The position numbers and the translations under genes are program-made. From contig JAKULF010000003.1 of assembly GCA_022661535.1 (NCBI GenBank), positions 3,596,001-3,660,000 of the forward strand: 64,000 bases of DNA, given 5' to 3'. The notes beneath the pieces are model-generated. The model was not told where the DNA came from and searched no databases. It saw nothing but the letters and a program-made list of their open reading frames with translations. Of the stretch, positions 1 to 64,000 are shown piece after piece. The DNA is from Eutypa lata (lineage: Eukaryota > Ascomycota > Sordariomycetes > Xylariales > Diatrypaceae). Numbering within the stretch: the stretch's first letter is position 1; every line of letters begins with the position of its first letter.

Positions 1-3000
1 CAATATCTGTACAAGGTATTCATAATTTTACTTCCTAAAATATGATGGTTACTACTTGATCTCGGGCATATATATCTACAATTATAGAGATGAATCACGA
101 TATTGTATAAGTCGCTCGGCGATAAGGATCTATAGGATTCGACAGGATCTGATAAACAGAGCCGTTGATCGGGAAAGGCAACCGAAATAAGTAGCCAGTT
201 GTAAAGGGGTGATCGGTGATATTACCCTTGGCGCGTATGCTAGATAAAGAATATTCGAAAGTTTATACCATCTTCGATGTCTGATATCGCCGAGACCACT
301 CCCTCGCAGCCGGAATCGGAGCTAGCTTCAACGCGCGCCAGGATATCTTGGGGATCTTCGGGTGATATCGGCATTCGGGATTGTGGAACCATGTGACGCC
401 CTCTAGGGACGGGACTCTTGCCAGACCTGCCAGAGCGACAAGACCCGACATCCCTCGCTCAATGAGACAGAAGGAAACAGCCTACCCACCTTGCAGATTC
501 AGAGAATATCTCCAAATGCTCTGAATTTCCGTAGACATTCTTCATATTGTTGCTTTCTTACCGCCTCTGCCTCAAAAATAATGAGTCCGAGCGCCAGTTG
601 ATCCCCACAAACTGTGCTCACCTCCTGCGATAAGGACGATTAGGTGCACATTGTGGTGTGTGATGTTTTTACGTTATACTATCATTCGCGGAGGGTGTTA
701 TAAAGGGGGGAAAATATTATTCTAAGTAACCGCGGCATTCAACGAGAATGTCAACCGGCACTGAAAATAATCTCATACTTCGTATCGGAGAGGAATTGAG
801 CAATGATAAAACCTATATAAGCTGCCCTGGAAAAAAAATAAGGTTATCTTTGTTATAGATAGAGATGTTCTAAGGTATCTTGGCCAAGGCTAGCTGAGAC
901 TTCCTGCGGTTAGGTATCAGCTCCCTCCTTCTGCAATGTCTCCAACAACATCAGTAGATTAGATATCTCTTAGATCTCAAGACTAAAACATAGTGCAATC
1001 TTGGAAACTACTAAGTTTGAGATGTCATTGCCGGCTTTGCCTAAAATATAGGTTAAAATATATGTCTATATCCTCACTTCAGTGGCCGAAAAGGATATCA
1101 AGTCAAAGAAGCCATGTGTCTCTGAAGAAGCACTTATGTTGAGTGTCTACTGATGTTACCATCTGCTACTAAATTCCTTTCATAGTAAATATGACACCAT
1201 GTATTAGTATTGAGCCCGTCGTGTGTGGTAGAATCCTAAATTTCGATGATGATAATGCACGCAACTATACTATAGCAACTCAAAAGGCATACCGGCATAC
1301 GGACCGCTATAATGAGTGGATAGTTAGATGTCATAATATAGAATCATTAAAATTCCAGAAACCACTTAAGGGTCTATGCTAACCTCGTATCTTTGTTGAG
1401 GAATTTCATTCTGTATAAAGCACCACGGTAAAACACATCGAACCTGCTTAAGATAAGATTCATACCTATTTTATTTACCTGTATGTCTTATATCTTACTT
1501 ACCAAAGACCATTCGCATGGCTATAGAAGTATCACTACACAAAGAATATAGTTCAGTAGTGTGTGGAGGACCGTTCATGGCATGTGACGATAAACTACCA
1601 AATACACAAAAGTATAGTCCTGGTGTAACTCCAGGTATGGGTAGGATTATACATGTTGCCGCTCATTGGGTAGTTTATGAAAACGGGAGCAGTGCGAATC
1701 TCGTAGGACCACGTGTTAGAAGTCTTCTTGGTGCCTGAACGACCAACTACCTAAATGTAGCATCGGTAACACCGGATAGTGTCATGCTATCTCATTCCTA
1801 AACGAGAGAGTTCTTGGATTGTTTGCTTGGAAATGGGTGTGAGCAAGGCAACGAGGGCAGACCAGGGGTAAAGCGGTGGGGAATGATAACCTACATAGCT
1901 GAGACTTTGGAACCCGCCCCGGACTGATGGCAGATAGGGTCTAGATTGTCAGTTTACCCCACCAAAGGGAGCTTCTTCTCCACACTATTAAACTTTCTAT
2001 AGGACCCAGTCTTGATAATTACCGTGCCTATGCAATATCCCAGCCTGCCTTAAGCTTCTTTGCCCTTTGATACAGTCTGTCTCCCCCCTTCTCCCCTGTC
2101 ATTTTTCTGGGGAGCCCGTTAACGGCGATTTGCCAAACTCATCTGATTATCAAGGGTTCGTACAGCGGAGGATTCGCTTAAGTTCGCTTAAATATGATTC
2201 GTTTTTTTGTAGCATCTGTCACCAAGCTGCAGGTCTAAAGATTCGGTACAATTCACTAAGTGTGGTGGTGTATGACAAACGCCTCTCGGAGCTGATGCTC
2301 AGAGCCGCGCTTAACGTTCACCTATTTGTTGGTATTAATGAAGGCTACATCTGAGAGATTGATGTTGTGGAATTAAGGTATCGGTATATTGTGGACCTGC
2401 AGGTCTCACGACTATAGGTCAATGATTCAAAACATCGAAGTCACCTCCGTCAATGAACGTAAGGAGATTTGGGACCCACTCTATCATGCAGGCCAGCGTC
2501 AGGCCAGCCTGTAGGACAACAGCAGTAGTTCCGTCCGCAGCTCTTCTGAAATGCAGCGTGATATCGTGAGTACGATACATATCTTCCTGGGCATCAAAAT
2601 CCAAGAAGTTCAGCTGACGACGATCAACGCAGGTTCCGGTATATGATAAAGTAGGGTAAATCCGTGCTTCTGGCTCTGACGGTCTTTAGCCCTTGGAATC
2701 TTATCTCCGTTATCGGGAGATTGTATAGCCGTATAGCACAGGTCTACGCCACTATGCAACCTTGTGATCCATTCCCTCGCGATTCACTGGTAGATTCACG
2801 GAAAACTTGACATATACTGACAAAACTATTACTTGACGCATATATCTCCTGTGCAACTTTCCTTTTGACAGACGTATAACGTACAGTTCCATTGCAGATG
2901 GTTGTGTGGTTAGACAATAGTCTCTCTCTCCTCGTCGGTATCTTATACTAAAAATGTGGGTCGAGATATATAGAGCGACTTTGATATCAACATCTCCACA

Positions 3001-3715
3001 TGCCATGCTTTCCTTAATACACTAGAGTAGCATCATAGTTCAACTATCAGTTATTTTCTCACACTTTTGTCACTAAAGGTACACTTACATCAAATCGCGA
3101 TATAACAAGTCAATAGAGCTAGAGAGGTAGTAGCACCGCAACCCAATAGTAACATATCATCGTACGTCCGTTAACGGTGTTGTTGCCCCTCCACACCTTT
3201 CATCGGGCCCAACCACGTAATTCAAGTAGTGTAATTATCAAGTTTGAGTTTAGAACTAACCTGCCGATTGGATATGTGTGATAGACCATCCTCGTAATCC
3301 GTCCTCTGGTCTGGTCGATCTTGACGCTTCTTTATCTATATGCCGGTCAGAATTGAAGGAGCCCAGCCAAATCTGTCTAAAGCTTCTATTCTTGATACCC
3401 AATAGTGTTATTCCCTGATAATCAATGATGCTACGACTATAGGCGGCATACTTGCCCCGGATCCATTCATGGGAGAGATGTGGAGATATGCCATGGCTAT
3501 TGATGTTGTTCAAGATAAGCACGGGTTCAAGGCATGACGCCCTCCCCGAGGATAAAGGGGCAAGCTGACCCAGTCCTATAGCCCTTGACAATAGTCTTCT
3601 ACAAAAATCATAACCTGTATAATACCTTTTCTTCCACCAGACTGTAACCTTCCTGTCCTCCTTCTCAAGCCCCTTATACTACAATACTTGGCGTGATATC
3701 ATCAGTCATCATACC
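1..3715. other. Gene-poor left flank
   Basis: I see no convincing gene in this stretch. The open frames are short (at most about 110 codons), lack recognisable motifs and do not join through plausible introns. A minus-strand frame at 2419-2604 has a fairly protein-like composition but matches no family I recognise. Base composition is moderately AT-rich and lacks the extreme CpA/TpG loss of the blocks at the right end of the window. Confidence 0.5.
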
Positions 3716-5018
3716 ATGGCGGCGGCAGCTGTTCTCCCAAATACCCCAGCGTCTAAGCCTAGCTGGACTCCCATTATCAAAGACTCTCAGGTCGAGGGTA
3801 AGAAGGATGACTTCGACCCTACACGACACCTCGCATACAATGCCCCCTCCAAGATATATAGCATGAAGGACCTGGGACTCCCTGAAGACAAGGGAATCTC
3901 CCCCGTCGCGGTCTCAGAGCCTTTCCACCTCTTCTCTGAAGAGGCGATCATGCGCATGAGGCAGGAGGTTCTCAGCCCAGAGGTCCTCAGCAACTGCCAA
4001 TACTCCAGCAATCTCTCCCAATGCCAGCTCAGGGGCTTCGCAAACAAGTACGTGCCCTTAGAAAGCTTCGTCTATATTATTATCATGACCAATTCTAACG
4101 TAATGATGTTAAATAGATATGCCCCATTCGTCTACGACGTATGGAAGAGCCCAGAGACGCTCGCCATCATCTCCAAGATCGCAGGCATCGATCTGGTCCC
4201 TGAGATGGACTTCGAGATCGCCCACATCAACATCTCCGTGAAGTCGGAGAAGGAGAAGCAGGAGGAGCTCGATGCCCTCAATGAGCGAGCTCATTTCATA
4301 GCGGATGAAGGCATCGGTGGCTGCCCATGGGAAGATGACCAGCCTATCGTAGATTGGCACACCGACAGTTACCCGTTCGTGTGTGTCACGATGTTAAGCG
4401 ACTGCTCCACTATGGTTGGCGGCGAGACCGCTCTTCGAACAGGAACCGGAGAGATCATGAAGGTCCGCGGGCCACAAATGGTAAGCTCTTCCTCTCTGGG
4501 ACTGGCCGCACTACAAAATGTAATACATGCTAACGTCTACTGCTAACAATCAGGGATGTGCCGTGATACTCCAAGGGCGCTACATCGAACACCAGGCGCT
4601 CCGGGCTCTCGGGACGACGGAGCGCATCAGTATGGTGACGTCGTTCCGGCCGCGGTCTTCTAAGATCCGCGACGACACGGTGCTGACGACGGTGCGGCCG
4701 ATCTCGAACCTGGGCGAGCTGTACCACCAGTTCACAGAGTACCGGCTGGAGATCCTGGAGGAGCGGGTGCGTCAGCAGCTCAAGGAGCTGCGCGACAGCT
4801 ACGCCGCCGGGAGGCGCGTGCCCACGAAGCGGCTCAAGGCCTTCTTCTCCGAGCAGGAGCGCTTCCTCGCCCACATGAACCGCGAGATGGTCGACGACGA
4901 GGATGTCATCATGGGCAGCATCGACGATAGTCACCTCTTGACTAAGAAGGAGAAGGAGCGTGAGAAGGAAAAGGAAAAGGGCCGCGAGAAGTCGCCTAAG
5001 CGCCCGCGCGTTGCTTGA
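3716..5018 (+). CDS. Fe(II)/2-oxoglutarate-dependent dioxygenase family protein
   Basis: Three exons (3716-4047, 4117-4480, 4554-5018) close in frame to 386 residues. Both introns have canonical GT..AG ends with CTAAC-like branch sites. A double-stranded beta-helix oxygenase core is suggested by a metal-binding HxD at H192/D194 in a WHTDSYPF context, a distal His at H245 and a downstream Arg (R256 or R264) that could hold 2-oxoglutarate. By family it would oxidise a small molecule using O2 and 2-oxoglutarate; the substrate is unknown. The C-terminus has a Lys/Glu/Arg-rich run ending in a basic PKRPR-type motif, unusual for a biosynthetic oxygenase. It lies at the cluster edge, about 1 kb from the convergent reductase gene, so membership is likely but unproven. 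Confidence 0.8.
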
Positions 5019-5826
5019 ATGATAGATGACGATTTGTTTTTGATTTTTTTTTGGGTTTCCCTTCCCTTTTGGTTCCTTAGTCGTTCAAGACTCACCTCAC
5101 CTAAGCTAGGTGGGCATCTTTCGACTATTGATGGGTACAGCATAGCGGCTGTTGGTAACGCATTTGTTGTACGAGGAGTTGTTAAAGTATGTGCTGCTGG
5201 GTTTATGATTTATGATTTTGGTTTGAAGCATTGGTATTGGTCTTTTTTAGTCAGTTCATACTCCGAATCCATTGTTATGCTTTCTATGTGTTTCGGCAAA
5301 AGCTATGGTTTATGGTATTGCTGTTGCAGTGCAATACGGAAGAAGTCCTAAGAACATGAATCGTCATGTCTGTGAGTAGTATAACTTAATATAGTCTCTC
5401 TTTGAAGGAGATCTGGTTGATAACCACACCTACTCGTTATTTCGTACAGACACCAATTATTGCCTCGTGCGTTGTTGAAATGGCCGCGACTGAAATGGGG
5501 AGTAATAATGTTGAAGTTGGCGAAGGTACGCCACGTACGTACAGGATCGCTTGCGTTGGCCAATTAAAACAAAGGCGTGTTCAATTACGAGAACCCTATA
5601 CATAATGCCAAGCCCGACGCATCTAATATATAGGGGCCCAGGGGCCCAAATTTGCCCAAAATGCTATCTGGGTTCCTGCATTGGTTGAATAGATCTTCGC
5701 GGTTTGATTGGACGAGGTCCAATTAAGTCTGCACGAGTACAATGGTGCTCACGACTTGCAGGACAGACGACGGCATAGGGAAACTATACACAGCACTCAT
5801 AAAACACTTATTGCATCTATCTAGTA
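5019..5826. other. Intergenic, 3' side of the oxygenase gene
   Basis: This stretch holds a T-rich run right after the stop codon (about 5037-5055) that may be 3' untranslated sequence, and short frames without motifs. I see no gene here. Confidence 0.5.
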
Positions 5827-6002
5827 TTAAGCTGCATGAGGAGGTGGCGCCGGGTTAGGCCCGCTATCCTTAAGAGACGTAGCAGGCACAGCCCCACCAT
5901 TGCTCTCCGCCGCCTGCTGCAGCACGACCCTGGCGCTGCTGTGCTGCTCCGACAGCTAGGCCATCTCGACCTCGCACAGCTGGACCCAACAAATCTCCCC
6001 TA
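5827..6002 (-). pseudogene. Possible C-terminal coding relic, unknown family
   Basis: On the minus strand a frame of about 57 codons ends at TAA 5827-5829 and reads like the C-terminus of a real protein: Gln/Ser/Ala-rich, then a Pro-rich tail. One TAG interrupts it where a CAG codon would fit (C to T in a CpA context). The DNA is clearly GC-richer than the sequence beyond it. It lies just past the stop of the reductase gene, so it could instead be unusual 3' untranslated sequence. I do not recognise the family. Confidence 0.25.
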
Positions 6003-6045
6003 TACTCAGTTTTACCCCTTGTCGTCCTCGTCAGGTGACATATTG

Positions 6046-7053
6046 TTATGGGCCTTCGACCCGAATGACCAACTTGCCCCTTGTGCGCCCGACATTGAGC
6101 TTGTCGTAAGCTTCCTTGACCTGATTGAATTCGAATACACCATCAATGATGATCTTGTCCTTTGGCAGACTCAGGATCTCCTCCAAAAAGGTGGAATTGA
6201 ACTCAAGGTTGACGCAGGTGTACGAACGACCAAGACCGACTCTCCCGAGAATGGCGCGCAAGAGCATCTGCGGGTTCCAGAAATAAATATACCTTCCACC
6301 CGGTGCTGCCCGGTCTGTTTTGTCGCCAACGACAGTCACGTATCTGCGGGCGATTCCGAGACATTCCGTCCCCCCGACAAAATCAATAATGGCATCAGGA
6401 GCAAACGCCTTGACCCCTTCGGGGACGTTAGCAGTCGTGTAATCAATGATGTTGTCGGCGCCCATGTCGCTGACGAACTCCGCATTGCGACCAGAGCATG
6501 ACGCCGTCACCGTCCAGCCACGTTTCTTCGCCATGTAGACGGCGTACATGCCGCAGCTGGAGCTGCCTCCCAGGACGACAACCTTCCCATTTTTGACGTA
6601 AGGTTCGATCTGGGCGATGGTCGTTCGAGCGGTGAGCCAGACGAGCGGGAGGGCAGCGGCCTGCTCCCAGGACCAATCGGTCGGTTTCCGCACCACGACA
6701 GATGCTTTGGTGTCGAGTCTGATCGCCTCCTGGAGAGTGCCCCCGGGGATGAAGGGGCAGATACCGAAGACTTCGTCACCGGGCTTGAAGCCAGAGTTGG
6801 ACCCTGCCTCTTCCACCACGCCTGAAAAGTCCTCGCCCACACCTTTGTGCAATGGAACCACGAAGTTGGGTAGGTGTGGTATCAGGGGATACGACATTAA
6901 CTGAATATCAACGGGGTTGATCGATGCGGCCTTGGTTTTGACACGGAGCTCTGATGGTTTGAGTAGCCCTTTATCAGAGGGAAGTCCCGACTGATGTAAT
7001 GCTTTCGGGTAGCCTCCATGGGTCCATGTCCAAGCCTTCATCTCCCCACTCAT
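6046..7053 (-). CDS. Stand-alone MDR enoyl/quinone reductase (zinc-independent)
   Basis: A single-exon frame of 335 residues with the architecture of the medium-chain dehydrogenase/reductase superfamily. It has an N-terminal GroES-like half (GEDFSGVV at 73-80 and PGDEVFG at 91-97) and a Rossmann half with a nucleotide-binding loop GGSSSCG at 162-168. The Cys/His zinc ligands of true alcohol dehydrogenases are not evident, as expected for quinone oxidoreductase-like and trans-acting enoyl reductases. Such enzymes reduce C=C bonds with NADPH. FAS beta in this cluster already carries its own enoyl reductase domain, so a role on a later unsaturated intermediate is more likely than chain elongation, but that is inference. 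It is convergent with the upstream oxygenase gene. Confidence 0.85.
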   Translation of the reverse strand: MSGEMKAWTWTHGGYPKALHQSGLPSDKGLLKPSELRVKTKAASINPVDIQLMSYPLIPHLPNFVVPLHKGVGEDFSGVVEEAGSNSGFKPGDEVFGICPFIPGGTLQEAIRLDTKASVVVRKPTDWSWEQAAALPLVWLTARTTIAQIEPYVKNGKVVVLGGSSSCGMYAVYMAKKRGWTVTASCSGRNAEFVSDMGADNIIDYTTANVPEGVKAFAPDAIIDFVGGTECLGIARRYVTVVGDKTDRAAPGGRYIYFWNPQMLLRAILGRVGLGRSYTCVNLEFNSTFLEEILSLPKDKIIIDGVFEFNQVKEAYDKLNVGRTRGKLVIRVEGP

Positions 7054-8990
7054 ATTGGCGATAGATTACGGGTAAATTAGGTGAACCTGAGTATAACGTA
7101 CATCTGATGGTTTTGGTGTGCTGCGAGAGTGAAGAGAAGGGTTGAATCTGCACGATATTTGCTTATATACATACATTTTGAGTAGGCAGGTATGTAGGTA
7201 GGGTGAGTAGGGCAGGTAGGTCACAGATTACAAACCACATTCCAATTACCTAGTTCAGCTGGGTGGATACATGAAGTTTTGTAAGCACGATTACCCAAGT
7301 AATTACTTGTATATTAGACGCGACAAGGTCTCACTGCAGCAGGGGGCACCTCAGCTGAGTTCCAATAACAAGGCGACGGGGCAACTCGAAGCCGTTAGGA
7401 CCCACTTCCCCTTGCGCTGAAGGGATTCGGCTGCCGACGCCCGGAAACCTTATTTTCGAGTAGAAGTATGGAGGTAACATCATCAGTTAGGACGTATTAC
7501 GTGATCAATGTTCGTCAGGCATTACAACGGAAGCAGATCTGCACATAAAGGTATTACTATACCCGCCTCCCTCAGATGCGTATTTTCACCTTGTTTGCCG
7601 CACTTCGTTTCGGCCAAGAGTTAGCGATGTGCGGGGCAACTTCCAACGCAATACGCATCAACTATTTGTCAAGTTTAACCTTCCTCCATCTTTGTTACTT
7701 TAAGAGTATAGGATCAATTAAATCTTAGTATCGTCTATTATTATGGGTATAAATCTTAACTGTAGGCCTCATGACTCACGGTGTGATGGACTCTCTTGCA
7801 CTTATAATGGAATAGAAAGATTATGGGGTTCATTTCATTCTAACAACATGGAAATACAACTGGCGTTAGTTTGGATCATCTATCCTTTAGCTGATGGGGA
7901 TAACAAGCCTTTGTCCTACTATGCACCATGCAGCTGAAAGAAAGCCTTGCTTAGAACAATATACATAGCCAGTACACTGATGCTTAATAGGGCTCGGAGG
8001 TGAGATGAAGGTTCAGTATCTAGCTTCAGCCTGGGAAGGCTACTATTATACTACCCTGACCAATGGCTGCGCCGATACCTTTGCATAAACTCCGCCCTGC
8101 ACCTGAATAAGGACCGGATGCTATCCCGGTAAGACCACCGCCACATGGGACCCCTGATTTGCCCAACGTTGAATGCCAATCGCCATTGAATCTGACTGTC
8201 GCCGTCCTGTAAAGCCAGGTCACTAAGGTAATAGCGTGCAGGGAGTCACACTGCTCTACATGCTATTCCGATGAGTACATGCCTGGTTCTCTTAGCAGAT
8301 TAATTGGTTTGTCGGCGCCTATATTGACCTCCCATATATCATAACTAATATTACATCAAGGCTTCTTATTAGGTAATGGCTGTAGCTATACCTGGACTGA
8401 CTCAGGTTAGCCGCGCCTTTGAACCGGTTCACATCTGTCTCCTGAGCCTCACAGATTGGCGCTGGATGGTGGCGGCCACGGTGACCGCAACTGTGGCCTT
8501 TCTGAGCCCCACAGATAGCTTGAGTGTCGCGTGTTGGTTACCCTGCCTGCTGTGACAAGACAAGATTTCCGTGTTCTAGACTTAGCCAGGGGGAAGAGGG
8601 GGTTTGCCTTGGTCTGCTAGATTCGACGACACGATATCCGCTGAAGTTGGGGGGGGAAACGGAGAGAATGATATAGTGGATCTGTGACAACACCACTTTG
8701 TAGGTGAAAATAATGTAGTAATATAAGTACAGTTAGCAATCGATCCGTTGTTTACACACACAGACAGAGGCTAATTAACCTACCCGTAAGTCAATGTGTT
8801 CTCTCCGGGACGATGGATTTTCGAGGCTCGGCCGCCGAGCCCGAGCCCTACTACATCGGCATTCCAAGTGATAAAAGTATCAATTGTCAAGCATTACGTA
8901 GGCCTCCAGCGATGCTAGCACAGCACAATAAAATAACATTGAAGTCTACGGTACTGAAAACGGGGCAATAAATGCGACTAAGCTATCAGC
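7054..8990. other. Intergenic between reductase and MFS relic
   Basis: No gene is supported. The part next to the reductase start (about 7060-7250) is the likely reductase promoter and contains a G/T-rich tract of imperfect GTAGG repeats at about 7180-7225. The rest holds only short frames without motifs. Confidence 0.5.
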
Positions 8991-10542
8991 TTGCCAACGG
9001 TGGATTCCAATCCTGTCACCTCCACCCCTCAACTAGACTCTAATGCGGCCACACTCACAGATGCTGGGCCCGGCAAGACGGAGAGGGATGCCATAGACAC
9101 CACACGCGATAAAAAGGAGGATGAAATTGTCTACTCACACGGCATCAAACTTGCTCTGATAATGGGCTCATCATATTTGACCTTGTGCTTGGTAGCTCTT
9201 GTAAAGATCTCTTCGTTACCCCCCTGACTAGCTCCATACTATCTACCTACCACCCTTTCATAAGTCAGGGCTTTTTATTACTGTTTAGCATAACTGCTAT
9301 ATTTTGTTTCTATTGGTACGTTACCTTACCCAGTAATAGAGCCACAACAATCAATCCCATTGATGCCATACATCTTCAAAATACGAATAAATCGAGCAGG
9401 GGCAATAGTCGCTAAATTGACTCTGTGGGACAATGCAACATATTAGGTTGTGATTCCCGGCTTCCATGAGGTCTATGAACCCGGAGGGCGTACCAGAAGA
9501 AACGCCAGTATCACTGAGAGACCGATAAGCTAAAGCGTCGAAACATACGGTCGATTCATCGTTACAACCGCTATCCCTGAGATCACAGGTGAGTTTCATT
9601 ACTTGGCAAATGTTGGCTGGTACGGTTCTGCTTACCTCCTGACCAACTGAGCCTTCTAGCTCTTCTTCGGCAGGCTCTATGTCATCTCGGATCTTCTGGG
9701 CGGCGTGTCTACTGATGGTGCTGTGAGTCTGCTGCCCCAATCACCTATCCATCCAACCACCCACTAATCCTATTCATTTAAGCACGGAATTCAAGACGAT
9801 GAGCGTTGGCTGGCACGTTGAATGCAGTCTACACCAACTTTCCTATAGAGGCCTTCTCGATCGTTTTTATCGTCTTCCTCCTGCACATTTCCGGCCGGGA
9901 GACAACTCACATCCCTACTAAGAGAAACTGGCCCAGCTCCATGGGGCGGGTCTTGCGACGCTCCTCGGCAGCATTATTTGTCTCTTGCTTGTTCTTGATG
10001 CGGGTGGCTCGAAATACCCCTGGAACAACGGCCGGATCATCGCGCTCCCTATGATAGCCTTCGTTCTCATGATATGCTTCATCACGGTGCAGATAGTCTG
10101 GTCGAAGACCGCCACAGTGACGCCCCGCATCTTCGTCCAGCGCAGCATCATGGTGACCTTCTTCGCCATGTTCGCCGGCGGTGCCACCGTGATGAGCACC
10201 CTCTACTACCTGCCCATATCGTTTCAGAGTGTCAAGGGCGTCAGCGCCGTTGAGTCCGGTATTCGCCTCCTCCCGACGATTATCGGCCAAGCCGCAGGGT
10301 CTCTCACCGGAGGCATCGGGATCCAGAAGGTCTGATACTACATGCGGTTTATGCTGTTCAGCATAGCTTTGATGGCCGTCGGAGCCAGTCTCATCACGAC
10401 CCTTGAGCCCGATACCTTAGAGGCCAAGTGGATCTGGTATCAGATTCTCTTCGGTCTAGGGTTGGGAACCACGCTACAAACGTCGGTTAGAAAGAGGGAG
10501 AAGCCTAATCTGTTGCCCGCTGATCTCTGGATCGTTGTTGGC
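8991..10542 (+). pseudogene. Broken MFS drug:H+ antiporter (DHA2/14-spanner type)
   Basis: Pieces of one transporter can be followed in order but in different frames. An N-terminal hydrophilic part and first membrane segment (8991-9227) lacks an ATG start. Helix 1-2 sequence with the typical [13 protein letters not shown] and WYGSAYLLT motifs lies at about 9547-9690, after roughly 330 bases of unrelated DNA. An LLGGVSTDGA segment (antiporter motif C region) follows directly after FGRLY, implying loss of the intervening helices. A frame with FSIVFIVFLLH comes next (about 9830-9900), then a frameshift near 9930 leads into the long membrane segments at 9970-10334. There are stops inside the helix 1-2 region and a TGA at 10333-10335, exactly where the family has Gly in IGYY. 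The C-terminal third is absent. It probably once exported the cluster product. Confidence 0.8.
9215..9545. other. Non-homologous insert inside the MFS relic
   Basis: About 330 bases separate two stretches that are adjacent in intact DHA2 transporters: the end of the first helix and the [12 protein letters not shown] motif. The insert has no long frame and I could not see terminal inverted repeats by eye. It may be a decayed small transposon or a strongly altered intron. Confidence 0.4.
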
Positions 10543-10545
10543 TAG

Positions 10546-11233
10546 GAAATTTGAGAGGACGCAGCCGATGGTATAGGCTGACAAATGCCTATTTCCGTCG
10601 TATAAAAGGGGGGCTACTGCTACTGATGCTTGTTTCTATCGTGTCAAGGGGTAGTGAATAAGTAGCAGGGGAGGACTAGCATTCACAAGCCTGGAACTTT
10701 TTTTTTCTCACTGAACGAGAGAATAAGGCTATGGTTTATGATCATAGTGGGCAGGATTGAGCTTGCATCTTGGGACCATGGTAAGAGGGCTGAGAAAAGG
10801 GATAGGCATATTTCTGGTTTTTTTCTTCCTTAGAACACGAAGCTCCTTCCAAACAATAAGGCTACAACGTAGCAGAAGGCGACATAATGGTTCATAAGCC
10901 CTACTCTACAAATCAAGTTGCTTATTGATGAGACATAGTATTAATAATGAGCGTGAATGATCAAATAAGAAATCTTAATAAGGATGGGACAGATTTTCTA
11001 TCTATTTCATTGAGTTATCAATGCGTGGAAGAGAACAACAATGGTAGAATATTTTCATGTATATTGTGTAGGTATACATAGGGAAGGGCCTGTTGGCCTG
11101 CGTAGGGCCACCATCTTATCTATTTAGCGCTATCTTCCCAACTAACAGGTCGCTATAACCAGCCAATCGGACCTCAACTATATCACTGACATTTGATACT
11201 CATTCCCCCCCATTTAACCAAATTTGATGCTCT
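10546..11233. other. Intergenic, 3' side of FAS beta
   Basis: I see no gene. The sequence is AT-rich near 10900-11050 and contains the 3' flank of the minus-strand FAS beta gene. Confidence 0.5.
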
Positions 11234-14200
11234 CTATATTGAAATTTCCCTTACTAAATCTTGCAAAATTGTACTAGATGTTACCTCGAGCGCCTTCTGA
11301 AAATACTCAATGTCTAGCGAAAACCCCTTTCCTATCACGTTGGTGACCCATTTTCCCACCGTCAGCTCAGGCCGGAAGTCCTCAACATGAATGCGGGCTT
11401 CGAGAAGGCGTCGGAATGCAGCGATACCAGGCCGCAGCATGTTGGAATGGAATGGTATATCAATGGCTGTCAACGGGATCGTGGCCTTGCCACGATGCAG
11501 CTCGTAATCGAAGGGGAGGGTCTTGTTAGTGTTGATTAGTGCTGCGATTCGCTGACCGAGACGCGTCAAGCCACGAGCCATGTCCGAAGGAGCGCCAAGG
11601 AATTCGCGCATGTCGTCGACAGTGGTGGCTCGTGAATGCATTGCATCGAGTGTCTTTGTCAAGAGATCGATATTGCGTACCTAAATAAGGAGAATGTTAA
11701 GAAACGCTTTGTAAAGTATAATCGTGTAAGTCCTATTGGGGGAATACGGGGGTTGTCAGAGCGGGGTTTACTTACATGCCCAGCACAAACATACTGCTCA
11801 GCTTCCACGTTGAAGTTGACAATTTCCATGAGTTGTCCGCTGGCGTGAGCGATATGAGCAACAACTATTCTCAGCGCAGCGTCATCAAATCCTGGAGTTG
11901 AGAATAATGAAACCATATAGTTAGCCTTGGAATGACTAGGCAGCATATGAAACACGGCGTGATGAATTTCGACAGCAACGTACCTTGTCCAACCCTCTTT
12001 GGGTTAACAGCAACCATCGTATGCCCAGTACGACCGTGGGAGTCTCTCGGAACAGCAAAGTGCATCAACAGTCCTCGATAGAACCCGATGGCCATCATGT
12101 TGCTGAATTTGACAAAGCCGGACATGGAGCTGATGGCCCCCCACTCGCCGAGCGAATGGCCAGCGAACGTGGCACCCTGTTGCAGAAGCCCATTGGCATT
12201 GAGATCCTCGACCGTGGCCTTCTCGAGGAGCATGATGGCCGGCTGGGCAAACTGCGTTGCATGCACCAGTCCGCGGGGGTCGCGGAACGTATACGATTCC
12301 GACTCTAGCGTTAGGTCGGGGATGAGCGGTCTTAACTCAGTCCGTGTGGAACTTGAAGCTGTACCGTCGGGACCTGGGACAGGAACCTCGGCCGTCATGG
12401 CCAGATAATTCCGCAATACCTTTTGCCCCTGAGGACCGCCGAAATAGACTGTGAGCTCTGTTGGGTTGTTTTTAACGATATTCATGATCGACCAACCTGT
12501 CACGAAGGTTTAAAGTTAGCAATGATTATCTCTATCGCGCCATGAGTAGAGTCGGTTGGACATGCGCCTAATTAGGCTTGGAAAAAGGGGGAAACAAAGA
12601 CTTGGAATAATACGTACCAAATTGGTCCATGAGAACACCATCCATCTCATCCCAGAGCGCCTTTGCCACGGGAGAGCTCTCATATAGCGCCATACCCATT
12701 CCTTGGCTCTGACTTCCCTGGCCGGTAAAGATATAGGCCGTCTCGGGCTGTTCTACTTCGGCCTCTCCTTGCAGCACCACTTCTCCAGTGGCAATCTGCC
12801 GCGCCGTAACCTGCAATACCATGCGCCCACCAAGCATAGCTTCATGCACAACGACAACGCTCAGCTTGTCTCCGGGGCGCACCATGCCCACCAACGATGC
12901 TGAGAAACGCCTTAGCCGCCCCCTCTGCTCGGGCGTTGTGGATAGTCCGCAGAGATCCTCGACGACCTGCCGACACACGGCGACTGTATACATTCCATGA
13001 ACGATGGTCGTGTTTCCGGGGATCTCGGCCAGGGCGGCAAATACTGGGGACGTGTGGATGGGGTTTAAGTCACCTGAGACGACCGCATAGAGGCGACTTT
13101 GGTTCTGTTGTGGCGCCGTCACGATCCGCTCGCCCTTGCCGTTCCAGCCAGGGCTTTGCAGCGGTACTTTCGTGAAACCACCATCGTCAACTCGGACCTC
13201 TTTGCCTTTGCGCTCTAGGAAGTCTACGACTGGATCGCCACCTGAGCAGTTCTGGTTCTGGTCTGTCTCGAAGAACATGGATCCAATGGTTTTCATGGCC
13301 CCGTTCCATGTCTTCTGCGCCACGACACCCTGCGTCTTGATGCTAGAAAAGGAAGATTTATCCTTAAAGAGTACATGGGTGCCTAGCCTAAATACGAGCG
13401 TCATACCCACGAGCGACGTCGACGCGGGAACAGCAATCGGATCCAAGCGCAACCATTTTCGGTCGCGCAACACCGCCTCGTCGACTTCGGAATTCACTTG
13501 AACCTCAAATTCCTTGTCCTGGCTTCGAAATGTGTTATGCCAGTCTTCAAAGTGACCTCTGATGAAAAACTCGCTGGAGATAACAACGGCCTTACGTCCA
13601 CATTCTCGCGAGATATCGACCTCGACTATGATAGACTTCCCAGACGGCTCTATTGTGATTTCGCGCACGCGTGATTGACAAGTGAGGGCCTCGCCGACGC
13701 TAAGAGGGGCTTCCCCATGCTCGAGATGCACGCTTATGGAGCGGTGGACGAGTCGCAGAAGATCGCCTTGCAGCTCGGGCGAGACTAAGGGCTGAATCAA
13801 GGCATCCCAAGCGGAAACCACGGCCGCTTCGATAGGTATCGGCGAGCCCTTATGGAATCGCGGCATAGCAGATGCACTTCCGAAGGCCTGGCTGACTGCT
13901 GTATGTAAAGTTTCGTAGATCTTTGACGATATAAAAACTGGCAGTGGTTGCTTCTGCTGCTGCTGAAGTGACTTCTGGAGCGTCGTATTGTCAGTCGTCT
14001 CTGGTACAGGAACCCTAGAGACTAGATTGTCCTCTGAAAGCTGCCCAGGAAGCCAGAGCTGCGCAAAGAATCCCTGAACCCGCCGGTCTCGGTCATTACT
14101 GTCCATCACGTCTAGCAGTCGACAGGCGTTGGCATCGTACTTCCAGTCGAGTATAATCTGTGTGGGACTTTTCTTTGCTGGGTAGGCTGCATCTCTACAG

Positions 14201-17200
14201 GCCCTAAATCCCCCATCATGATGATGGTATAGTTGAATTCGGATGTCTATATTTCCACTCGCATTTACTCCTGGCTTGGGAGACCAGGAACGTGACACTA
14301 GTACATGCACCAGGATAGAGGTCTTGCTATGGCGGTCTCCGTCAAGGACGAGAAGAAGCTCATCCTGGGACAGATGAACATGGACGGAGAATCCACGTCT
14401 GGGTGCAAAGATTTGGCGGAAGCAATTTGGCTGGACCTGGGTTTGTGTGCTAGACTTAGCTCGGACAACAGTCGTCTCGGAGACAAGAGCAGCTAGAGCA
14501 GGGCTACTAATGTGATCATTCAAAAGGCTCAGCCAAGTCTCTGAATTGAGATCATCTTCGGTAGGGCGAAGCACTAGGTGACTCCCAGTACGGTCTATTT
14601 GGATTCCCGGGACTGCTGCTATAGGGGGCGGCATACCCTCTTCAACCCAGCTGGATGCCGGAGACGAAATGGCAGAAGGAGGTTTCCTCTCGTCCCTTAG
14701 AGCCGCACGCTGAACCTCAATCAACGACCCTAGCTCACGCTGGACATCATCGAGGATCTCCCGAGCTGACTGGTCGTCTCTAGTCGAATAGCGCAAAGAC
14801 ACAGGGCTTTGAAGGATACACACCCGATCTGCATCTTGATCAATCACCGCGTCAACGTCTTCCGACTGCCACAGCGAGTCTTTCTTGAACCAGTGCTCGA
14901 AGTCCTCATCGAGATCGAGGATAAAGTTTGCGGGTTTCCGTCCACGAGCTCTGCACAGATGAACAAAAACACGGGCATCTTCTGGGTGCAAGATTTGGGT
15001 AGCAGCGTCGGGGCAGGCGGCGATGACTTTTGCAACTAGGCTATGAGGCGAGTCTATATTAAATTGCAGATTGAGAAACCCGGAGGGCGTAGAGTCCGCT
15101 TTAGAAGATACCGCTGATGGAAGATGACTGCTAAACGAAAGCCGCTCCAGAACTCGCACTGCGAACTCCTGGAACAGCTCCTGGTACGACGGGTCGATCC
15201 AGCGCTGTTGATGGTTCACGTACAGAAGCTGTGCGAGCCGAGAGAGCACTTCGCAGTAGGTCGTATCTTCCAAATCAACCGACTTTCCAGTGGAATCTCG
15301 GCCAAACCAGGGTCTGTGTGAATCCGCGTTCAGACGGCGAATGATCTCGTGCTTCCGCTTTTGCAGGGCTGATTTACGTTCTGACCTGGGAAGACTGAAG
15401 ATCGTATCGTCCAGTTCTCGCCAAAGTCGTACACCTCGTGTAGCAAGCTTGTGAATTGGCTGGCCCATCTCAGAGACCACTGTTAAGACGCTCCCTCCAG
15501 CCCCGTAGCTCGTTTCCCATTCAGAATCTTCCACACCGGATGCCTTAAGTACGACTGCCTTCGACTGTGGGGATGTGTGCGATTCACGGGCTATCATCAT
15601 CCGGCTTCCCATCAAAATTCCGTCCACGGGCATGGCTGGCCGTCCAAAGTTGAGCGACCACTCGCCTGTGAAGTAGGGTAACATGCCCGCCCCATCGCCA
15701 AAGCCACTTCCTACGACGAGATACAGGTTCTCGCAACGGCGTATTTCACCATAGGTTTCGAGAAGTGGTTCATGGAAATCCTCCGTGGAGTGATGGCCTC
15801 CACCACGACCCCCTGTCCACTGCAAAATAACAGGGAATGTCGGGTGGTTTCGGGCGATGGCAATTACCTCGCGAATGGAAGCTGCTGTACCGGGCTTGAA
15901 GGATATGTGCCGTAGCCCCCCAGATCCTCCTCCTGCTTTGGCCCCGAGATTCTGGATGTACCCAGTCACGACCTCCGGCGAGGGAACACCTGCGCCGATA
16001 GTGAGGCCCTCTATGGGTACACCGCGGCGGATCAGGCTCTGTAGGAGGGGGATCTGCCAGCCCATAGCAACAGGACTAGCGTAGATCAGGTTGACGGTGA
16101 TGCCTCGGCCAGGGGGAATCCCAGTAGCGAGCTTATCGATGGCGGCTGTCATATCAGTGGCGTTGAAGTAACCCCCTCCAGCCAATTCTACGTGGTACCC
16201 TGCCTTGATGATCGCACTGACAAAGTCTGGGTGGACAGTCGTAGGTGTCATGCCTGCTACAATGACAGGTGGGGCGTTCAGGATGCGATTGAGGCGAGTT
16301 TCAACAGCGTAAGTATAGTGCACCGTGGAATCTTCCGTCGGCTCTCCAAGTGCCGAGATATTGGCGATATCTGAGTTGGAGACCCGGAAATGCTTGTACG
16401 CCCGTGGTATGAATTTGGCTTTCCATGCCTGCGGTTGGAGTTGCGATGGCTCTAGAGCACGGTTGAATAGCTCTGACCTGGAGCCAATTGCCATCGAATT
16501 ATCATCTACACCACCTTGCGGTTGGAGAGAAGTGCCGTCAATAACTCGGATCCCGAGGCCATCTACATTCTGATGGACCAGCGTGCTGAGACGACCATCG
16601 CCCAGAACGACCATATGTGAAACAGAGGGGCGTTGGTATTCCCTATCCTGTTTAATCCTAGCCATCCATAGCGATTTCGGCCAGTCCACTTTCTTTGTGG
16701 TAACTGCGTCAATTAGGACTTCGGCAAGGGGAGTGGATCCCTTATACGCATCTCGTACATCTCGTCCGGTCTCAGTATGGAAAAGGGGCACACCCAAATC
16801 GTCAACCGTCAGGAACCCAGTTTTGGAAATATACTCAGCGGTGGCGAACCTGTCCTTGGCCCGTTGTGCGGGCGCTGACAGATGCGGCGTGTGAAAAGGG
16901 GCACTGATAGGCAAAAACTGGCACGCGACTGTGGGCTTCCTCTGGCTGAACGGAACACGGCTCTGATCCTTGCCGGTAGGCTGACCATTCGCGGCCAGTC
17001 GTAGAGCGAGCCCGCAAAGTGACCTAGGCGTTCCCGCCACAACATAGCTGTCTAGCCCGTTGACGAGAGCTACGTGTAGGTGCTGCTGTGAGGAATTTAT
17101 GTTCAAGTGCTGGTTGCAAGCAGCTACGGCTCGGTCTAGTTGTGAGAGTTCTAGCCCACGTACCGACAGCATATGCGACGGGACACCATGTCCCCTCTGT

Positions 17201-17901
17201 ATGCTGTCGTGGATGGCAGAGGGAGAAAGAGGTGCCTGTGGTGCTGCAGCGTGGCTTTCCCACCCAATCCAGAAGAGCAGCTCTACCGCCCAAGTGGCGG
17301 TACGCACGAAATCTTCCCAACTGTTACAGTCCGACCTGGCTAGCGCCGCAGCGACCACGATTCCCTGCGAGTGGCCTGTCATCCCGCTAAGGAGCTGTCT
17401 CAGTTGACCAGGAGTTTTTCCGAGAGTCTTGCCGATTACACAGTACTCCATGAGGTCAAGCAAGCCAATCATGGGGAAGCTCACTGCCGCCGATGCGATC
17501 AAGTCTTTGTCTGGCCGGGAAGATGGATGCGTCAACCATTTTCGGATACTGATTTCGTGGCTAAGAAAGAAGACCTCTATTGATGGAAGAGAGGTTGAAA
17601 GGGTTTCGAAAAGAGCGTCGATGGCAACCACTAAGGGCTCAACCAGAGGTTGGCAAAGTGAATAAAGCCTGGCCAGCTGATCTACACATGCCGAGTTGGT
17701 GGTGCTCTGCCCGCCAAAAACAACTGCTATAGAGGCCTCCCCAGCTTCTGCTGCCGCAAAGAGCGCGCTGGGGTAAGCGGATGTGCGGGTATTCTTGACT
17801 GAGGTCGGTTCAGCCATTGCTGGGGTGAGATAGCCAAACTCCGGTGTTAATGGAGCAGTGCTGATCCCACTATAACTTCCGGTACTGTCTTTGTCGGCCA
17901 T
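11234..17901 (-). CDS. Fatty acid synthase beta subunit, secondary-metabolism type
   Basis: Four exons (12618-17901, 11984-12496, 11776-11891, 11234-11680) close in frame to 2119 residues, the normal size for fungal FAS beta. Domains in order: acetyltransferase with GHSQG (Ser about 178); a TIM-barrel FMN enoyl reductase (VAGMTPTTV motif, GGRGGGHHS near 700); a MaoC/hot-dog dehydratase (SGDLNPIHTSP near 1615); and a malonyl/palmitoyl transferase starting with FTGQGSQSQGMG near 1725, with GHSLGEW carrying Ser1876. All key residues that I can check are present, so it looks functional. It should pair with the FAS alpha gene at 25631-30875 to make a medium-chain starter. All three introns have GT..AG ends and lie in the 3' third of the gene. 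Confidence 0.93.
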
Positions 17902-19063
17902 GATTAGATCAAGTTTGATGTCTGCGCCAGAGGCGTATTTTATTTGGGGGCATTCAAGGGATAATAAATATCATATCTTCTATAAGTTTATAACATGAAA
18001 TAACTTTTACCAAGATGAATAGAAGAAAGGCCTTGCAATGTGGAACGTGAAGCGGGAGGCACGAGTATGGAGTCAGAATATATTGGTATCGGTAGCCAAG
18101 CCTTACTCCTGTACTATTGGCTCGTTCTTATGTTCTTATTGTTGGGTTGAACATAGTTGATATCTTGTCAGACGGCATCGCCTTCGTATAGTACACAAAA
18201 TAATCCATGTAGAATTCGGTCGGCGCAGATGTCGTTATCCACGATTCAACAGTCATAACAGGTTCATGCTCCTTGTTGCTATTCCAGTAAGCCGGTGTTA
18301 ATGGCCGAGGAATGGTATCCATATTACATCTGTATGCTGGTAGTAAGCAAACCGGCCGGACAAGATCAAAAATGATAATGTGAGAAGGAAGTCAAGCAGC
18401 CGTGAGTCGTAAACGTTTGTGGGTCGCCATGCCCGAGTGTCGCGTCCGGGGTCCGAGCTCCGATGACACTGGGCGAAGTTGCGCGCCCCTGAATTCAATC
18501 AAAAGCATGTGATACGGGTGAAATGCAAACACGAGGTCCGCTAACCACTGGCGATCACACAAGCTGACTCCCATGGTCACTTCTGCAAATAATAGCAATT
18601 TTTGAGGATATCGTGGCCGTAGGAGATGCATAGTGTAAAGTTACACAAACTTCAAAATTTATCACGAATGTTAATTGATAATCTTATAAAAATATTAACA
18701 TCTTGTCAAGTTAACTAATTATATTGGTTTGTGAGACTTTACATTCTGTTATACTACATTTTAATTTCTCTCTGAACAGCATTCTGAACTGTGGGAGATT
18801 GACCGCCGCAGAGGCAGATATTAACCAGGAGCCATATTCGCAGCACAGTCCACTACACATATAGTTATATCACACTATACCAGGCAGCACTCTATTCTCT
18901 TTCGATCTACTGAAGGGAGCATTCAACCTGTTGCTATAATCCGCTATCTCAACCACAACTATGTCTTTACGGGTGCGGAATGGGGCCATCCTTCCGGTAA
19001 GTTCAGCAATCGTTACCAAAGCTCTGAGGTGAATTTCACTTTGAACCGCTTTGAATAACTAAG
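17902..19063. promoter_or_regulatory. Divergent promoter region upstream of FAS beta
   Basis: This interval of about 1.1 kb lies between the FAS beta start (leftward) and the dehydratase relic (rightward). It contains a CGG-N3-CCG palindrome at 18447-18455, the kind of site bound by dimeric Zn2Cys6 regulators, and the cluster encodes such a protein. An ATG at 18961 followed by a good donor (GTAAGT at about 18997) may be the old first exon of the dehydratase relic. The factor-site link is inference. Confidence 0.35.
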
Positions 19064-19705
19064 GTCTGTCACTAATTCGAGATTTACATCTAGAAACAGA
19101 CAACGTCGGTAGCATCTTAGCAACCGCAGACTTGCCCAGTCGCGATGCGCTTGCGCGCGGTGATGCCGAGACAGGTGTTGCGATGCACCGCGTGTTATAA
19201 GCGATGATCAAGGCATACGAAATCTAAGGCTGCTGGAGATGCTTGCAGTAAGTCGATTGCTTCTGAAACCATTCTCATCATCCTTCATACATATGGGCTT
19301 TTACCATACTCTCCATAAAATACAGAGTTCATCCTACCGCGGCCGTTTAAGTGTTAGGTGGTAGAGTTAGGTGGTAGAGAACACTGTGTTCAAGATAACA
19401 ACGGCCGAGGGGTATGCACTTCCAGGCGTACAGGCTTTGTTAGAATTAGTCAAACAACTTCGACAACTGGTCCTTGATGTCTTTGACATCAAGATCATCC
19501 GCTCGAGGACTCAGATTCCCACTTTGATTATCGTGAATAAACAAGACCCGCTGAACAATACTGCAGACTGAGATCACTGCCTGCGGTATATGGTAGCTCT
19601 TATGTTGCTAAAAGGTGGTGAGGTGAGAATTGGTGGTTACCCGGATGATAGTCGTTGTGGAGGCTTCAGTGTTCGGGTTATTGAAAATCTCTTCCCCTCC
19701 CCTTA
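19064..19705 (+). pseudogene. Broken MmgE/PrpD-family 2-methylcitrate (alkylcitrate) dehydratase
   Basis: Two blocks of PrpD-family sequence survive. The first (about 19085-19254) reads through the family motif DN-G-ILA-AD-SR and the helix AMIKAYEI-G; two TAA codons sit in it where CAA is expected. The second (about 19371-19660) contains GYALPGVQA, a stretch resembling the family's IRTQE..I..K.GPL.NPADRDHC segment, then YMVALMLLKGG; a TGA replaces the expected CGA in the NTAD-DHC segment. Between the blocks about half of the enzyme is missing, and N- and C-terminal parts are not recognisable. All three stops are explained by C to T changes, two of them in CpA context. In alkylcitrate pathways this enzyme dehydrates the citrate-synthase product to the alkylaconitate, so its loss should change the pathway's end product. 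Confidence 0.82.
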
Positions 19706-20462
19706 AGACGCAATAGACAATAAAAATATAGGCCCAGAATAACGGCTATTTTGATTTAAAATACATTTTCTGCTCAATATGAGTAACAATCAAAAGGTAC
19801 TAACGATCGTTATTTCACTGCGATGCATATATTCCGAGGACGCAAGCATGGCACCGCAAAACAACTATGCATGTCAGATGTGTTGACGACATCAACAACT
19901 GTTGCCCCCGGAATTAGATTCATCCGTGCTGGTTTCTCAACTGACCACTTGTCTCTTGAATCCGAAGATTATGTCAGCAGTTTGGTAATACGCTTACTTG
20001 AAGCAGAATCTGTGAAAGCTCCGGAAGCCATCCACTCCGCATCCCGGGACCCGAGTATACATCTTTAACTTGAGTAATACGTAATTTGGCCGTCAGAGAA
20101 GCTCAATGTCAGATCATGGAAATCTTGATTGAAAGGCAATTTTGCGTCAATGATGCTCTGCCACTCCTATTTCATCGTCATACGATAACGAATCCGTACC
20201 GGAAACCTACCTGGTCTCATTTCTTTCTACATCTTGAGAGTGGCATATTGATATCAATAGAGTGAAAGAATTGGTGACTACTGTGGAATTGATTACATAT
20301 GTTACATGTAAGTAGGAAATTAAAGAGACACTTCATGTCAAGGTGTATACTCATGAATTTGGCGCCTCACAGCACACTTCAGTCAGTTTATTTTTATACT
20401 GGGTCACACCATTGTCAACTATTTATCTGTTACGAATCTGACTCCTATATCCAGTTGCCACT
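19706..20462. other. Intergenic with one unexplained short frame
   Basis: This interval is the likely promoter of the TauD-type gene on its right. An 81-codon ATG frame at 19823-20068 reads somewhat like a protein, with a compact hydrophobic/polar pattern near its middle, but I do not recognise it. It could be a remnant of another cluster gene or chance. Confidence 0.35.
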
Positions 20463-21856
20463 ATGTCAAACGGTAATTTATCCGACGAGGCTGTCAGAAT
20501 TGGTCATCGTGAGCCTCTCAAACCATCGGGCAAGCTAGCCGGATATGAGAGCTTTGAAGTAACCCCCATCATCGGCACTGAGTTCCCATCTGCCAAGTTG
20601 GTCGAGTGGCTGGAAGCCCCAAACTCAGACGACTTGATTCGTGAGCTGGCTATTACTGGTTAGTGTCCAATCTCCCAGCCTAGACCCATGGTACCGACGC
20701 AAATCATGATAGCATTTCTTGGCGTTATTAGAAGAGAGTGACTAATTGAGTATCATACACCCTGAAATAGTGTCACGCCGTGGTGTTGTCTTCTTCCGTG
20801 CCCAAGATGCTATCACAACAGAGCATCAAAAGGAACTTGCCCGTCGCCTTGGTAAGTTGTCCGGGGGCCCGAAAACCTCCGACCTCCACATTCATCCAGT
20901 CAACAACTCGCGAGAGAATCCTGGCATAGATGACCACACCTCCATGGTTGGTTCTAGACAGATCCAGGATTACGCTGGAATTGGCGGTGCACTCTCCATC
21001 AATGCGGACGGGAAACGTCAGTCGTCGTGTCAGGAATGGCACAGTGATATTCAGTGGGAGCGAGTTCCCTGCGACTACTCAGTTCTTCGTATGGAAGTTA
21101 TCCCTCCTACTGGCGGCGGTAAGCAATATCCACCCCTTTTTAAAGCTGTCTCAAGAACCTTAGGCAATAGTATGAGGCATTACAGCATCAGTTATTATCT
21201 TATTATCACAAATCTTTAATAATGCCCTAGATATCATCTTTGCCTCTGCCTACGAGATATATGATCGCATCTCTACTCCGTATCAAAGATTTCTCGAGAC
21301 ACTGTCTGTAACTTGCAGTCAGACAGTGTATGTCCAAGAAGCAAAAAACACGGGAGTCGAGCTCTTCGAGGGACCTCGGGGCGCGCCTGAAAACGTGGGC
21401 AGCGACCTAACCGCAGTCCATCCCCTAGTGCGCACAAACCCGGTAACTGGTTGGAAAGCCATTTTTGGTGTCGGCATTCCCATAAAGCAGATCAACGGCT
21501 TATCTAAGTTAGAGGATGATCGCCTGAAAAACGTATTCCTCAGACTAATCATGGAGAATCATGACCTCCAAGTTAGGTGCCGATGGCAGAATCCCAATGA
21601 TATTGGTAAGTTATTATTATTTGAACACACAAGTATACCATTCATAAACGCAGGTAACCGCAATATGAGATAAGATTAATAATGCAATTTTATCTATTTA
21701 GCGATTTGGGACAACCGTAGTGTCTTCCACGCTTCCACCACTGATTACCAAGGGGCACGGGTGGGCTACCGAGCTAGAAGCATCGGAGAGCGCCCGTACT
21801 TTGACCCAAGCAGTACCTCACGTCGTGAGGGACTTCTATTAGAAGAACAGTCTTAG
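20463..21856 (+). CDS. TauD/TfdA-type 2-oxoglutarate dioxygenase
   Basis: Four exons (20463-20658, 20771-21118, 21231-21605, 21702-21856) close in frame to 357 residues. The catalytic triad typical of TauD-like enzymes is visible: H156/D158 in an EWHSDIQWE motif, distal His at H316 in VFHAS, and an Arg (R326 or R330) downstream for 2-oxoglutarate. The AVHPLVRTNPVTGWKAIF segment is the characteristic central motif. The family hydroxylates or desaturates small acids using Fe(II), O2 and 2-oxoglutarate. A cluster role in oxidising the alkyl chain or tricarboxylate head is plausible, as 2-oxoglutarate oxygenases occur in related alkylcitrate-derived pathways. It is convergent with the citrate synthase gene, about 1.2 kb away. 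Confidence 0.9.
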
Positions 21857-23100
21857 GAGACTAGTATTTACTGATTAAACTTTGGAAGACTTAACGGATC
21901 ACCATGTACCTTAATGGTATGGGTTGTGCCTTTAATTTTAATAGAATAGAAAACCAAGAACTTGACTTATTGCTCCATGCAAAGAAAAACAAGAAATATA
22001 TGTGCGGTCATCATTATATTCAAGCCCCTTCACAGGACCTTGTCCGAGATGAACAGTCAGATAATAGGGTATTTCGGAGTTAAATACAGTGGTCACGAGC
22101 TCGCCAGGGGCTGTAGAATAGGGGTAGATATAAGACCATTAATGCTTGCTGTTTCTTAACGGGTTAGGAGGGCAAAACCCACTTTATATATACACCACAG
22201 TCGAACCGGTAGGTTATATTAAATCACCATCCGCTCTCGATTATGAGATTTGTTTTGATTTGATCCAAAAAAAAAAAAAAACTTGTCCTTTTCTACTCAG
22301 CACATCTAGTTTACCTATGACGTTTTATTCCACCCTATATTGAGATTACTCTCGTTTACCCTTTTCTTTATTTCATGATTGTTGAGATTCAACCCGGAAC
22401 ACTAACCCTCCTCCAGCGACGGGCAATCCCGGTGATTTCGCAAGTTGGGGATGCGGCCGTTCGGAGTCGCGTACCGACTACCGGGCTGAAGACATCATCT
22501 GCTAGGGCGGGATTCCTCTGCTTGGTTACACCGCAGCGATCACGTAAGACACTCATATAAGCGTCTGGGTAGATTTCGGCTCTCGGTTGAGTAACAGGTT
22601 TGGAAATTATTAGCTTCGTAAGCGGATTTTGGATGGGAGTTCTGATGCACTCGTGCTGACTGCCAGTGGCTTTGGCTGTCTCCTGTTTCCAGCCTACATG
22701 TTACTGACTTTAAGGGACTTCGCCCCAGCGTTTCAGCTAATTCTCTATAATCTTGATGATTCGTCGAATAATTATGCTTTCCTCGTTTGCTACAATTCAA
22801 AGGATTCTATATCTTGGAGCAATAATATTCAAAAGGATTCCACGTCAGCACGACGAACTGGATGCAATTAGACCCAAGAAGTGACAATTACTTCTATCTT
22901 CTACAGCTCTATGAATCTATTTACACATACTGAATACCTCTAGTGAGTTGAGTCGAAATATGGAAATGGCGCTGAATGGTGAATACCTTTGAAATCGAGT
23001 GTCCATAGTTTTAAAGTCCTGTGAACCCCCACGCCTTACAACAGATGGTGTAGATTTGAGTAATCCTCAGTTTATATATAATGATACTGTGTAAAGTCAA
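21857..23100. other. Convergent intergenic region
   Basis: This lies between the 3' ends of the TauD-type and citrate synthase genes. It contains a poly-A tract at about 22266-22280 and no supported gene. A GC-rich patch at about 22468-22495 resembles another at about 25215-25240 (see findings). Confidence 0.5.
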
Positions 23101-24853
23101 CTATCCCATGGTTTTCTCCAAGTCGCCTGTGTATATCTGGCCCGGTCGCCAGATCTTAGGCTTTCCCTCTGCGATGTCGTTAGTTACTTCGACCAAAATT
23201 AACAGCTTGTGGAATGTTGCCCGAATAGTATTCAGGTATAAACTTACGTAAACCTTCCTTCCAGTGGGCTGCAAACCCTTGCAGTCGGGATAGACAAGAC
23301 ATAGGTAGGACGAAATCAGGAGGAAATCCACTAGGAGACGAAATTGTAGTTAGTATATAGGACTATAGTCGAGAAAAGCGGGGAACCCCGGAAGACTATT
23401 ATAGGAGAAACTCACAGGGCCTGGTAGGCAAAGGCGGCAAAGAGATCCGCGTTCGGGAACAGCTTCCTCGACGTGAAGTACTCGTCCTCCGAGGCGGCCT
23501 TGTCTAGCGCGAGGGCCACCTGCAGCAGCGGATCCCGCGCGACCTCCTCCGTGAGCCCATCGAGGACTTGATTGATGTAGGTGTACCGCGGATCCGTCGT
23601 ACGGTAGACACGATGGCCGTAGCCGTATAGCAGCTCCTTTCCTGACTTGACCCTCTCGATCTTAGCCGGGACGTTGGCTACGGTGCCGATGGCCTTTATG
23701 TGCTTGTGGGCCACTGAGATGGCACCTCCGTGCAGGGGACCCGTCGCAGCGCAAATGGCCGTGATGAAGCACGAGATGATATCGGGGAGGGACGAGGCCG
23801 TGTGCAGGAACGCGGCAGTGGAGCAAGTCATCTCGTGGTCGGCTACCACCCCCCACAGGCGCTCGAGAGCATCGACGTGTCGTGGGCTAGGCAGACCAGT
23901 CGTTGCGTCTACATGTCCCACCATGAGTAGAAAGTTTTCGACATACGAAAAGTCCTGTCGGGGTTGGGTAAACTCCCTGGAAGTAGAGTGGCAGTGACAA
24001 GCTGCCGTAATCATGGCGAAACTCTGAAGTAGGTGGATGATTTGTTTGTCTACTCGGTCAGGGTGGCCCACATATAGATTATCACCAACATAAGCTGGAA
24101 CGGCATCTAAGTTGCAGGACTGGAGCGCCGAGAGTCCTGCGATCATCATTCCGGTGATGACCCCATCTTTTCTGAAATGATCGAAATGCTGTCAGTGGAT
24201 TCGATTTGATCGTAGAGCTGCTCGATTTCTCGTTGTATACTTACGGAAAGGAATGGATCACGTCCAAGACATGTTGATCCAGGAGGGGAACGCCGTTGAG
24301 TCGTTCTTGGTACTCCTTGGCTTCTGCGGAAGATGGCCAGTTACCCCAAATGAGGAGATGAGAAACATCGATCCACCCTTTCTTCCCAAATATATCGTGA
24401 ATAGAATATCCTCTGTACTGGATAGTTCCTTCGATCCCGTCTCTACCCGAAAGTTAGCGTCAATGGATATATATAAACAACTCCGTTTAACGTCTTCAAC
24501 GAAGTAAGGGCCAGAATAGTATTCGTCTCTTCTCAAACTTACATGTAAGTTATCTTACTCTCACTCACTGTGGTATTGGAGAAACCAGGATCATAGATGC
24601 GCAGACCCAACTCATTCTGATAAGCAGGGTGTTTTCGGTCAGCTGGCGACTTGATTTTCTTGAAGTCACCAGCATTCACGGCGTTCTTGTTGATCGGAAT
24701 AGAATAATACAACCCGGTTCTCCCATCAACGGCGTGCAAGACATCTCGCTTCTCAACCGCGACGTTAATCTCAGACTGCGAGCTCGTCATTGGGTTGTTC
24801 GCCGCCGTGGATTTGGTAGCTGTAGGGGCTGCTGTGGCCATCTTGACGAACAA
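23101..24853 (-). CDS. Citrate synthase family, probable alkylcitrate synthase
   Basis: Five exons (24543-24853, 24245-24442, 23416-24171, 23248-23330, 23101-23168) close in frame to 471 residues. The three catalytic residues of citrate synthases are in place: H317 in PLHGGA, H356 in YGHRVY followed by DPR, and D412 in NADLF. The C-terminal WRPGQIYTGD motif is also typical. The N-terminus is Ala/Thr-rich without a clear Arg-rich mitochondrial presequence, so a non-mitochondrial location is likely. Another ATG follows four codons after the first. Placed head-to-head with FAS alpha and near FAS beta, it most likely condenses a FAS-derived acyl-CoA with oxaloacetate to give an alkylcitrate; this substrate is inferred from context, not from sequence alone. 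Confidence 0.92.
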
Positions 24854-25630
24854 GTTCTAACGTGTTTGAATGGAGTGAATTATATGGCAGAAATGTTCCC
24901 TAAAACGCACACCGGGTTTTATAGACTATCTTTTATAAATGGATAGCCAACTCTTTTATCCGTGTCTTGGGCTATATGGAAATCGGGACCTGATTCTGGT
25001 CTGGTATAAGAGATCAACCATTTCAGTATCTCATTGATTATGAAAGTATTCTTCGCCTTTTTCGCGTGTATTAGTCACGTATGTCTTTAAAGTATGTTCG
25101 GTTGCGGCGGCCGAGACCGAAGTCCACGATGAGATAAGATCAGTTCTAGATGATTTCTCTTGCTTACCTACCTTTGTTGTAAATCTCGTGGCGAATCAGC
25201 TTTGAGGTTCTCGGGCGCGACCGACCCCGGGCTGAACGGAGACCGCACAGTCTGCCGAATCATTTCAATATCAGCCCTATTCTACTACTCTCGGAACCGC
25301 TGCACGATGTCATTAGAGGCTGGGATGAAAACAATTGAGCATTATCACATGCTTGGTTTGTCAGATATTCAACAATTCAAAGGCTCATGTCAGCAAATTC
25401 ACTCTAATTGCATGTGATACGCCCAACATCAGCTTGCCTACTTAACCATATATCCACTATTTATCCCCTGAGTAAACCTATGTTATAACTCTGAACATAG
25501 AAGTAGATATATACTCACATTGCCTATCTCCTAAGTCGTACTGTTGTTCATCCTTAATTTTATACCATCACTACTATATGCTGTCCTATAGTCCGTCCGC
25601 GGGGCATTTCTATCCTCAGTCTCATACACG
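24854..25630. promoter_or_regulatory. Bidirectional promoter, citrate synthase / FAS alpha
   Basis: A 777-base divergent interval that should drive both genes. It holds a CGG-N3-CCG palindrome at 25237-25245 and a CGG-N6-CCG arrangement at 25108-25119, both plausible Zn2Cys6 sites. The same N3 spacing occurs in the FAS beta upstream region. Binding by the cluster regulator is a hypothesis. Confidence 0.4.
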
Positions 25631-28600
25631 ATGGTTTCAAATCTTTCACGCACGGGCAAAAATGCCCACCAACCCTTATCGGACCAGTACCTTGGCTATA
25701 AGTTATTAATCGAGCTCATGGCGTATGCATAATCTCTCGTGGGTCTTCGTCGTTGAAATAATAATAACAAGCTGACACGCGTATTTCGCTTTATGCAGGC
25801 ACCAGTTTGCATTCCCAGTACAATGGTAAGGATCTACATAGGATATATTCGTCCTTATCAATGACTAACTATTATATTCTGCGAAAACAACAGGATAGAC
25901 ACACAAAAGGAGCTTCTAGGAGGTAAAAAGGATGCACAACGGATCATTGAGATCGGACCCGCCAACGTTCTGACCTCAATGGCCAAGAAGACGGCAAACA
26001 AACTCGTCGGTGACAAGGATCAAGCCCAGGCAAATGTGCGTGAGTTCTTGTTTATCGGGAATAATGACGATGCGAGAAACATAAGATTTGAGTACGATAG
26101 CATGCCAGCACCTTCAACATCGGAGGGTCAAGATGACAACAAAACGTCTTCCAACGAACTACCACCTGCAGGGAACAATAATAGAACACCTGCCATAGCG
26201 GAAGTTGCCCCTGCCCCTGCCCCTGCTCCTGCACCTACCCCTATAGCTCAACCACTTCCACCATCCGGATCTCAGGAGGTGGTGGCGGATGTCGATATTA
26301 CGCCGACGGATATCATCCTTTCTATAGTCGCACAAAAGCTTCGAAGAGGTATCGAGCGAGTTCCTGTCAACGACTCAATTCGTACGCTATCTGCTGGTGA
26401 GTTTAAGCCCCTGATTATGTTTACTACCTCTTCCTACAGTTTCGGCGGAGTGATAAAGTAGCACCGGTAGTTGATTTATGATCTAACACAAAACAGGCCA
26501 GTCTGTTCTTCAGAATGAAATCATCGGCGACCTGTCTGCCGAGTTCGGGGATCTACCTCAAGGGAGTGAGGAGCTGCCCATCACGGAAATCGGCTCTAGA
26601 TTGTCGTCTTCGGGCTTCTCTGGCACACCCGGAAAGGTCATGAAGAAGCTAATGGAGCGCATGTTCAGCTTAAAAATGCCAGCGGGCTTCAGCAAGGCAG
26701 AGGCCGAGTCGCTGTTGCTAGCACGCTGGGGTCTCGGTCCCAAGAGGCAAATGACCGTCTTGTGCTTGGCTGTCACTATGGAGCCGGCCTCCCGCCTGGG
26801 AGACGCGGAGCAGGTGCGGGAGTTCCTTGCTTCGGCTGTTGCTCGATATGGAGTGCATGCTGGAATCTCACTGCCCGAGCGGACGGCCTCTGTTAGTAAT
26901 ACTGCGGATGGGGGCGGATCCTCTGTGGTGGTGCAAGTGGACGCTGCCAGTCTTGATGCTTTGAGAAAAGATCAGACCACCTATTTGAGGAAGCAGTTCC
27001 AGCTGCTAGCTAAACATCTCAACATTGATGTGTCATCCGATGCCGCAAATGCGGATGTACACAGCGAGGAACTGTCTGAGTTGAGGGAAAAGCTGTCAAA
27101 TTTGCAGATGGAACTCGATGAGGAGTTCATGCTAGGTATTCGAGGCGTCTTTGATCCTAAGAAGCAGCGGCGGTACGCATCTTGGTGGAATTGGGTTCGG
27201 GAGGACATTCTGCGCCTCCTGCACTCACCTGAGGACAGCGATGTTAATGATAATAATGATGGAACGTCCATTTTCGCATCCATCCTCTCTACAAGACATC
27301 TAAATTCACTTATCAACCGCTGGGATCCAGCCGTCGAAACGATACTACGACAATATTCCAAGTCCGGCACAGGGGTAGCCAAACGGATTGCAGACCACCT
27401 GCTAGATTACCATCGCACCTTAGTCAACACAGAGAAATTCCCGGCATCACCCGCATTTCGCTATTCACAGCCAGCTATGCGCCCACGCTCCTTCGTAGAT
27501 GACGCAGGTCAGTTCCATTATGAGGAGGTGCCTCGGGGTCCAGGCTCTGAAGCCGACTATCTCAACGTCGTGAGCAGTCACCAACCCCCGCACGTCCATC
27601 TGCGCAGCCGGAAGGATGGAACATGGCAATTCGACACGAATCTCTCACAGATCTACTTGAGCGCGCTCTCAAAGGGACTCGGTTCAGGACTCAACTTCTC
27701 TGGCAAGGCGGTCTTAGTAACGGGAGCAGGACCGGGGTCAATTGGTTCGCATCTCGTGCGTGGGCTCCTGGAAGGGGGTGCAAAAGTTATTGTCACCACC
27801 AACCGTGCCCCATCCAGTGCTGCTCCGTTCTTCAATCAGATGTACAAGGAGAGTGGTGCCCAAGGATCCGAACTTATCGTCCTCCCGTTCAATGCCGCTA
27901 GTGCGCGGGACTGCCAGGATCTCATAGCTTACATCTATGACAAAAGCAAGGGCCTCGCCGCTGATCTTGACTTGGTCATTCCCTTCGCCGCAGTGCCTGA
28001 GAATGGCCGAGAGCTAGACAAGATCGATGCTAGATCAGAGCTCGCACATAGAGCTATGTTGGTTAACCTCTTGCGCTTGCTAGGCTGCATCAAGCAAGCC
28101 AAAGAACGAGGCGGGGTTTCAGGCAGGCCAGCAACTGTAATTCTCCCCCTGTCCCCCAACCACGGCGACTTTGGGGGCGATGGTCTCTACTCCGAGTCCA
28201 AACTCGGGCTAGAAACACTTTTTAATCGCTTTCACTCCGAGAGCTGGTCGGCGTACATCTCCGCTGTCGGGGCTGTCATCGGCTGGACGCGAGGAACAGG
28301 ACTGATGGATGCCAACGACGTAGTCGCACAAGGTGTCGAGGACCTAGGGGTTTTGACATTCACAGCTCAAGAGATGGCCTTGAATATCTTGGCACTGTGC
28401 TCTCCCAAAGTCATCACCCTTGCACACCAAGGACCGGTTTATGCGGATATTAGTGGTGGTCTTCTTGGATTCGAACACCTCAAGGAGAGCATCCTGTCCA
28501 TTCGTGCCGACATTGCCACGAGGCGAAGTATAAACCAAGCTATATCGGAAGAGAGAGCGAGGCATGATTTAGTACTCTCTACCTCTTTTAGTTCTAGTGG

Positions 28601-30875
28601 CGGCCCAAATTCGCAGGTCGACTGGAAAAAGCCACGTTCAAATATCCGCCAGGACATGCCTATGCTGCTGTCGCACGCTGACATGACACGGGGCCTTCCT
28701 AACCTCAAGGGCATGGTCGACCTTAGCCGCACCGTAGTAGTGGTCGGGTTCTCCGAGCTGGGACCGTGGGGATCCTCTAGAACCCGGTGGCAGATAGAAA
28801 GTCAGGGCCAGCTGAACCAGGACGGCTTTACAGAGATGGCGTGGATCATGGGCCTTATCAAGCACGGCAATGGCATCGTCATTGACGGGAAGCCGTACTT
28901 TGGCTGGATAGACAAGGAAACCAAGCAAGCTGTACACGATGCCGACATTGCATCCCGATACGGCGAGCACATTATGAGCCACGCGGGAATCAGAACAGTC
29001 GAGTCGGTGAAAGGGAATCCACGCGATTATGACCCAAACAAGAAGGAGCTCCTCCAGGAGGTTGTCCTCGATGACGATCTGCCGCAATTTGAGGCTTCCG
29101 AATCCGTCGCCAAGTCCTTCCAGACTCGCCATGGAGGTAAGGTGACGATAAGTCCTACGTCGTCCAAGCCTGATAGCCCGTGGACAGTAGCCCTGAAGAA
29201 GGGGGCAACTTTTCACATCCCCAAAACAGTGCCATTCCACCAGACGGTGGGAGGCCAGGTACCCGACGGATGGGACCCCGCCACCTACGGGATCCCCGAA
29301 GACATCATCGCGCAAGTCGACCCGGTCACGCTCTACACGCTGTGCTGCGTGTGCGAGGCCACGTACAGTGCCGGTATCGAGGATGTATCCGAGCTGTATG
29401 AGCACATCCACGTAGCCGAGCTCGGGAACTACATCGGGTCGGGGGCGGGCGGCCTCCAGGCGGCGCAGGCCATGTACCGCAACCGGTACCTAGAGGAGCC
29501 GGCCAAGAGCGATATCCTGCAGGAGACGTTCCTCAACTCCATGGCGGCCTGGACAAACATGCTCCTCCTGGGGTCGGCGGGTCCCATCAAGACGCCCGTG
29601 GGCGCGTGCGCCACCGCCGTCGAGTCCCTCGACACGGCCTGCGAGGCGATCCAGGGCGGGCGTGTCAAGGTGGCCTTCGTCGGCGGCGTCGACGATTTCG
29701 GCGAGGAAGTCTCGTACGAGTTCGACAGCATGAAGGCCACAGTCCACGCCACCAGGGAGGAGGAAAAGGGTCGGCTTCCGTCCGAGATGTCCCGCCCCAT
29801 GTCTTCTTCTCGCGCGGGGTTCATGGAGTCCGCCGGGTGCGGCGTCCAGCTCGTCATGAATGCCGAGTTGGCGCTGCAGATGGGTCTGCCCATCCGCGCC
29901 ATTATAGCTTACACCCAGATGTCGGGCGATGGCATTGGTCGTTCCCTACCAGCGCCAGGACGCGGGGTCCTGACCGCTGCGAGAGGTGCACCGGCTAGTG
30001 CTGGCTCCTCTCCCTTGATGGAGCTGGAGTACCGCCGAGCCAGAGTGGGCGATGAAGTAGCACAGATCAACACATGGCGTCATTCACAATCTGAGAACAG
30101 AGGAAGCGCCACGGTAAAAGACAACAAATCCACTGCACCTGCCTCAGTCGCCGACGCCGCGGCCGCTCGTCGCATACAAGACGCTCAATGGATGTGGGGC
30201 GGAAACATGCGCGCGCTCGATGCCTCGATGTCGCCCATGTGTGCAGCGCTGAGTGCATGGGGCCTATCAATCGACGACATCAAGGTGGCCTCGTTCCACG
30301 GCACGTCGACGAAGGCGAACGACACCAACGAGAGCCAGCTAGTCAACGACCAGATGCGGCACCTAGGACGCAAGGCCGGGAACCCGCTCCTGGTCGTCTG
30401 CCAGAAGTACCTGACAGGTCATCCCAAGGGGGCGGCAGCGGCGTGGCAGCTCAACGGCTGCATGCAGATGCTCGAGTCGGGCATCGTGCCGGGGAACCGA
30501 AATGCGGACGATATCGATGTGGCGCTGCGGGAGTTCGAGCACCTCGTCTATCCATCTAAAGCTGTTCACTGCGGCAGCGGTGGGAAGGACGGTGTTCACA
30601 TGATAAAGGCGTGCATGCTGACTTCGTTCGGCTTTGGTCAGAAGGGCGGGCTTGTCATCGCTGTGTCACCACGGTTACTGTTTTCCTGCTTCACTTCAGA
30701 GCAATATGGAGACTACCAGAGGAGTGTTGAGCGTCGCCGCTGCCGCATCGATCGCGCGTATCAGTTAGCAATGATGGATAGTACTGTGTTCAAGGCCAAA
30801 GACCATTCGGCATGGGTAGATCGAGGGAAGGAGGACCGCTCAGCATTTTTAGACCCAAACGCTTTCTCAGTCTAG
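25631..30875 (+). CDS. Fatty acid synthase alpha subunit, secondary-metabolism type, without PPT domain
   Basis: Four exons (25631-25722, 25799-25825, 25894-26396, 26497-30875) close in frame to 1666 residues; exon 2 is only 27 bases. The N-terminus holds the strand that completes the malonyl/palmitoyl transferase. A Pro/Ala linker leads to the acyl carrier domain, whose Ser210 sits in GQSVLQNEI. The ketoreductase has VTGAGPGSIG from about 615 and YSESK (Tyr772). The ketosynthase has Cys1245 in GACATAVES, His1475 in FHGTSTKAND and His1516 in TGHPKGA. The protein stops where the C-terminal phosphopantetheinyl transferase of housekeeping FAS alpha would begin, as in HexA/StcJ-type subunits. It must therefore be activated by a separate transferase. 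Together with the beta subunit it should release a defined medium-chain acyl group. Confidence 0.94.
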
Positions 30876-31405
30876 CCGCGTAGTAGTATTATATATTTTA
30901 CTAGTAGATGTACTTAGAATAACATAGATACGGAAAGGGCAGTTGTGATCCTTATTGGTTAGATTTAATATGTATCTCGATAGAATGGGCTGCTGTGTCG
31001 GCCGAATCCCCACGTAGCTCACAACGTATATGACCATCTTCTCTCGCAATACACGATATTATTATCTCTAGAACAATCTAGGACAAATCCTATCCGAAGG
31101 CTAATTGTTTGTGCGATTGCTTGCTTGATTTTCTATCCTAATTCACTTGATGACGAATTTATGTATACGTAGAGGTTGAAATGATGATCCGATGTCCACT
31201 CCAGTCCAGTCAGCAGCATAGCGGAGTCTACAGTTCTGATGCTTAATTCAGCAAGAAGTCACAGGGCTATGAGCTACCTCTAGGGGTAAGATTCTGTCGT
31301 GAGGAATATGCCAAAATCACAGCACGAACTCCTCCACCATGCCGGTAAACCAGTGGCCCTACCGGGCTTGCACAGTCGATAGTATAGTTAGGGAATTGAT
31401 CTCCT
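30876..31405. other. Convergent intergenic region
   Basis: This lies between the 3' ends of FAS alpha and the regulator gene. I see no gene. Confidence 0.55.
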
Positions 31406-34400
31406 TTATGCCAAATCCGACTTCCCCTGCGTGAAAAAGTCTTGCCAATTTTCCAGCCCGTAAAAGCCGCATCCTGTAGTTGTCGTTCGGCCCATATGCC
31501 CTCCTCCTTCACCTCCCTCCGTCATCCCATCGAGAAATGAGACCGTCGACTGACCCTTCGTCGGGTCGTACATGCCGCCTAAATTCCCCACCCCCAGCTC
31601 TGATGAGCATGGCGTATACATCCCATTAGAACTTGTGGAAGTCATATGTTGTTGGTGTGATCCAGGTGCTTGTGCTTGTTGATGCGGCTGTAGTATTGAG
31701 GGTAAATGTGGCCAGCTCGATCCTAGTAGACTGCTGGTAATGGTACTGGCGCTGACGCCAGCAGGAACTGACAGCTCTCCTGTCTGTGACCCCATCAAAA
31801 AGGCTTTCTTTGTCTCCTCAAGTACCCGAGTTGCCCATTCCAGCCCCTGTCGGATCCGGTTGAGGTAGGTGCTTGGACGATCAACGTTTTGTAAGCCCTG
31901 CAATAGACGGAGCACAGAATTGAACAGTTCAATATCACTTTCGACATCGTCGGACTCGCTATGCGCAGTATCGCTGCTAGGTCGCGTGCGACTTGGGAGG
32001 ATCTCGTCCAGATGGAAAGCGACGAGATCCATAAACGCGACCATAGGGTAAGCCCCCAGTGCCCGGCTCAGCAAAGCTAGTCGCGCTTTGGCAAAGTGAT
32101 TCGGTGTTGGCAGAGTACTATCCTCCATGCTCCCCATCTCTACGATCAGTCGTAGGGAAGTTCGTGCGTGGTGGCGCATCTGCACCTGGGATCGCTCATT
32201 CTTGCTTCGATCGCATCGGAGAATCAAAACGTGTGTGACGTAGTAGCAATATCTCAGCTCAAGCTGTAACGATACCAATTCATCAACTTCATTTCCACCT
32301 AGACTATGTTGTATATTGGATCCAAAGAGGCTCTCTCCCAAGGAGGAACGAGACGCAGTTGTCTCCAGGACCCCGGGGTGGTGTTCACTCCATCTAGTTA
32401 AGAGTTGCATAAGACCTGCCACTTGACTTGATAGATATGTCGCACCTGCTGCGATGGCCCGAGCAGAGTATAGTTTCAAGTATACCTCTTCCCAAATCAT
32501 CATCATATCGTCCATCGCAGCAGTGAGTCTCCGACTTGGCGATTCGACCTCACCTGATTTCGTTTTCCATAAGTCAAGGTCCGAGTCGAAATGGTAAAGA
32601 TCGCAGGGGTCGCCAGTTAGAAAGACTCGTTGCTTATCTAAGCCGTAGAGCACTCGAAAGATACGTTCTCCTTCACTGAAACTCTCACCGAATTTCCTGT
32701 CGTGGGTCTTCGATAGATGCAGTCCTAGCGTGCGACTGACGTGGCAGGCTGTTTGTAATACCTTCTCGCAAAGGGTATTGCTATAAAACTGCTGTGCTAC
32801 GAGAGCCTAACAGAGCACGACATGCATGAGGCGCTTAGAAATATGTTCTCTAGAACGTGAAAGAAGTGGGATATAAGTGATTATGAGAACTTACCAAAGT
32901 TAAAAGAGTCTGGACATTAAGAATATTTGGACGCGTATAAGGGGTTAGGTCGGCGAGTGCACGGTCGCAGTTGCGAAGGAATGAGGAGATGAGATCCTCA
33001 GTCAGCAAACTCGCACTAATTGAAGAAGGTCCCGCCCGGCTACCTTGCCAGCGTGCGACTTGGGTTTCCAGGTCAAGTTCCAGCAGAGCGATGTTGGTGA
33101 ATATGAGAGCCCAGGGGTTGTCAGCAGGGTGCTCGCGGATTGGTAGCCCCGACGACGGAGTTGATGACGATGATGACGGCATGTGAGATCTACCTGAATA
33201 ATAGATATCTACAGCTTCGCGGAGGCTTCTTTCGTCAAAAATGGGTATCCGAACGTTAATGTTTCGCAGGAACCCATCAATAAAGAGGCATGTGATCAAC
33301 TGAGGCGGAGCAACGACAGGCAGCCTGTCGCTAGAAACAACGGGTTGAAGACATTTCCCCTGAAAGGGGAACATCTCTAGCTGATGAAGCATAATTGCTC
33401 TTGTCGAAGCGGCTGTAGAATAACCTGCCCTGTCTCCGTTGATTTCCAAATCTGGAACTTGACAGCTACCAGCTATCTTCCTTGATATCGACTTGAGTAA
33501 TGCCATTGATGCCGGGTTTTTATATGTGCGTTGACCCCCATGCTCAAGCTCAACTCTCTCGGTGAGAAATCCATCTTCACTGATCGGTGTCATCTCTCCG
33601 ACCATCTCAAGCCTCGTTTGACCCAGTTCATGCTGCGAGCTTGGTAGAAATAGACTCGGCCAGGTGTTCCCTAGCCCTGGACTCTTTTGCCGGCTGGAAG
33701 GTGTATTTGAAGGTGATGGGAAAGCGTCTAGTGCCTCATTGCCGTGTTTACGGGATGGGTTTAAACTCGAACATGGCACCGGATGAGGGCGTGCAGCGAA
33801 TTGTTTAGTCAGCTGGGTCAGCGTACCCAGCGTCTCATCAATCTCATCTAGACGATATAATACGCTTGAGAAATCATTCCGCCTATATTTTCCTTTTATC
33901 GTCAGTTAAGTTTACTTCACCAAGCAGCTCTTGGACTGCTGTTTTTCAAATGACATTGAGAAGATAACGAAAATCAATGGTTGGGTGAGGATGTGCGCAC
34001 TTCCATGGTCGTCATCCGAACTCCACTCTTAAGTAGAAAACAGTGGCAATAAGGAACGAATATAGGCGAAACCGGCACAGATCAAAGGGAATGACAGTTT
34101 AGAAATGGATTATATACTGAAGGAAAGGTTCGGACTTGCAGTTGTTTTGTATGGTTCACCCGCTTGAAATTGCTTGTCTGGTTACACGCAGTGCCGGCCT
34201 TCCGGCAGTTGGAGCAATCGGGCTGCTGGCGGTCACACCGAACCTTGCGGATCCTGCACTGGTCACAAGCAGACAAGGACAAGTTGGAAGACGAGCTCTG
34301 CGGGTCATTTTGGCGTAATCTCGGGCGCTTGCGGGACTCGCTGCTCGGGCCCTGGGTGTTGTTCGCGGGAGGCTCTTCAAGGCCAGTACCATGCCGCGAG

Positions 34401-34510
34401 TTCGCGTTTCCTTGCGATGCGACATCATTATTGTCTGATGAGTCTCCTCCTGCCTCAGCATCTCCTCCCCCTTCAGGAGAAGCGGCGCCACCACGTCGAG
34501 ATTTGGGCAT
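31406..34510 (-). CDS. Zn2Cys6 fungal-specific transcription factor (likely cluster regulator)
   Basis: Three exons (34140-34510, 32895-33882, 31406-32806) close in frame to 919 residues. I chose the ATG at 34508-34510; the frame extends upstream only through a TTG. The binuclear cluster has Cys at 82, 85, 92, 99, 102 and 109 (C-X2-C-X6-C-X6-C-X2-C-X6-C), preceded by a basic stretch. A fungal_trans-type middle region spans the second and third exons, including the ALVAQQFYSNTLCEKV segment. The first intron uses a GC donor (GCAAGT at 34134-34139) and ends at 33883, and only that choice restores the frame. The C-terminal part is rich in Gln, Ser, Gly and Thr, like an activation region. Its place beside FAS alpha suggests pathway control. 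Confidence 0.88.
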
Positions 34511-37500
34511 CTTTCTTGCGCTCAAACGAATACGGCTGGAATAAATCGGAACCTATAGCAATAGTTAACTAGGTAGATGGGCTATCTTTTAGTCCCTCTC
34601 TATATTAATACAAGCAGCCAGACTAATTCGTCTTGGCATCTTCTTCTCCCCCCTCAGTACATAGCTTGTAGAAGCTGGCATCAAGAGCCAAGAACAATGT
34701 TGTAGCTGGCTTACTTCTACTTCCACTATAGCTGCGAGTGAGATGACTGATGGATGTGTTGATGGTCAATTGCATGTAAAATGAGCCATGCAAGGGTCGT
34801 TCTAAAAGCCGTTTTCACCGGATCCACATCCCATTCGATACATATCCCCCAGTATTTCATATATGGAATATAAGCATTTGTAAGCTACTTACTTCGTACC
34901 ATAGCTACTTAAGTATATTCAGTATTTTTTACGAAGTAAACTTCATATGATAAATACCGTACATATAACAAAGTAGACTTCATATGATGAGTACCGTACA
35001 TACCACGGGTTACTATTAGATGTACTTAGAGGACACCTGCGCTTAGCCATGATAAAGACTGCGGTAGTGTATCTTATTGGTCGTAGAGAATAACCACTCC
35101 GTTGCCCTCTTACTGATATCACGTTTTCCGGATTGCCAAGAATGTTGTTTTGAGACATCATGGTGCCCTACAAGTAATATCAATGCGGCCACCACACGGT
35201 CCTTATGAATGAAGGATCTTTAGGGCTTCTGATCGGCATACCGTTTTCGAGGCCGTCATACAAAGATACCTCATACGAATAATCCAACATGAGCAAAGAT
35301 ATTATAACTGCAAGCGTCAGCTTGTTATAACTATACTACCAGATATCTTGGCGACATTCTGAAGATCGCCTACGTATAAGCTTAATATTTTGCAAAGGGG
35401 CACGTACATCTCGCATCCTGCATTCCTGATCATGGCCTTGGCTTCCAATGTTAGCCAATTAAGGCCGCGATTTAACACGAACCTAAGCTTATTAATGACA
35501 GCCTTATCCCGTACGGTAGCGGATGCGATCTACCTTAGTATGGGCAGTAGTCGATCCCTGTTCTTCGATGCCCCAATCGGCGTTCAAAGCGAACTCTCAG
35601 CCACCGCTATAATCAACGGTATAATGAGCAAGGAATGGGTAGGGCTGTAAGGCAACTGTGATGTGTGTCGTCGTGATTGAATGTATATGCACCTCTCGGT
35701 CGTAACATTGGTGATGTAGGCTACTATCTTCAGTTACATAAGAAAGAGCTATCAACGAAAAAGTTGCGAGATACGACTGCAGCTGACAACCGGAGGACAG
35801 ATCGCAGGCAGGCCGGCAATCGAGGATGCTTCGTGCTTTTGCCACATAGTCTCACCTCAGATTGGATATCTTCAGTGCTTGTTAATTATGGGATAGGTAA
35901 GATATTCCGAGGGCGTCAGAGATCCAAGACATATCCGATAACAGTTCGGTAACATATTGCGTTTCGTTCCCTATTTGACCATAAGAATTCACGTTGATAG
36001 GTGACACTCCGGGCTCTGAGTCACTCGGCATGATTGGGTGCATCTGTGGAAGAGCATACAATTATTATATGAAAGTCCTCGAAAAAGACGAATAAATTAG
36101 AGGCTATGTGCGAACACTCATTATCCAAATTATGCTAGAATTATACATCAATACGAAACGTACAATCATCAATAGCAATTGTCATTTGCTTGACAATATC
36201 ATGAGTCACTAGCAATGCTGTTATTCACCTCTTCTCTCGGCATTTGCTACGCAGAAGATAGCACGAACCAATCGCGTGCTTGACAACGTTACAATCATAA
36301 CCTTAAACAACGCCTCTCCCGAAGCCATCTTGGCACTTGGTACTTGCCTGCATGTAAATCAATAATAACGCGTCTGGTACTTCTTCTGAACTTCCTGCAT
36401 CAAAATGAGCTGTGGTATATTCATAATTACTTATTAGTATTGGTATGTTTGACTGAACCTGTCTGCTTCAGCTCTATTCCATACTGCTTCCCTAAGCACG
36501 GTCGAAGATAGTCGAAAGCACAATCTTTCATGTTAGCCATAGGGTAAAGGCGCAATTATCACTTGGCAATGGAAATGATCACTGTATTGTAACACTACAC
36601 CAATCATGCAGTGAGAAAAGGCGCTTCACGCAGGTGCATTTAGATTAGATCAACCAATTAAACGTGCTCTCCCTCCTGGCATTAGCTGATTAGTTGAGAA
36701 CGCCATCATGGGCGCTTAGTAACTACCAAAGTAGGACTGTCGTCAGACATAGTCTAGAATATATATTAACCCGCGCAACTAATCACTTGGCAATCAGAAA
36801 CTACCACCAACCATATGACCTCAGTTGGACAAAGTCAGGTAAATAACCACGATAAGTTCCTAGAATGGCCTTATTCCAATCCCCTTGGTAAGGTGGTGAT
36901 GGTGGGTAAGACGCGTGTGAGATTCTTACGTGAATTCTAATATCGGGGTTGACCATGTCATATGTGAAGGACTCGGTTACCCCCGGATCGGCGCCTTTAG
37001 TGCAACTGATTAGAGCCTCATGCATGCCATCCGAAGACGGAACCTTATGGTGAAAGTAAGGGATTTCTAGATGCTACCTAAGGTCAATAGTCCGTGTATC
37101 CACGGCCTCAGTAGCCACTCGCATCTGATGATGCAACCTCGAAATCAGCTTTACATACCAATTCAAAGTTCACGTTATCAGCTGATAGCTTGCTTATATA
37201 GTAATCACGTTTACCTGCCACGACACTACACCTCCCTTACAGAAACCTCCCCTCTTATTGAAAACCTGTAGCTTACCTATCATCATAAGGCAACCAAAGG
37301 AGTCTTCAAAGCATGAATCGTATAATTGATGCCTGCATTAGAAGCCTAGGATTGATAAGAGGGTGCTAGTATTGTCACATATCATATCATAAATCATGAC
37401 TACTTCGTATGTAATACATAGTGAATCGTCTATGAGACCACAGCTAGGATAGGGGTATACTTAATATTTTCCACAGTCAGACGAATATATTGGAGTGGGC

Positions 37501-39144
37501 AAATAAATGCCTCCGACGAATGAACCGTACTCTGAGGCACTGTAGAATTCAAATGTACCAAGAAAGCCATCGGTTCGATTAACCCTACCATTCTACAATA
37601 TTAGTCGTAACAAGTAAACACTAATTATACTCTATACTCGTCGCATAATTAGCTTTCCTCTCGGCTAGTGTAGAGTTATTACTTGAAATAATTACTATGA
37701 TATTCAAAGGAAAACAGATCACGATACCAACTAGTCAAAACAGTATTCAAAATGTTGGCTTCATAACTAAGAGACGGCTTTAACGGTAGTCTGATTTGAG
37801 AACTATATATACTACTTATATACAAATCAGACTAGATAGATTATCCAACATCAATCTAGCATCTAAGGCATGTTCCATGTACCCAATATGATTCGTAACA
37901 AATATAGTAGTTTGGTGGAACTGCATGCCTTCGAATGAATAAAACTGAATACTAAATATGTCCATGGTTCTTGGGAATCTAGTGATATATCTTAGATACG
38001 AGGCAACTCCCCCCTTCGAACCTAATTAATAAAAGCCTAGTTGTGATCCCACACGGACTAAGATACTCAATCTAGTTGCATAGGCCGCGTGTGTGTGGGA
38101 CTAAGATTTTCCAAGTCTTTCACGCACGGCAGATGCATAATTTACGTAGTTACTTACACACTTGGTAAAGATGGTGACTAATTTCGGCTTATGCCGTGAT
38201 CTTCTCCGATTTGAGTGGTAGAATCTTCACTCATAAAAGTACGCCGCAGCATAGCTGAGACTATGGTATTCCCCGGCCCGGCCATGGACGGCAAAGGCAA
38301 AGATGCGCATGGCTTCTGTGATGCATTCCCTCAAAGTCTCCATTTGAAACGTTATCACTTCCTGTAAACGATGAAGATCTTCACAACCCATGAGTAGTCG
38401 GCGGTTCGAGACCAAATCTACCCGGTCATGCGGTGCGATGGAGATGGACCGTACGGTTGGATCTTATGCATCCAACCCTGGCAGATAAGTTACCCCAAAT
38501 CATGGTAACATTCAAACACCTTATACTGGGTCAAGTGTAAGGCTACGAATTATTGTTAGCTAATGTCACATCCACATGCTTTTGTTTTTCCCGATTTAAA
38601 GGAGATCGATGCGTTATGCTGTTGTATTGTATGGTATGGCAATTAGATTGCGTTATAATTCATATATAGTTTGTGTCGGCATAGCCGTACGTTGCTCGTT
38701 CGGTGAAAGTGGTATGGAAATCCTGTATGCAATATCGTGATATAACACATGGTGCAACTGACTAGAACTTGCGCATGATACATAAATGTACAGCGTGAAT
38801 AAGGGGCTTTTGCTGTGTTCCGAATGTCATCATATCCCACCTTCAACCACCGCAACCCTTATAATAACCTTTCAACCGAAGATGCTGAGGTCATCGACAT
38901 AGGTATTAATAAATCGTACCAAAGAGTCCTAGACCTTATGATCACTTTTGTAAAATTACACACCAACTAAGGGTAATTAACTAAATGCTGACCCTGCAGA
39001 GTCAATGGCCCGACGGCTACCGTAGGTAACCTAACCGCAGCAGAACTGATCTGATTTCGGAGTTTGGAGAAAGCCTTGCCTACAGACTTTCAACTAGGCA
39101 TAGGCATTTGACTTTCGCTTAGCCCAGAAGTGCCTATTGTCCCT
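34511..39144. other. Gene-poor stretch of 4.6 kb
   Basis: I find no gene with recognisable motifs; all frames are below about 90 codons and do not splice together. The sequence is AT-rich. A 37-bp tandem duplication lies at 34936-35009. A short patch at 38111-38143 resembles the start of the FAS alpha gene. Its borders hold the upstream regions of the regulator (left) and the 3' flank of the rhodopsin-domain gene (right). Confidence 0.5.
34936..35009. repeat. 37-bp tandem duplication
   Basis: Two adjacent copies of a 37-base unit (34936-34972 and 34973-35009) share the core CTTCATATGAT and TACCGTACATA. Most differences in the first 30 bases are A/G transitions; the last bases diverge. Confidence 0.7.
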
Positions 39145-40667
39145 TCACCACTGCATCTGTTTTCTCGTCGAGGGGGGTTGGTAGTCAACATCATCGCCTC
39201 CACCCTCCTCGACGTAGATATCAGTCTTCTTAACGATATGTTGACGGCTTGAGTTGTCGTCATCCAGTCGGTCCCATCTATGCCCAGTGTCATCGCGTGG
39301 TTTTCCCTGGGGCGTAAGCGAACCGAGTTGCGTGCCGACTCTGAAGGGTTTCTTCTAAAGCACGGACATGGAGTATTAGCAACATGCATAAACTTGCAGG
39401 CACTGTACATCTAAGTCTCTACTTACGTCATTTGTAGAGTTGTAGTTATTGGAGTTGTAAGCACCAGCACTCTGCTCTTTTGATTGGTCTGTAGAGCCCT
39501 TGAAGAAGTTCTTGAATAGCAGACGCAGCGGCGGCAGCGAGCACGCAGTGATGCCTATCCCGCACTCCATACTCGACATGAAAGCCATCTGGCCAGCGTG
39601 ATCTACAGTGACAGTTAGCCTGTGTCGTCATCCCAATATAACCCCCCCCCTTTATCTTGTTTCTATATGTTTGATGGACATCAAGCTTCCGTGGGTTGCT
39701 AGACTTACACAGATAGTCATCGGGGTACGCGGCTTTGTCGTAGTATTTGTAGAAAGGCATACGAACGAGGGAAATAACACTCGCTAGGATTCCCAGCATC
39801 AAAACCGCTAGAAGCGACACCTTCCTCCGCCGGGTCATCTGGAGATTCTTTACAACGAAGAAGGGCATAATCGCACAAACCCAGTCGGTGATGACTTGCA
39901 CAACAGACCCAAAATAACTGATGATGATAAACCCGTTGCCTGGCAAGCAAGTCCCTCTGTGAAGTAGGAAATAAACAGAATCAGCATCCATGATCCTCCA
40001 GATATGAATGAAAAGGAGGGAGGTTAGAATGTGGAGAAAGGGGCTGAGGTAACATACAGAAGCGGGTTATAATTCGCCTTAAAAGGCTGGCAATTGACAA
40101 ACACAAAAACCAGACATGCAATTGATGTCAGGGTCTGAAAAATCCAGTTGATGTGGGTGACCCAGCGAACCCATGCCTTGTTGCTAAACAATCGTAGCAT
40201 AGTGAACGCGATGGCATTTTTGGTAATAGTTGACGAGATGTAGTACAGGATTTGGAAGTAGATCGTGTATTCACCCGCTCTAATCAGCTTGAGCGTGTTG
40301 AGTTTGTCATCCTCGGTGCCGAGTCCGTAGTGCGTGGCCATAATACCGAAAGTGATAGTTGGAATGTACGGGAGCTAGCATATATAGATAAGTAGTCTGT
40401 ATGTCACAAAACCCAAGCTCAAAACTTTTATTGAATCGACTTTTGACTCACGTAGCCCAGCATTGCGAGATAGTCGTCTACGCCCCATGTTCGCCCCCCG
40501 CTCATGACGCCTCGTGCGTATATTCGTAAGCCGATGATGATGGATGTAGTGATGCCTGCGAAGTACATCCAAACCCCTATCGCGAGGGCAAGTCCTTCCG
40601 GTTGTATGGGCGGCTCAGCGTATGCGAGAGCAGACAGCTCCTCGCCGGACATTTGACCAGACGCCAT
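39145..40667 (-). CDS. Rhodopsin-domain (SAT4-like) seven-helix membrane protein
   Basis: Five exons (40452-40667, 40058-40374, 39709-39956, 39427-39602, 39145-39354) close in frame to 388 residues. It has the layout of the large fungal family of integral membrane proteins with a rhodopsin-like domain. There is a hydrophilic N-terminus, a first helix ending in LRIYARG, then WGVDDYLAM, two Asn-containing helices, the C-terminal-half motif ECGIGITACSLPPLRLLF and a charged cytoplasmic tail. The family is common near secondary-metabolite and secreted-protein genes, but its biochemical role is poorly defined. It lies 4.6 kb beyond the regulator, so it may be outside the cluster. Splice sites are canonical throughout. 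Confidence 0.87.
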
Positions 40668-41890
40668 GGTGTTCTTTTCGCAACTAGTTGTCAGGCTAGA
40701 CAGATAGAGTTTGAGCTAAACTGGCGAGATCACGGTGGGAGAGAAATCGACGAAGGATCCATCGCTCAGATATAGGGGAAAATCTCCTACTCCATGCATG
40801 CCGTGTTCCACATTGCCTCCCGGGGCCGCACATAAGTCTCCGGGGACGCTATAGCAGACTCCGGGGGACCCTGGAACCTGGGACCCGGCTTCTGCCGCTT
40901 TAAAAGTACATATAATTCTTCGAGGAACGGTCCCCCCTTTCCAATTCAGGGGCTTGGTCAGTAGTTAATGGGATTGGCAAAGCTCTACAACTTTTATGCG
41001 TCTTCGGTATGTCAATCTTTCTAAATCACGAACTTGAGGGGTATCCCGACGTGGGGGTGTCTTACAGCCGGGTTGCCTCCGGTCAGCAACCACCCGGATT
41101 GCTGAAGGATCATCAGCCTTTCACTCGGCGACGGGGATTAATAAGGTGATACGACCCCCGAGCGCTTTTGATCGTGCTCAGAGATCCCTGCCTAAAACAG
41201 ACTGACCAGATCGTGTTACCAGTCTTGTGTTAATGGTTGGAGGAGTGCATTTTATCACTTGATCGTCGCTTACGAAGTACGTCTCATATCTACAAAGCAG
41301 GGCCGAAACGAAACGAAACAAACCCTGTACTGCTCTTATAGTCGACCTCCTTGAGAATAATCACGCAGCTTTTCTGTGGATACATACGTCCACGTTCGTT
41401 TTTACTTGATGCTAGATTTTGTTTTATCAAATTTCGACTGTAGTTAGTGATAGCGATGGTAGGTAAGGAAAATATTTTTTCCCCCGATTGACCACACTGC
41501 TTTTATAGACTAGGTTTATACGATAGGGGCATAACTACCCGCCAAGACTCTTCACACTTTCAAATAGGGAAATGTCTGTGCTACAGTGGCTTGGGGTTGG
41601 TTGTTGGTTGCTTTGAATGCTTGCGTTGCATCGACATTTCTAATCCCTGTAACTTTGTGGGGAGTGGTGTATAAGCGAAGTCCAGATGTTCCCTTCACGG
41701 AGAATGCCTTCAACCTCGTCCATGTTTACCCTGTCAGATACATAGATAGGCAACATCACTACCGCTAATGCACTAGCGCTGTATACATATATCCTCGGGT
41801 ATGCTGGTCAAATACTCAATTTACGCCTCAACCTTCCTATCTTCTAACATCTGGAGTATCTTGATATGCGATTGATATAACGAATCTACT
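40668..41890. promoter_or_regulatory. Divergent intergenic region, membrane protein / acyltransferase
   Basis: 1.2 kb between two divergently transcribed genes, likely carrying both promoters. A GC-rich segment at about 40815-40900 is rich in CCGGGG-type words. A 60-codon frame at 41586-41768 has a hydrophobic stretch but no recognised homology and is probably chance. Confidence 0.4.
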
Positions 41891-43528
41891 ATGTTTTGGA
41901 TACGGCAGCCTGCGCCGGCCCGCGTGGCGACGGACACGGTCGTTCCACTGAAATTCCTCGACGATTCTATAATCAATAGGACCTTTGTCATGAACCCGCT
42001 CTACATATATGATGAGTTACTCGATGTAGACAAGCTTCGCAGCTCTCTTGAGCGCTTAGTCCAACGTGAGGGCTTTCGGAAGCTAGGTGCTAGATTAAGG
42101 AAGAATGTAAGATCCCCCCATACACCCGTCGTGCAGATGCATATGTGGCTAATGCAGTGTCTCACCAGGAGCAAGGAGGATATGAGCATCATATTCCCGC
42201 AGAATATACTAAGGAGCGTCCGCCTATCGGATACACCTATGTTAAGCATGACGTAAATAGCGAAGAGCACTCGGTATCATCCCGTTTACCAAAGCCACGG
42301 GGACATCCAGCCCTTGTGTGCGATCCTGCCGGGTTGGCCGATGTGTTCCGTGGACCCGACAGTCCGAAGAATATGGATGATTATCTATACACGGACCGGC
42401 CGCAGCTCAACGTGCACGTAGTATCGTTCCAAGATAAGACGGTTGTTTCCATATACTGGCCGCACTCGATATTTGACGCGATGGGGATGAAGGTCATGCA
42501 CGATGCTTGGACACTAATGCTTCAGGGGAAAGAGGATGACATCCGCTCGCCCCATGGCTTCGACCGCGATGTGCTGAGTGAGTTCGGCAAGCATGCAACC
42601 GAGCCGCACAAGCTGGAGGACAGACTTATGACAACACCTAATCTCGTGATGTATGGACTTCGAAATATACTCGACTTGACATTACGTGGCAAGGAGAACC
42701 GCATGGCGTGGATCCCGGGCACATTCTTGGAAAAGCTGCGCGCAACGGCACTAGCAGAACTTAAAGCCGAAGGCCAGGAGAAACCGTGGTTAAGCGAGGG
42801 CGATGTTCTTTCCGCCTGGTGGCTTCGTCTCTCGATTTCACATTTTCCGCGGGACTCGGAAAGGAATGTAAGTAGTTCGACCTCGTTGCCTTCTTGAAGC
42901 TTCTTGGTCTCGGAGTAAGACTGGTCCTAGATGCTTTCACAGGCACTTCAGTTTTATCCGGGAATATTTATACTTGTTTTGATGGATCGGTAGCTAACAG
43001 GATATATTACAGGTTGTAGTGCAGAATGCCTTTTCGATGCGATCCCAGTTGGGGAAGGACTTGATACCTACAGGGAGCGGGTACCTCTCTAACTGCACTG
43101 GATACATCTACTTCGTACTACCAGCCAAAGAAATCCTCCAGAAGTCGCTTGGCTACGTAGCATGGCAGTTCCGTCGTGCGATTGAAGAGCAGGCGACGCG
43201 GGAACAAGTTGAGGCCTACGCAGCCCTTGTGAGGCAATCAAGTGTCAGTGCACCGCCTTTTTTCGGCGATGGCTCTAGCCACATGGTGACATTTTCGAAC
43301 TGGACAAAGGCCTCGCACTTTGAAGCAGACCTATCCGGTGCCGCTGTCAATCCGCGCAACACGCCGTGTGTGCCCTCTTACGTCCAGTGCGTTGAGATGC
43401 CCTACAACTTCACCGAGGGGTTCCAGATCTTTGGCAAGGATGCTCATGGCAATTACTGGATTGGTGGAAATAGGGTAAATGGGCTATGGGGAAAGATTGA
43501 GGCGCAGTTGGCGCAAGCAGAACTCTAG
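41891..43528 (+). CDS. BAHD-like acyltransferase
   Basis: Three exons (41891-42106, 42169-42867, 43013-43528) close in frame to 476 residues, the usual length for the family. The catalytic HxxxD motif is H171-SIF-D175 in a WPHSIFDAMG context, the general-base site used to move an acyl group from a CoA thioester to a hydroxyl or amine. The second family motif (DFGWG) is only weakly conserved, with ADLSGAAV in the equivalent place, as is common in fungal members. It could esterify the cluster product but sits 7 kb beyond the regulator next to a repeat block, so membership is uncertain. A run of G bases follows the stop at about 43536-43550. Confidence 0.85.
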
Positions 43529-44456
43529 GGAAGGGGAGGGGGGGGGGGGATCACCTAACAACACTTGGTATTTGCACATGTATAAATAGTTAATAGTAAT
43601 TCCCACTTACACTCAATGATATGGAGTATACTTCCGAGTTGCATTCAAAGTCCATGAGATATACAATTAATGCTACTTCAAACTACAAGCCGTTTGTTCG
43701 TACATATTTTCCTTACTTCCTTAGTAATCTCAGCGCTCATCCTGTGTTTTACCTCCCTGAATAGTATCACCTATATTTCATTAGAATAGTTTTAATTAAT
43801 TTGCGACGCATTCAAGTGGTTGCTCTGGAGTCACACACTGTGTGTTTCTGCCCCAACGAGCCGGAAAGCATTGCCAAATAGCGGCGTATACTAGACACCT
43901 TCAACGTTGTGGAACTATACGCTTCCAATAATACCATTTGATAGTATTTTACATATGGAAGCAACAATCTGATCAACTAATATCCAGTATTGTCTCTGGG
44001 CGTGACGTTTCGAAACGACATATACTTCAGCCGAAGATTATCGTAATTCGAAACTAGGTAGTTATGACTCTTGATTCTTATATCAACTTTCACTTGATTT
44101 TTCACCATAATATTACGTATTTCTTAAATATAACAATACCTACACTTGCTGCATATATATCCTAACCACTTAACTTTCCTGCCATTGGTACGAGCAATAT
44201 AATCCTGAAACTACATTGGTATGGAAAGGAGTATCATATACATGTTATTATTCCGAGTAGATATCAAAATACTGCATAAAACAACCGCTTCATGTCTAGC
44301 CTGTTTTATCATCATTTTCCTTGATAGAAAATCGGTCTCATAAAGCTATCCAAAATTATGATGTGAATTCTTATCATTGATAAGAGTTAGTTATATCTTG
44401 GCACTACAAATTCATCTATTTCAAACATTGTTGAATATTAAGGGGCTGACAAGTAT
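43529..44456. other. Intergenic, left flank of RIP block 1
   Basis: No gene seen. Composition is AT-rich but CpA and TpG dinucleotides are still frequent, in contrast to the sequence that begins at about 44550. Confidence 0.55.
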
Positions 44457-44580
44457 TGTGGGTGGGTCACGTGATTCGGTCATTAGATAGGTCTCCCCAT
44501 TACTTAGCTTAGCAAAGAGATACTTAAAGAAGAAAACCACAATTATACCTTTATTTTTATTTTGTTATTATAATATTTTT
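44457..44580 (+). repeat. Left terminal direct repeat (LTR-like), 124 bp
   Basis: It aligns without gaps over most of its length to 54725-54848. Visible differences are transitions (C/T, G/A), and both copies carry derived-looking T or A bases. It begins TGTGGG. The edge is uncertain by one base because the flank reads AGTATT on both sides. Confidence 0.8.
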
Positions 44581-47500
44581 ATTAATATATAAAAATAAGA
44601 TTTAAATAATTAAACCTTGCGAATCGTTTTAAAAACTTATTTTATTATTTAAAAATTAAATAAAATATTTATATTTTAATTACTTTTTAATTACTTAAAG
44701 AAATATTAAAATTATCGTTTTTATTTTCGTATTAAATTTTTTAATTTTATACGATTTCTTTAATTAATTAAATTAATTTATATTTTAAATTAATCGGAAA
44801 TTATATTTATTTATTTTTTAATTTTTTTATTAAAAAATTTATTATTTTAAAATAATTAAAAATCATTTATATATTTAATTATTACGATATAAAAAAACGA
44901 AAAAAAGTCGAGAAAATTTTTTTTTTTTTTAAAATAAAACGCATTTATTATAAGCAAAAATTAAATTTTTAATTTAAATTCTTTTCTTTTAATATTAATT
45001 TATATTACCTTAAGTTTATATAATACTTTTTATTTTATTTATATATTAAATCGATATAATTACCTTTAAAACTTTTTATTTATTTATTTTAAATTATTAT
45101 TTATTTTATTTTTATTAAAATAATTTAATACTTTTTATTTTTTAATTAAAAAAAATTATAATTATTAATTATTATAAAACGAATTATTAATTATTTAAGT
45201 AATTTTATAAATTATTATTTTTTTTATTATATATATTATAACTTTCGTCGTAAATTTTAAATTTAAAACGATTTTAATTAAAGCATTATACGTTATTTTA
45301 AAATATTTAATTAAAGTTAAAAAGTTTATATAAATAATTAAGAAATACAAGAGTATTTTAATTACTTTTAAATCGATAATTTAATCTATTAATTTTTTAA
45401 AATTAACTTTCGAATTAATAATTTTATTAACTTTTATATTAACCTTTAATAATATTTTATTAGTTTTTAAATTATTTATTATTAAAATAAATTAACTTAT
45501 ATTTAAAAGATTTTTAAAGAAATTCTTTAAAAAGTATATTAATAATTTAAAGTTATATATAAAAAAATTAAATTTTACGATAAAAAAAAAATTAAAAAAA
45601 TTAAACTTTGTTTTTTATTTAAAAATAATTTATAAAATAATATAAAGTTTTAATATTTATAATTTTTTAAATTTAAATAAATAAAATATAATTTTTTAAA
45701 ATTTAACTTTAATAAAAGATTTTTTATTTAAATAAAAACGAACGATATTAAATTTGCTTTAAGAATTAATAATTTTAAACGTTAATTAAAAAAAAAGCTT
45801 TTTATTTTTATAAAACGAATTAATAAGTTTTTTTAAAAAACTAATAATCGTTAATTAATAAAGCTTTAAAATTAAATATATAAATATATATATTTAAATG
45901 AAAATTATAAAAATAAAACTTTATAAAATAAAGTTATTAATCGCTTATTTATTAAAAATAAAATTAATAATATTAATAAAATAAATAAACGTTATACGTT
46001 TTATAATATAAAAAATATAATTATCTTTTATAAAATAATATTAAGTTAAAAAAATAACTTTATTAATAAAGTTAAAAAATATATTAAAGGAATTAAATTA
46101 ACGATTAAAAATATAATTTATAAATTAAAAATAATAATTAAAGAAATAAAAGAAAATGAAATAATTTTAATTATATAAAAAGATTAATAATTTTAAACTT
46201 TAATTATTTTATTATTAAAAACTTTTAAATTTATATTTATTTTAAACGTTTAATATAACGAATAAATATATTAATTATTATAATAAATATATTCGATATA
46301 AACATTTTTAATAAATGTATAAACGTAATAAACTAATTAACGAAGTAAATAAAACGACGATTAACGAAGTTTAAATTTTTTTAATTAAAAAAGTATAATT
46401 ATTTTTTTTATTTAATAAGTTCGATATAACTTTAATAATTATAAAAACAAAGCACGTTTTATTTTCGTATATTATAATTATAATTATAAAAAATACGTAT
46501 TTTTTAATTATTTATATTTAAATTAATTATCTTAAATTACTTGTTAAATTTAAAATATTTATAATCGTAATAAATAAGTTTCGAAGTTATTAAAGTTTAA
46601 AAAAACATTAAAATTAATTAATGTAAAGATTAATTATATAGTTAAAAAAGAATTATAAAAACTTTTTAATTTAAATAAATATATAAATAACTTAAATAAA
46701 AAACCATTAAGTATTATTAAAAAATCGTTATTTTTTTTTATTATTAAGTTTATATAAAAGATTTAATTTATAATATTTTTTTTATATATAAATGTTAATA
46801 ATAATAAAAGTATATTTTAATAAAAGTTTATTTTAAATCGACGATTTTTTTCGTTTAATTTATTAATTAAGTTTTAATATAACTTTATAAATTTTTATAA
46901 ATTATTATTTAAGTTAAAAAAAATTAATTTTTTTAATTTTAATTTTATAAATATAAGCGATTTTATATAGCGCTTAATAAATGTTAAATTTCGTATACGT
47001 AAAAAGATTATAAAATTATAAAAATAAAGCGATATAATTTCGATTTACGTATATAAAGATTACGTTAAAAATTAAATCGATATAAATAATTTATTTTGTA
47101 TAACTTTTTTTTTAAATATTATTTAAAAATAATTTTTAAATCGAAGCTTAATTATAAAGGCTTAATTTAACAAGTAACTTAAGTTATTTACGAAAAAACG
47201 TAAGCTTAAAATATTATTAAAATATCGTTTTTTAATATTTATATTATATTTTACTTATATATATATTAATATAAATAAGTTTAATTTTATTAATCGAGTT
47301 AAAAATAATAATAATTAAATCTTTTTCGAATTTATTAATAAAAAAGTAAACGATATATTTATATATAAATATTTTATTAATTATAAATTTTTATTAAAGT
47401 TAATTAATTTTAATATCGTTATTAAATTAAAACTTAAAAAGCTTAAACTTCGAAAAGAATATAAGTTAAAAATAACCGATAATAATATCTTTTTAATTAA

Positions 47501-50500
47501 TTATTACGTAATTTTTCCTTTTATTATTAATAAGATTTTATTAATAATTAAAGTTTTTATTATAAATATAAATAAATTTTACGATTTATTATTAAGTAAA
47601 AATTAATTACGATAAAATTTTATCGATATTAATTTTAAAATTAAATGCTTTATTTTTATTAAAATTAATAAGTAATCTTATACTTTTTCGATAAAACTTA
47701 TGGTTACGATTAATTTAATTTTAATAAAAAAAAAATTAATTTATAAAAAAATAATTTGATTAATTTTTATAAAAAATATAAACTCGAAATTATTTAATAT
47801 AAAAAATAATAATCTTTTAAATAATAACGATTTAAATTTTAAAAAAAAGATTAAATATTATTATAAGTTAATAAAGGAATTGTTTAATATCGTTAAATAC
47901 GTTATTATATAAAATTAAAAATATTAAATTTAATTAAAAAATTAAAAAAAAACTTAAAATGAAGTTAAGCTTTTATAAATTATAATTTTATAACTTATAA
48001 TATTATTATTTAAGCTTAATTAAAACGAGTTATATTTATTAAATTTATTATTATTATTTTGAATTTTTTTATATTATTAATTTTTTATTTTTAATTTTTT
48101 AATTTAAAAAGAAAAATAAATCGTTATATTATTATTTTAATTATATTTATTTTTATTAAACGAAGTTTATTAAAAATAAATTTATAAATTATAAATCGAA
48201 TTTTTAATTTATATTTAAATGTTAATAATTAAACTTAAATATTTATTTAAGTATTTTTTTTTTATATATTAAAAAATGAATTTAATAAATCTTTTTTAAT
48301 TATTTTTTTTAATTTAAAATCGAAATCGTTAATAAAGAAAACGCTAATGATTTCTTTTAATAATAATTTATCTTTATTTTTTATTTCTTATATTATATAT
48401 TATAATTTTAATTATTTTATTTAAAATTTAAAAATTTTACGTTAAACGAAATTAATAATAAATTTACTTTTTACATTATTATATTTTTTTATAAATATTA
48501 TTAATAATTAAGATAAAATTAATTTAATTTTAAACGATATTAATAATAAAATATTAACTTTTAATATTATATTATATAATAAAAGCTTTAAAAAAAGTTT
48601 TAAATTTTATTTAAAAAACGAAAAGGAAATATTATATATAATTAATATAAATTTAAATTTATATAAACCAAAATTATAAATTTATTTTTATAAAGTTATT
48701 ATTAAATCTTTTATTATAACTTTTCGACTTTAAATTATAATTTAAATAAATTCGAAACGATTAATTATAAATTAAAGATTATAATAAAAACTTTTATTAA
48801 ATAACTTTTAATTTATAATTAACGATTAATTTAATAAATTTAAAATTACTATTAAATTAATAATAAATATATTAAAAAGATAAGCTTTAATTAAATAATT
48901 ATATTACATTTAATACGATTATTTTATTAAATCGTTTAACGATATTTAAAGTATAAATTTAATTAAATATTTTATTATTATTAATAAAAACATTAAGCTT
49001 TTTCGATTAAAATAATTTAAGTATACTTTTAATAAAAAGAAATTTATTAATAAAGTTTACTTTTAAATAAAAAAAGTTAAATTTATATATTTAAAGTTAA
49101 ATAAATGAAATATATACTTTTAATTTTCGTTAAAGAAAAATAAAAATCGTCGAATTGTTTAAAATTATAAATTAATTAACTTCGTTATAATTAAATTTTA
49201 ATAATTGATTTATAATCGAAATAATATATTTAATACTTTATTTTAAAAGAAATATAAAATTTTTAATTAAAATAATGCTTTTTATAAATATTAATTAATT
49301 AATATTTAAAAAATTAATTAATTTAAAACTTTATTTATTAATTTTAATAATTAATAATTTAATATTTAAATGTTATAAAAAATAATTAAATTAATATATA
49401 TATATTATATCTTAAATGATTTAAGATTTAAAAAATAGTTATTATTTAATGAAGCGGGAATTTAAGAATTAATATTATTTATATTAATAAGTTATTATTT
49501 CGGTTAAGGTATTTCTTTTAATGTATTTATTAATAATTATAACATTTTCGTTAAAAGTTTTAATAAAATGTTTAATTTTTTTTATTATTATTATTTTTCT
49601 TGCTTAAACTTTATATTTATTAATATAACATTTAAAAAAACTTTTTTATTTACGGATTTAATTAAGGTTTTAAGATTTAAATTTTTTTAAAGAAAAATTT
49701 AATTATCGAGTAAATATTAAAATCGATTTAAAAATTAATTCTTAATTAAAAATTATTTTAAAAATTAAAAGGAATTAAAGAAATTCTTTTATTTAACTTT
49801 TTATTTATATATTTATATATTTAATTATATAAATTTTATTAAAATCTTTAAAGACGTTTATATTAAATTTATTTAAAAAAAGATTTTTTTTAAAAAAAAA
49901 TTAATATAACGAAAGGTTATTTTAAAACTTTTTTTTTAAGAAAAGGCTTAAAAACAAGCATTTATTATTATATATTATAAAATTTAAGAGCAAGCTATTA
50001 AGAATTTAAATATTAATCAATAATATTATTTAATAATTAATATATCGTTAATAAAAACGAAAAGAATTTTCTTTTAACTTATTAATTAATTAATAAAAAT
50101 CGTTATAATAAATACGTTAATATTTTTAATTAATATTTTAATATTTCTTTTATTTAAGTTTTTAAACGTAAAGATTAAATATATTATTAAAGAAAGAAAA
50201 GCTTTAAAGATTATAAAGTGCTTTATTAAATATAAATAAATAATAATTAAATTACTTTATTTTATTATATTATATATCGATTATTTAAACTTTTTTTAAA
50301 TGTTTAATATAAAAATAAATATACATAAAAAGATTTTTACTTAAATTAAAAAATTAAATAAATATTAATTTATTATTTATTATAAATTAAATATTATTAA
50401 AATTATTAAAATTATAAATAAATTTTCGAAATTAATCGAATTTATTTATTAATTAATTATTAAATTCGATATTAAAAAACTTTTTTTTATTATATCGGTT

Positions 50501-50854
50501 ATGAAATAAATTTAAAAAAAGTTTTTTAATTAATTTAATTCTTAATCGATTTATATATTGTTTTTTTTCGAATTATTAAATAATAATGATTTTATAATTA
50601 ATATAATAAAAATTAAACGAATTTTTAAATTATTTATAAAATTATATATAAAAATTAAATAATATAACAATTTAATTTATTATTTAATTTTAAAACTTAA
50701 ATTCGTTAAATAATTTATTATTAATTAATAACGCTTATTTATTAAAAATATAATTAAATATTATATTATTAATAACTTTTTATTTTAATTAAAAAATAAT
50801 AATAATATAATAAAATATATTTTGCTTAATAAAATTAATTTAACTTTTTTATAA

Positions 50855-51160
50855 ATATACGATAAATATAATTATTATATTATAACAATTACTTTAAAAA
50901 ATTTAATTTATAATTTTTAATAATTTATATAATATTTAAATATTATTAAACATTATTAACGTTATTATATATATAATAAAATTAAATCGAAACTTTTTTC
51001 GATTATTAAATTAAAACGAATAATTTCGATAAAATTATAAAATTTAATCGGTATAAATTTTATAAACTTTTTCGCTTTCGTTAAAATAAATAAAATTAAA
51101 TATATATTAATAATAATCGATTATTTTACTCGATTTATATTTAAAATAATAATTAATAAA
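50855..51160 (+). pseudogene. Degenerate Ty3/Gypsy integrase core
   Basis: A near-continuous frame with a DKYN-type segment, an ITLKNL segment, a K-IKSK segment and then LIIIDYFTRF matches the order and spacing of Gypsy integrases from the zinc-binding region to the first catalytic Asp. Several in-frame TAA codons lie where Trp or Gln codons would be expected, as RIP produces. It cannot encode an enzyme now. Confidence 0.7.
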
Positions 51161-54100
51161 ATATTTTAATTTAACGTTTTTAAATTTTAAAAATTTTTAT
51201 ATAATATTTTCGAATACTTTTAATAAATATATATTAATAATAATAATTATTTTAAACATTTTTTAATTAAAGCATTTTTTAATTATTAAAAATTAAAGTT
51301 TACTTATAATTCGATTTATTTAAAATAATTTTACGAAATAATCGAAAAAATAATTAAATTAATTATTATTTAATTATATAAATAAACATTTAATATTAAA
51401 TATAAAAAATTAAATAAATAACTTAATGTTTTATTTAAAATATTTATTAAAATTAACTTATAAGTAATAAAAAACTATAATTTATCATTTTTATAAATTA
51501 TATTTAATTAAAAAATAAAACTTATAATCGAGATTTTAAATTACAACGATTTAATAATTATTATTAATAAATTCGATAAAAAAGAAAAATATATTAATTA
51601 ACGAAAAAAATATAAATTAACGATATAAAAATTTTTAATAAATAAAAATATATATTAAAATTTAAACATTATATATAAATATTAAAAAAAAGATTAAATA
51701 TAAAAATACGTTAAAAATTAAAATTAACGAATACGATAATTTCGAAAAAATAAACTTAAATTTAATTTAAACGACGATTTTAAAACTTTAAAATTATTAT
51801 TTATTTAAATCGAATTATTAAAAATATATCGAATTATATTTAATGTTTTAATAAAAATTATTAACCTTATTAAAAAAAATAAACTTCGTAAAGTTTATAT
51901 TAATAACTTTAAACATTTTAAATAAAATATTTCATTTAATATTATATATTAATAAAAAAATATAATTATAAAACGAATAAAAAAAATATTAATAAAAACG
52001 ATAAACTTAAATATTTCGTATTTAAATAAAAAAGAAAAAAAAGTTAACTTTAAGCTTTAAATTAAAAAATTAAAAAATAATTTTTAATTAAAAAATAAAA
52101 GCGATAAATAAAAAATCGAAATAACAAATATTAAAATTTTTTAATTATATTTTCTTATATTATTATTATTTTCTTATAATTATTTTATTAATTTTTATTT
52201 AATATTATTAAAAAAATTTAAAAAAATAAATAATTAATATATAAAAAAATACTTTTTAAAAATTATATATCTTTTTATATTATTATTAATATATTTACTT
52301 TATTAATTTTATTTAATAATTAATTTACCTTTAATAATCTTTTTAATAACTTAACTTTTTATAATTTTTTTTTTTTTAATTAATTTTTTTTTAATTTTAC
52401 TTTTTTAATAATTAACTTTTAATCTTTTAAATATTTAACTTTTAAATAATCGATATTAATTATTTAAATCGTAAAGATTAAAATTTATAAAATCCTTATT
52501 AATTTAACGATTTTATTACTTAAAATACCTTTTAAAAAAATAATATTAACGCTTACGAAATTAAAAAAAATTAACATTATAATTTTTATTATTAAAATAA
52601 ATATAATTTATTTAAATAACGAAAAACGAATTTAAATTATTATTATACTTAATAATTAAAAAAAATTACATATATTAAAACTTATATTTTATTTATATTA
52701 ATACTTTAAATTAATTAAAAAAAAAATTAACGATAATTTTTTTTATATTTTTAATATAAATTAATTAATAATATTTTATATTATTCGCTTTAAAGTTTTA
52801 AATAAAAAATTATTATTTTTTAAAGAAAATTATTTAATTAATTATATTAAAAGTATTTCTTAAATTAAATTTCAAAAAGTTTAAAATCTTAAAATTTAAA
52901 TTAAACGAAATGATTTAATAATTTACATTAATCTTTACTTAACCGCTTTTAATTTAAATAAAAAAAAACGATAATAATTAAATAAAAATTAAGTAATTAT
53001 ATATTATAATTTAATTAAATAATTTATACGATTAAGATTATTAATAATTATATGAATTATAATAAAAAATAATATTTATAAATATAATCCTTAATAAATT
53101 TTTATAAAAAGTTATTTTTATATCGAAATAATATTTTTTTTTAATGTATTTTTTTTTATAAATTAAAAAGTTTATTAATACGTATAATTAAATATATTAT
53201 ATTTAAAACTTAAAAATATAAAAACTATTTAAACATTTTTTATTAAAAAAGTAATAATTATTAATAATTTACTTAAATATAAAATTTTAAATATATTTAT
53301 TAAAATTTTTTATTTATATTTAAAGTTTAATACGAAAACTTTAAAAATTATTACGGATTTTAAACATTAAAAAAAACACGAAATATAATTAAAGTTAAAT
53401 TAAAGATTAAAATTTAATAATTAAATTTAAAATTAATAAAACGATTTAAATTAAGTTTAAATAAAGTTTTTAAATAAATTAATTAATAAAGTTAACGATA
53501 TAATAAATAATATTTTTATTTTAAAAAATCATTTTAATACGTTATAATTATAAAAACTTTTAAAAAAGTAATAAAATTTAAACAATTATATTATTAAATT
53601 AAAATCGAAATTATTTTTAAATAATAAAAAATTATTATTTAACGGTAATATAAATAACTTAATTAATAAAATAAAAAAATTTATAAAAAAAATTCGTATT
53701 TATATTATTATTTTAAACGATAAATACGAAAAAAAAATTCTTTAATTATTCGAAAACATTAACACTTTAATTAAAAATAATAATATTTTAATATATAAAT
53801 ATAAAAAATTAAAGAATTAAATAATTTCGTTAAACTTATACGTAAATTAAATATTAAATAAAATTAAAAAATTAATTAATAATGTTATTACTTTATATAA
53901 AAAAAATTAAGATCTTAAAAATTAATAAATTATTAAAAAAACATTTAACGATTTTATTATTGCAAAATATAAAAAATTAAATATTTTATTTCGTAAATAT
54001 TATATTAATTATAAAAAGTTTATAATTATTTATTAAAACCTTTAAGCAAATACGTTACGTAAAAAAATATTAAATTAAAAAACATTTATAAATTAATAAA

Positions 54101-54724
54101 AAATTATTAATAAAAATCATTTAAATAAATTAAACTTAATTAATAAAAATATTATTAATTTTATTATTTAACTTAAAAAATAAAAAAAAAAATTTATTAC
54201 GATAAAGAAAAAATCCGTTATATTAAAAAAAAAAATCGTTAATATTAAAAAATCTTTTATTAAAATTCGATTAATTAAAACGTTTATTCTTTATAATTAA
54301 AATAAAATCGTTAAAATTATTAAAAAAAAAATTAATAATTTTAATAAAAAAATAAACTTTTTAATTATTAAAAAAATTATATTAATATTAAATATTATAA
54401 TTAATACTTATTATATTAAACGATCGATTTCGTTTTTACTTTTACGTAAAAAGATTATAATAACTTTTATAAAACATTTAAATTTTTATAATCTTTTATC
54501 GATTATTAATAAATTAAATATTATTAATTTTTAATTTTTACGAAAACTAATTAAAATAAAACTTTAAAAATAATAATAAATTTAAATAATATTAAATTAT
54601 TAAAATTATTTAAGGTTAATATAAAATACAAAAATTATATATATTATATAATTAACAAAAATTCTTAATCTTTATTTTTTTCGTTTTGCCGACGCAGTAA
54701 TTATTTACGGGCAATCTAGCCGAA

Positions 54725-54848
54725 TATGGATAAGTTACGTGATTCGGTCATTAAATAGGTCTCCCCACTACTTAGCTTAGCAAAAAGACACTTAAAGAAG
54801 AAAACCACAATTGCACCCCCATTCCTATTCTATTGTTATGATACTTTT
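54725..54848 (+). repeat. Right terminal direct repeat (LTR-like), 124 bp
   Basis: Partner of 44457-44580 with equal length. It retains more C/G than the left copy (for example a run of C at about 54816-54821 opposite T bases). The target-site copy AGTAT follows directly at 54849-54853. Confidence 0.8.
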
Positions 54849-54853
54849 AGTAT

Positions 54854-55522
54854 TCATCATAACTAGAGCTAATCTAGTGTCATGCTATAACAATAGAACC
54901 GCTTTATTCGACTACGTTGCAAGATATACTTGGAAGGTATACCATTTCAAGTCTCCCAGAGAAATCTTGTTTTTAAGACTTGCTAGGAAGAGTTTCTCGA
55001 ACCCCGCGTAACTCCGTGATTTTCACGTACAATAATGTAGGTAAGTAGAGAAAACGCAAGGGTCATTCTTATAGTCCATTGGAGTATACCGTCTACAAGC
55101 ATAAATAAATGAGCCACACCATCTGACTCACCTCGACTACAAATCGTAAGTACTTACATCGTTGAAAGAACCACTCGGGGTTTGATGCATATTGCCTGGA
55201 AATATCGGGAGGATTTGTAATTCCTTCCGGTAGGAGGTAGGCAAGCACCTGCACTTACACGTAAGTATAGCTAAGTTAGCCCCCTACTCACTCCACCAAA
55301 AAACTATCCACCAATGATATAGCCTACCCTAGGTGGGGGGGAAACAGGGGTCGACGCATAGGTCGCTTCAACCTACGCCTAGACTCACACCGTGGAATTA
55401 TTTAAACTTACCATTTTCTGTATTGTGCTGGCGAAACTCCATGTTACCAGCGGTTTCTTGATTGGCTAATTTCTTTTCCATTATTTATTTCTTCTCGTGG
55501 CGAGTGATCTCAACATCAAACC
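54854..55522. other. Intergenic, upstream of the paraoxonase-like gene
   Basis: Composition returns to normal and no RIP signature is seen. No gene is supported; this interval likely contains the promoter of the gene starting at 55523. Confidence 0.5.
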
Positions 55523-57147
55523 ATGGTAGGCTTCGCAGCAATCAGCCTGTCGGCGCTGGCCGCCCTTCTCGCTGCCATTGTCTACCAGACACAGCTCGTA
55601 CGCGTCGTCATTGTAGGCTTCGGGATCGGTCGGACCTTCGACTCCTTGAGCTCGTTCCCGTACACATGTCGGCGGCTGACGGACGAGCCTCTCCACGCCT
55701 GCGAGGATATGTGGTTGTCTGAAAAGTCGCGGCAGCTGTTTCTGGGATGCTCTGATCCGCTAGGAAAGAAGGAATGGAACCCACAGTGTGTCTCCCATTC
55801 ATTCCTCTTTTCAACTTGAAACCCCTTCCCTTCTTCTTCAAGGCCAATATATCCGTACGCCGTGTTATTATCTGACGCGGTATCGCCATAGCATGGCGAG
55901 GTTCAACGCCTCCGGCCGGAGCCAGAAGGATGCCTTCGTGGTCTTGGACATTGACGAGCCCGTCGGTGATGGCTTCCGGACGCGCACCCTCAAGACCCGG
56001 GATTTTAACGACATGCTCCACTTCAACGGCATCGCGGGCCACGACGATACTAACGGCGACGTTCGCCTCTGGGCCGTCAATGCGAAGCCATCGGTGGACC
56101 CGGAGACGGGCGTCTTCTTGGACAGCTCACAACTTGGCGCCAACATGACCGTCGAGGTCTTTCGCGCCGTTGGTGGCGTCCAGGACGGCAGCGAGTTGGA
56201 GCACCTGCGGACGTTCTCCCACCCCTTGATCTCGACCCCGAACAGGGTCGCGCCCGTCATCGACGAGGACAAGCACAACTTTTGGTTCACGAACGACCAC
56301 GGTCAAGCGAGGTCTGGTCTGGTATGTATTCGAACAAATTGATCTTCAGGGACGCTACCCAGCACCGCTACCTCACCAAAGACATATGTGACCACTCACT
56401 GATTGGTTATCTATAAAAATTAGCAATATCGTCTTAGTCCCTACCTCGCGAATGGCGATGTGACTATGTGCAGAAAGAAGGCTTGCTGGAAGGTGGCAGA
56501 GGGTCTCCGCTACCCCAATGGTTTGGTGAAGGGCCAAGACGGCCTGATCTACGTACCGAGTTCCTTCACCGGGGCCATCGATGTCTTCCGGCACGTCCCT
56601 AAGGAGGGTTTCAAGAAGGTGCATCACATCGACACGGATTTCAGCCTCGACAATATCTCCGTCGACAGGAACGGGGACCTCTTCGTGGCCGCGTTCCCCA
56701 GCGGGCTCAAGATGATCCAAGGGATCAAGGACCCGCTTAACAGGTGAGCATCTGGAATCCCTCCCCCATTCTAGAATCTCTAGTCGTGGATCGGTCTATT
56801 TCCATGCAGCCATAATGCCCTTATAACATTCGGGCAAATATTCCCGGGGTTTCTTGGGTCCCTGGAAAATACTGGAAACAAGATTATCTGACTTGAGAAC
56901 GTGAGTAGTCGTGTGCCGGCCGCAGCACTCCGGATCAAGAAGCAAGAGGACGGCAATTATACGGTAGAGAAGATCATTGAAGATGGGGCCGGTGATGTCC
57001 TCTCCGGTGTCACGACCGTTGTTCACGATGCGAAGACAGGGAGGTTGTTTTTCAGCAGTAAGTACCCAGATTGCAATATTTAGAGCATGGACTAATAGAT
57101 AAATAGGTGCATATGCCCCCCATATTGCGGTTTGCGAGCCGAAGTGA
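55523..57147 (+). CDS. Paraoxonase/arylesterase-like beta-propeller protein (possible lactonase)
   Basis: Five exons (55523-55785, 55892-56321, 56424-56743, 56906-57057, 57107-57147) close in frame to 401 residues. An N-terminal hydrophobic segment (about 3-33) looks like a signal anchor. The rest fits the six-bladed propeller of fungal serum-paraoxonase/arylesterase family proteins: FNASGRS, then HFNGIAGHDD, an APVIDEDKHNFWFTNDH blade motif, EGLRYPNGL, DNISVDRNGDLFVAAFPSG and a C-terminal blade ending VCEPK. The family hydrolyses lactones or esters with a bound calcium ion. The exon 1/2 junction used here (GTGTGT donor, CATAG acceptor) is the best of two options; the fourth acceptor is less certain. 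The gene is intact although both sides are RIP-destroyed repeat. Confidence 0.83.
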
Positions 57148-57224
57148 TGTTTTGATAAATACATGTTTATATTACAAGGGTTAGCAAAGTTGTCGCATTT
57201 TAACTATTACTTATTACAAGATCG

Positions 57225-60200
57225 GATACGCTTAGCTTAATTATTGTTATATTAATTTAAAAAAACAAGGAAATTTAAGAATTTAAGTAATAAGCATTAT
57301 ATATTTTATAAAAAATAAACGTAATAAAAATTAAATAACGTAACTTTAATAACTTTATATAATAAAAATTATTTAACGTAATATATTTTTTAATTATTAA
57401 TATTATTATTATTATTTTAAGTAAATTTTTAAAATTATTTATACTTTATTTATTATTAACTTTTAAAATTTTAATATTTTTTAAATTATATTTTTAAACT
57501 TATTAATTTTATTTATTATTAATTAACGAATTAACGTTTTATATTTATATCGTTTTAATTTAATTTTTTTTTAAAATATTAATATTTAAAAATAATTTTA
57601 TATATATATAATAAGTTTATTTTTAACTTAACGTAATAATCGTTATTATTTATTAAATAATAAAATTAAAAAAATAATATATTAAATTATTTATTTAATT
57701 TTAAATAATAATTATTTAATTATTTTTATATAAAATAAAATAAAATAAAAACGAATTATTTATCTTTAATTTTAAATTATTTCGTTATTATTATTATATT
57801 TTATTATATCGTAATATTAACGTTTTATAATAATTTTTTAAACGTTAATTTTAATTTTTCGTATTTTAATTTAAACTTTATATATAATTTTAATTAAACG
57901 TTAAAATTAAACTTTTTTTTAATATTTTTATATATATATAACTTAAACGTTTTTTTTAAAATTATTCGTTTATATATAATATATATTAAAATATCGTAAT
58001 TATTTAATAATTATTTATATTTATAATTAAAATAAATAAAATATAAATATTTATATTATTTTTTTAACGTTATCGTTATATATATATTAAATAATAAATA
58101 AAAATAATTCTTTTTATATATATTTATATATTATTATAATTTAATAATAAATAATTTTAAATATTTATTAAATATAATAAATAATTTATTATATATTTTT
58201 TAATTAATAAATTTATTTATTTATATTATTATTTAATTAAAAATTAATTATTAATTATTAAATAAATTTTATAATTATATAAAAAGTTATATTATTTAAA
58301 AAAACGTTCGAAAAATAATTAACGAAAGAAAAAAATATAACGTTTAATTTTAAAGCTTTAATATCGATTTATTATTTATAAAAAAAATCGTTTTTAATAT
58401 ATACTTTTTACGAAAAAAAATAAAAACGTTTCGTTTTTATAATAAAGTTTAATATTTATCGTAAAGTAAACTTTTTTATTATTAAATTAAATTAAGTTTT
58501 ATATAATCGTAAATTAAATTTTATTTATTTTATTTTTAAAATTAATTTTAAACTTTATTTTTTTAATATCTTTATTACTTTTATTAAATTACGTCGTTTT
58601 TTTATAAATTTTTTTTAATATTTTTTTAAATAAAGTTTCGATTTTTTATTTAAAAGTAAAAAAGTTATAAATTAAGTTTTTAAATATAAAAAACGTTATT
58701 TTATAAGTTAATTTTTTTTTTTTTCGTTTTTTTAAAAATATAATTTTTTTAAATTTAATTTAACGAAAATAAATAAAGGTTTATTTAAAAGTTTATTTTT
58801 AATAAAATATATTTATTTTTTAAATTTTATTTAAACTTTTAATAAAATTAAAAAAATTATTTATTATTTTAAAATAAATTCGTCGTTATAATTATAATTA
58901 ATAAAAAGTGTTTTTTTTTAACGACTTATTTAAGTTTTTTTAATAAAAATATCGTTTTAAAAAGTTTTATTTAACTTTTTATAAAAAAATTAAAATTAAT
59001 GTAATCGTTTTTCGATTTTTTTACTTTTAAATTTATTTAATAAAATTTTTTAATTTTTTTTTAATTTTTAATTTTATGCTTTTTTTAATTATAAGATTAT
59101 TAACGTTTTTTTTTAATAAAAAAACTTTTTTAACGATATTTTTAATCGATTTATAAAAGTAATCGTAAATAATTTTCGCGTTATTTTTAAAATTTTATAA
59201 AAAAGTATTTAATTAATTTTTTCGTAAATAATTTTTAATATTCTTTTTATAAATATAATTTTTTTTTAATATATTTTTAAAAATATAATTTTTAATAAAA
59301 TTTATTATAACGATTTAAATAACTTTTTATAATTAAAAATTTATTAATAATATTAAATTTATAACGTTAATAAATAAATTAAAAGTTATTTTATATTAAT
59401 CGTTTTAATATTAAAAAATTTTAATAAAAATATTTTAATTATTTTTAATATTTTTTAAAAGATTTATAATTTTAAAATTAAATTTTATATTTTTTAAATT
59501 TTTTTTATTCGTTATTTAATAATTAAAAAAATAATTTAAATTTTATAAAAAAATATTTATTTTTATTTAATAATATTTAATAAATAAAATAAGATTTTAA
59601 TATTATTAAAATAAAACGTAATTAAAAATAAAAATTAATAATTTAATATTTTTAAGTTTTTTTTTAATTTTAATTATAACTTTAATAAAAATGCGTTTTT
59701 TTTAATTATTAAGTTTTTTTTTTTAAACGAAAAAAATCGATTTATAAAAAATGTTTTTATTATTATAATAATTCTTTTAATATATAAAAATAATATAAGC
59801 GTTTATTAAAACTTTTATTTAATTTAAGTTAACGTTATTTAAGATTTTTATAAGTTTAATAAATTAATTTTTAAAATTATACGTTAAGTTTTTATAAATT
59901 CGAAAAACTTTTAAGTTTTTAAATAAAGAAATTTTAATTATCGATAAATCGAAATCGTTTTATTAATTATTTAAGTTTTCATTTTTAATTATATTTTTTA
60001 ATATAAAAATTATAATTATTTATAAATGAAAATTAAAAATTTATATTTCGAGTAAAATATATATAATACTTTTTAAAACGATAATAAAATTATACTTTAT
60101 ATTCGAAAAATAATAATTAAAAAAAGCGATTATTTATTATTATTCGTTCGTAATTTCGTTTACGATATTTTAATTTTAAAAATTTAACTTTTTAAGTTTT

Positions 60201-63200
60201 AAAAAATTATTTCTTATAAAATAATTTTTAAAAGTTAATTAAATAAAGTTTTTTATTAAAAATATTAATTAAAAAAATTTTTAAATTTATTTAAAAACGA
60301 TATCGTTATTTTCGTAATTAAAGTTTTTAATTAAAAATTTAATTATCTTAATAATAATAAAAAAGATTTAAAAGAAAATAATTAAAAAAATATAAAAAAA
60401 GATTATAAATTAATAAAATAAAAAATTTAAATATTAAAAAAAAAAAAAAAATAAAGAAAAATTCTTAAAACGATATAATTAAAGGTTATATATAATATAT
60501 ATTATATAAATAAAAATTATCGAAAAATAAATATTAATTATTATATTTTAATTAAAAAAATAAATATAAAAACGTAAATTTTTAAATTAAAAAATAATTA
60601 ACGATATAAAAAAAAAAAAAAAAAATTAAATAAAAATAAAATTTTAATATTAAAATGTTTAAATTATATACGTTAAATAAAAAAAAAAACTTAAAAGTAA
60701 AGATTTTATAAAAAAAGATAAAATTATAAAATAAATAAAATATATAAAAAAATATTTTAATATATAAAAAATAATTTTTATTTTATTATTTATTATTAAT
60801 ATTTAAAATATAAACTTAAATATTAATGCGCGAAATTATATTAACGAATTTAAAATCATTTAAAGTGTTTTTTATTTTATTTTAAAAAAAGATTTAAATT
60901 TTTTAATAACTTTTTATAAAAAACTTAATTTAAATAAATTTTTTTTTTATTATAATCGTTAATTAATTTCGTTGCGTTTTATATTAAAATTATTTTTAAA
61001 TATTATTCGTTATATTATAAATTATAATTTTTTTATTTAATTAAATATTTAATTATAAATCGATTTTTTTAATTATTAATTCGTTTTTCGAAAAGTTTTT
61101 TAATTTCGTAAAATTATTATTTATTATTATTATTTTTAACGAATATTTTACTTAATTAAAAACGTTTTTTATTATAAAAATCGCTTTTTTTAAATGCTTT
61201 ATATAAATATATAATTAAAATTATTCGATAAAGTTTTTAATATTATAAAAAATTAAACTTATAAAAAAAATCTTTTACTTTTTATATAACGATTAATAAA
61301 TTTACTTTTTATTAAAATTATTTTCGTAACGATTTTTTAAATAAGTTATATTTTTTATATAAACGAAAATAAATTTTATTTTTAATATTAAATTTTAATA
61401 ATATATATTTTACGTTATATTATATTTTTAAATTTACGATAACGAAATTTATTATTAATTTTATTTTTTTTTAATATAATTTACGAAAAGTTTTATAAAT
61501 TAAAAAGTTATAAAAAACTTTTAAAATTAAAAAAACGAAAAATAACTTAAAATTTAAAGTTATTTTATTTAATATTTTTTTTATAATTAATAATTTTATA
61601 TTATTTATATTATATTAAAAAAAAAATTATATAAATTTAAAATTCGTTTAACGTTATTATATAATATTAAATAATAATTTTAACTTTTTAATTAATTTTT
61701 TTATTTTAATCGTTTTTTTAAAAATAATAAATTATAATTATATTTAATTTAATTCTTTATAAAAAAAATAACGTTTTTTAAAACTTAAATATAAATTTTA
61801 AATTTTTATTTAAAATTATACATTTCGATGTTTTTTAATTAAATAATATTAAAATACATTAAGTAATTATTATTTATTTTTTAATTATATATATAATATA
61901 TTTCGAAATTAAAATAACTTTTTTAATAAATTTATATATAATAATTAATAAAGTATTAAAAATATTATAATTAAATATAAATTAAAAAATGTTTTTATTA
62001 AAAACTTATAATAAATTAATTATAAAATTTAACGTTATTATATAATAAAAAAACGATTTTATTTATATAAAATATAAAAAGTTAAGTTTTTTTTATTTAT
62101 TAATTCGATTTTATTAATAATTAAAGTAATGTTTTACGTAATTTTTAATTTTTTTTATTAAATTAAATATTATAATATTATTTAAATCGTATAATATTCT
62201 TTTAAAATTAAAGTAATGTTTAACGTTATAAATTATATTAAAAATTTCTTTATAATATAAATTTAAAATAATAAAACGATTTCTTAATTAAAAAATATTA
62301 TATAAAAGTTTTTTTTTAACGTAAAAATAAAATTCCTTAATATAAAACGCTTTATATTTATTATATTTTTTAAATTAAATTTAAAGATTTTTTTTTTTTT
62401 ACTTTTAATTTTTTCGATTTATTAAAAAATCTTATATTAATATTTATTATATTTAAAAAGTAATTTATTTATAATACGTATTATTTAACGATTAATTTTA
62501 TATTTATTAATAATTTTTTATTTATATTTAAAATTAAAAAAAATTTTCGATATAATGTAATTAAAACCTTTAATAATATCGTTAAATTTATTTTTAATAT
62601 TATTTTTTTTATTTATTATATTTTTTTTTATATTTAACGTAAAAAATCGTAATAATATATTTAAAACCAAGTTAACTTTATCGAAAATATATTTAACGTT
62701 AAGTTTATATTATTTAAAATATATTAAAATCGTTATTAATTAAAAATTACTTTTAATTATATTAATAAAATATAAATTTTTTTAATTAATAACTTTTTTT
62801 ATAACTTTATAATTAATAAAAACTATTATATTTTAAATATAAAAATAAAATTAAAAATAAAGTTATTTATAAACTTAAATTAAATATATTACTTTAAATT
62901 TTATAACTTCGTATTTTTTTTTCGTAAAAATAAAAACTTTATTAAAATATATAATAACTTTAATATTATTTAAAAAAATCGATTTTTTTTTTTAAAAAAT
63001 AAAAAGATAAAAAACTATAATAACGAAACTTTATTATTAAAAAGCATTAATTTTAAAAAAAGTTTATTAACGTAAATTTTAATAAATAAAATAACTTTCG
63101 TTAAAAAGTACATTTTATAATAATCGAAAACTTTTTAATTTTTTAAAAATAAAATTTAATTTTTAAATAAATATTTATTTCTTTTTTAATATAATATTTA

Positions 63201-64000
63201 CTTTAAAAAAATCATTATTAATTTTTTTTATTATTAACATTTTCGTTTTTTTTTTTTATAAAGATTTTACTTTTTATTAAAATTAAAAAATATATTTTTA
63301 AAATTAAATTATTATTTCGAAATACGTTTTAAAATCGATTAAAGTATAAAGAAATTTAAGTTTTTATATAATTTATATTTTATTTTATATAATAATAATC
63401 TCGAAATCGTTAATTTTAAAGTTTAATAATTTTATTAACGTATATTCGTAAAATAATTTCTTTATTAATAAAAAAAGATTTATATTTTTAAAATATTTAA
63501 AAATTATATTAACGTTAAAAAAATATTTTTTTTTAATATCGTTAAAAATCATTACGTTATTAATATATATACGATAAAAATCTTTATATAAAAATAAAGT
63601 TTAATTTATAAATCGTTAAATAAACGTTAAGTTATTTTTAAAATTTATAAAATAAACGTTAAATATTTTTAAACTTTTTAAAAATATAATAATTATTTTA
63701 TTTTTATATAAACCTTATAAAAAAAATTAATAAAAAATATTATAACGTTAAATACGATTATAAATTTCTTTTCGCGTATATAAAAAAAAATATCGTTTTA
63801 TAATAATATAAAATAAACATTTAATATAATTAAATCGTTAAAAGCTTATAAATTAATAATAATATAACTTTTACGTTTTTTTTTTATTATTCGTTAAATA
63901 ACGAAAATTAAATATTTAAAAAGAAAAAATTTCTTTATTTAATTTAAACGTTTTAATATATATATATTATTAAAAGTTTTATTAAAAAAAGTTTAATCTT
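57225..64000 (-). mobile_element. RIP-destroyed repeat block 2 with Gypsy reverse transcriptase, continuing past the window
   Basis: From about 57225 to the window end the sequence is extremely AT-rich with loss of CpA/TpG and residual CpG. On the minus strand at about 63370-63590 a continuous frame reads a reverse-transcriptase palm pattern: Y-I-N-N where the family has Y-I-D-D (Asp to Asn by G to A change), followed about 45 residues later by a KLL-F motif, as in Ty3/Gypsy polymerases. The element therefore runs leftward, opposite to the element at 44457-54848. Its right end lies outside the window and I could not define its left end. Confidence 0.72.
63370..63590 (-). pseudogene. Degenerate Gypsy reverse transcriptase palm/thumb segment
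   Basis: An uninterrupted minus-strand frame of about 70 codons has the order catalytic-loop pattern, VIF-like strand, spaced hydrophobic helix and a KLLxF pattern. The catalytic aspartates are converted to Asn, so the product would be inactive. The match was recognised by motif order only. Confidence 0.65.

Follow-up and report, generated by a model that had tools for sequence, protein, structure and literature searches.

The FAS-type alkylcitrate cluster analysed here contains the broken remains of a PrpD-family dehydratase gene beside FAS, citrate synthase and dioxygenase genes that are intact. Alkylcitrates comprise dehydrated compounds (aconitates, anhydrides, lactones) and undehydrated ones, and some of the latter inhibit squalene synthase and phospholipase A2, according to the available part of a recent report (PMC13178491). 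The enzyme family and its chemistry are already known; what is new is the fossil, that is, an FAS-type alkylcitrate cluster that has lost its dehydratase with its other core genes intact. Among the papers listed by a literature search, none reports a dead alkylcitrate dehydratase as judged by title. The available parts of the sources cited below do not take up dehydratase loss, and in the accessible text of PMC8851701 the word pseudogene occurs only within a reference. A gene list alone would class the cluster as simply lacking a dehydratase. A clearly dead dehydratase accompanied by otherwise intact core genes makes it testable how one alkylcitrate type evolves into the other. Our preferred reading, to which we assign a probability of about 60%, is that a cluster resembling akc and ory of Aspergillus lost its dehydratase yet kept working, and that it now yields an alkylcitrate that is hydroxylated but not dehydrated, in place of an alkylaconitate or anhydride.

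The stretch of DNA analysed, 64,000 nucleotides long and hereafter referred to as the window, corresponds to C10:3596001-3660000 of a 54.5-Mb, 29-contig genome, and its genes mark it as fungal. The cluster spans 11.2 to 34.6 kb of the window and consists, in this order, of genes for FAS beta (minus strand), the dehydratase relic (plus), a TauD-type dioxygenase (plus), citrate synthase (minus), FAS alpha (plus) and a Zn2Cys6 regulator (minus). Genes for a zinc-type alcohol dehydrogenase (6049-7065, minus strand) and a fungal rhodopsin-domain protein (39449-40374, minus strand) flank it. The coordinates of individual features are collected in Table 1.

Table 1. Genes of the cluster and blocks of the dehydratase relic, in window coordinates.
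Feature	Position	Strand	Basis
FAS beta, four exons, intact, 2119 aa	11234-17901	-	Pfam SAT, Fas1-AflB-like_hel, MaoC, acyltransferase; stop-free splice model
Relic block A, PrpD N-terminal domain fragment, AEWGHPS motif	18915-18995	+	tblastn with L001 residues 150-176, 48% identity; PF03972 jointly with block B
Putative surviving GT-AG intron of the relic	18997-19099	+	read from sequence: GTAAGT donor, ACAG acceptor
Relic block B, PrpD N-terminal domain fragment, stops 19198 and 19225	19096-19236	+	tblastn with L001 residues 176-223, 44% identity
Relic block C, KSxAAGDAC fragment, other frame	19220-19258	+	tblastn with L001 residues 287-299; scores 0.2 bits by itself with a small profile, a weak match
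Relic block D, PrpD C-terminal domain fragment, stops 19362, 19368 and 19569	19296-19690	+	PF19305, NCBIfam prpD, tblastn
13-bp perfect tandem duplication in the relic	19353-19379	+	Tandem Repeats Finder, 2.1 copies, 100% match
TauD-type Fe(II)/2-oxoglutarate dioxygenase, four exons, intact, 357 aa	20463-21856	+	splice model; Pfam PF02668
Citrate synthase (presumed alkylcitrate synthase), five exons, intact, 467 aa	23101-24841	-	splice model; Pfam PF00285, E 3.3e-58
FAS alpha, ~1666 aa, open, exon 1 with two possible donors	25631-30875	+	Pfam ACP, FAS_I_H, ketoacyl synthase; splice model
Zn2Cys6 transcription factor, probable cluster regulator, three ORFs	31409-34552	-	Pfam Zn_clus, E 9.8e-11; Fungal_trans, E 3.2e-5

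Two pieces of the relic, blocks A+B and block D, were queried separately in Pfam, NCBIfam and protein database searches. Pfam returned partial matches over its cut-off for both, to the N-terminal MmgE/PrpD domain (PF03972, E 1.2e-11) for blocks A+B and to the C-terminal MmgE/PrpD domain (PF19305, E 5.3e-12) for block D. The NCBIfam prpD model matched the two pieces with E 1.3e-18 and 4.6e-15; the scores lie under the full-length cut-off of the model, as expected since the pieces are fragments. A tblastn search of the window with the genome's own 2-methylcitrate dehydratase (L001, contig C5) hit the same site (E 9.4e-12 and 1.3e-7). The other two PrpD-family genes of the genome, L002 and L003, gave no match to the relic at E up to 50. 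By these tests, the relic belongs to the 2-methylcitrate dehydratase subfamily and is not cis-aconitate decarboxylase-like. By profile and sequence, the intact PrpD structures 1szq, 5mvi, 5mux and 6s62 (PDB) belong to the same subfamily as the broken copy in the window. Searching 5.8 billion proteins with blocks A+B yielded 26 candidates and two matches, a Steroidobacter 2-methylcitrate dehydratase (E 1.1e-9) and an unnamed protein from the source ena (E 4.4e-9); block D gave 139 candidates but no match at E up to 10. No fungal orthologue of the relic was returned by either search of this database. Judged by these comparisons, the homology of the relic to PrpD, recognised already in the initial annotation, is well beyond chance.

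The relic occupies positions 18915-19690 of the plus strand, with blocks A to D collinear on that strand. The initial annotation had placed the gene at 19064 to 19705, and block A with its AEWGHPS motif thus lies upstream of the start then given. Removal of the putative intron between blocks A and B restores the Ser-Asp-Asn of the family; L001 has no intron here and reads through in one open frame. Blocks B and C are fused by a deletion of ~63 codons. Block D aligns with residues 322-426 of L001 at 36% identity, the tblastn match reaching 19616 and the small profile 19646, and from ~19646 to ~19690 the match was made by eye only.

Measured against an L001 reference of ~486 residues, from which the presumed presequence was excluded by eye, the BLAST blocks cover ~192 residues, or ~216 when the block D extension made by eye is counted (~40-44%). 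The earlier estimate that about half of the enzyme is deleted is therefore sound. The missing parts are the first ~77 residues, a middle stretch of ~63, a shorter stretch of ~22 and the C-terminal ~108. A three-sequence profile run over all six frames of 17.7-20.5 kb revealed no convincing fragment of the missing parts; the single extra match (minus strand, negative score, E 4.5) was read as noise. Five in-frame stops fall within the matched blocks, at 19198, 19225, 19362, 19368 and 19569, of which 19362 and 19368 are inside the 13-bp tandem duplication, and there are also frame changes. The initial annotation had named a spliced transcript that avoids the stops and restores the enzyme as evidence that would overturn its reading. 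When splicing was modelled with at most four GT-AG introns, each 40-300 bp long, the best solution kept 146 of the 213 matched codons stop-free, or 136 if an ATG start was required, and none restored the enzyme. The relic does not encode an open, full-length protein; it is real and dead, a pseudogene. That a functional enzyme is hidden here by an assembly error or unusual splicing we consider practically out of the question: the window retains traces of less than half of the enzyme, the missing parts have no convincing fragment nearby, splicing brings back a part of the matched codons at best, and the genes flanking the relic, FAS beta and TauD, are both open.

The initial annotation had attributed three stops to C-to-T changes in Gln, Gln and Arg codons. 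The stops were compared with seven relatives, namely L001, four PDB chains (1szq, 5mvi, 5mux and 6s62) and two database proteins (P0121 and P0122). Stop 19225 aligns with Gln in all seven, and stop 19569 with Arg in each of the six relatives that reach the site; both alignments fit the proposed change. In contrast, stop 19198 aligns with Glu (L001, 5mux, 6s62), Thr (1szq, P0121, P0122) or Ser (5mvi) and with Gln in none of the seven, so neither the expected Gln nor a C-to-T origin is supported at this position. Two of the five stops had been missed altogether.

A signature of RIP was also absent from the relic. Its composite RIP index is -0.28, with values of -0.34 directly upstream and -0.58 downstream, whereas the two AT-rich islands of the window reach +0.86 and +1.02. 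When the assembly was searched at the DNA level, with very common words skipped, no second copy was found, the one match being the relic itself. RIP is therefore not supported as the origin of the stops and was rejected on base composition and on the lack of a second copy in that search. Large deletions and otherwise ordinary decay are enough to account for the relic. The AT-rich islands themselves occupy 44500-54500 and 57500-64000 of the window at 8-9% G+C, with a stretch of normal G+C between them (~55.0-57.2 kb); one ORF of that stretch had no Pfam family match and three others had no NCBIfam family match.

The condition of the neighbouring genes is different. All introns in their splice models are GT-AG. 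The cluster FAS beta aligns along the ORFs of its paralogue (C10). The alignment of FAS alpha (26487-30875) stops at residue 1527 of the 1670-residue primary paralogue ORF, making it ~143 residues shorter C-terminally; presumably the C-terminal phosphopantetheinyl transferase domain is missing. Across 4609 codons of FAS beta, FAS alpha, citrate synthase and TauD no stop was counted, versus 63-106 expected at the density of the relic (63 from three stops, 106 from five, with all sites treated alike). The count uses splice models chosen to be open, and two exons of ~5.3 and ~4.4 kb are open regardless. The absence of stops argues that the neighbours probably stayed under selection once decay of the dehydratase began. 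The initial annotation is supported in its view that the dehydratase expected in such a cluster is a pseudogene here, and that the FAS, citrate synthase and oxygenase genes beside it are intact.

The TauD protein is 79% identical to a protein of Cercophora scortea, and further orthologues come from Seiridium cardinale, Pestalotiopsis fici, Apiospora marii, Aspergillus lentulus and A. avenaceus. A tree of 59 rows was built from the best 60 of 120 listed matches, with P0007 and P0008 left out and the window protein added. On a terminal branch of ordinary length, the window protein falls in a clade of seven rows (support 100/100) with proteins from Cercophora, Seiridium, Pestalotiopsis, Apiospora and two Aspergillus species. 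A Cladobotryum protein named oryG by its source (P0060) lies outside this clade, so equivalence of the window TauD with OryG is unsupported.

These observations bear on the possibility that the whole cluster is non-functional, decay having simply reached the dehydratase before the remaining genes. A recently silenced cluster would appear just as intact, and a large, apparently RIP-affected AT-rich island lies ~10 kb from the regulator. Against this stand the open reading of the ~4609 neighbour codons and the TauD gene, which is intact, close to its orthologue and on an ordinary branch. We regard general decay of the cluster as rather improbable.

The genome contains one intact 2-methylcitrate dehydratase gene (L001, C5) and two other PrpD-family genes (L002 and L003). 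A genome search with L001, in which the best candidates were scored, gave four matches, three in L001 itself and the fourth in the relic. Since nothing but L001 and the relic was recovered, the cluster has no dedicated dehydratase that we could find, and L001, the sole intact gene of the subfamily to turn up in the 54.5-Mb assembly, has the look of a housekeeping gene. As to the second PrpD gene that the initial annotation had proposed to look for, the genome has a housekeeping-like enzyme and two more distant family members, and no second dedicated dehydratase was found among the candidates scored.

Because it shares its subfamily with the housekeeping gene, the relic could also be a stray copy of that gene which has decayed and was never a member of the cluster. 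Blocks A+B, however, are 46% identical to L001 compared to 50 and 55% for the two database 2-methylcitrate dehydratase-like proteins, and for block D the values are 36% for L001 and 40% for one of the two. The putative intron of the relic and the intron of L001 are at different positions, the relic has no DNA-level match elsewhere in the genome, and it sits beside FAS beta, where related clusters have their dehydratase as far as the available descriptions go. A stray housekeeping copy is, on this evidence, very improbable.

The initial annotation had also allowed for an unlinked dehydratase. This can now be narrowed, the candidates found being the C5 2-methylcitrate dehydratase and the two more distant PrpD-family genes. 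Dehydration would be kept if the housekeeping C5 enzyme accepted alkylcitrate, perhaps followed by an unlinked PrpD-family decarboxylase; in favour of this route, one intact 2-methylcitrate dehydratase and two more PrpD-family genes are present in the genome. L001 carries a long N-terminal extension that by eye resembles a mitochondrial presequence (putative), whereas FAS is expected to be cytosolic, which counts against the C5 enzyme acting on alkylcitrate. Unlinked tailoring has a precedent in the alkylcitric acid pathway of A. niger, where the available text places the decarboxylase gene on a different chromosome (PMC7338620). On the other hand, the akc, ory and spo clusters each carry a dehydratase of their own, according to the parts of the reports at hand (PMC7338620, PMC6162547, PMC8403587). 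We consider dehydration by an unlinked enzyme unlikely.

No second cluster combining FAS and citrate synthase was found when nine citrate synthase family matches were examined against the contigs bearing FAS beta (C10 and C2); only the window's own two citrate synthase matches, on C10, shared a contig with FAS beta. On the minus strand at C1:398001-399700 lies L035, a second citrate synthase relic, interrupted by several in-frame stops. It is nearer to the intact citrate synthase L006 (44% over 212 columns) than to that of the window (34%). A third FAS beta gene is present at C2:3210837-3211903 (L016 and L017); the genome yielded just two FAS alpha genes, which leaves the C2 FAS beta without an obvious partner.

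We return to the preferred reading, loss of the dehydratase from a cluster that kept working. The relic at 18915-19690 would be the former alkylcitrate dehydratase of the FAS-type cluster, a member of the 2-methylcitrate dehydratase subfamily that appears to have died through large deletions, frame changes and stops. FAS alpha and beta would supply the acyl chain, and citrate synthase would join the acyl-CoA with oxaloacetate to give the alkylcitrate, which the TauD-type dioxygenase then probably hydroxylates. By the logic of the ctr cluster, the end product is predicted to be similar to CJ-13,982 or the cinatrins. We infer in this way the activity of the cluster, the order of the steps, the product and the substrate of TauD. 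Of the two outcomes suggested in the initial annotation, a pathway ending at an alkylcitrate is thus the better supported, with ctr, for which the available text lists no dehydratase, as a characterised precedent; the product is a prediction.

Comparison with known clusters was made by gene content. The akc cluster of A. niger has five conserved genes, for FAS alpha, citrate synthase, a transcription factor, a 2-methylcitrate dehydratase and FAS beta, as given in the available part of the report; the dehydratase akcC (NRRL3_11766) and FAS beta akcD (NRRL3_11767) have consecutive numbers, as do FAS alpha and citrate synthase (PMC7338620). The window cluster contains counterparts of all five, the dehydratase as a relic, and is alike in the FAS alpha/citrate synthase pair and in the dehydratase position beside FAS beta. 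It differs in that the akc dehydratase is taken as working and leads to hexylaconitic acid, and in that the akc gene list, as far as seen in that source, has no TauD dioxygenase (PMC7338620). The ory (oryzine) and spo (sporothriolide) clusters share FAS and citrate synthase with the window, as described in the portions available (PMC6162547, PMC8403587). In ory there is a TauD-type dioxygenase, as in the window, and in A. oryzae its 2-methylcitrate dehydratase gene oryR flanks the FAS beta gene oryfasB, as the relic does (PMC6162547). Both ory and spo have decarboxylase and lactonase genes, of which none was detected among the ORFs scanned in the window cluster, and their dehydratases are taken as working in the sections consulted (PMC6162547, PMC8403587). 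The relic thus lies beside FAS beta in a cluster that has FAS alpha next to citrate synthase, as in akc and ory. Its orthology with akcC, oryR and the spo dehydratase is suggested by two points of agreement, subfamily and position. The sporothriolide and oryzine dehydratases are reported, in the text available, to form a separate clade (PMC8851701).

Pfam analysis of 35 window ORFs and three ORFs from the 10 kb upstream detected no FMO, transporter, lactonase or intact decarboxylase. Because these were not found among the scanned ORFs, the window cluster is by gene content neither ctr nor a complete akc, ory or spo cluster. The ctr cluster of Hypoxylaceae produces CJ-13,982 and, with a dioxygenase, cinatrins C1 and C3, and the available part of the report lists no dehydratase for it (PMC13178491). 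It resembles the window cluster in having the FAS pair, citrate synthase, a 2-oxoglutarate-dependent dioxygenase and a transcription factor, and differs in having an FMO (FAD monooxygenase) and a transporter (PMC13178491). In the window, both FAS subunits, the citrate synthase and the 2-oxoglutarate dioxygenase are intact, and the cluster has no working dehydratase. The ctr product is an undehydrated, hydroxylated alkylcitrate, as predicted for the window cluster, and no dehydratase relic is mentioned for ctr in the text available, whereas the window cluster has one (PMC13178491). It is conceivable, though in our estimate somewhat short of an even chance, that loss of the dehydratase is a route from alkylaconitate and lactone pathways (akc, ory, spo) to hydroxy-alkylcitrate pathways of the cinatrin/squalestatin kind. 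The window cluster would then be one caught after the switch with its fossil retained, and its TauD, which belongs to a class whose proposed role in the oryzine pathway comes after dehydration, would now act on the alkylcitrate itself.
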